Assembly: GCA_963565915.1 (NCBI GenBank)
Contig: OY751492.1
Coordinates: 620,001 to 684,000 of the forward strand
Direction of reading: 5' to 3'
DNA from: Entoloma clypeatum
Lineage: Eukaryota > Basidiomycota > Agaricomycetes > Agaricales > Entolomataceae
DNA length: 64,000 bases
Below, one piece after another: positions 1-64,000 of this stretch (position 1 is its first letter; each line of letters begins with the position of its first letter). The notes beneath the pieces are model-generated. The model was not told the DNA's origin. It was given only the letters and a program-made list of their open reading frames with translations, and searched no databases. Both the position numbers and the translations under genes were made by a program.

Positions 1-1438
1 ACAACCATTGAAAACCCAGGGATCGCACGCATCAAGGCCTCGAATCGTATGGAGACAGAAGTAGCCCAGGGTCTGAAGAAGAATCCTCACTGGTACCAGC
101 AGGAAAATGGCATCACCTACGCAGGAGAACGAGTCTATGTTCCACCAGACCCACAATTGCGCCAAGAACTGATGTTTGAAGCGCACGACGCACCAGTGGC
201 AGGACATCCAGGACAATATCAAACACATGAACTCCTCACTCGCACCTACTGGTGGCCCACCATCCTACATGACGTAAAGAAGTATGTGAAAGGTTGTGAC
301 ACCTGTCAACGTAACAAGATCAGCCGCCAAAGGAGACACGCCCCTCTACACCCTAACGCCGCGCCAAGTCAACCATGGGAAGACATAGGGATTGACGTCG
401 TGGGACCGATACCAGAATCTGATGGGAAGAACGCAATTCTGGTCATCACAGACAGACATTCAAAGATGCTTCATCTCATCCCGACAACCGTGGAACTATC
501 GGCTGAAGGATTAGCCAAGATCTATCGGGACCAGATATGGAAGCTTCATGGGATCCCTAAGAAGATCATTAGCGACAGAGGACCACAGTTCGCCGCGAAG
601 TTCATGGAGATACTTTGCCGCATGTTGGGAATCAAGAGAAACCTGTCCACTGCGTACCATCCACAAACTGATGGACAAGCCGAACGATCGCATCAGGAAA
701 CCGAGGTGTTCTTACGAAACTTTGTCAACCATCTACAAGATGATTGGGCGGAATGGATCGCAATCGCAGAATTCCAGTACAATGACAAAGAACATCAAGC
801 GACAAAGTACACACCATTCTATCTCAACTACGGTCTGCATCCTTGGAAGGGAGAACTTGTGTTGGAAGACACCAATCCGGCGGCAAAACTTCTTGAAAAA
901 ACTCAAACAGGCACAAGAAGAAGCCAACGCAGCACTGAAACAGGCCCAGGATCAGATGAAGAAGACAGTTGACACACGACGAAGCCCGTCTCGGAATTAC
1001 CGCATCGGAGACAAGGTGTGGCTGGAAGGGACTAACATCAGGACTGATCGTCCCTCAAAGAAACTTGACGCCCTCCGACATGGACCGTTCAAAGTCCTAG
1101 AGAAGAAAGGAGCTAGTGCATACCGTCTTGATCTTCCCAAAACCTGGAAGATGATCCACCCTGTGTTCAACGAGACCCTGTTATCGCCATATGAAACCCC
1201 GAAGTATGCCATTCAGAAAAAGAAGCCAGCCCCTGATCCGATCATCGTCGAAGGACGAGAAGAATACCATGTCTCCACGATCCTGGACTCTTGGAAATTC
1301 CATGGAAAGATCCAGTACCTTGTCCAATGGGAAGGGTATGGCCCAGAAGAGAACACGTGGGAACCTCGGACTAATGTTCAGAACGCTCAAAACTTAATCC
1401 GAGATTTTCATCGGCAAAATCCATCGCGTCCACAATAA
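1..1438 (+). pseudogene. pol: Element A pol, 3' part: integrase plus chromodomain, frameshifted
   Basis: The frame is open from base 1. In order one sees the H2C2 zinc-binding region ([11 protein letters not shown], then CDTCQRNK), the integrase core with its three acidic residues in [17 protein letters not shown] and [10 protein letters not shown], and a C-terminal chromodomain ([13 protein letters not shown], then [16 protein letters not shown]). Compared with the intact stretch in element B, two bases are missing near 885-890, just after the core. The chain continues in another frame to the TAA at 1436-1438. Integrase inserts the cDNA, and chromodomains of this class usually steer insertion to modified histones. 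The frameshift removes the chromodomain from the reading frame, so this copy is probably dead. Confidence 0.92.
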
Positions 1439-1555
1439 AAGAACAAACTTTGAGAACCATTTTCCACATCGACTTCTGTCACATCGAGTTCCCTGCTCCA
1501 ACTCTTCTCGCCCAACACGCCGTTCTTCTTATACCTTTCAAACATCATTTCTGCC

Positions 1556-1924
1556 ATGTCCAACATCACCGCCGCCTCCACCAATGTTTCCGATATCAAC
1601 CCCACCATCACCACCCTCATCGGCGAAGCGCTCTCCATGCACGACCAGATCCATGCGCTCGAAACCTCCGTCGCCGACATCCTCCACCGGCAGATGCATA
1701 TCCGCCTTCATACCCTCTCCGATTTACCAACCGCCCCCACCGCTGAGGAGAAGCTCATCCTCAAAAACTATACCAACACCCTTGCTGTCGAGAATCGACG
1801 CCTTCGCCTCGCCGTTCGAGGTTTAGAGTTTGCCACGGCAGTAAACGATGAACTGATAAAGGATTGGGGTAACCGAGTTGACCCTGCCTGGGCCGATCCA
1901 AATGGCAACGATGGATGGGAGTAG
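1556..1924 (+). CDS. Element A accessory ORF, 122 aa, coiled-coil-like
   Basis: This is a complete ORF in the same sense as pol, beginning 117 bases after the pol stop and ending 37 bases before the 3' LTR. Its partner in element B (12718-13089) has 123 aa and the same position. The core is strongly conserved: SM.DQIHALETS, then LHRQMHI.LH.LS.LP.AP, EEK.IL.NYT.TL, ENRR.RLA and GLE.A.A. Many differences between the two copies fall at third codon positions, which suggests past selection on the protein. The heptad-like leucines and charged residues suggest a short coiled coil. There is no signal peptide, membrane segment or zinc knuckle. I do not recognise the family. It could be an extra structural or regulatory protein, read from a spliced or internal mRNA. 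Confidence 0.75.
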   Translation: MSNITAASTNVSDINPTITTLIGEALSMHDQIHALETSVADILHRQMHIRLHTLSDLPTAPTAEEKLILKNYTNTLAVENRRLRLAVRGLEFATAVNDELIKDWGNRVDPAWADPNGNDGWE

Positions 1925-1961
1925 GTAGTCTGTGAGGACACAGACCTTGAGGAGGGGAACA

Positions 1962-2331
1962 TGTTACGGACTAACGACTACGGACGTATACGCTTACTTT
2001 TTCACTTTTACTCATCGGCCCCCGCTTACACATATCGTATTATACTTTATTTCCTTTAGTATACTTCGCTCCCACGCTGACTCGCTTTCCGCAGCTGTCT
2101 GACTCATTCCGCAGTCAGTTTACTCATTAGTGCATAGCCTTCCGCAGTCGCCTTACTCATGCGCACTGCCTTCCGCAGTTACTGACTCATTCGCTACCGC
2201 TCATAGTCAGTACTATATAAACCTCATGTACCATAGCTACATTCCTTAGATTTAGCAATCACATTGCTCTTCACCTTTCCATCTTCCTGCATACTCTGCC
2301 CGAACCTTGGAACGGTTTGTTACACATAACA
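1962..2331 (+). repeat. 3' LTR of element A
   Basis: The repeat starts TGTTACGG and ends CATAACA, so the ends are TGTTA/TAACA inverted. A purine tract (ggaggggaaca) lies directly upstream at about 1950-1961. The sequence matches the two LTRs of element B, including the TATATAAACC box and the AGATTTAGCAA segment below it. U3 holds four or five direct repeats around TTCCGCAGT followed by ACTCAT. Confidence 0.92.
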
Positions 2332-3843
2332 CTTGTATGGTGAGTTAATACATTCTTCACACCAAAGTTTGATTTCTTGATCACATTCAAGGCTTGGGAA
2401 ATACTTTAGATGATCAATGACATCACGTGGTATGTCCTTCGGTAACTTGTCAATGTTTCTGTATGATAGTGAGCGACAAGATAGAATGGAAGACCAATAT
2501 TGATGTGCCTGTAGAATTGTGTAACACATGTTTTTGCAACATATTGTACAAGTTGCAAGGGATCCTTCTTAGTAATTCCCATCAGCAAACACTGATTTTT
2601 GCCAAAGATGTTGCAGCTTGTTGCAGCTTGGCCTATATGCTGTGCAGCTCTTTGCAGTATTGTGGAGCTGAAGTGCCAAATTTGAAGGTCTTTGTAGAGT
2701 TGGTAGGTGATATAGTTTCTATAAAGTAATATATAGATTTTGAGGGAGTCTGTAAAGATAATTGGAAACTTAGTGTAAGTCTTCATAGAAACATTCCAAT
2801 ATGGTGCTACAGCAATTCACAAATAACAGATTGGAAAATTTTGATTGAGTTCAAGTGCTATGACAGGACAATGTACAATTTATATCAATGTGCTACTCAT
2901 GCCCCCAGTGCATCGTCCCTTGCACACTTGTCTCTGCCAGCGCACGTCCCACTGTTCCTCATGTGTCCCATGTAATGTCTCGCATCTGCCTTGCCATTTC
3001 TCACATCTGCCGTTGTTCTCATTGCGTGTCCCACCATTCTTGCATGTCCTGTGCTGTTTGTTGCGTCTCCTGTCCCGTACATTGCGTGTCCCACCCCTCC
3101 TGCATCTGCTGGTGCATGTCCTCCCCCTCTGCATATCTGTCCCTCTGTGTGTCCCGCCACCCAAAAATGACGGAACACGACAGTGCAAGACAGAGTGGTG
3201 GACACCATGCAGACACAAGAACGAAACACCCCTCAGGAAGATGCAAGGTACAAGGGACCACATCTGGGAAAGGGGTGTGAGGCACGAGAGGTATGACATG
3301 TGGGTCGAAGTCGCCGCCCAGAAACGCACAGGTGGGAGGACATGGGGGCATGCCAGCATGCATGTGGCATAGGCGGGGAGTGTGAGGGACGAGGTACAAT
3401 GGCCAGGCAAGGGAGAGATACATCATACCATAATATTGTTGCATTGTCTCTTGTAATAGCATGGAAAAATATACATGGTTTTTTCTCAAACACATTATTG
3501 TTGATAAAATGGAATGCTCTATAATTGTATGTTGTAACAGAGTTTGGAGGCCTATTGAAGGTGTACAGAATCTATGGAGGCCTGAAAGAATGGAGTGAAA
3601 GTGTGAAGAGCTGCAAAAGATGGTAGTGAAGCTACACAGAGCTTTTGCAGAGCTGCATGTAGCATATACCTTGTCTTTGGAACTTCAGCCCTGCAAGAAT
3701 CTGCATAGACCTGCACAGGGCTCCATAGCCCACCCAGGGTTTGCTGATGCCACTTAAAGATGGGTCATTCCAAGTGAGCATAACGTCACCACAGCCTTGC
3801 ATTTGTGCAGCTTCCCCATCAAACATGAAGTTTAGAAGCGGAG
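2332..3843 (-). pseudogene. Gene T, C-terminal remnant (decayed transposase-like gene)
   Basis: Read on the minus strand this continues the gene in 4525-6194 beyond the inserted solo LTR. Recognisable bits are DGEAAQMQGCGDV followed by WNDPSLSGIS (about 3740-3830), and near 2350-2520 a stretch ending ECDQEIKLWCEECINSP. Frames change and stops are frequent. Between about 2800 and 3620 nothing coding can be followed; that part is GC-rich with TGTCCC/GGGACA-like words and may be a separate insertion. I cannot name the family with certainty. Confidence 0.4.
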
Positions 3844-4524
3844 TGTTCTGACCGATATTCCAGACATCTGTTACCTCCGCATCTGCACACATTGCCATCT
3901 TGCATTTCATATTCATAACTCCATGCCTTTATGCATTTCATATCCATATTCCTGTTTACTTATGCATCACCTTTTCTGCATGGTCCGTTGACTGACATCT
4001 CTGATGTTCAATACAGTCGCTGGCAATTTACACCACAACTCTGGACCTACTCTGACCATCTCCGTAAAGTAATCACATTTAGATATTTAAGCTCGTACTA
4101 TACCTGTAGTTTCTCAGTTCGAATATCAACCAAGTTCACTCTCTCCTCTCAGTTCATGCCAGAGATCCTCACTGTGGTACAATACACCGACAACATCATC
4201 ATCTTCTGCTCTTCCTCCATCATTACCCTTCGGTGAGCTCAGTACTGTGTCTGAGTCACAACTCTGACATCATCTGACCACTTCCACATCAGTGTGTCCT
4301 TCACCGAGATCTCTCCAAGAACGCACCTCCAACCTCTCCTCTGACCTCCTGAAATTGGGACACATTATCCAACAAACAGCAGTGCAACACATACATTGAA
4401 GCCACATCCCTCCCCTTTGTTCCTCTGCATTTCTGGAGTTCCGCTCCGGTCTCAGTCCTACGTCTGACCTCTGACGGAATCCAACAAAGCTCCAATGAAG
4501 CTCCAATGTTTCACCTACTTAACA
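3844..4524 (+). repeat. Solo LTR of the fragment-I gypsy family
   Basis: This repeat is about 680 bp, with ends TGTTCTG and CTTAACA. It is the same repeat as the LTR of fragment I at 9245-9956, in opposite orientation. It has a TATTTAAG box near 4084 followed after about 31 bases by AGTTCGAATAT at 4116-4126. No internal retrotransposon sequence flanks it; gene T reads on both sides. The flanking 5-mers differ (cggag and gatgt), so a target duplication is not seen. It is rich in TG and CA where the fragment-I copy has CG, which suggests it is old and CpG-depleted. Confidence 0.8.
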
Positions 4525-6194
4525 GATGTGCAATATGGCATTGAAAAATTCCTGAAATAGAAATCTAAATGCTTCTTGTGTTGCACGGTTGCCATAGAGG
4601 CTTGCAAGGGTGGTACCTGTTAGAACATATTCATGAGCAGGGTGTGGTTTGGATGAAATCAGAATATATCATATGTTGCTGGTATCGATCTACCATTGTT
4701 GCAACCTCCCATTTATTGAACTCTCCATGGACTCGCTTAAAGGTAAAATCAATTGCCAAAAACCATGCATGATGAAGATAATTGGCAAGTTCTGGATGAA
4801 ATGTTATGATAATCTTGATGTCCCCTTTGGTTGTTACTGTGTGAATATACTGTTCTTCTGGCAGCAATTTTGACTTGCAATCGGCTTCATGTTGAACACC
4901 TGAATTGTAATGTCAATGTGAATTGTAAGGATGAACCACAAGAAATACTGACCTTCCCACTCAAGACCTTTCGCAAATCACATTTGTTGTTGAACCTTTC
5001 AAAAAGCGACTCAATTAAAATTATGATGTTGATGCAAAAACTAACATACTCAATTGGAGACCTTTGGGGGTCACACGACACTTTCCTGCTGCATCATAAA
5101 CTTCCTTGAGAAGCTTCTTCTCTTTGAGGCGTGCTTTGGCATTTCAACACTGGAGATGTTTGTGGGGATACTTTGGAATGATGATGGCTATGTGAGTGAG
5201 TTTAGAGTTGACTGGTTGAAAAATAAAAGTGTGGATTGGCATGGAACTTCATAGGGAATGATTTGACCACTGGACTGAACAACCCCGTTGATGATATGTG
5301 AATGAGCTGTAGAAAAACACTCAGTCTCAATGGATTAACAAGAAAATCCAACAACTCACAGCAGAGTGTTTTACATGACTGGTAAGGTACAATTACACTG
5401 CAAGAGCCATTTACAGTCATGTTTCTGTCTGAGTCTTCATCAGCGAAGTCCTCAATGTGCCCACTATTCTTGAATATTGTTGTGAAAACCTTCTTGCCAA
5501 CATTAGCATCAAGGTTCATCCATCTGTGAGTGCCTGAAGGATCATCTCGATGCCACCCAGAACAGCCAATTTTGATTTTCTTTCCATATCAAGATTTATA
5601 CTTGTTGCACTTAAGTCAGTGTTCAATGGACAACTAAACCGTAAAAGTATTACACACTGTCAGATCAACAAGCTTAGGCTTTCCAACACAGGTTTTCAAT
5701 ACACACTTCATGATCATAGTTTGCATTCAACTCAGCAGCCCAAAATTCCATCATCCCGTGTATAGCTCTCATACCCTTCGAGGATATCTTGATCAAAGAA
5801 TTTACAGATCTTGATGGAATGACACTGCAACTCTGCACAGCGGCAGTATTCCCTCTGTGGAAATATTCCATACACAAAAGCATCAACCTTCGCGAGCCCC
5901 GCAGATCCTTCCCAGGAACATTGATTCTTTAGTTTAAATGAGATTGTAGACCGAGATGGCAACAAAATCTGAGATGTACCTCGCCACGAATGAGTGAGAT
6001 AATATTCTTCCCATTTTCTAGAAGTTTCTTATTCAAAGACAGGTCCAGGACATAGGCCCGGGGGACTTCAGAAGGATCCCAACACAGTGATAATTCCTCC
6101 ACATGGACAATTTCACTGACATATTCACTTGCCATGATTTTGATTGTTGCATCCACATCATGCCAAGTCTTTTTCTGGGCCCTGTGTGGAGGAC
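4525..6194 (-). pseudogene. Gene T, central remnant (decayed transposase-like gene)
   Basis: The minus strand gives several collinear, frame-broken pieces. An N-proximal stretch (TIKIMASEYVSEIVHVEEL, about 6080-6160) is followed by a tract with DEDSDRNMTVNGSC, and then by FKRVHGEFNKWEV and LTGTTLASLYGNRATQEAF at 4560-4760. The last pieces resemble the central part of large fungal transposase-like proteins of Mutator-like type, as far as I can tell from memory; this is a weak family call. The gene continues to the right of element M: joining 16500 and 6187 across one copy of tggaggac keeps the frame (KQTSPPHRAQKKTWHD). It is the oldest layer of the left half of the window. Confidence 0.45.
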
Positions 6195-6576
6195 TAGTGT
6201 TTGAAGGTTCAGTCTACATAGACCTGAACCAGACTGAACTGAACTGAAAAATAGACCACATTGGACTAAATGGCGGTCTAAGGTCTATACATTTTAGAAA
6301 ATTTAGACTGCAGTTCAGTCTAGATTTTTTTTTTTGGACTTAGACCACAAAAAGACTGGTCTAAACAGGTCTAGTCCAGTCTTTTTGCCCTTTGGGATAC
6401 ACCTCCAACCCCCCCCCCCCCCCCTTATATTCTACATTTTTGGAGATTTTTCAGTAATCTGCATAATATTCTAGATATTTATAGTCCAATTTCATTGGTC
6501 TAAGGCTTGTTTTGAAGCTACAACTGAGTGGAATACATTTCTAGCTTGTATATAAACTCTTGCTCAGAGTCACAAA

Positions 6577-6978
6577 TGTTATGGACTCTACGGTATGAGG
6601 ACCACATCATATCTTTTACTTATCGGCCCGACTCGGCGCCCTCTTATGAGCTTACTATGTCTAATGTCTACTTTCGCAACCTTCAATTTCCAGTCTGACT
6701 CATTACATTACTTCGTCATCCCCTTTAGTATACTTCGCTCCCATGCTGACTCGCTTTCCGCAGTCAGCTTACTCACTGTACATAGCCTTCCGCAGTCGCC
6801 TTACTCATGCGCACTGCCTTCCACAGTACTGACTCATCCGCTACCGCCTATAGTCAGTACCTATATAAACCTCTTGTACTATAGTAGATTCCTTAGATTT
6901 AGCAATCACTTTGCTCTTCGCCTTTCCACTTTCCTGCATACTCTGCCCGAACCTTGGAACGGTTTGTCAAGCATAACA
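6577..6978 (+). repeat. 5' LTR of element B
   Basis: It is 402 bp with ends TGTTATGG and CATAACA. A TATATAAA box lies at 6862-6869, and AGATTTAGCAA at 6895-6905 lies about 31 bases downstream, the expected place for the RNA 5' end. U3 contains repeated TTCCGCAGT and ACTCAT words at about 6756-6840. Confidence 0.95.
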
Positions 6979-6980
6979 AG

Positions 6981-6991
6981 TTGCTAAATCT
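6981..6991 (+). promoter_or_regulatory. Primer-binding site of element B, self-priming type
   Basis: TTGCTAAATCT starts two bases after the LTR. It is the perfect reverse complement of AGATTTAGCAA at 6895-6905, the predicted start of the RNA. This is the geometry of the Tf1 self-priming mechanism, in which the RNA 5' end folds back and is cleaved to make the primer. Confidence 0.75.
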
Positions 6992-8636
6992 CGTTAGGTT
7001 CGCCCAGAGCGAAGAGAGCAATTACCAGACGAGTCAAGACGTCGCGCTTCTTTGAAGACTTCACCAGTAACCCATTCAGCACGCCAGAAGCCCGACAGGA
7101 GGAGCTAAGTCCTCGAGACAGTATCGATTTTACACTCATCCAGCAGTACATCGAATTGGAGATCCGTCGCATCCTACAGCAGGTGCTTGACGAAGAACTA
7201 GACAACGACGAGCATCGCCCCCACGGCGAGATAGCAGAGAGCATCCATCTTGCTCGGCAACACCAGATCGCGCGTTACAACGCCCAACAGAACAAACTCG
7301 AAAGCTTTCGCATTCAAGAAGGACCTCAGACAGGTCGGATCACAGAGATCAGAGAGTTTATCGGTGTCCAGACAACCGTTATCAGAAGATTGATTAGGAC
7401 GCTCACATCGAGACGTCCCAGAGCCACATCATCACGTCTTACTCGAAGCAGCAGATCTATGCCCACTTCACCACTGAAGAACAACAGACCGAGTACAACC
7501 GTTGGGCACAAAACGAGAGACTTGACCCCTTCTCGTGACCAACAGATGCGCAGGAACAGAGATTCCTTAGAGATTTACAGAGGAAATACTCTGAACGTTT
7601 TGCCACCGATTCCGCCGATGAGTCCCCTGACGAATTTACTTTTGACTCCGCGCAGTCAGATATTGAACAGACGCCTAGAACAGGGACTCATTTTCAATCC
7701 TTACCTGTATCCCGAACCCCATCTTCATCCCAACAACCCGACTCCTCTTCTCCTCCGCAGACTCTAAACATGGCAGAAGCTCCGGCTGTACAAACAATGG
7801 ATACATCCAAGATCATCAAGGATCCTGGGATGTTCAAGAACAGATACACCTTTGACGAGTGGTGGAAGGCCACCAAACTATACATCAGGTTCCAAAAGAG
7901 CCTCACAGACGATCAGAAGATTCTTGCAGTGCTATCCCGCATGATGGAAGGGTCCGGCAGACACTGGGCCAGTAACAAGTTAGACACTCTTGCTGTTGAC
8001 AATGAGAACATCACCTGGCTAGGTTTTTCCAATGATATCGCCACACGATTCTCCATCGCCAACAAGTCGGTCGCTGCCAAAGCCAGACTTGAAGTCCTGA
8101 AACAAGAGAAACATACCATTGATGAATTCTTGGATGAATTTGAAGAACTCTTGAAGCTGTCAAACCTTGGCAAAGAAACTGGGAAATACATCCTAGAGAA
8201 GAATGTCAACTGCAGAATCTCTGAACAAGTGGCTAGCGATGGCAAGACATACACCGATTATGCAAAGGAGATCCGAAACAAGGGACGACAGATGGAAGGA
8301 CACGCACTAGTCATCTGAGGTGGCGGCGACATGCGCACCGGATTGGGTACCACTTATGGTGGTCAGGGCAAGGCCATGGAGATCGACAAAGCAGGAGTAG
8401 CCCGTTGCTACAACTGTCAACGCTTCGGTCATCTGGCTAAAGACTGTAGCACTCCAAAGAAGAAAGATGGTCACAAGTGTTTCAACTGTGACCAAGAAGG
8501 CCATATCGCGCGCAACTGCCGCAAGCTGAAGAAGAACTCCGGAAGGGTTAGGAAGGTGTCCGAGGAAGATGCCGAGAATGATGAAACCACAATCTTAGAA
8601 GCTGACGAGAAGGATTTTCCCAAAGGGTCCGATTAA
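6990..8636 (+). pseudogene. gag: Element B gag (capsid and nucleocapsid), broken
   Basis: An open frame runs from about 6990 without an early ATG. The acidic, Pro/Ser-rich linker before the methionine at 7770 is in another frame, so a frameshift lies near 7560-7600. The capsid region follows: FDEWWKATKLYIRFQ, GSGRHWASNKLD and TIDEFLDEFEELLKLS. Its frame is cut by TGA at 8316-8318, probably an old CGA. Behind the stop come two CCHC zinc knuckles, CYNCQRFGHLAKDC and CFNCDQEGHIARNC, at about 8407-8520, typical of nucleocapsid. The frame ends at TAA 8634-8636. Gag would package the element RNA. Confidence 0.85.
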
Positions 8637-8880
8637 ACGACGCTAAGTCGCAACCCTTATCTATTAAACGGACTTGCTTGCCTTGTATGACTGCAGACAA
8701 TAGAACCTATGTCATCCCTGCCAAGCGAGCCGCTGCGTCAACTAAGATTGTGAAGGGAGATAAACCTCTGAAAAGATGAGAAATCAGGCTGTTAGCTCAG
8801 CGCAGGACACAACGAGGACCAAAGGTTATCCGACCTGAGGTTGACAGCAGATGTGAACGCACATGCATCCATCCCAGAAT
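8637..8880 (+). pseudogene. Possible start of element B pol, cut by fragment I
   Basis: After the gag stop there is a short stretch with a possible coding sense (MTADNRTYVIPAKRAA, then KIVKGDKPLKR and TGA). In a complete element the protease would follow here. No DSG or DTG motif is present. The exact left border of fragment I is not visible. Confidence 0.3.
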
Positions 8881-9204
8881 GGTACATGAACAGAACCTCC
8901 CCACATGAGGAATACCGCCCATAGCAATTCTAAATGCGGATGGATCACCAAATCGACAACAGAAAGCATCTGCAAGGGCTTGTGGGCCAAAAATATTCTG
9001 AGGAGACGGGGGTGCGGATTCTATGGGAGAAGTGGGGATCGGAATATTATGCGGAGGTGTGATGGGCCAAAAACCCGGAGGTGTCGGAGTAGTCGGAGTT
9101 ACAGGGGATAGTTCTGTTAAACGTTGTTCGACATTTTGTAGAACTTGCTGCCTAGAAGTGCCAGCTTCTGCAGCTTTTGCTGTCTTGGTGTTTCGGAGTG
9201 CCAT
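8881..9204 (-). pseudogene. Fragment I gag, N-terminal piece
   Basis: It starts MALRNTKTAKAAEAGTSRQQ at 9204, forty bases inside the LTR. A proline-rich segment with PTTPTPPGFWPI and IPIPTSPIESAPPSPQ follows. The leader position and proline-rich N-terminus resemble the gag starts of elements D and E. The frame stays open to 8797, but the last part is probably element B DNA. No zinc knuckle remains. Confidence 0.5.
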
Positions 9205-9244
9205 GACTAGCAGGAATCCAAAAACGGTTTGAGTTCGAATATAC

Positions 9245-9956
9245 TATTAAGTAGGTGAAACGTCGGAGCTTCGTCGAAGTCTGTCGGAGGTCGGACGTAG
9301 GACTGAGACCGGAGCGGAACTCCGGAAATGCGGAGGAACGATGAAGGGGAGGGACATGGCTTCAACGTATGTGTTGCGCCGCCGTTTGTTGGATAAGGTG
9401 TCCCAATTTCAGGAGGTCGGAGGAGAGGTCGGAGGTGCGGAGGCTCTCGGAAAGATCTCGGTGAGAGACACGTTGATGTGGAAATGGTTGGACAACGTCG
9501 GAGTTGTGACTCGGACACAGTACTGAGCTCGTCGAAGGGTAACGATGGAGGAAGAGCAGTAGATGAGGATGTCGTCAGCGTATTGTACCACAGTGAGGAT
9601 CTCTGGCATGAACGGGGAGTAGAGGAGTGAACTTTGTTGATATTCAAACTGAGGAACTACAGGTATGGTACGAGCTTAAATACCTAAGTGAGATTACTTT
9701 ATGGAGATGGTCGGAGTAGGTCCGGAGTTGTGGCGTAAGTTGCCAGCGACTGTAACGAACATCGGAGATGTTGGTCAACGGACCATGCGGAAAAGGCAAG
9801 CATAAGTAAACGGGAATATGAATATGAAATGCATAAAGGCATGGAGTTATGAATATGAAATGCACGATGGCAACATGCGGAGATGCGGAGGTAACGGATG
9901 TCCGGAATGTCGGAGGAATATCGGAGTGGATCGGAGATTCGGAGACAGATATAACA
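9245..9956 (-). repeat. LTR of fragment I
   Basis: It is 712 bp. Read on the minus strand it starts TGTTATATCTGTCTCCG and ends near CCTACTTAATA, where the solo copy at 3844-4524 has CTTAACA. It has a TATTTAAG box followed after 31 bases by AGTTTGAATAT (forward 9640-9650). The leader sequence ATATTCGAACT (forward 9232-9242) starts two bases after the LTR and pairs with it with one G-U wobble. It is dense in CGGAG/CTCCG words. Confidence 0.85.
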
Positions 9957-12583
9957 GACGTACTGAAAGATGCGGTCTACTTCAATAAAATGGACATCAT
10001 GTGGGGCTATAACAACGTCTGGATTAAGGAGGGCGATGAATGGAAAGCTGCCTTCCTCACCAGTCGAGGATTGTTCGAACCATTGGTCATGTTTTTTGGT
10101 CTTTGCAACTCCCCGGGAACGTTCTCTCGAATGATGGCTAGTCTATTCCGGGACCAGATCCGCCGACGTATCTGCGTGATCTACATGGATGACATCGTGG
10201 TTATCGGTAAAACCAAGGAAGAACTCGCGCGAAACACTGAAGAAATCCTACAGATCCTATCAGACAATGATTTGTTCCTAAAGGAGAAGAAGTGTTTATG
10301 GGAAGTAACGAAATGTCCTATATTGGGATATGTGGTTGGTGAGGGACATGTTGAGATGGAACTGAGAAGGTGGATACAATTCGAAACTGGCGAGCACCCA
10401 CATCAAAAAAGGAAGTTCAGAAGTTCCATGGATTTGCTAACTTCTATCGACGTTTTATTGAAGGATACTCAAACATCGTGAAACCTCTCACCGCGCTCAC
10501 AGGCGGTATGGCATTTACTTGGGGACCAACAGAGCAGCAAGCTTTTGAAGGTCTCATATGGGCAATTACATCGGCACCAGTCTTGGCATTACCGAAACCA
10601 GAGGGACAGTTCAGGGTTGAAACTGATGCATTGGGCTATGCAATTGGAGCAGTACTCTCTCAGAAGCAAGACGACAAATGGCACCCCATCACGTTCTTGT
10701 TGTGGACCATGTCCGCGGCCGAACAGAATTACGAGATATATGACAAAGAACTCCTGGCGGTCGTGGAAGCATTAAAAGATTGGAGACACTATCTGCTCAA
10801 AGCCAGGGAACGTTATGAAATCTTGACCGATCACAAGAACCTGGAATATTTCCGTCGTCCTCAGGACCTGAATCAACGACAGCGACGCTGGAAAATGAAG
10901 TTACAAGACTATGACTTCGAATTACGGCATGTGCCCAGCAAGACCAATGCAAAAGCGGACATCCTGTCACGCTTACCCTGGTATGAAGCAGAACTCGAAC
11001 CACAGGACAGTGACCAAATGCTCAAGGAGGGACTATTCTTGAAACAGTTGGAATCAGAAGATATGGTACAAATGGAGATGTTCACGGAGGAACAATTCTT
11101 TGAAGGAGGTGAAACATCTGATTCCATCAAAATTGGAAACATCACAACCATTGAAAATCCGTGGATCGCACACATCAAGGGTTCAAACCGCATGGAGACA
11201 GAAGTAGCGCAGGGCCTACAAAAGAATCCTCATTGGTATCAGCAGGAGAATGGGATCACCTATGCAGGAGAACGAGTCTATGTCCCGCCAGACCCACAAT
11301 TACGACAAGAATTGATGTTTGAGTCACACGATGCACCAGTGGCTGGACATCCAGGACAGTACCGGACACATGAACTCCTCACTCGCACCTACTGGTGGCC
11401 TACCATACTGCATGATGTGAAGAAGTACGTGAAGGGTTGCGACACTTGTCAATGCAACAAAATTAACCGGCAAAAGCGACATGCTCCGCTACACCCCCAT
11501 GCAGCACCAAGTCACCCATGGGAAGACATAGGAATCGACGTCGTAGGACCAATACCAGAGTCTGATGGAAAGAATGTGATTTTGGTCATCACAGATAGAC
11601 ATTCGAAGATGCTCCATCTCATTCCGACAACCGTGGAACTATCAGCTGAAGGATTAGCCAAGATCTATCGGGATCAGATATGGAAGCTTCATGGGATCCC
11701 CAAGAAGATCATCAGCGATAGGGGACCGCAGTTCGCCACGAAGTTCATGGAGATACTCTGCCGCATGCTAGGGATCAAAAGGAACCTGTCCACCGCATAC
11801 CACCCACAGACTGACGGACAGGCCGAGCGATCGCATCAGGAAACGGAAGCGTTCTTACGAAACTTTGTCAACCATCTACAGGATGATTGGGCTGAATGGA
11901 TCGCAATCGCAGAGTTCCAGTACAATGACAAAGAACATCAGGCGACGAAGCACACCCCATTCTACCTCAACTATGGTTTACATCCGTGGAAGGGAGAGCT
12001 CGTGTTAGAAGATACCAATCCAGCTGCTAACGACTTCTTGAAAAAACACAAACAGGCACAAGAAGAAGCCAATGCAGCACTGAAACAAGCACAGGATCAG
12101 ATGAAGAAGACAGTTGATACACGGCGAAGTCCGTCTCGGAACTACCACATCGGGGACAAGGTGTGGCTGGAAGGGACTAACATCAGGACCGATCGACCCT
12201 CAAAGAAACTTGATGCACTCCGACATGGACCATTCAAAGTCCTAGAGAAGAAAGGAGCTAGCGCATACCTTCTTGATCTTCCGAAGACTTGGAAGATGAT
12301 TCACCCTGTGTTCAACGAGACCCTGTTGTCACCATATGAAACTCCGAAGTACGCCATCCAGAAAAAGAAACCAGCCCCTGATCTGATCATTGTCGAAGGA
12401 CGAGAAGAGTACCATGTGTCTACGATCCTAGACTCTCGAAAGTTCTGCAGAAAGATCCAGGACCTCGTCCAGTGGGAAGGATATGGTCCAGAAGAGAACA
12501 CGTGGGAACCTCGAGCTAATCTTCAGAACGCTCAAGATTTGATCCGTGATTTCCATCGGCAGAACCCGTCTCGCCCACGATAA
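9957..12583 (+). pseudogene. pol: Element B pol: RT, RNase H, integrase, chromodomain
   Basis: RT starts in the middle, after fragment I (YFNKMDIMWGYNNVWIKEGD), and has the active-site box YMDD at about 10180. A one-base indel near 10360 shifts the frame. From 10370 a long open frame holds the end of RT ([16 protein letters not shown]), RNase H ([44 protein letters not shown]), the H2C2 finger, the integrase core ([26 protein letters not shown]) and the chromodomain ([29 protein letters not shown]), ending at TAA 12581-12583. From RNase H to the chromodomain it is a clean 737-codon frame. Protease and the first RT blocks are gone, so the gene is dead as it stands. Confidence 0.93.
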
Positions 12584-12717
12584 AAGACAGCTCTCAGAAT
12601 CCATGACAAGTATCGATCTCATCAGTCAACCACACACCGAGTTCCCTGCTCTAGTCCTTTTCCCTGCCCAATATAGCCTCCCCCTTCTTCTTCTATCTCT
12701 CAACCATCCTCGCCGCC

Positions 12718-13089
12718 ATGTCCAACACCACCATTACCTCCACCTCTACCACCGACATCAACCCCGCCATCGCCGCCCTCATGAACGAAGCACTCTCCAT
12801 GAGAGACCAAATCCATGCTCTCGAAACTTCCCTTGCCGACCTCCTCCATCGCCAGATGCATATCCAGCTTCACTCGCTGTCCAACCTACCTGTCGCCCCA
12901 AGTCCCGAGGAAAAACAAATTCTCGGAAATTACACCAGCACCCTCGTAATCGAGAATCGACGTATTCGGCTGGCTATCAAAGGCCTCGAACTCGCCGTAG
13001 CCATCAACGAGGAGTTGATATATGATTGGAGCCTCAAGGAAAGTCCGAACTGGTCCGATCCCGGCAACAACAAGGGATGGGGACAGTGA
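12718..13089 (+). CDS. Element B accessory ORF, 123 aa, coiled-coil-like
   Basis: This is the homologue of 1556-1924. It lies 134 bases after the pol stop and 34 bases before the 3' LTR, with start MSNTT and stop TGA. It shares with its partner the block DQIHALETSLADLLHRQMHI, the EEK.IL.NYT motif and the ENRR.RLA.KGLELA motif, with about two thirds of residues identical. The C-terminus (DWSLKESPNWSDPGNN) keeps the D-W and W-x-D-P pattern of the A copy. The function is unknown. The position between integrase and 3' LTR is where env-like or extra ORFs occur in other gypsy elements, but nothing here looks like an envelope protein. Confidence 0.75.
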   Translation: MSNTTITSTSTTDINPAIAALMNEALSMRDQIHALETSLADLLHRQMHIQLHSLSNLPVAPSPEEKQILGNYTSTLVIENRRIRLAIKGLELAVAINEELIYDWSLKESPNWSDPGNNKGWGQ

Positions 13090-13123
13090 CTCTGTGAGGA
13101 CACAGAGCTTGGAGAGGGGAACA

Positions 13124-13494
13124 TGTTATGGACTCTATGGTATGAGGACCACGTCATATCTTTTACTTATCGGCCTGACTCGGCACCCTCTTACAAGCTT
13201 ACTATGTCTAATGTCTACTTTTGCAACCTTCGATTTCCAGTCTGACTCATTACATTACTTTGTCATCCCCTTTAGTATACTTCGCTCCCACGCTGACTCG
13301 CTTTCCGCAGTCAGCTTACTCACTGTACATAGCCTTCCGCAGTACTGACTCATCCGCTACCACCTATAGTCAGTACCTATATAAACCTCTTGTACTATAG
13401 TAGATTCCTTAGATTTAGCAATCACTTTGCTCTTCGCCTTTCCACTTTCCTGCATACTCTGCCCGAACCTTGGAACAGTTTGTTAAGCATAACA
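13124..13494 (+). repeat. 3' LTR of element B
   Basis: It starts TGTTATGG and ends CATAACA, and it is a close copy of 6577-6978. One U3 repeat is missing, which makes it 31 bp shorter. The purine tract ggagaggggaaca sits immediately upstream. The target duplication acaaa follows at 13495-13499. Confidence 0.95.
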
Positions 13495-13499
13495 ACAAA

Positions 13500-14302
13500 G
13501 GTTAAGAATTGAGTGAAACATGGTGAAAACATAGCTAAAATATATGATTACAGTGTTATTTTTTTGTATCTGTGTTTACAGTGCTATTTTTGTTGTATCT
13601 GTACTATTATTACTGTGTTATTTTTATTATATCTGTGTGCCTCTCATTGCGGAGTGAGCAATGGGTGGATGTGTTGATTTGACATTGGATGATGGGCACG
13701 TGTCGCGCATCAAATGTGTCAATATATGTAAACAAACTCAAAAAACATCGCATTTCCCCTTAATATGGCTACACAGGAGGAAGTAAGCTTACAGACTATG
13801 TAGCAGAGTATCATATGTCAATAAATATGTATTTATTTCATGAATTTTTGCCACAGATTTGAGCATATAGTGATGTGACACTTTACACTAAACAACAGTA
13901 AACAATGTGCAAATGCATTGCGCAGGCACATGCGGTGCCTTTCTCATAATCTAATAATAGTTTAACATGATAGAACTCATCAATATATATGTATTCACCT
14001 TCTGAAACACCTTGTATAATTTTTAGATCTCTAGATAAGATAGAAATGATGAAATGTACATATTTCAGTAAAAGTATTATATCTTCATAATGAATGCACC
14101 AAATTTGAAAAACAGATGTGCTGTGAGGTCCCCTGAACGAGGAGAATCCAAAGCTGAAACAAAAATTTTTGGTCAAATTTTTCATCATGATTTACAGTGT
14201 TTTGATGCATCATTTTAGAATACAGATTCTCTAGTATACATACATAGCTTGAGTTCCCAACTATATATATACTTTTTATGACTCTAGATACATCTATCCA
14301 TA
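13500..14302. other. AT-rich stretch without recognisable gene
   Basis: Only short ORFs occur on either strand and none has a motif. There are T-rich words (TTTTTATTATATCTGTG-like) near 13550-13640. I see no terminal repeats that would define it as a separate element. Confidence 0.5.
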
Positions 14303-14757
14303 AGTTCAAACCCAGTGAAAATCGGGTTGTGTGGGAGTGGGTTTTCTCAGGGCTATTTTTGGTTTTGATCTTGCCTAACTTGGTTTATATCAGTCTGAAT
14401 GGGAAATTTGATTTGATCGACAGCGAGTCCAACTTTAAGGGTTTGAGAGGGTTTGAGTCAGAATAATCCAGAAATTCAACCATCAATTCCCACAGGTTCC
14501 CACTCAATTCCCCTGGTTTGACAGATTTTAACTGAATCACCCCTGAAAAAACCTGAGCAAACCGGATCACATCCTGCTTGTTTCCCAAAATTTCCAGGTT
14601 ATCCTGACTCAAACCCTTAAAGTTGGACTTGCTGTCGATCAAATCAAATTTTCCATTCGGACTGATTTAAACCAAGTTAGGCAAGATCAAACCAAAAATA
14701 GCCCTGAGAAAACCCACTCCCACGCGACCCGATTTTCACTGGGGTTCAAAGCTATCT
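14303..14757. repeat. Fold-back inverted repeat, arms about 150 bp
   Basis: The left arm, 14303-14455, begins TTCAAACCCAGTGAAAATCG. It returns as its reverse complement at about 14598-14757, which ends GATTTTCACTGGGGTTCAAA. A spacer of about 145 bp, with CACTCAATTCCCCTGG, lies between them. The arms match nearly base for base (for example GATCTTGCCTAACTTGG and its complement). A transcript would form a long hairpin. No flanking duplication is evident. Confidence 0.8.
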
Positions 14758-14929
14758 TGAGGCCTGTGATGCCACGGTTTGGGCATTGAGGCCTTATGTT
14801 TCATCAATGCTCATTGATGCATCGCTCAGCATCAACTGCCGAGCACTTTCTGCAATCGCCGAAAGTTGAACCATATTTCGACAGACAGCCAACAAAATGT
14901 TCCCACACTCCTTTTATTCCCCCTTCCAC

Positions 14930-16330
14930 TCCATCTGGCCACCACTTCTGCCCAACAGCCACCACTCGTGCCCAACACCCACCATTCATGCCACACGGGC
15001 CCCTCTAGCTAGTGATGGACAAGGGTACACAAAACCCTCAGGGTTTTGGTGAAGGATAAGGGAGGGTAAGGGTGAGGGTCAGAATTTCTTACCCTCCAAA
15101 AACCCGCACTGTTTGGATGGGTTTGGAGGGTCACATGATGTTTGGTTGAGCCAAACAATCAACAATCAACAATACTTTTATCCCCCGTCGACTCACGCCC
15201 ACTTGTGTCGACTCATGCCCACTCTTGTCGACTCACACCCAATGGCCCCCCGTCGTGCATAACGGTCCCCCTTCTCGCCCAACAGTCCCCCATCCTGCCT
15301 AACGGCCCCTACTTGTGTGCACTCACACCCAATGGTGTTGACTCGTGCCCAATGGCCCCCCCTTCGCGCCCAACTGCCCCTACTTGCATCGACTCATGCC
15401 CAACAGCGTGCAACGGCCCCCCTTCATGCCCAACAGCCCCCCCTTCGTGCCCAACAGTCCCCACTCATGCCCAACAGTCCCCCGTTGTGCCTAACAGCCC
15501 CCCTTTGCACCCAATGGTGTCCACTTGTGCCCAACTGCCCCTACTCACATCGACTCATGCCCACTTGTGTCAACTCACACCCAATGGTGTCCAACGGCCC
15601 CCCCTTTGTGCCCAACTGTCCCCTGTCATGCCTAATGACCCCCCTTCGCGCCCAATGGCGTCCACTCGTGCCCAACGGCTCCACTCACACCCTCTTGCCT
15701 AACGGCCCTCACCATTCCCCACCCTCCCATACTCGCCCACTGCCACCACCTACCTGTCCACCAAATGGCACGGGAGGCAAAGGCAGTGGCTAGAGAAGGG
15801 GAGGTGGGCTGGGAGGTCCAGGGTGGGTGTGGTACGTGAGAGCACTGGGACGCGATGCGACACGCACACGAGGAGCGAGGAGGGTTGCGCGTGCACCCCC
15901 ACAAGGTCTGCAATGGCGCGCAGACAGGCTGCGTAGCACCAAGGTGTCTACCCTTGTGTGCTGTCCCATGAGTATTCCATACCCCCGCATACCCTCGAAA
16001 GCCCTCACCCATAGGTGAGGGTTTTTCTTACCCTTGACGAGGGGGTACAGATTTTTGAGGGTACGGGTATGGGTACAGATTTTTTACCTGTGGGTTACCC
16101 CTGTCCATCACTACCTCTAGCGCCCAATGGCCCTCTTTCATGCTGAATGGCATCCAGTCATGCCCAACACCCTCCATTTGAGCCCAACAGCCGCCCCTCA
16201 TGCCCAACTGCCATGACCCATGTCTAACACCCCATTTCACGCCCAACAACATCCCTTCATGCCCAACGGCCCCCTCTCCTGCCCAACAGCCCCCTCTAGC
16301 ACCCAATGGCATCCACTGGCGGCCAACAAA
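14930..16330 (+). repeat. Degenerate minisatellite of TGCCCAACGGCC-type units
   Basis: Many imperfect copies of a unit like CATGCCCAACGGCCCCCCTT occur, with spacing mostly 18-27 bases. They lie both outside the hAT element (14930-15001 and 16122-16330) and inside it (15180-15700). ORFs through it give proline-, cysteine- and histidine-rich nonsense and are not genes. The same family recurs at 58208-58640 and, inverted, at 59400-59935. Confidence 0.8.
15010..16113. mobile_element. Non-autonomous hAT element, 1.1 kb
   Basis: The ends are inverted: TAGTGATGGACAAGGGTA at the left and TACCCCTGTCCATCACTA at the right. The flanking 8-mer cctctagc is identical on both sides (15002-15009 and 16114-16121). 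Terminal TA and an 8-bp duplication fit hAT. Subterminal regions carry GGGTGAGGGT/ACCCTCACCC words at both ends. The interior is mostly the CCCAACGGCC minisatellite (15180-15700). No transposase is encoded. A second copy of one end is at about 59936-60152 in inverse orientation. Confidence 0.9.
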
Positions 16331-16491
16331 ATCGGTTCTGACCAGTGCAGACCGGTTCGGTCCACCCTCTGTGGGTCCAATGGACCGGTCTTGTGTCTTT
16401 TGTCATTCTGCAGTTTTGAAAGACCAGTCTCGGTCTCGGTCCATGCCTTTCAAAGGCAAAAAACCGAACTGAACTGAACCCTCAAACACTA

Positions 16492-17150
16492 TGGAGGACT
16501 GGTTTGCTTTGATGGTTGTTGGGATTGCTTTGGTGCCGATTGATCATGAGTGAGATCTGTCAGTGCATTCTTCAGATCAGAGAAAGATCATGTCGGAGGC
16601 TGCTTTGGATCAGGAGACAGGGTCAGATCAATGACTGGTGTTGCTTCAGATTTAATTTGTGAAAGGCTTGACATTCCCAATTTATGCTTTTTTGGCAGGA
16701 GAAGGATGCAGTCTGGCAACTCGTTGTCATCTGAATTATCAGAGATTTCAATGACCTCCTTTTCCTCCATTTTGTGTTTTCTGAGGATGATGTTGCGACA
16801 ATATTAAGCTGGGTCTTCAACTTTAACTTTGGCTGTGGCAGTGACACCAGACCAAGAGAGTCTTTCCTCAAGGAAGAGTTGGAAGGGATGATCTAAGAAC
16901 CATGCCTCTCCATTTTCAAGCTCAAAGAAAGAATGTCTTTGTGTTTCCTCTGGCAGAAGCTTTGGGACTGTGGATTAATTGGCCATGCTCGAAGACAACC
17001 GCACCCAGCAAAGATACTCCTGCAACAATGGGAAGGTTGATGATTCTAACAGGGTGTGTGAACTCCCATCTCCAGAAGATGCCTCTGGACTGCCATAAAT
17101 ACATAAGAAACCTGTAATCACTTCCGTTGTGATCTATTTTCACACATCAT
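16492..17150 (-). pseudogene. Gene T, N-terminal remnant
   Basis: Minus-strand pieces include an acidic stretch (MEEKEVIEISDNSDDNELPD, 16710-16770), then VIDLTLSPDPKQPPT, an in-frame TGA and SFSDLKNALTDLTHDQSAP. This runs into QQPSKQTSPP at the border of element M. It connects in frame with 6187 leftwards. Upstream, 16800-17150, only short pieces can be followed. The VIDLT and SDNSDD motifs look like an acidic, SUMO-interaction-like linker, but that is a guess. Confidence 0.4.
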
Positions 17151-17474
17151 CAAGCTTGAAGCATGGATTGTGGCTTTTTTCAGTGAGTGCAGCAGGAAAT
17201 GCCTATATAGATGCTATGTTAAGCACATGCCCTGAAACACAGTTTGGAACATACAAATCGGCGATAATCTTGCAGCTTCAATATTTCAAGCAATTCCAGC
17301 ATGAACATTGCACTGGATGGTGCCATAGATATTAGACTCAATTATATACAATATAGAGGACAATGGAGGATAGGTGGGCCAGATGCCACTGGACACATCA
17401 CAGGCAAGCATGCAGTGGCGGCAGGTGATGCATACTGGTGTCACGATGTGACATAGCAAATTTTTTATCCCATC
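17151..17474. other. No gene seen between gene T and element C
   Basis: Short ORFs only and no repeat ends. The last five bases (17470-17474, ccatc) are the target duplication of element C. Confidence 0.5.
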
Positions 17475-17753
17475 TGTTGAGGCGACGCTAAGTCAGATGA
17501 CGTCGCAAGCCCAAACTCAGGAACTTAGGATGAGGAACATGGAAAGATGAGGAAGGGGCTGTATTGCCAGGAGACCCAGCAGGAATCTCAAGAGAACAAG
17601 CTATTGAATACAAGAGAAAGTGGGCTACTTATATACTGTAATACATGTGGCATACATATGTTGCACAGCCATAGATATGATATGATGTAGATAAGATGTA
17701 GATAAGATGAGATTAGATAAGAATAGATGAAAAGTGAAAGTACGATCATAACA
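17475..17753 (-). repeat. 3' LTR of element C
   Basis: It is 279 bp. Forward ends are TGTTGAGGC and CATAACA, so on the minus strand it starts TGTTATGATCG and ends CTCAACA. A G-rich purine tract (AGAAAGGGGGGTAA on minus) lies just upstream. It differs from the 5' LTR by scattered changes, several of them CG to TG or CA. Confidence 0.95.
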
Positions 17754-17765
17754 TTACCCCCCTTT

Positions 17766-18215
17766 CTAGATCTCGACTTCCAGGCGAGATATGATGTCGT
17801 CAGGGGTGTTCGTGAAGTTTTCATAAAGTTTAAATTCCAATCCTTCAAAGATGTTTGCGTGTAAGTGCCGGGGAGCATTTGGGTTTAGTTTATAGAAGTC
17901 TTCAACCGCTTCTTGTGAATGTTCTAGGTGATTCTCAGGTTCCCACGTGTTGTGATCCAGAGTCAGACCTTCCCATTGCACTAAATATTCCAGCTGTCCT
18001 CTCTTCAACCTTGAGTCAATAACTTTAGCGATATCGTACTCCTCTTCGCCATTGATAACTATTGGGTTTGGTGCCTGCACCCTTTGTGATCTAAATAGTG
18101 GCTCTTTAAATAGTCGGACCCGTGATACATTGATGGCTGGGTGGATTTTCCAAGTTTTTGGTAATTTAAGTTCTATGGCATGTGAAGAAATGATTTTGGT
18201 TATGTCATAGGGCCC
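17766..18215 (-). pseudogene. pol: Element C pol, C-terminal part with chromodomain
   Basis: This is the downstream half of the integrase gene cut by element D. After the duplicated ggccc it continues GPYDITKIISSHAIELKLP, then HPAINVSRVRLFKEP. The chromodomain is EYDIAKVIDSRLKRGQLEY, then LVQWEGLTLDHNTWEP. It stops at 17766-17768, directly at the purine tract. Joined to 27567 the chain is continuous. Confidence 0.92.
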
Positions 18216-18774
18216 TGTCACGTAGCGTGTTTCTCAACGTCGGAAAATGTTGGACGAGTCGGAGCGGAGTAGCAGAGGAGCGGAATGCGGTAAGTGCGAT
18301 GTTGGCAGAAAGGACCTGGCTTCAACTTGTGCGTTGCGCCCCACTCTTTGACGTGGTCCTCGATTTTGGATTGGCGGATGTCGGATGAGCGGATGAGCGG
18401 ATGAGCGGATGAGTGGATGAGCGGAGGTGACGGAGAGAATGCTCAAAGACAAGTAGAGACGGATGCGAATGAGGTATAACATATGATATTTGAACTGAGG
18501 TTCTACGACAGGTTTGTACACTATTTATAGTAGACTAGAATGATCAGCATTACTATAAGTGATGTGCAGATATCGGAGTTGACCATTGGAACATTCGGAG
18601 TACGGAGAGTAGCAAATGAAAAGTGAACAACATATGTCTACTTGTAAGTATGGTTGAGATGTTACGTAGTAGAAGTATATTCAATATAAATAGAATGTTG
18701 TTGGAGCGGATGTCGGAGCGGATGAATCATCAGAGTCGTCGGATAAGTCGGATGTGAATCGTATGGTTATGACA
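18216..18774 (-). repeat. 3' LTR of element D
   Basis: Forward it starts TGTCACGTAGCG and ends TTATGACA. The inverted ends are TGTCA/TGACA. The purine tract on the minus strand is CTAAGAGGGAAATAC, directly upstream. It is dense in CGGAG/CTCCG words, with a short tandem run of GATGAGCG near 18385-18425. Confidence 0.95.
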
Positions 18775-18905
18775 GTATTTCCCTCTTAGGGCCGAACCCT
18801 GAGGCCCAGATGAGGTAATCCATGTGACCGTTGGTTGAAAAGCTTTGTGTGTGATCTTTCTCTCTTGTCACCCAACCACAACATCTATCCCGATGCCTAT
18901 CTGTT

Positions 18906-19850
18906 ATGTCTGCTGAGAACTCACCCCTCGCCGCTCTTCATGCTGAAAGGGAGCGCCAGAAGAAGGTCACCGAAGAGTTGGAGAGGGAGCTGCAGGAGGC
19001 AGAGGAGCGCACGAAGGAAGATGCAGAGCGCGCGGAGGCAAAGAGGGCGGCGAAAGAGCAGAGACGAGCAGAGAGGAAGGCAGAGAAGGCGAAGGCGAAG
19101 GAACCAGTTGTGGGTGCGGATGCGGCGAATGCGGAGGTGAAGAAGGTCCAGCTGCAGGGGGTTTTCAAGAATATGCCTGCGAGTTACGAGCAGGGGAAGG
19201 AGGATTGCACCTCCTGCTTGAAAGCGGGGGACTTGTGTTTTTGGCCATCGGAGTGAGTTTTTCCTCTTTCTTTATATGCTTCGTTATTAACTTGTTCTTT
19301 AGGAATGACAATGCTGCATTTAAAACGAAGCTGCAGAACGGGAGCGGAAGCGGAGTCGGAGGTGAAGCGGAGGATGACCAAGGCGGTGAGGGTCGGAAAG
19401 GCTAAGGTGGCAGGTGGTGCGACGAAGAACGTGAAGGCGGGATCGTCCAAGGGAGAGGGGACCGCGGAGGGATCATGGATAGCCGCAGCGTCAGAGGAGC
19501 CGGAGGGGTTTGGTCCGCCGGAGGTGGTCATAGGCATGGAGGTGGTGAGAGGGCTTAGGAGCATGATAAGGGAGATGCGGCTGATAAAGGCGGAGTTGAA
19601 GGAACTGTGGGAGATCAAGGAGCTTTTGACGGTTATCGCGTGGAGGGAGGATTCGGAGGCTTCGGAGGAGGGATCCGACAAGGACGAGGATGCGGAGGAG
19701 TATGATAGGGTATTGGAGGAGTTGGCAAAGGAGGTAGAAGAAGAAGAAGAAACAAAGAAGTGGAAGCGGATGGAGGAAGCGGAAGAGGAATCCGGATCGG
19801 AGTGGAACGAGGAGACGGAGGGGGTATCTAACAAAAAACAGCGAAAGTAG
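18906..19850 (+). pseudogene. Antisense accessory gene of element D, two exons, frameshifted
   Basis: It is encoded on the strand opposite to pol, convergent with it; the two stop codons are 44 bases apart. Exon 1 (18906-19252) starts MSAENSPLAALHAERERQKK. It is a long Glu/Arg/Ala-rich coiled coil and ends with CTSCLKAGDLC, the first half of a Zn2Cys6-like cluster. A 50-nt GT-AG intron (19253-19302) follows. Exon 2, in the frame that matches the E homologue, gives SEVKRRMTKAVRVGKAK, a leucine-rich helix, a very acidic tail and SNKKQRK at the end. The splice enters the wrong frame, and the CKGC part of the cluster is lost, so this copy is decayed. The homologue is at 56601-57578. Confidence 0.75.
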
Positions 19851-20929
19851 TTTTTTGTTAGTATAAAATTTTAATAGATTTTCTTTTCTTCTTGTTACAA
19901 GCGCGATAAGGGGCCTGGCTTAGTTGGTTGAGCGGAGTGGAAGTCCGCTACCATATCTGCTGCGTGTTCAAGCTCAGATGTGGGTAACCAAGAAAACTCT
20001 TCACTGGTGTCTTCATAACCTAACCAGGGGACGAGGTAAAGGAGTTTGCAGTGTTGTCTTTTATCAATCTTTGAGTCGACAATTTCCACAATTTCATATT
20101 CGGTTTCTCCGTCCATCTCGAGCGGAGGCGGAGGAGATTGTATCCGATTTGGAATCTCATCAGGAGTTGCTGGTTCGAGCATGGATATGTGGAAGACGGG
20201 GTGTATAGCACGCATAGTGTTGGGTAGACATAGTGTAAAGGAGTGCGTGCCGGGTTGGGCTATGATTTCAAATGGGCCAGCATATTTGTCGGATAACTTT
20301 TGGGTGGGTCGTGTGGTGCGGAAGAACTTGGCTTTAACAAAGACTTCTTGTTCGACGCGGAGCGGAGGAGGCGGAGAACGTCGGACATCCACAGGGCCTT
20401 GATAATGTTGTTGTGCCTCTGCGACAGCAGTCTTTAGTTCTTGATGTAATTCATCTAAGTCGACGATGTATTGTTGAGCTTTATCGGATGCTAGATTATG
20501 TTCCGGATGGAGTGTAATGTCGGGATGATAACCTTTGTTGGTGAAGAATGGTGATACACCTGTAGTGGCACTCGGAGTGTTGTTGTAAGCGAACTCTGCA
20601 AGCGGAAGCAAAGCGGACCAGTTGTCTTGCTGGTAGTTGCAGAAAATGCAGAGGTATTGTTTGAGTGTCTGGTTGGTGTGTTTGGTTTGACCATCGCCTT
20701 CAGGGTGATATCCAGAAGTGAAGTGAAGTCTCATGTCGAGGGCTTTTGCAAGAGAGCGGAAAAAGAGGGAGACAAATTCAGGTCTGCGATCAGATGTGAC
20801 ATTTTGCGGAACTCCGTGCTTGGAAAAGACGTGAAGCACGAAAAGGTTTGCTAGGTCTTCGGATGTGCAATTAATGGTGGTAGGGATGAAGATGTCTTGT
20901 TTAGTGAGGCGGTCTACAATGACCAAGGG

Positions 20930-21010
20930 CAGTCTGGCGTAATGGTCATGCTGTCTGCATCTTAGGCTTGATCACCTAGGGAAAGGTTGCCGGTTCGAAC
21001 CTGGCTGAAC
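20930..21010 (+). promoter_or_regulatory. Internal Pol III promoter (A and B boxes) of the tRNA-like head
   Basis: TGGCGTAATGG fits TRGCNNARYGG with one mismatch, and GGTTCGAACCT fits GGTTCGANNCC with one mismatch. The distance between them is 46 bases. Pairing of a complete cloverleaf was not checked, and I do not assign an amino acid. Confidence 0.6.
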
Positions 21011-21879
21011 TCAACACCTTGTAAGTCTACTGTGGGAACGTCTCCTAAGGTAGCATAAAGTTGAGGGTGCACGAAGTAGTCATGTGTCATTACCTAATAC
21101 ATCACATGATGGAACATGTTGCCACAACACCCCAAGTAGCCTCCACCCCATGGGGTGTATGGTGATGCCCATAAAGGGACCGAACAACTGGATAGGGGAT
21201 GATAAGAGGGGGAATCCATGGAAAAACAAACCGAATATGGGATATGCCCCCATCAGGTCACCCCCCCCCTGCATAAATTGAACCTCCATTGGGGTAACTC
21301 CCTTGTTAGAGGGGTTCCACTCTCGCTTGCAGGCCGCATCACTGGGGGGGCTCGTGGTGTATCCATGTGCTGGTTCCCTGGGTATGTACTAGGCTGAGAG
21401 GTGCTATGTAGGTCGTTAGTCATCTGCCTGTGGGCCCACATCACTGGGCTTTAACTCCCTGGGTATGTCAAAGGGTCTTAACAACTCCGGATCAGTGGCT
21501 TGTCCCTGAGTGATCCATCCGGTTGGGCGATGGCAAGACAGAGATCCTGGACAGTGTGGGGATCCGCACCAGATGGCATCAGCGAACCACCTGCCAGGGA
21601 ACGGGAAACTGGGGCAGACTTGGTCTTCGGGCCGAAACCTGCCGAGTGTAAAAGACTCCTCCAGCGGGCCGTAGCAGACAGGGACAGTCCCTCTGATCTG
21701 GCTCGAGAGCACTATATCCTCTGTCAGTTCTCCTGATGTAGTAATAAGTCAGGTGAGAATCTAAGTTGATTCCGGGGGTGGGGCTGTAAAAAGCCAGGGC
21801 AAAAACCCCATAATACCAGGCTCCTCCTGCAAGAGGGGGGCCTAAACTTCGGGCCTCGCAGTCTCTGACAACACTGAGA

Positions 21880-22970
21880 CCTTAGCAATAGGGCACGGGT
21901 TCTCTAACCTGGTCACTCTGCTAGGGGGTCTTTCCCAACTGGAAGAAATCCACATCTTCACCGACTCTGTTAACGCCATCCGGCGCGCCACAGACCCGGA
22001 CCTCCACTCTTCACAGGCAACTGCACTCGCTATCATCAGTAATCTGGTCCCTTGGTTTGAGAAACCAGGTCTGAAATCCAAGGTCTTCTTTCACCATGTC
22101 CATGATTGCTTGGACTATGGTTTCGAACCACATCGTGCAGTGCACGACTTCGCCTCCTTGATACACATTGAGTGCGGTGAGTCGGCCTCCAGATCCCTCA
22201 ATTTCAACATGAAACAATTCACGGATGACATGCTAGGAGACTGGAACAACCTGTATCAGTCCCCCAAGTATGTTGGCCGTCACTACCAGTTCCCAAGGTC
22301 GTGTGTCAGATGCCAAGACCACGCTTGGGCCAAAAGAATGAAACCGTCCCACCTCAAGGGCGGCACATGGCTTAAGGATGTGGGTCACTCCCAATCCCTC
22401 ACGGCTCAAATGGTTCGTGGCCTCACCAGTCACGCCCCAATTGGCCACTATAGACATAGGTTCAATATTGGCGACAAGATTGAACAATGTGACTGTGGTT
22501 CAGGGTCCGTCGAGGACTTCGCCCACATACTCTACAAATGTCTGCATCACCCCACCAGGCCCCCAGACATGCCCACCTTCTCGAGGAACACCCCCGCGTG
22601 GGACAACTTCGGGAAATTCATTATGGATAACCCAGGGGCCTTTGCCTTTTGGGATCGTCCAACGCCCAACACAACCGTTGGCGGTAGTCATGTGGTAGCG
22701 CGCTGGGTACAAAGGGGTGCAGCCCCCTCTGGCAAGCGAACACGATTGAAGGATAAGAACTGCACAGGCGCTTCTTTGGGGGACAGGGCGCAGACACCCC
22801 CCAGCGCCGCTAACGGCCAGCCTCACAAGGTTGGAGTGCTCTTGTATCATGCGGCTGAATATTCGGGTGCACATACTAACATGTTTGTTTATAACAGACT
22901 CCCCCGTCCTGGCGCAAGGACTTATCAGCTCGATGGAGCTTTGCGCCGCCTGTTCTTCTTGCACACGTAG
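21880..22970 (+). pseudogene. LINE ORF, C-terminal part (RNase H remnant and C-terminal domain)
   Basis: Upstream of the first ATG (22110) the frame reads EEIHIFTDSVNAIRRATDP and SQATALAIISNLVPWF. This is the RNase H pattern (FTDS, then a helix) of non-LTR retrotransposons. The frame goes on with MVRGLTSHAPIGHYRHRF, CDCGSGSVEDFAHILYKC (a C-x-C...H...C zinc-like motif common at the C-terminus of such ORFs) and NTPAWDNFGKFIMDNPGAF. It ends at TAG 22968-22970. Reverse transcriptase and endonuclease are absent. The protein alone cannot drive transposition, so the element would depend on a full LINE. Confidence 0.75.
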
Positions 22971-25673
22971 ATCCTCGGATCGATGTAGTTTACTCTATGT
23001 CAAGCGGACTGTACCCATAGTATACCGCTATATAAATTGCTGACCAAAAAAAAAAAAAAAAAAAAGGTCTACAATGACCAGAATCGCATCGGAGCCAGCG
23101 GATGGCGGAAGGGGTTCAATGAAATCCATGGAAATAGAATGCCAGGGACATTCAGGAATAGGGAGTTGTTTAAGCAGACCGTAGGGTTTATGACGTTGGG
23201 GTTTGGCGCGCATACAAGTGGTACATGACTTGCAATACTTTTTGACGAAGTCGCGCATTCCAGGCCAAGTGTATTCTTGTTGGATAAGACTAATAGTCTT
23301 ATTTGACCAGGGTGTCCAGCGAGGATATGGTCGTGCTTATTGCGGAGAATGCGGAGACGGAGGTCGGATGAGTCGGGAACGTAGATATGTCCATTGTGGA
23401 GTAGATAACCTGCTTCATTCACGATCCAGCGTGGATTAGGATTGTCGAGGAAAGAGGTGTAAATGGGATCGGTCGGAAGAGCAGAGAGGATGTCGGAGCG
23501 GAGCTGATCCGTATCCATGATGATTGTGGCATGGAGGATGGGCGTATATAACTCTGTTGCACGAAGTGAAGTGGTGAGCTGTTCTTGTGTGAAGATGGGT
23601 TTGAAGTTGCTTGGGTTGACGGACGAATAGTCGCTATTTCCCTCTTTAGGGTAGACGTCCCATTGTCTACTTAAAAGATCGGGCTTCGTACCTAAACGGC
23701 CAGGGCGGAAGCGGATGATGAGATTGAACTGGCAGAGGTATTCGGACCAACGAGCTTGTTGACGTGATAAAATCTTGGTAGTAGAAAAGTACTCAAGATT
23801 TTTGTGGTCCGTTATGACATCAATCGGAGCAGCGGAGCCTTCAAGGTAGTGACGCCAAACCTTGAATGCATCATGGATCGCTAATAGTTCTTTGTCGTGG
23901 GTGTCATAGTTTAACTCGGGAGGTGTAAAGGTGCGGGAGTGGAAAGCGACCGGATGGATTTTGTCGTCGGAGGTGTGGATGGAGAGGATCACACCCAAAG
24001 CGTAGTCGGAGGCATCGTTTTCGACGATAATAGGGCTGTCGGGAATCCAATGCATAAGAACAGGTGCCGTGGTAAAGGCTTTCTTCAAAGTTTTGAAAGA
24101 TTCGCGAGCGGAGTCGGAGAAATGCCATTGTGTGTCTTTGCAGGTGAGTCGAGTGAGCGGAACGGTGATTTCGGAGTAGTAAGGAATGAATCGTCGATAA
24201 AAATTGGCAAAACCTAAGAAAGACTGAATGTCTTTGACCTTCCTTGGTTCAGGCCAATCTTGAATAAATTTGACTTTCTTATCCGACATGCAGAGGCCTG
24301 TCAGAGAGAGGATAAAGCCAAGGTATTCAACAGTATCCGTAGAAAACTCGCATTTGTCTGCACGTGCATATAAGCCGTGTTGTCGGAGACATCGGAGGAC
24401 TTCGCGGACATGCTTCCGATGCTCGGAGGGAGAGTCGGAGTAGATGAGGATGTCGTCGAGATATATGGTAACATACTTATCGAGCAGGTCGTGGAAGATG
24501 TCGTTCATGATGCGTTGGAAAACGGCTGGGGAGTTGGTGAGTCCAAATAGCATGACAAGCCATTCAAAAGACCCGTAGCGCATGTGGAAGGTGGTTTTCC
24601 ATTCATCTCCTTCTGCTATGCGGACGAGGTGATAGGCGTGTCGGAGGTCGAGAGCCGTATAAACACTGGCTTTTCCAGCGGTCTGGAGAAGGTCGGATAT
24701 GAGCAGAAGCAGATATCGGTCCTTCTTTGAGATTTTGTTAAGACCACGGAAATTGATGCAAAGACGAAGGGAGCCATCCTTTTTACGAACGAAAAGGACG
24801 GGAGCACCGTGCGGAGAGGAAGAGGGTCGGATGAATCCAATGGTGAGGTGTTCGTCAATGAATTCACAGAGGGCATTGAGTTCGGTTTGTGAAAGGGAGT
24901 AGATCAGACCGAACGGAGGAGCGGAGCCCTCTTCAAGTTCGATCTTGAGGTCGTAGGGACGGTGGGGTGGAAGAGTGTCTGCTTTTCCTTTACTGAAGAC
25001 GTCAGCATAGTTGTGGTATTCTTCGGGTATGTTTGTCAAGTCAGGGGTGTCGGAAGCGGATGCGGAGCGAGCGGAAACGGAGGGAGTCGAAAGGTGAAGT
25101 CGAAAGGATTGTGTACCAGGCAATTTGCATGCCCTCATAAATGCGGCTGCATTAATGAGTGAAATCTGCGGAGGTACAATTGGAGGTTCCGGAGGAGGAA
25201 GTGTAGCTGTCCTACCTTGGAAGGAGGTCAACGTCGATGTCGGAAACGGCTCTTTTTGCATCTGTGGATGGAAAGTGATACTGCCCAATACCCAGTCAAT
25301 CATAGGATTGTGGCAGGTGAGCCAGTTGTATCCAAGAACCACGGAAGAAGCGGAGTCGAGTGGAGTAACATAAAAATCCTGTTCGAAAGATTCACCTGAA
25401 GGAAAACATATAGGTATTGTTACAACTTTAGTTCTAAAGGCGGAATAGCAGAGGTCGGAAGATCATAAGCGGAGGAAAAGTTAATGTCAATAAAACAGTG
25501 GGTAGATCCTGAATCAATAAGTGCTGGGACAGAATCTGAAGAGAAAAAAGAAGATGAGATATTGATACGTAAAGAGTTCAGATCGGAGAGAGCGGATGCG
25601 TTAAGTCAGATGGGAGCGGAGGCACAGAGAGAGTCAACGCAGTCCTCAGACCATGCTTCATGAGGACCACTGC

Positions 25674-25683
25674 CTATTTTTTT
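25674..25683 (-). promoter_or_regulatory. -1 frameshift site of element D (A7 then TAG)
   Basis: The minus strand reads GAG TCA AAA AAA TAG, so the heptamer A-AAA-AAA lies directly before the gag stop. The -1 frame is open across it and leads into pol. The same bases stand at 38361-38376 in element E. Confidence 0.7.
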
Positions 25684-26966
25684 GACTCGATCTCCTTACC
25701 TTTTTCCTTGGCTTGAGTGCCAACTTGGGCGGCTTTTCCTTTAGCCTTGGAAGCGGAGGAGGTGGACTTGGGACAGTCCTTGACAGCGTGTCCGACGCTA
25801 CCACAGAATAAGCAAAGGTTATTATTGAAACAATGTTTGCGTTCTTGATATGTCAGTTTGCCGTCTTTGCCTAATTTACTGGAGAGTTCGGGTTTCGGAG
25901 CGGATGTGGAAGCGGAAGCGGTAGCTGGAGCGGAGGGCTTAGTTGATGATGTTTGTGGAGTGGATTGGTTCGGAGCGGATTGTTTCTTGTCGGACTTGGG
26001 AGTGGGTTTATTGGTTCTGGATTTCTCTCATTGACGTTCCCAGTAGCGAGTGTCAATAGTATGAGCCGCGGATCATAGGTCTGGTAAAGACTTGATCTTG
26101 GGTTGTTGGGAGAGGATGTCCTTGATCCGATCCAGAAGTCCGACGTAGTAGCGGTGTCGGAGGGAGTTTTCATCCCAGTCAGTCTTGGTAGCAAGACATT
26201 GAAATTCAATGTTGTACTTCAATATCTTTTGATTTTCCTTCATCCGTAGGTTGTCCAACTGTTCTTCGGCTTCGCCCTGAGGGTCAATGGTACCAAACTC
26301 AGAGCGGAGAAGTCGGACGAACTCGGGGAAAGAACCCCGCCAATTGGGTTCATCATCGTCAAGAATGAAGGGTTCAAAAAATTTGAGTGCTGTGCCTCGG
26401 AAGTAAGACATGGCAAAGTTGACTTTGGAATGTTCTGAGTCAAAGTTGTCATTGTCGGAGAAGTAAAGTTTGCATTGTAAAATGAATGCGGAGAGTTTGC
26501 ACAGATCGGATCCATCAAAGGTATCCGGTTCGTTGGCATACGACTTTTTCTTCTTTGTATCTCGACATTTCAACTCTTTGGTCATGAGCAGAATGGCTTC
26601 AGCTAGATTGGGTTCCTGATCTGGATTGGAATCGGAGTCATCCAAATCTCCATGTAAACTGCCGTCGGAAGGAGGAGGAGATCCTCCTGGAGGTCCGCCG
26701 AATAAGCCAGAATTTAGAGGTGCAGAGGGTTCCGTTGGTGGGTTTAGTGGAGGACTGGCAGGAAGTGGTGGGAGCTGAGAGTCGGAAGAGCGCGGAGGAA
26801 CAGATGGTCCGGGGGTAGGAGCGGATGATGATGCTGTGGCTCCTCGATGGGTAATGGTTACATTGCATGTTCCTCGAAGAAAAGCAGAGTGTGGTGTGGA
26901 GGATGAACGTTCTGCTGCTGCACGAGCAGTCCTAGTTGTTCGAACTGTATTACAGGTTTGAGACAT
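25674..26966 (-). pseudogene. gag: Element D gag with two TGA stops
   Basis: The start MSQTCNTVRTTRTAR at 26966 lies 51 bases inside the LTR. A Pro/Ser-rich N-terminal region leads into EPDTFDGSDLCKLSAF, LYFSDNDNF, AMSYFRGTALKFFEP and EFGTIDPQGEAEEQLDNL, the capsid of this class. TGA interrupts after SLPDL and again after RYWERQ, both where element E or the expected sequence has arginine. Beyond them come a basic linker and one zinc knuckle CLFCGSVGHAVKDC. The frame ends in an A7 run and TAG (25674-25676), the frameshift site. Capsid and RNA packaging role inferred from the family. Confidence 0.85.
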
Positions 26967-27004
26967 GTGGGTAGAGGTTGTTGGGTAAATCAAAGAATGG
27001 TGGT

Positions 27005-27015
27005 AGTTCAAATAT
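27005..27015 (-). promoter_or_regulatory. Primer-binding site of element D, self-priming type
   Basis: On the minus strand ATATTTGAACT starts two bases after the 5' LTR. It pairs perfectly with AGTTCAAATAT (forward 27273-27283), about 32 bases below the TATAAATA box (forward 27309-27316). Confidence 0.75.
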
Positions 27016-27017
27016 AC

Positions 27018-27561
27018 TGTCACGTAGTGTGTTTCTCAACGTCGGAAAATGTCGGACGAGTCGGAGCGGAGTAGCGGAGGAGCGGAATGCAGTAAGTGCG
27101 ATGTTGGCAGAAAGGACCTGGCTTCAACTTGTGTGTTGCGCCCCGCTCTTTGACGTGGTCCTCGATTTCAGATTGGCGGATGAGCGGATGAGCGGATGAG
27201 TGGATGAGCAGAGGTGACAGAGAGAATGCTCAAAGGCAAGTAGAGACAGATACGAATGAGGTATAACATATGATATTTGAACTGAGGTTCTACGACAGGT
27301 TTGTACACTATTTATAGTAGACTAGAATGATCAGCATTACTATAAGTGATGTGCAGATATCGGAGTTGACCATCGGAACATTCGGAGTACAGAGAGTAGC
27401 AAATGAAAAGTGAACAACATATGTCTACTTGTAAGCATGGTTGAGATGTTACGTAGTAGAAGTATATTCAATATAAATAGAATGTTGTTGGAGCGGATGT
27501 CGGAGCGGATGAATCGTCGGAGTCGTCGGATAAGTCGGATGTGAATCATATGGTTATGACA
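27018..27561 (-). repeat. 5' LTR of element D
   Basis: It is 544 bp with TGTCA/TGACA ends and closely similar to 18216-18774. It carries TATAAATA and the self-priming donor segment. CGGAG words are frequent. Small differences in the GATGAGCG run explain the length difference. Confidence 0.95.
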
Positions 27562-27566
27562 GGCCC

Positions 27567-30500
27567 AATCCATCGTTCGGCAAGTTTCTTTAACGGTCGG
27601 TTCAATTTTAGGTCTTTTGTTGATAACCAGACTTTGTCGCCAACTTTGTAGATTGGTGCGTCACTTCTTTTCAAGTTCGCATACTGTTCCATCTCCTCTC
27701 TTGCTTTTACTAATGCCACCTCCGCTTTCTCATGGATTTTCTTCATTCGCTCTGCGAATTCTTTGGCCGGTTCTGATCTTTCTGCCCTCCGAGGTTCTAC
27801 ACCCATTCTAGGGTTAAATCCATAATTTACATAGAATGGCAAAAACTGAGTTGCCGTGTGAATTTTATTATTATAGGCAAACTCCGCGGTTGCCATCCAT
27901 TCAGGCCAATCTGTTTGCCGATGGGAGATAAAGGATCTTAGATATTGTTCCAACTCCTGGTTGATGTGTTCCGTCTGTCTGTCTGTCTGTGGATGATATG
28001 CCGTTGATAATTTAGTTGTAATCCCCAATTTTTTATTTAGTTCCTTCATAAATATTGCCGCAAATTGTGGTCCGTGATCTGACATTAATGATTCTGGGAG
28101 TCCATGAAGTTTCCAGACTTCATCCCGATATAGTTTAGCTAATCCTTCTGCTGAGACTTCATCGCGTGTTTTGATAAAGTGTGATTGCTTTGTCGATCTG
28201 CAAGCCACAACTAATACTGCGTTGTACCCCTGAGCTTCTGGAAGTCCTACAATAAAATCTGCTGTAACATGTTTCCATGGTCCTGCATGTTCTGTGTTTG
28301 CTTTTAATTTACCGGCTAGCGGTTGAGGCACGTTTTTTGATCGTTGACATCTGTCGCAGCCCTCAATGTATGCTTTGACCATGTTTGTAATACTAGGCCA
28401 CCAATAATTATGTGTAACCAATTCCAGGGTCTTCCACTGCCCTGGGTGTCCTGCAACTGGGTTGTCATGGTGTAATTTAATTATTTCCTCCCTGAGTTCC
28501 TGACTCTTTGGAACGTAAACTTTCCCTCTGTGTAACCAGAGTCCCTGCTCCTCATGCCATTTGTCTGCGCATAATGTTTTGGTATTGGTTTTCTTTAGTT
28601 CTTCCACTGCTTTCAACACCTGCTTGTCAAATTCCTTGGCATCCCTGATGTGTTTTAGTAATTTACTTTCTTCCCCATCAATAAGTATGTGTCCCTGATC
28701 CATTGCTCATAAATGGAAGTATTCTGGTTTCAATAATGTTACATCCTCATTGTCATTTTCCACCCCCTTTCTATGATCGACTCTTCTTGAAAGAGTGTCT
28801 GCCTTTCCCATTGATGTGCCAGCCTTGTGTATTAATTTAAAGTTGAAACGTGTTAGATACAACACCCAGTGTGCTTGTCTGCGATTAAGCTTTCGTCCCT
28901 GCATGAAGTACTCGAGGTTTTTATGATCGGTCCAGATTTCGACCTCATGTTTGGCTCCTTCAAGGTGGTGTCTCCATGCTTCCAGCGCTCAAATTATGCC
29001 CAGCATTTCCTTATCGTGTACGTCGTAATTTTGTTCTACGTCATTTAATCCTTTAGATAGAAAGGCACATTGCCTCCATTTCTCATCCTCACATTCCATA
29101 GATAGAATCGCTCCCGTGGCAAAGTCCGATGCGTCTGATTCTACTCTTAACTTCCGATCTGGATCGGGAGATACCAATATGGGTGCTTCCGTAAATAATT
29201 TCTTTAGCACGTCAAATGCTTCCTCCTGTTCCGTACTCCATTTCCATACCATGTCCTTCCTTGTTAACTTATGTAATGGTCCAGCCACTTTAGAGAAATT
29301 CTTGATGAATTTCCGATAGAAGTTGGCGAGTCCAAGGAATGATTGTACTTCCTTGACCTTAGTCGGTGTCGGCCATTGTTTGATGGCGTCTACTTTTGAA
29401 GGGTCCATCTGAATTTTGTCTTTCCCAATAATTAATCCCAAGAACTCTATTTCGTCTCTATCAAAGAAACATTTTTCTGGTTTCAAGAATAAATTGTTTT
29501 CTCATAATATTTTCAAAACTTCCTCCACTATGGTGTCGTGTCCTTCCTTTCCTTCTGTTGCTACTAATATATCATCAATATAAACAACCATGTATCCCTG
29601 GTCGATAAAGTCCCTAAAGATATCATTCATCATGGTCTGGAACGTGCTTGGGGAATTGTTCAATCCAAAAAACATGACTGTCGGTTCAAAGGCTCCATCA
29701 GGGGTCGTAAATGCCGCTTTCCACTCGTCTCCCTCCTTGATGCGCACATTGTTGTAGCCCCATCTGAGATCCATCTTGGTGAACCTTTTCTTCCCTTTTA
29801 ACTTATCAATCAACTCCGGAATCAACAGGAGTGGATAATTAATGTGGACGGTCCAGCTGTTAATATGTCGGTAGTCCTGTACCATTCGTTTCTTTCCATC
29901 CTTTTTGGGTATAAAAAATACTGGTGAAGTTTGTGGTGACTTGGTAGGTCGAATATATCCTTTGCGTAATTGATCATCCACAAATTTGGATACTTCTTTC
30001 CTTTCATCCGGTGACAAGGGGTAGACTTTGGCCTTCTTTGGTACGAAATCCGGTTTTAAGTCCATAGCGTGATCCCATGGTTTCCTGACTGGTAACCTCT
30101 CCAATGCTTTCTTTGCAAAGACTGATAGATATTTGTGATATTTTCGGGGGACAGCCTGTTCTGCCAGTATTTCATCTGAGGGTTCTCCCTTAGCTGCCCT
30201 GAGCATGTGGATTACCTCTTCCTCCACTTCTTCTTCATTTCTTTCTACTACCTCTTCAATTCTTCCACCCCATCTGGTTCTTGCAGTTTTATTTAAATAA
30301 TGTGTTTGACGCATGCCGCATTCTTCTGGACATCTTGATAGTTTAATTTCCGCTTTTTTCCAATTGATTTCTGGATTATGGTGTTTAAGCCAAGTGTGTC
30401 CAACAATAATTTTAGCTTTTCCTAGGTTGCATGCTTCAAACACTGCTATTTCCATGTGTCCTTTATACCGCATGGCCATGACTGCTTCATGCGTGATCGA

Positions 30501-30914
30501 ACCTCCTTGGTTAAGCGTGCCATCAATGTTGTAGACTCGAATGGGGAAAGGTAGTTCCCTTAATTTAATATTGTTCCTTTTGGTGAAGTCCAGATCAATG
30601 AACATCCCTGTTGCCCCTGAGTCTAATAATGCATCAACATCAAAGGTGCGTTTGTCCTGCAATGTTTCCAGGGTGATTTTCATCATAAGCTCCTTTTCCA
30701 AAGAAGCGGATTGAATAAAAGATGGTTCCCCCATAGAGTCTGTTTGCCTAGTTAAATTATCTGATTCTTCGCAACAGGGAATTAAGCATTCATCCGTAAG
30801 GGCCGAACCAAGCCTCGTTTCTGAGGACTCCCCAATGATATAATTTACAAGTGTATCTAAGTCCGAATCATCTGTGCGATTTTTTTGAGTTTTTACCTTT
30901 TTGGGTTTGTCCAA
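27567..30914 (-). pseudogene. pol: Element C pol: protease to integrase, with three TGA stops
   Basis: Protease shows DALLDSGATGMFID, then IVGHTWLKHHNPEINW. RT follows with KVYPLSPDERKEV, KKDGKKRMVQDYRHIN, FTKMDLRWGYNNVRIKEGD and the box YIDD (near 29580). TGA cuts the frame after EVLKIL (29499-29501). After it come KPEKCFF, FLGLANFYRKFIKNFS, VESDASDFATGAILS and the second TGA near 28988. RNase H ends with [10 protein letters not shown], then HKAGTSMGKADTLSRR and the third TGA near 28705. Integrase is complete up to the D insertion: [39 protein letters not shown] and HPQTDRQTEHINQ (D, D, E present). The chain stops at KLAERWIGP, where element D entered. Confidence 0.93.
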
Positions 30915-31043
30915 TAGTATTTTATTGTATGTACATAACTGCTGTATCTGTAAGTTTCTGAAACCATGATTTTACAGTGTCTTTATGTATATAAGAGTCT
31001 ATAGGCAATTGTTCATAACGATTTGTCAGAGCCAGCGGGGGAA

Positions 31044-32136
31044 TTACTGGTTGACATTTACAAAACCCTGCTGCCCTGCAGCTTGTCTGTTGGGATTCAG
31101 CGCCGGCGCGCTATTCACACCTATTTGTCCATTTGTGGCTTGATGTGCTTGACGCCTTGCCATTATCTGTCTCAGAATTTCTTCCTCCTCGTGCTTATTA
31201 ATTTGTTTGATCATTGCTGCTTGTACCCTGCACTGCGGCTGCCTGCAATCTTGGGCAAAATGCCCCTGTCCACCACAGTTATAGCAGTTACCAGGAGCTC
31301 ATCGCTGGTTCCTGTCGATGTTCATCGCATTCAGATCCCGTCGTTGTTGCTGCTGACTGTTTTGCTGGGGATGGTACCCCCCATTCTGTTGTTGCCCAAA
31401 GGGCCTTCCAAAATTATTCTGGCCTTGCGGCCGTGGTGTTTGCTGATTCTGAGGGTGATTTCCCCATTGGTTCCCTTGTCTTTGAGGTCCCTGCCTCATT
31501 CCTTGCCTCATGGCATAATTCTCTTCAGCCCTTCCAATGGCTGAGATTTCCTCGATGGTTTCCTGCATGGTGTCTGTCCTGATGTCTTCCTTGCTGAAAT
31601 AATTGTTGTATGATTGAGTCCCAGGCATTTCTCTCCAGTAATGAAATCCCATGATGATCCTCAATTTTCCCTTTGATCGCCAGTGTTCCAAACTGCGTGA
31701 TCCAATCGTCTGTCTTCATCTGGTTCTGTTTGAACCCCTCAATCTTTGCTCTGGCCCATTCCACTTTGGTGGTAGGGCGAAACCTTGTGGTAATCTCATA
31801 GATCAAGTTTCGATATGTTGGCCAATCATTTGATTCCATGCATTGGGTGAGTCGTGTCTCCCCATACGTTCCTGCAATCGGTCCATCTAATTGGGACCAG
31901 ACTGCGATACAGATTTCATCATTCCCATGTAACAGATCTCAATTTACTTGGATCCACGTGAGCATTTTTGCCCACCATCCCGAAAACAGGGGTTGGAATC
32001 CATTATATTTGCCAGGATCTGCAGCTATTTCAATTCTTTGGCCTGGTTGGTGCAGAGGAGGAGGTGGTGGTGCGATGGGGGGGTCGTGATGTTCAGGGAG
32101 TTCGGGGGCTTTGTCCTGAAAATCTTGGTTGTCCAT
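31044..32136 (-). pseudogene. gag: Element C gag with two TGA stops and a frameshift
   Basis: The start MDNQDFQDKAPELPEHHDPP is proline-rich. Capsid pieces follow: GKYNGFQPLFSGWW, WPTYRNLIYEITTRFRPTTK and DDWITQFGTLAIKG. A TGA follows WIQVN, a frameshift lies near 31650, and a second TGA follows IDRNQR (near 31299). After a glutamine/asparagine-rich stretch comes the zinc knuckle CYNCGGQGHFAQDC, then a tail to TAA at 31044-31046. The pol frame opens about 90 bases later. I see no clear frameshift site here. Confidence 0.82.
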
Positions 32137-32715
32137 GATGGTGTTCTGATGGGGGGGGGGGGTGTTTTTGTTTGAACAATAGTACCTTATATCAGGCGTG
32201 CAACCCTGTTCTGACGCTTAGGAAAAAAAAATCTGAAAGAAAAACCCAAAGAATGATCTGTCTACCCAGGCAGTCGGGATGCCTGAATGGAGAAAGATCT
32301 GGGAAAGATAAAGTCCACGCGGTCAATACCCCTACGCGTGCTGGACTGGTCGAATTGAGCTGTCAAGGAGTCGGGGCCTGGAACACCTGTTGCAAACTAG
32401 ATGTGTACGGTCTTCTCTTCCAAACCATCACACACACCAGCAACTTCCCCAAAGGTTAGATGCATCAGCCTTTGGTCACCTCGACACGGGACGGGCTCAA
32501 CATTTCCCTATGTGTCTCGAACAGCAACACTAGTTATAGTGGGTGCACCGAGTGTTTCTCTTCTTATCCCTGAAGTCCGGGAGGTCTGCATATAGATGTG
32601 TACTTTTGATGAAAAAGCACGAAACGGCGAGGTTGAAATGGGTGGGTTTCGAAAAGTGAAGGTGCTTAACAGAAACTTGGAAAGGATTGTCGATGTTTGG
32701 GCGGGCGGTGATGAG

Positions 32716-32725
32716 AGCTTGTTCT
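32716..32725 (-). promoter_or_regulatory. Primer-binding site of element C, self-priming type
   Basis: On the minus strand AGAACAAGCT begins two bases after the LTR and pairs perfectly with AGCTTGTTCT (forward 32846-32855), which lies 33 bases below the TATATAAG box. Confidence 0.7.
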
Positions 32726-32727
32726 TC

Positions 32728-32996
32728 TGTTGAGGCGATGCTAAGTCAGACAATGTCATGAGCCCAAACTTAGGAACTTAGGATGAAGAACATGGAAAGA
32801 TGAGAAAGGGGCTGTATTGCCAGGAGACCCAGCAGGAATCTCAAGAGAACAAGCTATTGAATACAAGAGAAAGTGGGCTACTTATATACTGTAATACATG
32901 TGGCGTACATATGTTGCACAGCCATAGATATGATATGATGTAGATAAGATGTAGATTAGATAAGAGTAGATGAAAAGTGAAAGTACGATCATGACA
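32728..32996 (-). repeat. 5' LTR of element C
   Basis: It is 269 bp. On the minus strand it starts TGTCATGATCG and ends CTCAACA. It matches 17475-17753 and is followed outside by the target duplication ccatc. Confidence 0.95.
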
Positions 32997-33001
32997 CCAT
33001 C

Positions 33002-34601
33002 AAGCTCACAAAAATCCCACTCAACAATAATTCGGCCTCGAAAAATCTCATCAAAAATAAAAACCCACTTTCCACTATCTCTGTATATACTCAAGTTCGA
33101 GTGGTTTTTTGCAAAAAAGAATCAGATCAAATCAATTATATTTGCAATACTATAACAAAAGAAAAATCATAAGAGCCTGAGGGGCCACTGTCCTATTGCT
33201 GCCATACCCTGGACGTGTCCCCCTATTGCCCCGCACCCCCTGTGTTGCATATGCTGTCTTGTGTGTTGCATTGCACCTTGGCACCCGTCCCATTCCTCAT
33301 TTGTCCCCTTGGGTTCCTGTCGTGCTGTGTATTGTACTTTATCGTCTCATGCCTCGGCACCCTGTCCCTCATCATGGCTCGCCCTATCTGTCATGTGCCC
33401 CCTCCCACCTGTCCACCTCGAGCGTGTGTGCCAGCTTGCTGTCACCATGTCATCATGGGTGTTGTTGGTAGGGACCTCCCCATCATCATTGCGCTGCATG
33501 TCCCTATCGTAACTCATTGTGTTGTGTGGTCGTGAGGTCTCAGGCTAGAGGCAAGGTGTGTGGGATTGCTTACCAGCTTTTCCCCTTGGTGCATTTTGCA
33601 GGAGTCGGTGATCTGTGTTGTCTGATGGTGAGGTGTCCTGGAGTGGCATCACTCATATTTTTGGGGAGATGGGGAGTGAGCCGTTTATGTACCAGAGGTG
33701 GGGGAGGAGAGGACAGTGATGGAGGATGCCAGAGGACTCAAAGACATGGCAACACTGATCACAAACCGGGATCTGCCAGTTACGTGTCCATGTCAAATGA
33801 GCACTTACTCATCAGAATCACATAATCAATAATATGTAATAGAAGACATCAGTGATCAAACCGGTAACTCTGCATGATAGATTGCACACAAAAAAGTTGG
33901 CGGGGTCATCTGGAAAGAACAACTTCTTGTAAACTCAAACTCATAATCTAGTGGCACTGCGGGCATTGGCTTCTATATCCCACGAGCTTATGTGAAATAA
34001 ACATAAAACAAATAAGTATTTTAATTTGCCATTAATCCAGGGCATAAAAGAGAGAACAAATTCACTATGTTGATCATCATAAGTTTGGCCATGTGTTCTG
34101 GGCTCAAATTCCTGGTTTGAACATCTTCTGTTCAGGGAATATGTGGCCAAACAAACTAAAAGTATATTCATCATAGGAAGGAAGCACAAATTGTGAAACA
34201 AATAGTGGAACTTTTTTCAAAAATGAGTCAGATGTATATTAGAAAAATTCTTCATGATGTATGCTGCAGTCAAAGAGGAATCATGTTTGAGATATTCTTC
34301 ATAGTGTGTTCCTCTATTTGCATCATGCAAATACAGTGATCATATTTGGAAATAGATCCTTGATATGCCTTGGTGTATATTCTATGAGGTCATTTTTAAT
34401 TTGCATGGTGATCATACTGGCAGGGGAGGTGTGGGTCAGATTTTTATTGACACCTCAGTTTGCTTCTGGAACAGATTGTGAAGTAAATGCATAGTCACAT
34501 GACTTACTGGCCCTGTCCAACAGCTGACCCTCAACAGCCTCCACTCGTCCCCAACAACCACCCCTCATGCCAACAGCTAGTATTGCAAAATTCAGTCCAA
34601 T
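33002..34601. other. 1.6 kb without recognisable gene
   Basis: 33180-33540 is GC-rich with CTTGGCACCC and TGTCCC words, similar in style to 2880-3130. The rest is AT-rich with short ORFs lacking motifs. 34500-34580 has a few CCCAACAGCC units of the minisatellite family. At 34579 a sequence TAGTATTGCAAAATTCAGTC looks like a decayed left end of an M-type MITE. Confidence 0.5.
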
Positions 34602-35366
34602 TGTTACAGTCCAATCAGCTCCGATGATTTCTGACCAATTCTGACACCTCCGACACTTCCGACACCTCTGACAATTTTGACAAATACTTATTATGTATAC
34701 TTACTGTTATGAATCTTGTTACTACATACATTACTTACATCCGACCACTTTACTTATGTTTAAACATCTCCGACAGCCACTCATTATCCAACTCCGACAA
34801 AGCCACATGTCCTCCAACATATTCTTCAAACTCATGTAGAATCATGTATTAGCTTCAGTTTGAATATCAACTTAGATTTGACATCACACCTCCCGTCGTC
34901 TTTCCTACTCTTAACTTAAGTCCAATCTCCAACCCTCTGACCCTCTGATCCTCTGAAATAAGGACACCGACCTATTAGTGAGGGCGCAACACACAAGTTG
35001 AAGCCAAGTCCTTGCCCCTACATTGCATGCGCTCTGACCCTCTGACCCTCCAACACGTCTGACATAGCTCTAACTAGTGTTTCAAGGTCCAGTCTCAAAG
35101 ACCACAAAGAAGACTGAGACCAGACTGAACCAGGGGGTGGTCCTGGTTCATCTTTTTTGAAAAACAAAGACCATCCCCCCTGGTTCTATCCAGTTCATGG
35201 TTTGGACCGGTTTTTTGGCCAAAAAACCGGTTTAAACTGGTTCTGGTCTTAGCTTTTCAGAGAGACCACTCACCTGGTCTTGGTCTCTGGTCTCAAAAAT
35301 TTCAGACAAAAAACCGGACCAGACTGGACCTTGAAACACTAGCTCCGACATTATCAGTTCTTAACA
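34602..35366 (+). repeat. Solo LTR of the element E family, holding a MITE
   Basis: The ends are TGTTACAGTCC and CTTAACA, and the target duplication ccaat is present on both sides (34597-34601 and 35367-35371). It aligns along its length with the E LTR at 36629-37112 apart from the MITE at 35075-35341. Many CCGAC words of the E LTR read CTGAC or CCAAC here, a CpG-decay pattern. Confidence 0.92.
35075..35341. mobile_element. 267-bp hAT-like MITE
   Basis: It has perfect 21-bp inverted ends starting TAGTGTTTCAAGGTCCAG. The flanking 8-mers are gctctaac (35067-35074) and gctccgac (35342-35349). The E LTR has gctccgac at this place, so the left copy changed CG to TA after insertion. The interior is made of GGTCT/AGACC words and GGTTTTTTGG, and it is non-coding. 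Confidence 0.92.
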
Positions 35367-35540
35367 CCAATGAGACTGGAACCAGACCAGACCAAACCAA
35401 AAAATAATGAAATAGACCAAGACCGTGATCTTGGTCTTGCTAAATTGGGACAGCCCCAGCCTTTGGTCAACCAAATTTTTTTCTTTTGAAGACCAGTAAA
35501 AGACCAGTTGAAAGTGGTTTAAATATTTGGATAGTAGGCC

Positions 35541-36628
35541 CACACCTTGTCTCCAATGCGGTAGTTCTGAGACGGACTCCGTTGTGTGTCAACCATCTTC
35601 TTCATCTGATTCTGTGCCTGTTTCAGCGCTGCATTGGCTTCTTCTCATGCCTGTTTGAGTCTCTTCAGGAAGTTGTTGGCAGCCAGGTTGGTGTCTTCCA
35701 ATACAAGTTCTCCCTTCCAAGAATGTGAACCGTAGTTGAGGTAGAATGGTGTGTGCTTCGTCGCCTGATGTTCTTTGTCATTGTACTGGAATTCTGCAAT
35801 TGCGATCCATTCCGCCCAATCATCTTGCAGGTGATTGGTGAAGTTTCGTAAGAACACTTCTGTTTCCTGATGTGATCGTTCAGCCTGTCCATCAGTCTGT
35901 GGATGGTATGCAGTGGACAGATTCCTTTTGATCCCTAGCATGTGGCAAAGTATCTCCATGAACTTTGGTGAACTGTGGTCCCCTGTCACTGATGATCTTC
36001 TTGGGGATCCCATGAAGCTTCCATATCTGATCCCAATAGATCTTGGCTAATCCCTCAGCTGATAATTCCACGGTTGTCGGAATGAGATGAAGCATCTTTG
36101 AATGTCTATCCATGATGACCAGGATTGCATTTTTTCCATCAGATTCTGGTATCGGTCCCACAACGTCAATCCCTATATCTTCCCATGGATGACTTGGTGC
36201 TGCATGGGGATGTAGCGGAGCATGTCATTTCTGTCTGTTGATCTTGTTGCGTTGACAGGTGTCACAACCTTTTACGTACTTCTTCACATCATGCAGGATG
36301 GTAGGCCACCAGTAGGTATGAGTGAGGAGTTTGTGCATCTGATACTATCCTGGATGTCCCACAACTGGTGCATCATGTGATTCAAACATCAGTTCCTGAT
36401 GTAGTTGTGGGTCCAGTGGAACATAGACCTGTTCACCTGCATAGGTGATGCCATTCTCCTGTTGGTACCAATGAGGATTCTTTTTTAGACCCTGCGCTAC
36501 TTCTGTGTCCATGCGGTTCGAAGCCTTGATGCATGTGATCCATGGGTTTTCGATGGTTGTGATGTTTCCAATATTGATGGAATCAGATGTTTCACCCCCT
36601 TCAAAGAATTGTTCTCCATGAACATCTC
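35541..36628 (-). pseudogene. Integrase fragment of the A/B chromovirus family
   Basis: The minus strand shows [14 protein letters not shown], the H2C2 finger (SHDAPVVGHPG, then CDTCQRNK), [15 protein letters not shown], the active-site region with a frameshift near 35960, GQAERSHQE and a tail to about DKVWA. There is a TAG in place of CAG/CAA near 36345 and a TGA in place of CGA near 36224. The right end is cut exactly by the 5' LTR of element E. The left end stops before the chromodomain. Confidence 0.88.
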
Positions 36629-37112
36629 TGTTACATTCCGATCCATTCCGATGATTTCCGACCAATCCCGACACCTCCGACACCTCCGACATTTTGACTA
36701 ATACTTATTATGCATACTTACTGTTATGAATCTCGTTACTACGTACATTACTTACATCCGACCATTTTACTTATGTTAAGAATCTCCGACAGCCACTCGT
36801 TATCTGACTCCGACGAAGCCACATGTCCTCCGACATAGTATTTAAACTTATGTAGAATCGTGTATTAGCTTCAGTTTGAATATCAACTTAGATTCGACAT
36901 CATACCTCCCGTCCTCTTTCCAACTCTTAACTTGAGTCCGACCTCTGACCTCCGATCCTCCGATCCTCTGAAATAAGGACACCAACGTATTAGCGAGGGC
37001 ACAACACACAAGTTGAAGCCAAGTCCTTGCCCCTACGTTGCACGTGCTTCGACCCTCTGACTTTCCGACGCGTCCGACGTAGCTCCGACGTTTTGTCGAT
37101 CAGTTCTTAACA
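36629..37112 (+). repeat. 5' LTR of element E
   Basis: It is 484 bp with ends TGTTACATTCCG and CTTAACA. TATTTAAA lies at 36839-36846 and CAGTTTGAATAT at 36872-36883, about 33 bases on. It contains well over ten TCCGAC/TCCGAT words. Confidence 0.95.
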
Positions 37113-37114
37113 GT

Positions 37115-37126
37115 ATATTCAAACTG
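37115..37126 (+). promoter_or_regulatory. Primer-binding site of element E, self-priming type
   Basis: ATATTCAAACTG begins two bases after the LTR and is the perfect 12-bp complement of CAGTTTGAATAT at 36872-36883. Confidence 0.78.
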
Positions 37127-37158
37127 CCACTCGCTTATCCATATTTCAAATTCCAGTT

Positions 37159-38376
37159 ATGGCAGCCTGCACCACTCAGAACTCCCACGCAGCAGCAGCA
37201 GCAGCGGAAGCTTCAAACCTGCAGGACACCAGGGCGACATTTCTACATACATTCCAAGATATTCCCACAGAAGAATCTGCACCCAAACCTGACCCCATAT
37301 CTCCGACACCTCGTCTCCGAACACCTCAGACACAAGGACCTCTGATTCCTGAAGAATTCTGTCCTTTTAAATCTCCGACCTCTCCTTTTGACGATAACAA
37401 TCCTTTCCGTCGCGAGCAAACTCCAAACCTCGCCAAAGCAATTATGCTTATGACGCAGGAGCTCCGACGTAGAGAGACTCCAAAAACTCCGAAAAAGAAG
37501 TCGAAGGAACCCGACACTTTTGACGGTTCTGACTCTCGGAAACTCACCAGTTTCCTCGCACAATGCACACTATATTTCCGAAACAACCCTGCCTTTGACA
37601 ATGATGATAACAAAGTCAGTTTCACTCTGTCGTACCTCTGAGGAACCGCGCTCAAATGGTTTGAGCCCACCCTCTTGGGAGAGTCCGACGACGACTCTGT
37701 CTGGTTGGACGACTGGTCCGCCTTTGTGCACATCCTCCGATCCGAATTCGGACCTATCGATCTGACCGGAGAAGCAGAGGATAGCCTGGATCACCTTCGG
37801 ATGCGCGACAATCAGAAGATCCTACGTTACAACATGGACTTCAAACATCTTTCTGCTCACACACAGTGGGATGATGGCGCGCTCCGATATTGGTACTATA
37901 CCAGTTTAGCGGAACACATCAAGGATGTTTTGGGGACTTTTCCCAAACCAAAGACTCTTGCCGAGTTGAAAGTAATGGCCCATAACATTGATGCTCGCTA
38001 CTGGGAATGTCAACGCGAGAAATCGCGCTCCTCCGACAAATCTACTCCAAAGTCTGACAAATCCAACAAATCAGACAAAAAACAGACCCCCGCTTCATCA
38101 TCCTCCAACAACAACTCCTCATTGTCTAAACCCAACTCGCAAAAATCGTCATCCACCTCTCCGAAATCCGCCCTCTCCGACAAACTTGGCAAAGATGGGA
38201 AATTAACTCCCCAAGAACGCCAACGACGATTTGACAATAATTTATGCATGTTTTGCGGCAACGTTGGTCATCGGGCTTCCGACTGCTCGAAGAAATCGTC
38301 TTCTAATGCCAAAGCAAAGGCCCGCGCGGCCCAAGCTGAGGACAAATCGGAGAAGACGACCGAGTCAAAAAAATAG
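37159..38376 (+). pseudogene. gag: Element E gag with one TGA stop
   Basis: It starts MAACTTQNSHAAAAAAEAS. A proline-rich region and then the capsid blocks EPDTFDGSDSRKLTSF, LYFRNNPAF and FTLSYL follow. TGA (37639-37641) stands where element D reads arginine (SYFRGTALKFFEP). Behind it come GTALKWFEPTLLGES, EFGPIDLTGEAEDSLDHL, a Ser/Lys-rich linker and one zinc knuckle CMFCGNVGHRASDC. It ends A7-TAG at 38367-38376. Apart from the single TGA the 405-codon frame is intact. Confidence 0.9.
38361..38376 (+). promoter_or_regulatory. -1 frameshift site of element E (A-AAA-AAA before TAG)
   Basis: The gag frame reads GAG TCA AAA AAA TAG. Slipping back one base gives ATA GTA AGC AGT CCT, and this frame runs without a stop into the protease (ETLRLNVSAL). 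It is conserved with 25674-25683. Confidence 0.75.
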
Positions 38377-38775
38377 TAAGCAGTCCTCAGATTCCAGCAC
38401 GTACTGGGGATTGTGTTGGCTCCTTTCGTGCACCTTTGGAAACCCTCCGACTCAATGTGTCCGCTCTCTCAAATCCGAACTCTCTATGTATTGATTTGAT
38501 ATCTCCAACCTTTTCCGATTCTCTTCCGATAAAGACTCTTATTGATCCTGGTTCTACACATTGCTTCGCAGATACCAGATTTATTTCTTCTTTAAACTTA
38601 TCTCCGACTTCGATTCCTTCACCTATGGTTTTGAAACTTTTTGACGGTTCTTCAAATACTTATATCACGCAATCTATCGATCTTCCTCTCCGATTTCCTT
38701 CCGGTGAACTTCTGACCGTCGCATTTTATGTGACAACCCTCGATTCGTCTTGTAATTTGGTTCTAGGACACAACT
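38374..38775 (+). pseudogene. pol: Element E protease, start of pol, cut by an F-family LTR
   Basis: The -1 frame gives ETLRLNVSALSNPN, then KTLIDPGSTHCFADTRF, where the usual DSG reads DPG, and LVLGHN. An F-family LTR begins at 38776. The active-site change Ser to Pro (TCN to CCN) would probably inactivate the enzyme. The homologue in D has LIDSGSTHCFID. RT and RNase H that should follow are missing from the window. Confidence 0.85.
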
Positions 38776-39075
38776 TGTTGAAGTTCCACCTGGGCGCTAG
38801 CCACAGGTGTACTGAGCAACATAGCTACAGTGGAAGTACTCTACGATACCGCTATGGTCACTTACATGGTTTGGAGGGGGTAAGGCTAGTGAGAGCGGTT
38901 GAGGCTGGTGAGAGCGATGGAGCTGGTTAAGAGTCAAGAGACAACTTGTTGATATTGACACTTATATACCGTACTACTGTTTGTACCAACCAAACAAGTA
39001 TGTAATGAAGATATGTAAAGGTCACGTGATGTAATCTAATCTAATCTAATCTACGTGATGGGAAAAGTTTCAACA
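38776..39075 (-). repeat. F-family LTR at the left end of the copia block (3' LTR of F1)
   Basis: Forward ends are TGTTGAAGTTCC and AAGTTTCAACA. It is inverted relative to the LTRs at 51020 and 55076. The purine tract of F1 (TAAATATGGGGGGG on minus) adjoins at 39076-39092. It contains a short (TAATC)n run. The left flank is caact in element E protease. Confidence 0.93.
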
Positions 39076-39152
39076 CCCCCCCATATTTAGTACATACTTC
39101 TAAATACATCTTACTTTTTCCCACATATATATATATAGGTACTCTGTTTTGC

Positions 39153-42100
39153 CTAGTTTTTTATCAATCCGAAGTACAGGATAAACTTGGAAAAGAGGAT
39201 TTTTCCCAGATTCTTAGTTAAAAGGTCTGCAGGGTTGTTCACTCCTTCAATGAATTCGACCATAATTATCCCTTCGGAGACTTTTTCTCTGATGAAGTGG
39301 AATCGCACGTCAATGTGCTTGGATCGCTTCTCAGTTACAGGGTTGGATGCGATAAAGACGGAGCCGTTGTTATCTCCGTAGATCGGTACTGATCCGATCT
39401 GCATTCCAAGTTCAGCAAGCATGCTTCTCAGCCATGTTGCTGCGCGACTGCAGTCTGATAACGCCATATACTCTGCTTCTGTGGAAGAGAGGGCGATGGT
39501 CTTTTGCGCCGATGATACCCATGTCACTGCTCCAGATGCCAGTGATATGAAGAAGCCAGTGGTAGACCTCCTCGTGTTTTCATCTGACGCCCAGTCGGAG
39601 TCTGTGTATGCATAGATTCCTTTCCCTGAGTCGCCATCATACATGATTGCATAATTTTTTGTCGCCTTCAGATACCTGCAAATATCCCTAGCCACTTCTA
39701 AATGGCGTTTGGTGGGATTTGCAGAAAACTGCGACATTTTAATCACGGCAAAACAGATGTCTGGCCTTGTTCCAATCATCAGATATAGAAGTGATCCAAT
39801 GACGGATTGGTACTTTGATTGAAGTTCTGCATTGGGTTCATCGTCGGACACCATGGGTTTGTAGCCCGTAGGAAGTGGGGTATGGGTGGCGTTAGATTCG
39901 CTCATCCCCATTCCTTCGAGTATTTTCTCAAGGTAAGGTACTTGATCGATGAAGATACGTTTCCCGTGTTGCCTTATTTGGATAGAGAGAAATTCTTTCG
40001 GTTCCCCATCAGGCACAAGGTGCCCTAGGTCCCTACATTCCCATGTGGTCATGAAGGCCTTCTTTTTCTCTAGCGTGTATTCCTGGTTTGTGCCGAGAAA
40101 AGCAGAGTCGTCGACATAGATGACGGCGATTACAATTTCCCCGTTGGTACTTTTGTGAATGAACACTCCCGCATCGCAGTGAAGCCGGACAAAGCCAAGC
40201 TTTTTCATGGAGGAATCAAGTTCCCTCCACCAGGCTAATGCGGCCTGCTTAAGTCCATATAGAGCTTTGAATAGTTGGTACACGAGGTGCTCTTTCCCTT
40301 TTACTATGTAGCCCTCAGGCTGTCGCATGTAAATGACTTCATGGAGCGTTCCATAGAGGAAGGCTGATGAGACGTCCAAAAGTGTCATGAACCACCCTTC
40401 AAGGGCTGTCAATGCCAGTATTAGTCGGACGGTTTCATATCTTACGACTGGTGAGAAGATCTGATCAAAGTCGATCCCTTCTACCTGTGAAAAGCCTTTT
40501 GCGACGAGGCGTGCTTTCAGACGTCCGTCGGACTTTTCGTTATAAACCCATTTGTTCCTTAGAGCTTTCCTCCCTGCAGGCAGGGGTACTAGCTCCATGA
40601 TCACCCCGCGGCGTTTGAGCATGTCTAGCTCTTTACGTTCTGCCGCATACCAGTCTTCTTTATTTGGAAGAGGGTATATGTCTTTATGGGACATTTCAAC
40701 GATGCCAACTTGGACTGATATTGCCTCCATCAGGAGGTCATTCATCCATGCCGTTTGACCGCCCAATCTCCGTCTTCGATCTAATTTTTCAAGATCAGAC
40801 GCTGGAGTGTCTTCCCCATAGATGCTTCCTGGCATCTTCTGAACTCGTCGTTCCCTGATCGGTCGATCTGGTACTTGCTCGGGTTCCGGAGTGGGTACTC
40901 GTGGTTCGTCATCAGGCTCACTGGCAGGCAATTCGTTGTCTGATTCAGGTTGATCCTGTTCAATGGGAAGTGGGTCATGAGGTGTTTCGTTGTGACTGTC
41001 GTCGTCATTGCTGCCGGGAATGAGATCCTCAAACTCATCAGCCGGCTCTGGGTCTTCCATTTCTGGGTGGTTTTCTGGCAACGGGTCGATATGGCATCTA
41101 GGGTACTTGCTTTCATCAAAGATAGCTTTCCCGCCCATGAAAATCGTGTTGGTCTCAGGATCCATGAAGCGGTATCCTTTGACTCCTGGTTTCGATCCGA
41201 GATAAATCATCAATCGGGATCTTGATTCCAGGGAGTTCCTACGTTTCTCCTTTGGGATATATACATATGCCTGACATCCAAATACTCTGACGCTGGACAT
41301 GTCGGGGATCTCATTGGTCACCCTGAGGTAAGGGGTTTTCCATTCAAGACGCTGCATGGGGGTTCTGTTGTAGAGAAATGCTGCGTGTTCCAAACAGAAT
41401 TCCCACCACATGGGCGGTAAGCATGCATCAAAGCGCAATGCCTGAGATTTTTCCCATAGTGTTCGATTGATCCTTTCTGCTCTACCATTCTGCTGGTGCT
41501 GATATGGGAGCGTGACGTCAATCAGAATTCCATGATCGGCAAGTACATCTTTGTATTCATCAAATTCTCCACCTCCATCAACTCGCCACTTCTTAGGAGT
41601 AGCGGCAAATTGGTTCTGGATCATCGCAAGAAACTGTCTCAGTGCCGTAATGGCACCGGACTTTTTTCTAAGCAAGACGACCCAGACATGAGATGAAAAA
41701 TCGTCCAAAAACGTGAGGAAGTATTTGTACTTGTGGTACGATGCCGTGGATATCTGTTTCAGGTCTGAATGAATCAGATCGAAGGGTTTGACAGCCCTCG
41801 TCATTGAATTGGGGTATGACTGATTCGGCATTTTCCCTTTGAGACATCCTGTGCAGCTTTCCTGTGATTTCTCACGTACTAATGTTTTGGGTACTCCTTT
41901 GGTACTGGTGGGAATCTTATTGAGCGCCTGGTCATTTGGGTGGCCAAGGCGTTTATGCCGGGTTTCGACAGTAATTTCGCTAGAGATCGCGTGGATTTGG
42001 TCATAGCGTATTTCAGTGTCTAACCAATAAATGGTTTGTCTGAGAATGTGAGGCGAGAACTGTATTTTGTTCTGTCCTTTGGAGATGTTGATTTCTCCAC

Positions 42101-43937
42101 GCATTCCGTCTACTTTGTAACCGTGATTGAGGAAGACGCCTAGGGATAATAGGCATGTGTCCATGTCCGGAATGTAGAATACAGGTTGGAGAAGGTGGGT
42201 TTTTATTTCCCCATTTAGGGTATGCCGCACTGGAACGGCCCCAACTCCGAGAATTTCCAGTTTCTTTCCCTTTGCAGCTGTTTGGACAAATCGCTTAGCC
42301 TTGAGAGGCCTGTAATACGCGAAGTCTTTGAACTCATGGGTAAAGTGTAATGATGCGCCGGAATCTAAGATCCACTGAGCGCGTTCTCTCTCTTTGCAGT
42401 GTGTGCAGGATGCGAAATGTTTGATATATTTTTTGTACAGATCATCACTAAAGAGATCTATACTATCTGCATCGGTACTAGCTAATGTATATTCCAACGT
42501 CTGTGCATGATTATTAGCGTTTCCCATTTGGTCAAGTTTGAGAGAAGGATGTGACAAACCGTCAAGTTCGATCAGCCCATCTTCGAATTGTTCCGGCCCC
42601 ATCCGCTCGCTTTGATGGTCTATGTCCATCATCCTGAGGGAGTCATCCAAAGGCGGAGTGACTCGACGCTGTTTGGATGGTCTTTCATCTTCTTCTGGGA
42701 TAATCGTATCCAGAATTCGAAGATTTGACCCTGAGGGACGAGCACCAATGCTCCGCGCGAGTTTCCTGACGTGGTCATTCTTTTTCCACGCAGACGGCTT
42801 GCCCGAAGGAAGCCCGGTGTACTGAGATGGAGGCGGGTTCATTCGCTGAAGGAGCGACTGCATTCTTTGAGAGTCTGGCTGGGCGGTACTCATCGTTTTT
42901 CCGCGCCCAGTGACGGTTGTGAAGGATGGTGGCGGAAGAGGAGGGAAGTGGATGGCGGGAGCAACAAACTCAATCGTTTCTTCCACATGGTTGGACGTGT
43001 TGTCCGCATTGTTGGCGCTCTTCTTCTGATTGCGCCAGCGTCCTTTTCCCTTCTTCTTTTCAGAAGCGGTACTAGGGTCGGTCGAGTTAGGCTGCTCGTC
43101 AGCGTCGTTCTGCGAGGTACTCGGCTTTTGCTGCTTTTCCCATTTGGGGTCCTGCCCCTTGCGCTTTGTCCTGGAAATTTTCCGGGCCTGCTTGTTGGAC
43201 GCCTGAGTAGATCCTACAGCATACTTGCGCCGGTATTCAGAGATGATGCTTTCGGCGACGGCTTTGTAGGTGAAATCGTCGGCGTCGTAAACCTGGAAAA
43301 GGGCAGTGGAGAGTGACGACCAGGCGTCGGGAATTGCACTGGCCAGGATCATTGCCTGCATCAGATTGGGGACAACAAAGCTCGAATCGGCGAGCCAGGC
43401 GAAAAGAGACCCCAGGCGTTCAATTTCAGGCACGGGGTCGCATCCAGACAGCTTGTAGGTGGCGGCGGCCTTGAAGTCGCCGAAGATGACAGCCGGGGAT
43501 ACCTTGGAGTAGGCATCCTTTAGCATTTTCCACGCGCCAAGTGCCAAGGTGCTGTCTTTGATATGTCGCCTGATCGCCTCAGAGACTTTCAGATGGATCG
43601 CTCCAAGGGCTGTGTCGTCGTCCCTGATCCAGGCCTTTTCTTCCTTGCGGAAGCCGGGCTGGTCAACAGTGGTAACCAGCACAGGGGGAGCAGCAGCAGT
43701 GGCCCCAGGGGTGGAGACCGTGGTGGTGAAGTCGGCGATGACAGGGCGGGTGATGTCGCCAGAAACAAGGCGCCAGACTCCTTGATGGAGGAGGTAGGAC
43801 TTCATCCTTTCGGCCCAGCTTTGGTAGTCAATGCCGTCAAAGACAACGATGGAGTCGAGGGCAGAACGAGAGGTAGACATTGTAGATGAATCTAAAAAAG
43901 GGTTCCCAATCAGTGATGTGTTATGAATGTGATTCAA
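39153..43937 (-). CDS. Element F1 Gag-Pol polyprotein of a Ty1/copia element, 1594 aa, intact
   Basis: One uninterrupted frame. Start either MNHIHNTSLIG at 43937 or MSTSRSALDS at 43880; F2 shares both. Gag (about 1-300) has FDGIDYQSWAERMKSYL, typical of copia gag, but I find no CCHC knuckle. Protease follows with WILDSGASLHFT (about 520), the GAG-pre-integrase finger (HKRLGHPN, CTGCLKGKM), and integrase with HSDLKQ, RVDGGGEF and NGRAERINRTL (D, D, E intact). RT has WVYNEKSDGRLKARLVAKGF, YGLKQAALAWWREL and the box YVDD. RNase H has TDSDWASD, SSTEAEYMALSD and HIDVRFHFIRE. The order PR-IN-RT-RH defines copia. All catalytic residues are present, so it may be functional, and it could supply proteins to F2 and G. 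Confidence 0.96.
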   Translation of the reverse strand: MNHIHNTSLIGNPFLDSSTMSTSRSALDSIVVFDGIDYQSWAERMKSYLLHQGVWRLVSGDITRPVIADFTTTVSTPGATAAAPPVLVTTVDQPGFRKEEKAWIRDDDTALGAIHLKVSEAIRRHIKDSTLALGAWKMLKDAYSKVSPAVIFGDFKAAATYKLSGCDPVPEIERLGSLFAWLADSSFVVPNLMQAMILASAIPDAWSSLSTALFQVYDADDFTYKAVAESIISEYRRKYAVGSTQASNKQARKISRTKRKGQDPKWEKQQKPSTSQNDADEQPNSTDPSTASEKKKGKGRWRNQKKSANNADNTSNHVEETIEFVAPAIHFPPLPPPSFTTVTGRGKTMSTAQPDSQRMQSLLQRMNPPPSQYTGLPSGKPSAWKKNDHVRKLARSIGARPSGSNLRILDTIIPEEDERPSKQRRVTPPLDDSLRMMDIDHQSERMGPEQFEDGLIELDGLSHPSLKLDQMGNANNHAQTLEYTLASTDADSIDLFSDDLYKKYIKHFASCTHCKERERAQWILDSGASLHFTHEFKDFAYYRPLKAKRFVQTAAKGKKLEILGVGAVPVRHTLNGEIKTHLLQPVFYIPDMDTCLLSLGVFLNHGYKVDGMRGEINISKGQNKIQFSPHILRQTIYWLDTEIRYDQIHAISSEITVETRHKRLGHPNDQALNKIPTSTKGVPKTLVREKSQESCTGCLKGKMPNQSYPNSMTRAVKPFDLIHSDLKQISTASYHKYKYFLTFLDDFSSHVWVVLLRKKSGAITALRQFLAMIQNQFAATPKKWRVDGGGEFDEYKDVLADHGILIDVTLPYQHQQNGRAERINRTLWEKSQALRFDACLPPMWWEFCLEHAAFLYNRTPMQRLEWKTPYLRVTNEIPDMSSVRVFGCQAYVYIPKEKRRNSLESRSRLMIYLGSKPGVKGYRFMDPETNTIFMGGKAIFDESKYPRCHIDPLPENHPEMEDPEPADEFEDLIPGSNDDDSHNETPHDPLPIEQDQPESDNELPASEPDDEPRVPTPEPEQVPDRPIRERRVQKMPGSIYGEDTPASDLEKLDRRRRLGGQTAWMNDLLMEAISVQVGIVEMSHKDIYPLPNKEDWYAAERKELDMLKRRGVIMELVPLPAGRKALRNKWVYNEKSDGRLKARLVAKGFSQVEGIDFDQIFSPVVRYETVRLILALTALEGWFMTLLDVSSAFLYGTLHEVIYMRQPEGYIVKGKEHLVYQLFKALYGLKQAALAWWRELDSSMKKLGFVRLHCDAGVFIHKSTNGEIVIAVIYVDDSAFLGTNQEYTLEKKKAFMTTWECRDLGHLVPDGEPKEFLSIQIRQHGKRIFIDQVPYLEKILEGMGMSESNATHTPLPTGYKPMVSDDEPNAELQSKYQSVIGSLLYLMIGTRPDICFAVIKMSQFSANPTKRHLEVARDICRYLKATKNYAIMYDGDSGKGIYAYTDSDWASDENTRRSTTGFFISLASGAVTWVSSAQKTIALSSTEAEYMALSDCSRAATWLRSMLAELGMQIGSVPIYGDNNGSVFIASNPVTEKRSKHIDVRFHFIREKVSEGIIMVEFIEGVNNPADLLTKNLGKILFSKFILYFGLIKN

Positions 43938-44243
43938 GAAAACAATTAAATGATTCCTTTATGACATATTCCCTTTAGGAATAGCAGTCACAGGAAAACC
44001 CTTTATATGTCAGAAACATATAAGGTGCGATCAACGTTTCCACATGGAGTGTACTAGGTCAATCCCCTTAGGGACGTCTCATGACAGGTACTTGTCGTAA
44101 TGACGTTCCCAGGTTCATATGTGAAGAAGTAAGACTCAGAACCTAGATCTTTCGATCGGTTCTTTGCCAACCAGGGTAGAGTGGGCAGGTACTCGCTGTT
44201 GCCAGCGTTTCCCAAGTCCCTCTGCTATCCGGGGCCCATAACC

Positions 44244-44284
44244 TGTTGAAGTTCCACCTGGGCGCTAGCCACAGGTGTACTGAG
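44244..44284 (-). repeat. F1 5' LTR, inner part (split by element G)
   Basis: Forward it starts TGTTGAAGTTCCACC and breaks off at tgtactgag, where element G entered. The other part is 50579-50797. On the minus strand the primer site GGTTATGGGCCC (forward 44232-44243) follows directly. It is complementary to the anticodon region of initiator tRNA-Met, as in Drosophila copia. Confidence 0.9.
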
Positions 44285-44727
44285 TATCGAACAGCACACC
44301 TACATACGCAGGGAAGCCTGGGTAAGATACTCACATTGGAGGCAAGAAGAGCGAGAAGAGCTTGAGTGATGAAGGTACTTGGTAAGAGTCCTATTATTGC
44401 AGATACAGATACATCGAGTATTTATACCTACAAGGATGCGCACAGACCATGTACAAACAAGTACAAACTGAGTTCTGTTGCAGAACCATAAACTCACGTA
44501 TATGGTAATATGTGACTTATAGTCACATAGTGTGACAAGCACATGATGTGACATAACATGACATATGTTATGCACGTCTGACACATATCTAATGAGTCAG
44601 GGATCTAGAGCGAGTCTAGATTGTTCTAAGTCTAGAACACTTCCATATGTAACTCCATATGGGAATACACATGTTTATAGACATGTGATTGACTGTCGAG
44701 ACATCCGTCTAGAATGTATTCTCAACA
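44285..44727 (-). repeat. 3' LTR of element G
   Basis: On the minus strand it starts TGTTGAGAATAC and ends CTGTTCGATA, thus TG...TA rather than TG...CA. The purine tract CTTGAGGGGGAG adjoins it. It looks the same as 50131-50573. Confidence 0.93.
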
Positions 44728-47700
44728 CTCCCCCTCAAGTGTGATTCCTTCAGGTTTCAATACTTGCTCACAAGAAGACATTCAAGTCCTAGTGAAGAGC
44801 CAAAATAAATGGCAGCAGCCGTAAGGGCGCTAAAGGGGATCTGCTGTGTCGTTTAGCATACGCTGTCATTTAAGGTCTTATCAGAGACCCATAAGTCTAA
44901 TTCAAAACAAGAATAGACAGGTCTCATCAGAAGTCAATCTGAGATCAATAGATCATCAAAGGATAAAAATACTTTTGAGAGATATGAAATAGCGCAATAA
45001 ACATGCAGCCATAATGGCGCTTGAAGCAGCCAGTGTAGCGCTTAGAGCAGCCACTGAAGTAATTGATTATTTAATTACTTCTACCACTATCTACTTTAGT
45101 TTCCTTCGACATTTCTTGTTGTCGGTGGTCGTAGCAGTGTTACTGCTAGAGGGCGATGAGGAAGCAGCGGCGGAGGCTGCAGTAGTGGTGGTGGTGGTGG
45201 TGCTGGCGTTGGTCGAGGCAACATGCGCCAACTGGTCGGCATGTGCGAAGCGAGTGTAGAAGGCGGTGGAGAAGTAGGCGAAGAATGCCATTGGAAGCCT
45301 GCTCTAAAACTCGACTTTGAGGAGCGTATTTAAGGCTTTGCCTATCTTGCACGGACCATGCTGAGTCAGGTGTTTGGCCTGATTGCATCAGCAAACCACG
45401 TGTGATAGTTTATTGTCATTCCAGACGAGTATCAATGGTTTTGACCATGATTCACACAAAAATGAGACTACCAATGCAGGCAGCCCAAGAAGGCGCTCAA
45501 GACGTAATGGTACTCAGTTTTTTATGGATCACATAGTAGTTGCAGCCAGTAGTAGCGCAAGAACTAGTATGGAAAGAGCATGTGGCACTAAGGCCGGGGA
45601 TAAGTCAGAAGACATAACTCAATTAAGAGCTCGTTAGACTTGATCTGGCTCAAAGGGTCATTTAACCAACTGATGATATCATGCTTGGCATGATCTAAGC
45701 TATAAATAGCTTATTAATACTCTGGGAAGCTGCCAAATAAGGCACTAACAACCATGGATTTTTAGACAAGGGTGCCTTTATCCTGAGTATGTAATATTAT
45801 CATGACAACACTTAAGGTGTGCTTATAGATAATGTCATCTGAGTCGAGTGTAATACTCCAGACTTCAGGGATGTGGATGAACTAGTTAGGTTCAGAGTCC
45901 ACTGTGATAGTTTATGCTCTGTTCCGGAGTAGGGTCCAGTTTATTGTCATAGTGGATGTCGAGTCTTCAGAATATAATATCTGAGACAGCTGGTAGTTTC
46001 GCCATCGTTTCCCATATCGTCTGACGTACTATCCAAGCTATTGCAAAATATAATCGCAATGATTGATATTGCAGCCATTATTTGAGCGCAGATATAATCA
46101 AGCCTAGTAACTGTGGCAAGCCCAAAGGGGCGCACATTGTTATGCAAAGGCTAGACAAGCAAACATCATGTGGATTGTTTTAGGATCAATAGAGAATGAA
46201 TTATCTCCCCCTGAAAACCAATTCCATGGAGTACATTTTACAGATTTTATAGACAATCAAGCCAACTGTTATATGTGATGATGTGCAAGCAATATTGCAG
46301 ATTATAGTCAAATAAATGACTTTGCAATGTAGTTCTTTGTAGTTGGCAATACTTATGTTGGTGAACAACCGATTTATGTTCAGAGGTCAATAGAGAATCC
46401 ACTCTAAGACATCAACACAGATTTACTATGTTTGTTGCATGATACAACAATAACGCATGAGGGTGTTATTTGGTCTTGTTTGTCAAAGGAGGCAGCCAAC
46501 ACAGGCGCTCTACTCAATGCAAGAACCAGATCATTGTCGCAGCCAAAACAAGGCGCAGATCAGATGATGGGTTGATCCAAATCTCAAGAGTGTAACAAGC
46601 ACTCTGATGCGTTTCATGCGATCAAATAGTAATCTTGGTATTCCAAGAACCATATAATGCAAATTAATGCATTATTAGTAAGCCATCAATTAAGATGCTT
46701 CATCAAGTAATCATAGAAGATATACTTGGGAATAGAACCCAACAATAGTCTGATAAGACTAACGGATCGATTCATATGATATTCTCTTTTATCCAGAATT
46801 CATCGTTTCTAGGTGAGAAATCATAGGGGTATAAGCTGGGATAAGCTTTTTCTTTTGTTCAAGTTGACCATTTGATAAGTATGCAGCGGTCACGGCGCTC
46901 CTTTAATGGTACAACCTATAGAGTGTTGTATACGAAGCAATGCATCTGATAGTGAGATCAAAAGATCAAAGATCAGTCTTCTAGCAATGGTATCGCAAAG
47001 CAAATAGCGCAGAATGCTGCCATTAAAATGCTTCTCTATATTCTCCCCCTTTTCACAGTCAAGTATGGCAATCATTTCCCATGTATCTTTGGCTTTCAAA
47101 GAGCATATACTGAAATAGATGCAGAACTTGGTTGGGAAACCAGAAATTCATGCAGAAAAATTAATCGCAAACTGCGGAGGAATTACTCTCCAAGTTATGC
47201 TGAGGTAATTACTCTCAGGCGATTTATTCCAGCAATATTTGTAAGCTGTGATACAATCTGATTTTTTGACTATATCCATTTTTGCCATAGGGTGTGTACC
47301 ATCACGGTCATCCCTATATGATTCTGTGACAAGGTCATCGCTGCTTGATTAAAGCGCAGATGCCTTATAAGTCAAAATGCAATGCTAGCCTAAAAGGCGC
47401 AAGATGCATCAGAGATCATTCCCATGCAAGAAATGGAGAGTTCAGATAAGAAGCTTTGCATTGCCCCAAATCATCACTACTTTTTGGTGAAAGAGTGGAG
47501 GAACAAGATTGGTTGGCTAGACCAATTTGAATCGATTTAGGTTGAAGGGTTGAAAAACTCTTCTTCTGATAATAAAGTATTATATATTGGCAGCCAGAAT
47601 GACAATTTTGAACACTATCGCAGCCTGTCAAGGCGCAGAATTAGTGTTATGCAAATGCCATAGCGCACAAATATAATACTTTAAAAGTATTTTTTGTCTT

Positions 47701-47994
47701 ATCCAATATAAGGTGGAATATTAATTCCTGAAAAGGAAAGATAGACGCAGCAGAAAGACAAATTAATGACTCGCGCAGTCTTTTTAACAAGCTTATTAAG
47801 CTGTTTCCTTTATAGTAGGTGGCTCAACGGCACATCCAACTTATTGGAATTATTCCAGATTGGATATAAGTTATTTGAACATAAAATGCCTTTTCCATTT
47901 TTTAAATCTCTCTTTCTTTCGTTCAAAACATGAACACATTGCAAATCAATGTATTGATTGCAAAGAAAGAAAATACAATCGTTCTACACAATGA
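44728..47994 (-). other. Long non-coding 3' region of element G with repeated bulged-hairpin motif
   Basis: No ORF of credible coding character occurs. The best are 45091-45291 (Thr/Ala/Ser-rich, 66 aa) and 46890-47099 (69 aa) on minus, and both lack motifs. Throughout the region the forward strand carries GCAGCC, then 4-8 bases, then GGCGC: 44815, 45005, 45026, 45480, 45542, 46071, 46117 (variant), 46492, 46539, 46883 (variant), 47388 (variant) and 47620. In the element RNA this is GCGCC-loop-GGC-U-GC, a 5-bp stem with a bulged U. Confidence 0.6.
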
Positions 47995-48858
47995 TTATGC
48001 TGTTATAAGGTCCAGGCGTGGAAACGCTATGTCGTAATTGTCGACGGGTGGACCCTTGCATTGTTCTGTTATGACGGCATCATGCACCAGACCGGCGATG
48101 CAGCTAGAGTAGCGCAGAGCACCAGGGTCTGTCGGTGCAGATAAGAAAAGCTTCTTTTTCCATAAGTTCCGAAACGGCTGATGAAAAACATCGCACGATG
48201 TCGGTTGAGGATCATAGGAGATACCTATGCCGTAAAGGTAATCCTCAAGTGACAAATCGGGAACAGGGTCAACACGATGATGATTGTATGTTTCAACAAT
48301 CAATTCTCGAACCTTATCATAGGTGAGATCATCATTGTAAAGAAGGGTTTCTATGGCAAAGTCATCCCAATCAGGAGACGGGAGGGCAGATAGAAGCATT
48401 AGGGCCCGAGTCGATGGAGAAATAGAATGATGTGCGCCGAGATGATCAAAGATTTTATCAAGATAATCAATCTCAGTTGCAGGTTGTCGCTTCATAGAAA
48501 GCTTGAAGGACAATGCAGCACGAATGTCAGACAGAACTGTTTCATAAACAGCTTGTCCGAACCTATTCTTCAACTCAAACCAAGTCTCAGAAGACATATT
48601 TTTGGTGAGTTTGATCGACGGGTCAACACGAAGTCGAATATTGGCTAAAGCCATTTGATCCCTAATGTTCCATGCCTTGACTTTAGTTGTATGGGCTTTC
48701 CTTGTAAGGTTAGCAGACATCAAGGGTCGCTTCTCAGCACCATCAACAATTTGCCACAAATCCTGAGATCTAAGGAACGAACACATGGTGTTCGCCCACT
48801 CAGGGTAGTTTGTGCCGTCAAGAACGGGAACAGCAATCAAAGAAGTGATTGAAGACAT
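47995..48858 (-). CDS. gag: Element G gag, 287 aa, copia type
   Basis: The start is MSSITSLIAVPVLDGTNYPE, about 1.27 kb inside the 5' LTR. The pattern LDGTNYPEWANTMCSFL, W.IVDG, then WNIRDQMALANIRL, WFELKNRFGQ and DYLDKIFDHLGAHH is that of copia-type gag (UBN2-like). It is followed by ALMLLSALPSPDWDDF. It differs from the F1 gag in sequence and has a full open frame. No zinc knuckle or protease lies downstream; the last 60 residues are not recognised. The frame overlaps one hairpin-motif copy at 48100-48115. It may form particles that carry G RNA with enzymes supplied by F-type elements. Confidence 0.85.
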   Translation of the reverse strand: MSSITSLIAVPVLDGTNYPEWANTMCSFLRSQDLWQIVDGAEKRPLMSANLTRKAHTTKVKAWNIRDQMALANIRLRVDPSIKLTKNMSSETWFELKNRFGQAVYETVLSDIRAALSFKLSMKRQPATEIDYLDKIFDHLGAHHSISPSTRALMLLSALPSPDWDDFAIETLLYNDDLTYDKVRELIVETYNHHRVDPVPDLSLEDYLYGIGISYDPQPTSCDVFHQPFRNLWKKKLFLSAPTDPGALRYSSCIAGLVHDAVITEQCKGPPVDNYDIAFPRLDLITA

Positions 48859-50130
48859 GTTTGTTTCTAAAAAGAAACAGTGGTCAGCAAATATTCAAGA
48901 CCAATTTGAACCGATAAGAGGTATTGTCTGAATTGTTTGTGACACATGTCAGAGAGAGTTTATGTAATAGCCTTTATTTATGTGACTAGGGGTCACAATG
49001 CTGTGGTATTTACATAAAGACGGTCGCCTATAGATCAGGCGATTGCTCCATCTTTATTACCCCGGGTGTAACCTCGGGTGTGATTCTCCTTTCTTCATCG
49101 TCACTATGATTGAAGGGGGACGGTAAGTCCCTCGTTCGAGCTCTCCGGATGTTACTCGGGCGTGGCGCCCAGGGATCCTAGAGTCATAGTTCAACGAGTG
49201 AAGAGAATGTAGATGGGGACACATACTGCTTTTTTCTTTCCACATTTGCGAGTACAGACATGGCGTGCATGCCGTCCGTATCGCAGCTGCGTGACTTTCA
49301 CCTTCCGAATGCGTGGTGTGACCATGCAATCCAGAGTACAGAGGTGTCGTCTGTGGAAACCATCATCACGCTGAATAACGCGGATGTCATGGTGTGACCA
49401 ATGGTTTGCTTGAATGAAACCATAATGGAAGCAGATGCAAGATCCTTTCATCTAGGAACGATTTTAAGTCAGCATCAAATCTGAGATCGTGCAACCATAA
49501 AAATGGGAAGTCCCTGAGGCAACCCAAAAAGGGCGCTTCTATCAGATACAGGGTGCAATAGATCAAGATTGATCGACAAAAAAGTTCACGGAACAGAAAG
49601 TTCCTGAGAATCGTAATGTCCGAATGTCAGCACATCGAGATATACTCGATTTGGTTTTGAAACCAAATGCCAGACAGGACATGACACAGCGTGAGAAAAC
49701 CCCAAATCTAGATCGCAGCCAAATGAAGGCGCAGATACAAGAGAGGGTTTTTCACAGGGGTGTGGCGGCCGCCTATAAAGGCGCTCAAGCCACAGGCTTT
49801 ATACAAAATGTCGAAATATAGACATAGGCCATAAAAGGCCTTAGTCTAGATCAAGAACTAGATGCAGCCCTAGGGGCGCTTTGCTAGTCTTGGACATCAG
49901 AACTAGGTGCAGCCCAAAGGGCGCTCACTAGTCTGGAACCTCCGAGTATCAAACCAGATAACTAACTTAGACTAGTCTATGCTACTAGCTAAAGAGGCGG
50001 TAGCAGCCCAAAGGGCGCTTTTAAGACTCGCGCTCACTGGCTAGGCCAGGTTAGTATCTAACAGGCTAGACAGTCGCAGCAACTCCGTTAGAGTGCGCAG
50101 ACTGTACCGGGCAAACCGGGGCCCATAACC
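48859..50130 (-). other. Element G leader, non-coding, with hairpin motifs and primer site
   Basis: On minus the primer site GGTTATGGGCCCC directly follows the LTR (forward 50118-50130). Hairpin-motif copies on the forward strand start at 49519 (variant), 49715, 49765 (variant), 49864, 49909, 50003 and 50076 (variant); they are densest near the LTR. 49040-49330 is GC-richer and has no motif. No ORF with family features was found. Confidence 0.6.
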
Positions 50131-50573
50131 TATCGAACAGCACACCTACATACGCAGGGAAGCCTGGGTAAGATACTCACATTGGAGGCAAGAAGAGCGA
50201 GAAGAGCTTGAGTGATGAAGGTACTTGGTAAGAGTCCTATTATTGCAGATACAGATACATCGAGTATTTATACCTACAAGGATGCGCACAGACCATGTAC
50301 AAACAAGTACAAACTGAGTTCTGTTGCAGAACCATAAACTCACGTATATGGTAATATGTGACTTATAGTCACATAGTGTGACAAGCACATGATGTGACAT
50401 AACATGACATATGTTATGCACGTCTGACACATATCTAATGAGTCAGGGATCTAGAGCGAGTCTAGATTGTTCTAAGTCTAGAACACTTCCATATGTAACT
50501 CCATATGGGAATACACATGTTTATAGACATGTGATTGACTGTCGAGACATCCGTCTAGAATGTATTCTCAACA
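50131..50573 (-). repeat. 5' LTR of element G
   Basis: It is 443 bp and looks like an exact copy of 44285-44727. It is followed outside by ctgag and the outer part of the F1 LTR. Confidence 0.93.
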
Positions 50574-50578
50574 CTGAG

Positions 50579-50797
50579 CAACATAGCTACAGTGGAAGTA
50601 CTCTATGATACCGCTATGGTCACTTACATGGTTTGGAGGGGTAAGGCTGGTGAGAGCGGTTGAGGCTGGTAAGAGCGATGGAGCTGGTTAAGAGTCAAGA
50701 GACAACTTGTTGATATTGACAGTTTCCTGGTCTTATATACCGTACTACTGTTTGTAGTCTAATCTAATCTAATCTACGTGATGGAAAAGTTTCAACA
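50579..50797 (-). repeat. F1 5' LTR, outer part
   Basis: It continues the LTR broken at 44284 and ends forward ...AAAGTTTCAACA. Compared with 38776-39075 it lacks about 45 bp around the AAACAAGTATG segment. Outside lies aatag, which is the complement of ctatt at 55385. Confidence 0.9.
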
Positions 50798-51019
50798 AAT
50801 AGTGTTTAACGAAATCTCGTATTCCGGGCCAGGTATAATCATGCTGAATGAGACTGAGTGTCTTGTTCTGACCTGGGTGTCCAGCAAGCATATGATCATG
50901 CTTGTGCTGTAGGACTCGGAGTCGGAGGTTGTCGGAGTCAGGAACATATATCCAATCGTCATGTCGGAGGAAACCATTGGGGTCGAGAGACCAGCGGGGT
51001 TTAGGATCAAATCCAATTC
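50798..51019 (-). pseudogene. Inverted fragment of element E integrase (H2C2 region)
   Basis: The minus strand reads RIGFDPKPRWSLDPNGFL, then WIYVPDSDNLRLRVL, HKHDHMLAGHPGQNKTLSL and DYTWPGIRDFVKHY. The next codons of the same protein (CKSCTTCMRSK) are on the plus strand at 55390. The fragment is therefore E sequence turned round relative to the rest of E, between two F LTRs. Confidence 0.9.
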
Positions 51020-51327
51020 TGTTGAAACTTTTCCATCACATAGATTAGATTAGATTAGATTACATCATGTGACCTTTACATATCTTCATTACATACTTGT
51101 TTGGTTGGTACAAACAGTAGTACGGTATATAAGACCAGGAAACTGTCAATATCAACAAGTTGTCTCTTGACTCTTAACCAGCTCCATCGCTCTTACCAGC
51201 CTCAACCGCTCTCACCAGCCTTACCCCTCCAAACCATGTAAGTGACCATAGCGGTATCATAGAGTACTTCCACTGTAGCTATGTTGCTCAGTACACCTGT
51301 GGCTAGCGCCCAGGTGGAACTTCAACA
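51020..51327 (+). repeat. 5' LTR of copia element F2
   Basis: It starts TGTTGAAACTTTTCC and ends GGAACTTCAACA. The primer site GGTTATGGGCCC follows at 51328-51339, complementary to the initiator tRNA-Met anticodon arm. (GATTA)n lies near 51043-51062. Confidence 0.94.
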
Positions 51328-51632
51328 GGTTATGGGCCCCGGATAGCAGAGGGACTTGGGAAACGCTGGCAACAGCGAGTACCTGCCCACTCTACCCTGG
51401 TTGGCAAAGAACCGATCGAAAGATCTAGGTTCTGAGTCTTACTTCTTCACATATGAACCTGGGAACGTCATTACGACAAGTACCTGTCATGAGACGTCCC
51501 TAAGGGGATTGACCTAGTACACTCCATGTGGAAATGTTGATCGCACCTTATACGTTTCCGACATATAAAGGGTTTTCCTGTGACCGCTATTCCTAAAGAG
51601 AATATGTCATAAGAAATCATTTAATTGTTTTC

Positions 51633-54600
51633 TTGAATCATATTCATAACACATCACTGATTGGGAACCCTTTTTTAGATTCATCTACAATGTCTACCTC
51701 TCGTTCTGCCCTCGACTCCATCGTTGTCTTTGACGGCATTGACTACCAAAGCTGGGCTGAAAAAATGAAATCCTACCTCCTCCATCAAGGAGTCTGGCGC
51801 CTCGTGTCCAGCGACATTGAGCGCCCCGACATCAAGGATTTTACGGTTACGGTCTCCACCCCTGCCGCCGCCACCTCGACATCTGCGACATCTGCGACTC
51901 AACCTCCGGTGGTCACCATTACTGTCGACCAACCCGCCTTCCGCAAGGAAAGAAAGACCTGGATCAGAGACGATGACATGGCTCTGGGTTCCATCCGTCT
52001 CAAAGTCTCCGAAGCAATCAGGAGGCATATCAAGGACGCCGCAACCTCAAAGGAAGCCTGGACGTCATTGAAGGACACATATTCGAAGGTCTCCCCTGCC
52101 ACCATATTCGGCGACTTCAAGGCCGCTGCCTCCTTCAAGCTGTCGGGTCGCGACCCCGTACCGGAAATCGAGCGCCTTGGGTCACTCTTCGCTCGCCTCA
52201 GCGACGCGAAGTTCGTCGTGCCCGACCTCATGCAAGCTATGATCCTGGCAAGTGCCATTCCCGATGCTTGGTCGTCGCTCTCCACCGCCCTCTTCCAGGT
52301 CTACGATGCCGATGACTTCACATGGCAGGCCGTCGCCGACATATGCGATTGGGTCTACTTGGGCGTCCAACGAGCAGGCCCGGAAAATCTCCGGGACCAA
52401 GCGAAAGGGGCAAGACCCCAAATGGGAAAAGCAGACAGCGCCGAGTACTCGCGCAACAATGCTGACGAGCAGCCTAACTCAACCGACCCAAGTACCGCTT
52501 CTGAAAAGAAGAAGGGAAAGGGACGCTGGCGCAACCAGAAGAAACGCGCCAACAACGCCGACAACGACTCCGACCATGCCGAGGAAATGGTCAAATTCAT
52601 CGCACCAGCTTTTGAGCACACCCCTCGTCGTCCTGCTCCTTGTCCTCTCCCTCCTCATCGTGCACCTGCCTTCACCACTGTAACAGGCCGCGGGAAAACT
52701 ATGAGTACCGTGCAGCCTGAATCGGAGAAAATGCAGTCACTCCTGCAACACATGAACCCGCCTCCTTCCCAGTACACCGGGCTTCCCTCTGGAAAGCCGT
52801 CTGTGTGGAAAAAGAACGAGAAGGTGCCTTACTTCAGGGTGACTAATGAGATCCCCGATATGTCAAGCATCAGAGTCTTTGGATGTCAGGCATATGTATA
52901 TATCCCAAAGGAAAAACGTAGAAATTCCCTGGAGTCTAGATCTCGATTGATGATTTATCTCGGATCAAAGCCAGGGGTCAAAGGATACCGTTTCATGGAT
53001 CCTGAGACTAATACAATTTTTATGGGTGGGAAAGCTATCTTTGATGAAAGCAAGTACCCTAGATGCCACATCGACCCTTTGCCAGAAAACCATCCAGAAA
53101 TGGAAAACCCAGAACCGGCTGATGAGTTTGAGGATCTCATTCCCGGCAGCAATGACGACGACAGTCACAACGAAACACCTCATGACCCACTTCCCATTGA
53201 ACAGGATCAACCTGAATCAGACAACGAATTGCCTGCCAGTGAGCCTGATGACGAACCACGAGTACCCACTCCGGAACCCGAGCAAGTACCAGATCGACCG
53301 ATCAGGGAACGACGAGTTCGGAGAATGCCAGACAGCATCTATGGGGAAGACACCCCTGCTTCTGATCTTGAAAAAATGGATCGAAGACGTAGATTGGGCG
53401 GTCAAACGGCATGGATGAACGACCTCCTGATGGAGGCAATCTCCATCCAAGTAGGCATCATCGAAATGTCACACAAAGACATATACTCTCTTCCGAACAA
53501 AGAAGATTGGTATGCGGCAGAACGAAAAGAGCTAGACATGCTCAAAAGCCGCGGGGTGATCACGGAGTTAGTACCCCTACCTACAGGGAGGAAAGCACTA
53601 AGGAACAAATGGGTTTACAACGAAAAATCCGACAGGCATCTGAAAGCAGGCCTGGTTGCAAAAGGCTTCTCACAGGTAGAAGGGATCGATTTTGATCAAA
53701 TCTTCTCACCAGTAGTGAGGTATGAGACCGTCCGATTGATTTTGGCATTGACAGCCCTTGAAGGGTGGTTCATGACATTCTTGGACGTCTCATCAGCCTT
53801 CCTCTATGGAAGACTCCGAGAGGTAATTTACATGCGACAGCCTGAGGGCTACATAGTAAAAGGGAAAGAAAACTTCGTGTACCGACTATACAAAGCCCTA
53901 TACGGACTCAAGCAGGCCGCATTAGCCTGGTGGAGAGAACTCGATTCCTCCATGAAAAAGCTTGGCTTTGTCTGGCTACACTCCGATGCGGGAGTTTTTA
54001 TTCACACAAGTACCAACGGGGAAATTGTGATCGCCGTCATTTATGTCGATGACTCTGCTTTTCTCGGCACAAACCAAGAATACACGCTAGAGAAAAAGAA
54101 GGCCTTCATGACAACATGGGAATGTAGGGACCTAGGCCACCTAGTGTCTAATGGGGAACCGAAAGAATTTCTCTTGATCCAAATAAGACAACATGGGAAG
54201 AGGATCTTCATTGATCAAGTACCTTACCTTGAGAAAATTCTCGTGTGAATGGGGATGAGCGAATCAAACGCCACCCACACCCCACTTCCGACGGGCTACA
54301 AACCCATGAAGTCCCAAGATGAACCCAATGCGGAACTCAGATCCAAGTACCAATCCGTCATTGGATCACTATTGTACTTAATGATCGGGACAAGACCCGA
54401 CATTTGTTTCGCTGTGATCAAAATGTCCCAATTTTCCGCAAACCCTACCAAACGCCATTTAGAAGTGGCTAGGGATATTTGCAGATATTTGAAGGCGACA
54501 AAAGATTACGCAATCATGTATGATGGGGATTCTGGGAAAGGGATCTACGCCTTCACAGACTCCGATTGGGCGTCAGACAAAAACACCAGGAAATCTACCA

Positions 54601-55006
54601 CTGGTTACTTCATATCGCTGGCGTCTGGAGCAGTAACATGGATTTCATCAGCACAAAAAACCATTGCCCTCTCTTCTACGGAAGCAGAATACATGGCGCT
54701 ATCAGATTGCAGTCGCGCAGTAACATGGCTTAGAAGCATGCTTGCCGAACTTGGAATGTAGATCGGATCGGTTCCAATCTATGGAGATAACAATGGCTCT
54801 GTCTTTATCGCATCCAATCCTGTAACTGAGAAGCGATCCAAGCACATCGACATGCGATTTCACTTCGTCAGAGAAAAAGTATCTGAAGGAATTATTATGG
54901 TTGAATTCATTGAAGGAGTGAATAACCCTGCAGACCTTTTAACTAAGAATCTGGGGAAAATCCTCTTTAGCAAGTTTATCCCGTACTTTGGACTACTCAA
55001 AAACTA
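51633..55006 (+). pseudogene. Element F2 Gag-Pol, internally deleted copia polyprotein
   Basis: The gene is collinear with F1. Gag is present (FDGIDYQSWAEKMKSYL) with a compensated frameshift around DICDWVYLGVQRAGPENL. After SGKPSVWKKNEK it jumps in frame to PYFRVTNEIPDMSS, so protease, the H2C2 finger and the integrase core (about 470 codons) are deleted. RT is whole (YGLKQAALAWWREL, YVDD) but the frame stops at TGA 54246-54248 where F1 has KILEGMGM. RNase H continues (TDSDWASDKNTRKSTTGY) to a TAG at 54759-54761 where F1 has CAG. Remaining sequence to 55006 matches the F1 C-terminus. It is a non-autonomous derivative. Confidence 0.93.
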
Positions 55007-55075
55007 GATGAAAAAAGAGTACCTATATGGGAAAAAGTAAGATGTATTTAGAAGTATGTACTAAATATGGGGGGG

Positions 55076-55384
55076 TGTTGAAACTTTTCCATCACGTAGA
55101 TTAGATTAGATTAGACTACATCACGTGACCTTTACACATCTTTGATTACATACTTGTTTGGTTGGTACAAACAGTAGTACGGTATATAAGACCAGGAAAC
55201 TGTCAATATCAACAAGTTGTCTCTTGACTCTTAACCAGCTCCATCGCTCTTACCAGCCTCAACCGCTCTCACCAGCCTTACCCCTCCAAACCATGTAAGT
55301 GACCATAGCGGTATCATAGAGTACTTCCACTGTAGCTATGTTGCTCAGTACACCTGTGGCTAGCGCCCAGGTGGAACTTCAACA
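55076..55384 (+). repeat. 3' LTR of copia element F2
   Basis: It is preceded by the purine tract AAATATGGGGGGG and ends CTTCAACA. The next bases, ctatt (55385-55389), are the target duplication whose partner is at 50798-50802 on the other strand. Confidence 0.94.
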
Positions 55385-56573
55385 CTATTGCAAGTCATGT
55401 ACCACTTGCATGCGATCGAAGCCACAAAGACACAAGCCTTACGGTCTACTCAAACAGCTTCCGATCCCCGAACGACCTTGGAATTCTATCTCAATGGATT
55501 TCATCGAGACCCTTCCGACCTCCGACAACTTTGATTCAATCCTCGTTATCGTTGACCGATTAACGAAACAAAGTATTTTCATTCCGACAACAATTCACTG
55601 CACCTCTGAAGACCTTGCCGTTCTCTTCGTATTGCATGTCTTCTCTAAACACGGCGTTCCCGAACATGTCACCTCTGACTGCGGCCCCGAATTCATCTCC
55701 CGATTCTTCCGATCTCTTGGAAAGGCTCTAAACATGACCCTCCACTTCACCTCCGGTTACCACCCCAAAGGTGATGGCCAAACCGAATGCACTAACCAGA
55801 CCCTCAAACAGTACTTGCGGATATTCTGCAACTACCAACAGGACAACTGGTCCGCTCTCCTTCCGATTGCGGAGTTCGCGTACAACAACGCACCTAGTGC
55901 TACCACTGGCATATCTCCCTTCTTTGCTAACAAGGGTTACCATCTGAACATTACTGTTCACCCGGAATGAGACCTTGCCTCTTCCCGAGCCCAATCCTTT
56001 GTGACCGACTTAGACGAACTTCACCAAGAACTGAAAGCCACCATCTCCAATGCTCGACGACGTTACCAGAAGTCCTCCAACAATAATCGGATCGCACCTC
56101 CGACATTTTCTGTCGGACAACAGGTTTTCGTCAAAGCACAGTTCTTCCGCACAACACGCCCATCCAAGAAACTCTCAGAAAAGTACTTGGGACCATACGA
56201 GATCATTGCACAACCCGGCACACACTCCTTTACCCTCCGACTCCCCGACACATTCCATGGAGTTCACCCCGTCTACCACGTCTCCATGCTTGAACCCACA
56301 ACTCCGAACACCATTCCAAATCGGACCCAACCTCCGCCTCCTCCAATTGACATCGACAGAGAACTTGAGTACGAGATTGCTGAAATAGTCGACTCAAAGA
56401 TCGACCAACGACATAGCTGCAAGCTACTATATTTCATCCGTTGGTTAGGATATGAAAACACTGATGAAGAATTCTCTTGGCTACCAGCCGATGAATTGGA
56501 AAACACCCCCGAGCTTGTCTCCGACTTTCACTCTGCTTATCCCGACAAACCGGGCCCGCTCACATCGCTCTGA
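55385..56573 (+). pseudogene. pol: Element E integrase and chromodomain-like tail, one TGA
   Basis: The chain starts within the zinc finger, YCKSCTTCMRSKPQRHKPYG. The core has SMDFIETLPTSDNFDS, IVDRLTKQSIFIPTT, TSDCGPEF and GQTECTNQTLKQYLR; the three acidic residues are present. Two cysteines (TSDCG, TECTN) stand where arginine is expected, which fits CGC to TGC. TGA at 55968-55970 (HPE-stop-DLASS) fits CGA to TGA. The second half has FVKAQFFRTTRPSKKLS, YHVSMLEP and the chromodomain-like ELEYEIAEIVDSKIDQR, then FIRWLGYENTDEEFSWLP. It ends at TGA 56571-56573, 27 bases from the stop of the convergent accessory gene. Confidence 0.92.
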
Positions 56574-56600
56574 AACAAGAAAAAACAAGTACTATTCTAT

Positions 56601-57578
56601 CTACTTAGTACATTGTTTCTTGTTTGACGGACCCTCCTCCTTGTCCTCCTCCTCCTCCTCCTCCTCCGCCTTCTCCGACGGCTCCGAAATCGACATGTCG
56701 GAATCGTCCGACAGCTCTGGCAACTCCAACCTCTTCCTATTCACAAGGTCCTTCCTAATCCTTCTCACGATCCTCTTCTCCAGTCTCAACTCGTGTGTCT
56801 CCTCCGCTGTATCCATCTCCGACTCCGACCCTTCCTCCGACTCCTCCGGCGACTTGGGTTGATACTCGGTGTTCACCGAGCCTTCGACTGCTGTTAGCAG
56901 TCGCCTCACCTGCCTCGTCTCCGCCAGTATCATCTTGAGGACACCCAAGACATTGTCCTCCGACCCACTCTCCAATGGCATCTCCGACGCCTTTTTCTTC
57001 CCCTTAATCACCTTCACCGTTTTCTTCACCTCCTTCACCTCCGACTTTCCCTCCGAAGCTCCGACCTCGCACTTCTTCTTGTCCTTGACACAACCCTTGC
57101 AGGACGACTTATTCCTGAAACAAAAGGTTAAAACAGAAGAGACGAACCAAAGAAGAACTTACTCATCGCGTTCGCATTCAACGCCCTTCACATTGCACCT
57201 ATCACAAGCGCCGACCCTGACCCCGACTCCCGACCCCTCTCCGACCGTCGCCGTCACCTCCTCTACCTTCCTTTTCTTCGTCACCTTCTTCTTCTTCTCT
57301 GCCTGCAGCCCCCCCGACCCCTTGCTCGATGCGCCTTGCGCAGCGGCCACTACATCGGCCCTCTTCTGAGCTGCCAGCTCCGACACCCAACGCATCTCCT
57401 CCGCTACCCGCATCTCCTCCGCTGTCCGCGCCGCCTCCGCAGCCCTCTCTTCCTCCGCTCTCCGCTCCTCCTCAGCCTTCCTTGCAGCCTCCTCCTCCGC
57501 TGCTCGCTTTTTTGCCTCCACCTCCGCGAGCTTAGCCTGCAGCGCCTCCATCTCCTTTTGAAAATCGGTTGCCGACAT
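56601..57578 (-). CDS. Antisense accessory gene of element E: coiled-coil Zn2Cys6-type protein, one intron
   Basis: The gene is on the minus strand, convergent with pol, between integrase and the 3' LTR. Exon 1 (57578-57163) starts MSATDFQKEMEALQAKLAEV, a long Ala/Glu/Arg coiled coil, then a basic KKKKVTKKRK stretch. A 48-nt intron (57115-57162) with GTAAGT and TTTCAG ends follows. Exon 2 (57114-56601) is in frame. Across the junction lies CDRCNVKGVEC, then eight residues, then CKGCVKDKKKC: the six-cysteine C-x2-C-x6-C-x8-C-x2-C-x6-C pattern of fungal Zn2Cys6 DNA-binding proteins. An acidic region and the basic end SNKKQCTK follow. The total is about 308 aa with no breaks. The homologue is at 18906-19850, with the intron at the same residue. 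Nuclear DNA binding is inferred. Confidence 0.82.
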
Positions 57579-57743
57579 ATTGAGGTTTTTTCGGAAGAGT
57601 TTTAAAACGAAAAGAGAATGGGGGAACAAGAAGAAAGAACCACTCAGACGGTATTTTCAACCAATGCATCACATGACGCAGTTCACGCGCACCGACCACC
57701 TAGGTCCTTAGGCCTCATGGGTTCGGCCCTAAGGGGGAAATAC

Positions 57744-58207
57744 TGTTACATTCTGATCCATTCCGACGATTTCTGACCAATCCCGACACCTCCGACACCT
57801 CCGACATTTTGACTAATACTTATTATGCATACTTACTGTTATGAATCTCGTTACTACGTACATTACTTACATCTGACCATTTTACTTATGTTAAGGATCT
57901 CCGACAGCCACTCGTTATCTGACTCCGATGAAGCCACACGTCCTCCGACATAGTATTTAAACTTATGTAGAATCGTGTATTAGCTTCAGTTTGAATATCA
58001 ACTTAGATTCGACATCATACCTCCCGTCCTCTTTCCAACTCTTAACTTGAGTCCGACCTCTGACCTCCGATCCTCCGATCCTCTGAAATAAGGACACCAA
58101 CGTATTAGCGAGGGCACAACACACAAGTTGAAGCCAAGTCCTTGCCCCTACGTTGCACGTGCTTCGACCCTCTGACTTTCCGACGTTTTGTCGATCAGTT
58201 CTTAACA
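57744..58207 (+). repeat. 3' LTR of element E
   Basis: It starts TGTTACATTCTG and ends CTTAACA. The purine tract CTAAGGGGGAAATAC lies directly upstream. It is 464 bp, with a 20-bp deletion relative to 36629-37112 around the CGCGTCCGACGTAG region. Confidence 0.95.
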
Positions 58208-58640
58208 GCCCCTCATCCCCAATGGCCTCCACTCAGGCCCCACCTGTCACTAATGGCCACCCCTCATCCCCAACGACTCCCCATGCCCAACGGCTGCCCC
58301 TCATGCCACACGACCTCCACTCACACCAGATGACCTCCACTCACATCCAACAGCTGCACCCCATGGCCAGCAGCCTCCACTTGCGCCCAATAGCCCTCTT
58401 GCATGCCCAATGGCCCTCTCTCTTGCCCAATTACCCCTCTCTTGCCCAACGGCCTCCATTCATGCCAAATGGCTTCAACCCACGCCCAATGCCCACCACT
58501 CGAGCCCAACAGCTCTCTCTCATCCCCAATGGCCCCGACTCATGCCCAATGCCCTCGACTTGCACGCAACACCTACCACTTGAGCCCAACAGCCCCAACT
58601 CATATGCCAAACGGCTTCCATTTATGCCCAATGGCCTGTC
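58208..58640 (+). repeat. Minisatellite of CCCAATGGCC-type units
   Basis: It has imperfect units like CATGCCCAATGGCCTCCACT and is the same family as 14930-16330. Long ORFs through it in all frames are composition artefacts. Confidence 0.8.
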
Positions 58641-58733
58641 ATGTAAATACATATGTGCATCCTGTACTACTATAAGGCATAGCACGAGTGCACTTGTGAG
58701 TTACCCAGATCTGTACTCACTGGTATTTTAAAT

Positions 58734-58830
58734 GTTCGAACCCATACTCGGATCCGCGGGTTCGAACCCATACTCGGATCCGCGGGTTCGAACCCATACT
58801 CGGATCCGCGGGTTCGAAACCCGCGAGTTC
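58734..58830 (+). repeat. 26-bp tandem repeat, three full units and one partial
   Basis: The unit is GTTCGAACCCATACTCGG then ATCCGCGG, starting at 58734, 58760 and 58786, with a partial unit at 58812. The three full units are identical. Each unit junction has GGTTCGAACCC, a perfect B-box consensus. Confidence 0.93.
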
Positions 58831-58849
58831 TTTGGGTACTCGCAGGTCA

Positions 58850-59390
58850 TCAAGTTCTTCAGGTACTCACAGGTTTATCTTGAGTACCCGTATGAAGGAT
58901 CGATAAATCCCAGTCTGAGATGTCCAGGCTCGGGCTTGGCCTGAAGCCCAGGGTTTGGGCCAGGCTTGGATTCTCAGAAAAGCGCACCTTAATATAAATC
59001 CAACCATTGCACCTATTCTTCTCATCTTCTAGACTATTAATATATACATATAATAGAGTATTTATACCAGAGGAACAGTCTGGATTTTGTTGTGTGTTTG
59101 GGGGTTTGATGATATTGGAGCCTATCTACTAATCTAAATATCACCCACCTTATCACTGAGGCAGAAGCCTACTCCTATATGTACTAAAGAAGGGGCAATA
59201 GAGACAAGAGGAATCCATTGAGTGGATGTGCTACTAGAAGTGCTTTTGTGGCATGCTCAGAGTTTTGATGGGAATTGAACCTACCTACTGATACAGGCAC
59301 CATTACCAATATTATAACAAGCCCTTAACATATTCTTATTATCTCTTTTGCCCCTTCTTTAGCATGTATGTGTGTATATTTCTACCGAAT
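58850..59390. other. No gene seen
   Basis: It is AT-rich after a short GC-rich start (CAGGCTCGGGCTTGG). Only small ORFs occur and there are no repeat ends. Confidence 0.5.
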
Positions 59391-59399
59391 AAATAAGGT

Positions 59400-60152
59400 G
59401 GACAATCTCTGGTCAGTGGGTGAGTATAGGATGGTGGGCAGTGGTTGGGCACGAGTCGACACCGTTGGATGTGTGTGAGGGCCATTGGGCATGAGTCAAG
59501 GTTGTTAGACATGAGTTGAGGTTGTTGGGCATGAGTGGCGGCAGCTGGGCCCAAAGAGGGGCTGTTGGGCATACGGAGGGAGGTTGTTATGCACGAGTGG
59601 CAGCAGTTGTGCACGAAGGGACACCATTGGGCATGAGTGAGGGCCGTTGGGCATCAGTATCGGCTGTTGGGTGTGAAGAGAGGTTGTTCAGCATGAGTTG
59701 AGGTCATTGGGCATGAGTGAGGGCCATTGGGCACAAAGAGGAGCCATTGGGCATCAGTATTGACTGTTGGGTGTGAAGGGAGGCCGTTGGGCACAAGTGA
59801 GGGCTGTTGGGCACAAGTCAAGGTTGTTGGCACAAGTCGATGCCGTTGGGCATAAGTGAGGGCCATTGGGTGTGAGTACCAGCTGTTGGGTGCGAAGGGA
59901 GGTCGTTGGGCACGAATGAAAGGTGGCCATTGGAAGGACGTCTGGGTGGGAGGAGAAAAGTGTCGATCACTGAAACATCAACTTCAACTTGTTGATCATT
60001 GATTGTTTGGCTCAACCAAATATCATGTGACCTCCCAAACCCATCCGAAAGGGTACGGGTTTTTGGAGGGTGAGAAATTCTGATCCTCACCCTTACCCTC
60101 CCTCACCCTTCCCCAAAACCCTGAGGATTTTGCATATTCTTGTCCATCACTA
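59400..60152 (-). mobile_element. hAT-type element, one end, with inverted minisatellite
   Basis: The right end reads CTTGTCCATCACTA at 60139-60152, matching the end of the element at 15010-16113. It is preceded inward by the same GGGTGAGG/ACCCTCC and GTTTGGCTCAACCAAA segments as that element in reverse. The minisatellite (59400-59935) is in reverse orientation (GGCCATTGGGCATGAG). The other end was not found, so the copy is truncated or rearranged. Confidence 0.7.
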
Positions 60153-60490
60153 GTTCAAAGGGGTGCAGCCCCCTCTGGCAAGCGAACATGATTGAAGGGT
60201 AAGAACCGCACAGGCACTTCTTTGAGGGGTAGGGTGCAGACACCCCCCAGCACCATCAATGGCCAACCTCACAAGATTGGAGTGCTCTTGTATTGTGCAT
60301 TCAAATACTCAAGTGCACATACTAATGTATTTGTGTATCACAGACTTCCCCAACCTAGTGCGAGGTCTTATCAGCTCGATAGAGCTTTGCACCACTTATT
60401 CTTCATGTGTACGTAGCTCCTCAGATTAATGTAGTTTACTCTATGTCAAGTGGACTCCACTATATAAATTGTTGATCCAAAAAGAAAGAA
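60153..60490 (+). mobile_element. 3' fragment of the LINE-like element family
   Basis: It runs collinear with 22707-23060, from AAAGGGGTGCAGCCCCCTC to the 3' end TATAAATTGTTGATCC and an A-rich tail (60478-60494). The coding frame is decayed, with many TG/CA where the other copy has CG. Its left border is the hAT end at 60152, so the hAT element was probably inserted into it. Confidence 0.85.
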
Positions 60491-60494
60491 AAAA

Positions 60495-61119
60495 TGTTAG
60501 ATTAGATTGAATTTTATTCAAAAAATGAAACTTTTGTAAGGAGTCCAATGGATTATGACTCCAATGGACACTATGGGAGAGTGTAAAGTAGATGAGACTG
60601 GGCCGGTTTAAACCAGTCCAGACCTATGTATATTATGACAAAAACAATAAATTAATTATTACAGTATTGTTTGGCAGGAGTTGGGCATGTGTGGCAGTCA
60701 TTGGCTCTTGATATATGTAGAGATACTTAGAAACTAATAGTAAGTATATATACAATTAGATACATGACCTATGTATGGTAGAGAGCTTGGGTAGCAAAAT
60801 GATGGATCAAATCACATTGCAGATTGTGATCAACAGTCCATCATGGGTTTCCTCAAACACAAAAAGCAACATTTCTTACTTCCTCCTTTCCACAACCACA
60901 TTGGATTACATGTAATATATATATACTATTTAGGCAATAGCATGGATATGGGTAACCCCTGAGGGTCATAGGTACAGGTTGTCACAAGTCCAAGTACAGG
61001 TTGTGTTTTCGTAACCTGCAACCCATCACATGTCATGCTATGTATACCACTTTCAACAACCCCACTACCTCTCCCTCTCTTCCTCTCTTGTGCCCAATGG
61101 CCACCACTCATGCCAAATG
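60495..61119. other. No gene seen before element J
   Basis: AT-rich DNA without ORFs of note. 61085-61115 has one or two CCCAATGGCC units. Element J begins at 61120. Confidence 0.5.
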
Positions 61120-61611
61120 TGTAAGGGCAACCATCCGATTTCCTCAATCCGACCCTCCGACACCTCCGACCCATCCTCCGACCCTCCGACCGTTGTGGTA
61201 CGTCTATTATTTATATTACTATACTTTATGTTTCCTTTCATTTCCATCTATCCTTCGACACCTCCGACCTCCAACACTTCCAACTCGTCCTCTGTGTCAG
61301 AGTGCACGTCGGAGCAATGATTTATACCACCACATGCACACTTCCAATTTACATATTCCGTTCCCATCCCTACTCCCGATCTTTGTCATATTTCAACATT
61401 CCTCTCCTCATTTCCAATTCTCGTCGTCTATATAGCTGTCTAGCCTGCAAGGGAATCCTCAGAACTTTCTCTTTGGATTTCCCTTGCAAGGTACACCTCG
61501 TATTGTACTTCGTAGAGTCTAATTTAACTTTGGATTTCCCTTGCAAGTCGTCCGACGTCGGAGTCGCTTCGGAGCACTTTGGAGTTGTTGGATCGTAAGG
61601 TCGCCCTTACA
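61120..61611 (+). repeat. 5' LTR of element J
   Basis: It is 492 bp with 9-bp inverted ends TGTAAGGGC and GCCCTTACA. TATATAG lies at 61429-61435 and AGAACTTTCT at 61461-61470, 32 bases on. It is rich in CTCCGAC words near the 5' end and has GGATTTCCCTTGCAAG twice (about 61473 and 61532). Confidence 0.9.
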
Positions 61612-61613
61612 GT

Positions 61614-61623
61614 AGAAAGTTCT
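61614..61623 (+). promoter_or_regulatory. Primer-binding site of element J, self-priming type
   Basis: AGAAAGTTCT starts two bases after the LTR and is the perfect complement of AGAACTTTCT at 61461-61470. Confidence 0.7.
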
Positions 61624-61691
61624 CTCTAAACAGACTGGGTACGAATTGTACCATTGAAGCCATTCCGCGCTTCGGAGTTGACGACACGGAC

Positions 61692-62968
61692 TTGAGTCCG
61701 CCCTCCTCCAATTCCGGTACATCTGACACCCCTTCCGATCCCTCTTCCCACCATTCTGCCTACCACTCTGTGACTGGTGACTCCGTATCGCACGTAGAAA
61801 TGGATGACCCCGAACGTCTTACTGCGCTTGAACCGCGAGTTCCAGGAACACCGCCAGACCCTCACCAACATTACCGCTCAACTCAAACAACTTATCCGTG
61901 CCGCTATTCCACCTGTTCCCATTCCCAACCCCAACCCGATTCCCCCTCCAGCGGAGGCCCCAGTTCTGGCCTTCCCGCCAGCCCCGATCGCACCTGCCAA
62001 TCCAGGTGTGCGTCGGGCCAAACCCGCAACTCCGTCGGACTTCGACGGAGCACGTACCACTGGTTGGACTTTTCTTAATTCTTGTGAACTGTATATGGGA
62101 CTGATTCCAGAACAGTTTGCAGATGATCATGCTAGGATCTATTGGGTGCTTTCCTTCATGAAGAGTGGACGTGCTGCGCGCTTTGCTGACCACGTCATCT
62201 GACAAGAGCGTCGGACCGGGGCTCCGTGTCACCAGACCTGGGTGCAGTTCTGAACTGTGTTCATCGCGAGTTCACTCCGAAAAACAAAGAACAAGATGCA
62301 CAGCTCATTCTTGAGGGAGAAGCCTATTACCAAGGTAGTCGGGATGTGGAGGCTTATATTGATGACTTCAAGGATTATGTTGAAAAGGCTGGGTACACCG
62401 AAGGAACAAACATAGTACTTAAGTTGCGACATGGCCTCCAATCCGACATCCAATCCAAAATTGTGACACTAACTTTCGGACGACCCATGGATGACAACCT
62501 GGATGCCTGGTATGCAGCTGCACGAGTCAACGATGATAATTGAATTGCCAATAAAGCTTTCAAGTCCACAGTTCCAACATGCCTGAACCCTTTCCGCACT
62601 GCTCCGACCGCACCAAAGGCAGCGGCAGGATCTGTATTTCCCCGACCTTTCATCCCCTATATTCTGTGTGCACCTCCGACAGTCGTTGCTCCGACTCCGT
62701 CCGTCCATGACCCCAATGCAATGGATATCGATGCCTCTCACGTCAGGGGTAAGAACACCAATGTATGCTTCAGATGTGGTAAAACTGGTCATTTCAGTCG
62801 CGAGTGTCCGCTCCGATTTGACATCTGATTCATGATGTTGGACAAACAGGAGGAGTACATGATGGACCAACTAGCCGCTAAAGATGCAGTGACGTCTACC
62901 TCCGACGTCGCTGAAGCGTCGGAGCAAGCGGAAGACAAACAAGAGGATTTTTCCCCCGACAACAAGTG
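61692..62968 (+). pseudogene. gag: Element J gag, broken
   Basis: Frames must be changed near 61830 and 62220. N-terminal pieces MDDPERLTAL and LNREFQEHRQTLTNITAQLK form a coiled coil. A proline-rich linker is followed by the capsid: FDGARTTGWTFLNSCELYM, IYWVLSFMKSGRAARFADHVI, TGA, then AQLILEGEAYYQGSRDVEAY, IDDFKDYVEKAGY, LRHGLQSDIQSKI and LDAWYAAARVNDDN, TGA. The zinc knuckle CFRCGKTGHFSREC stands near 62770. Then come LRFDI, TGA, FMMLDKQ and a last TGA at about 62966. The capsid is a good match to gypsy gag of fungi. All four TGA fit former CGA. Confidence 0.85.
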
Positions 62969-64000
62969 AATGGTGTGCCCTCATTGTCCACTAGCAATCA
63001 TTATGCTTCCTTGTCTATAGATGAATCAGATTTTACTTCTTCTCCCTATGACGTGGCGCAGAATGAACCCTCAGTCACACCTACCCCGACTCCGAAAATG
63101 GGAACGACGACTTCCGAAAAAATACATCCTGGCCTCCGACGGCTCCGACAATGCTATTGAACTAGATGTTGTTCTGGAGACAACAGACACCAAGGATACC
63201 CTTTCACAAAAGGCTCTTCTCGATAGCGGAGCGACTGGCTCCTTCATTGACCGCTCCCTGGTAGAGAAACATCGACTCAGTACCTGAAGGCTACAACGTG
63301 CAATCCCTGTCTACAATGTTGACAGTACTCCGAACGATGCTGGAGCAATATCGGAGGTCCTGGACATTATACTCCGATATCAGGATCACACAGAGCGGAC
63401 CCAGCTCACTGTAACTGGACTGGGAAAGCAGGATATTGTACTTGGATTCACGTGGCTCAAGGAGCACAATCCCGAGGTAGATTGGACCTCTGGGGAGGTG
63501 AGAATGAGTCGCTGTCCCACTCGCTGTCGGACTTGCCATCAGGAGGCCATTCAGGAGCAGAAGGTCCGCAAATTCAAGCAGGCACGCATCCGCACTTGTC
63601 GGATGGGTCCGACGCCAGATGCTGGATTAGCGGAGGAAGCCCCGCGAGGCCCTTGGGTGGAAGATGTAAGCGAGGACGAAGAACAATCATTGGATGAGCC
63701 ATTGGAAGACGATGCGGAGGAGGAAGACGAGTTTGAAGAGGGAGATTGCCTCTTCATTGGAGCCCTACCTCCGACATTGGAATTCTCCGAGCATCGTCAA
63801 CTACCTCACAATGCCTATCAGAGGCATTCCTCCAAAATCAGAAACCCAAGTCTTTTCGTGATTCTGTACCTAATCACTTACATGATTTTGAAGATGTATT
63901 TTCCAAGACCTCCTTTGACAATCTGCCAGAGGAATGTGTATGGGACTATGCCATTGAGCTGATCCCCGACGCAACTCCGACGGGTTGCAAGGTGTATCTG
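62969..64000 (+). pseudogene. pol: Element J pol: protease and start of RT
   Basis: ELDVVLETTDTKDTLSQKAL leads to the protease motif LLDSGATGSFIDRSLV, then HRLST, TGA (near 63285), RAIPVYNVDSTPN and IVLGFTWLKEHNPEVDW. A cysteine-containing stretch (MSRCPTRCRTCHQEA), a very acidic segment (EEDEFEEGDCLF) and, in another frame, the RT lead-in FEDVFSKTSFDNLPE and WDYAIELIPDATPTGCKVYL follow to the window end. The protease active site is intact. Truncated by the window. Confidence 0.88.

Follow-up and report, generated by a model that had tools for sequence, protein, structure and literature searches.

A 64,000-nucleotide stretch of the Entoloma clypeatum genome (contig OY751492.1, positions 620,001 to 684,000 of the forward strand; hereafter the window) raises the question of whether a reading frame that runs against the pol gene of a gypsy retrotransposon is a gene, and, if so, on what its product might act. 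An initial annotation of the window had described such frames in two related gypsy elements, E and D, and had likened their products to fungal Zn2Cys6 transcription factors; its observation is right for E and, for D, at the level of the family, and its interpretation is plausible but unproven. Since gene and candidate target lie in one element and both can be read from sequence, function becomes testable.

An antisense gene in three chromodomain gypsy families

Element E is interrupted by nested elements and bounded by a pair of LTRs of 98.4% identity, the 5′ LTR at 36628..37070 (+) and the 3′ LTR at 57743..58185 (+). Its gag and the start of pol, located by tblastn with the proteins of copy L051, lie ahead of the nested insertions at 37111..38780 (+), and its pol tail (55377..56573, +), interrupted by a stop codon in the window copy, comprises the integrase, an SH3-like domain and a chromodomain, with profile scores of 33.1 bits for rve and 32.3 bits for Chromo, both above the cut-offs. 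E, D and a third family, F, are chromodomain gypsy families in which the antisense gene is placed between pol and the 3′ LTR. As the initial annotation had it, the E gene lies opposite pol and consists of two parts: sequence reading and comparison of copies place exon 1, with the N-terminus and the first half-cluster, at 57163..57578 (−), and exon 2, with the second half-cluster, an acidic C-terminus and a basic end, at 56601..57114 (−). Between them, splicing at 57115..57162 (−) is predicted from the geometry of a phase-2 intron of 48 nt (GTAAGT...CAG) and from the copies. The translated half-clusters, each C-x2-C-x6-C, span C125-C135 (57174..57206, −) and C144-C154 (57069..57101, −), so that the joined product of 309 aa contains the cluster C-x2-C-x6-C-x8-C-x2-C-x6-C; the unspliced reading meets a stop codon inside it. 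The N-terminus was judged coiled-coil-like by eye. The stop of the antisense gene lies 27 bases from that of pol in E and 44 in D, as annotated.

Element D lies on the minus strand, between a 5′ LTR at 27017..27562 (−) and a 3′ LTR at 18215..18775 (−) that are 94.1% identical, and its pol scores 124.4 bits for RVT_1 and 29.5 bits for Chromo, both above the cut-offs. From translation and copy comparison, its antisense gene comprises exon 1 (18906..19252, +), a 50-nt intron (GTGAGT...TAG; 19253..19302, +) and a damaged exon 2 (19303..19850, +) that is without the second half-cluster. The claim that D carries a gene like that of E therefore holds for its relatives, which have the full cluster C-x2-C-x6-C-x11-C-x2-C-x6-C, and fails for the window copy: with the 50-nt intron removed, its frame stops after 149 aa, and exon 2 measures 548 nt, against 562-592 nt in 12 of 14 other D rows. 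Two later AG acceptors, giving introns of 78 and 84 nt, keep the frame open to the SNKKQRK end, with the second half-cluster still missing. Among the D rows, 8 of 15 are intact, at 6 of 13 places.

Related gypsies do carry the gene, as had been proposed, and the families that do so are three, not two. Family F (L060 and L061) has the layout of E, and the cluster of L060 reads C-x2-C-x6-C-x10-C-x2-C-x6-C; for L061, the intron chosen by the script is an alternative split. LTR pairs are 99.3% identical in L060 and 99.8% in L061, and 100% in L056, a further copy from the gene-bearing families. The window itself holds an F-family fragment around an LTR (8962..9957, −; blastn with L060 and L061, 93-95%), CGGA-laced and inside another gypsy. 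The initial annotation had placed the intron at like positions in the related elements, and in all three families it indeed has phase 2 and falls after C3 and before C4; a three-way alignment shows the six cysteines to be invariant. Relative to E, the antisense protein is 33% identical in D and 30% in F, figures inflated by low complexity, while pol is 76-77% identical between the families, so that the antisense protein diverges faster than pol. F search rows at 50-70% include wrong-frame low-complexity matches and were therefore not counted as further families.

The host genome (60 Mb, 20 contigs) contains many copies, so that the lack of homologues that would have refuted the initial annotation did not materialise: the E joined protein has 208 matching stretches, the D fragment 167 and the F protein 148, with exons counted separately and the E and D rows examined forming part of the 208 and 167. 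Of 34 E rows, consisting of the best-scoring matches plus a few others, 26 are intact, at 25 of 33 places (L030 and L052 being one place), a share biased upwards because L011-L038 are best-scoring matches; the frame is kept across both exons in 28. Intron boundaries read GTAAGT...TAG in 30 of the 34 and GTAAGT...CAG in the window copy, with deviant introns of GC- or GTGAGT-type in L038 and L053 and an unrecognisable one in L059. Intact E copies have a first exon of 362-419 nt that varies in three-nucleotide steps, a regularity partly built in by the requirement of an open frame, and introns of 48, 49 or 51-57 nt.

Selection on the frame, which the initial annotation had proposed to measure, is evident in E, where 24 distinct intact copies give a pN/pS of 0.318 (other frames 1.24 and 1.01), falling to 0.12 in the cluster (residues 124-156) and rising to 0.52 towards the N-terminus; for the pol tail, these copies yield 0.281. 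Divergence in the E intron is roughly double that in the exons (0.055 versus 0.031 and 0.024). In D, constraint is weaker, with a pN/pS of 0.47 among six distinct copies, and one wrong frame is low too (1.02 and 0.58). Linkage was computed from 150, 120 and 117 places: of 150 scored RVT_1 hits, 110 are followed within 6 kb by a gene of one of the three families on the opposite strand (E 38, D 38, F 34), at a distance whose 5-95% range is 2.3-3.4 kb, against 5 with the gene place upstream and 2 with it downstream on the same strand. In most copies, then, a conserved frame runs against the direction of pol in the interval from pol to the 3′ LTR, and from these sequence comparisons we regard the antisense E frame as a real, conserved gene. 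A chance ORF or captured host fragment was rejected on copy number, constraint and splice geometry; copies and constraint exclude the chance host-gene fragment that could have undone the original claim. An antisense intron would escape splicing of the genomic RNA during retrotransposition, and we infer that this accounts for its persistence.

Homologues of the joined proteins (E whole; D residues 84-250) were not found in a protein collection, a weak negative, given that they may be concealed by low complexity, by limits on length or by the calling of genes exon by exon. Pol relatives are plentiful in that same collection and, among the matches listed, come mostly from mushrooms (Leucocoprinus birnbaumii 72%, Trametes versicolor 65%, Pisolithus tinctorius 62%), with one row labelled as a Chlamydiales assembly. 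Elsewhere, DNA of relatives was represented by one contaminant contig, with pol 45% identical and without TCCG lacing, and none was found in viral contigs.

The nature of the cysteine cluster

The Zn2Cys6 pattern (PF00172) is C-x2-C-x6-C-x5-12-C-x2-C-x6-8-C. All three families agree with its six-cysteine spacing, the halves being separated by x8 in E, x11 in D and x10 in F; measured against a PROSITE-type pattern, F conforms, and the first loop is deviant in E and D. The profile search of the joined protein that the initial annotation had proposed went against its assignment, since E scored 11.3 bits where the Zn_clus cut-off is 21 bits, and neither D nor F gave a match. Compared with solved zinc clusters, a profile of E, D and F retrieved only 6e33 (S. 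pombe C27B12.11c) at a non-significant E = 9.3, and the F cluster alone matched none. Because the profile score is below the cut-off and no solved cluster matches significantly, the predicted protein can be called zinc-cluster-type by spacing only.

Like the fungal Zn2Cys6 factors Pho7 and Gal4, the E, D and F proteins combine the six-cysteine spacing with a candidate word that contains CGG; unlike them, they have the cluster in mid-protein, split by an intron, borne by a mobile element and scoring below the profile cut-off. Excerpts of PMC5559640 describe CGG triplets as the typical Zn2Cys6 target and Pho7 as a protein whose sites can contain just one CGG, an example being the tgp1 site TCGGACATTCAA, which resembles the GTCGGAG of E. 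Host-type Zn_clus matches are a separate matter: 39 of 56 in the genome exceed the cut-off. Several canonical Zn_clus frames recur with equal scores (L057 3416-4228, L059 2749-3480, C2:3074309 and C12:198951; likewise L058 2825-3610 on C6, with more places on C6); some lie 2-3 kb from E copies and may ride on other mobile elements.

CGGA lacing in gene-bearing and gene-less elements

The more surprising part of these elements, absent from the initial annotation, is a short word laced through them. Counted per kb of the pol strand, there are 22.7 TCCG in E, 18.6 and 23.9 in two D elements, and 27.3 and 22.5 in two F elements, against 3.9-7.9 for the opposite orientation (CGGA on the pol strand); in LTRs, the densities are 22.6, 35.7 and 34.4 per kb, the E 3′ LTR containing 10 TCCG and no CGGA and the D 3′ LTR 20 and none on the pol strand. 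Control values are 5.1 (G1, excluding the F fragment), 0.4 (G2) and 3.7 (G3) per kb in other gypsies and 2.7 and 4.5 in two copias; as regards other antisense genes, only the 3′ end of G2 is covered among G1-G3, and there the LTR adjoins the pol stop. Lacing in E, D and F spans LTRs and pol in all three reading frames, with CTCCGA distributed 11/11/11 over the frames of E pol. Observed TCCG counts in pol exceed the means of synonymous shuffles (68 versus 30.1 in E, 89 versus 45.9 in D, 103 versus 57.5 in F) and were never attained in 500 shuffles, whereas the z values of the controls were 1.8 (G1), −1.6 (G2) and 2.1 (G3); the shuffle row E_L052, a nested copia frame, was not used as E. Codon bias as the source of the lacing was rejected on the even frame distribution and the synonymous shuffles, and a trait of every element in this genome on the three other gypsies and two copias without CGGA lacing.

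Between families, TCCG sites coincide at 58% for E and F (top of 26 testable four-letter words), 54% for D and F (top of 49) and 50% for E and D (third of 31), and those that do not coincide have turned over. The base that follows TCCG also differs (p = 1e-10): it is A at 70% of the sites in E and C at 49% of those in D, and F shows a mixture. Read on the antisense strand, the lace yields Ser-Glu (GTCGGAG) or Ala-Glu (GCGGAG) codons and may shape low-complexity parts of the protein.

A K-like gypsy, CGGA-laced in both orientations, occupies 60900..64000 (+) and continues past the window end; it contains 26 CTCCGA and 11 TCGGAG, against 1.8 and 1.3 expected, and its DNA is about 75% identical over 409 bases to a K copy in L063. 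The K family is abundant and has a complete copy, L069, with a 1,356-aa frame common to more than 40 rows and a pol about 40% identical to those of E and D. In L069, the 3′ LTR follows within about 210 bases of the pol stop, which leaves no room for an antisense gene, and no zinc cluster was seen in it on either strand. Its pol nevertheless contains 65 TCCG and 65 CGGA, against 33.2 and 29.7 in shuffles, CGGA being its most enriched four-letter word when both strands are summed. L069, L063 and L066, all K or K-like, are CGGA-laced in both orientations. Because K is laced without the gene, lacing needs no gene in cis, and strict pairing of lace and gene was dropped; its two-strand lacing, in turn, points to double-stranded DNA.

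A copia family with two laced members in the window (38770-44284, −; 51020-55384, +) carries a different word, AGTACC, at 14 versus 1.8 and 8 versus 1.2 in synonymous shuffles, confined to the pol strand (17 to 0 and 12 to 0) and distributed 6/2/6 over the frames; no extra gene was seen in it. The most serious objections to a link between lace and antisense protein come from the lacing of K and of copia. Even without the protein, the lacing of gypsies with one word in all frames and of copia with another needs explaining. Two further stretches of the window (14000-18200 and 58200-60900) contain many GCCCAA/TGCCCA and TTGGGC-type words and look like a degenerate minisatellite.

Candidate functions and known systems

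We consider it most likely, with a probability of about 0.45 for the whole chain, that the antisense protein attaches to the DNA of the element encoding it and sustains that element's activity. Transcription of the gene would start on the side of the 3′ LTR and be followed by splicing, and the protein would enter the nucleus; there, its cluster would bind CGG cores along its own element, in LTRs and coding sequence alike, and this binding would keep the element active, through LTR stimulation or a VANC-like removal of silencing marks, with the gene-less K profiting in trans as an unrelated beneficiary. The role in LTR regulation or anti-silencing that had been suggested at the outset may thus be of this kind. 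Somewhat more tentatively, the system could be one of self-recognition, in which a spliced antisense zinc-cluster protein binds CGG words written by selection over the full length of the element, in LTRs and in every reading frame of the coding sequence, and so marks its own element for activity, protein and word codiverging and K living off the arrangement. In favour of binding and activation are the family-specific lacing with a CGG core and the constrained zinc-cluster-type gene in the same elements, although the close relationship of the three families means that gene and lace may have to be counted as a single shared event. Against it, lacing in these families has a strong bias to one strand, and such a bias does not follow from binding to double-stranded DNA alone. 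On balance of the sequence evidence, CGGA lacing favours binding to the element's own DNA, and K weakens a strict pairing.

It is possible, though we think it unlikely, that a host factor such as a host Zn2Cys6 activator reads the lace, while the antisense protein does another job (RNA export, or as a partner of Gag) or competes with that factor. K, laced without the gene, copia, whose word is a different one and in which no additional gene was seen, and the 39 above-cut-off host-type matches in the genome would all suit such a factor; one shared factor, however, does not predict the difference in the base after TCCG between E, D and F, and the strongest one-strand lacing occurs in exactly the three gene-bearing families. 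That one-strand bias, shared with copia, and the spread of words all along the transcribed strand would instead be natural if the lace worked in the genomic RNA, as a signal for its packaging or export to which the antisense protein or Gag binds, but the near-equal orientations in K pol and a core word that is CGG make a signal of this type distinctly improbable.

Only slightly better placed is the possibility that the protein binds the lace and represses sense transcription, limiting copy number in the manner of HBZ. Its antisense position beside the 3′ LTR and its coiled-coil-like N-terminus would fit, and HBZ and APH-2 are both nuclear according to excerpts of PMC11963269; the acidic C-terminal part, on the other hand, looks like an activation domain, and the near-identical LTR pairs of L056, L061 and L060 indicate recent activity of gene-bearing families. 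Hardly credible, finally, is an antisense frame that merely results from lace and base composition and is no gene: the Ser-Glu and Ala-Glu runs and the low complexity of much of the protein would be so explained, whereas a cluster pN/pS of 0.12 against wrong frames near 1, conserved splice sites with intron phase and place alike in three families, and a K that is laced yet without such a gene would not.

Antisense accessory ORFs in plant gypsy elements, to which the initial annotation had referred, are known from the literature: Grande gene23, RIRE2 and Retand (with a TRP28 domain) are examples, their products being nuclear or predicted to bind DNA in some cases and their function called unknown (PMC7264820, PMC11963269, in excerpt). 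As these excerpts describe them, they differ from the E, D and F genes in belonging to other protein families, without a zinc cluster and without a word through the coding sequence. A fungal parallel is brtn, an antisense gene of the Boty-like gypsy of Botrytis cinerea, known here through passages of the papers that cite it (PMC8365987, PMC4227169, PMC7264820): like the present genes, it is an extra gene on the antisense strand of a chromodomain gypsy from a fungus; its host, unlike ours, is an ascomycete. In a survey of fungal Tcn1-like elements, a figure legend names an additional ORF of unknown function (PMC2864245, in excerpt). Among titles and abstract openings, with few subscription journals covered, we found no report of a zinc-cluster gene in an LTR retrotransposon, nor of words laced through the coding sequence of one. 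Antisense accessory genes of gypsy elements were known already; what the present analysis adds is the lace.

HBZ is a bZIP protein of an animal virus, and a spliced form of it exists. The HBZ of HTLV-1, as described in excerpts of PMC11963269, resembles the candidate role of the E, D and F protein as an antisense-encoded nuclear regulator of a retroelement; it has no zinc cluster, and homology is not claimed. There is also a likeness in logic to the anti-silencing protein VANC of the Arabidopsis VANDAL transposons, where an element-encoded protein recognises a repeated, family-specific word of its own element (PMC5735166, PMC10398659, in excerpt). According to PMC5735166, the transposon that encodes a VANC protein holds repeated copies of the short word to which that protein binds; the word changes from family to family, and VANC6 acts as well on an element that is unrelated but bears its word. 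VANDALs, unlike E, D and F, are DNA transposons, and the likeness drawn here is one of logic. Of the features of the VANC system, an element-encoded gene and a family-specific word that is its candidate target are present here, and family K has the word but not the gene. Should the protein read the lace, VANC would have a counterpart among LTR retrotransposons, whose coding sequence would then carry a dense second message at the level of DNA.
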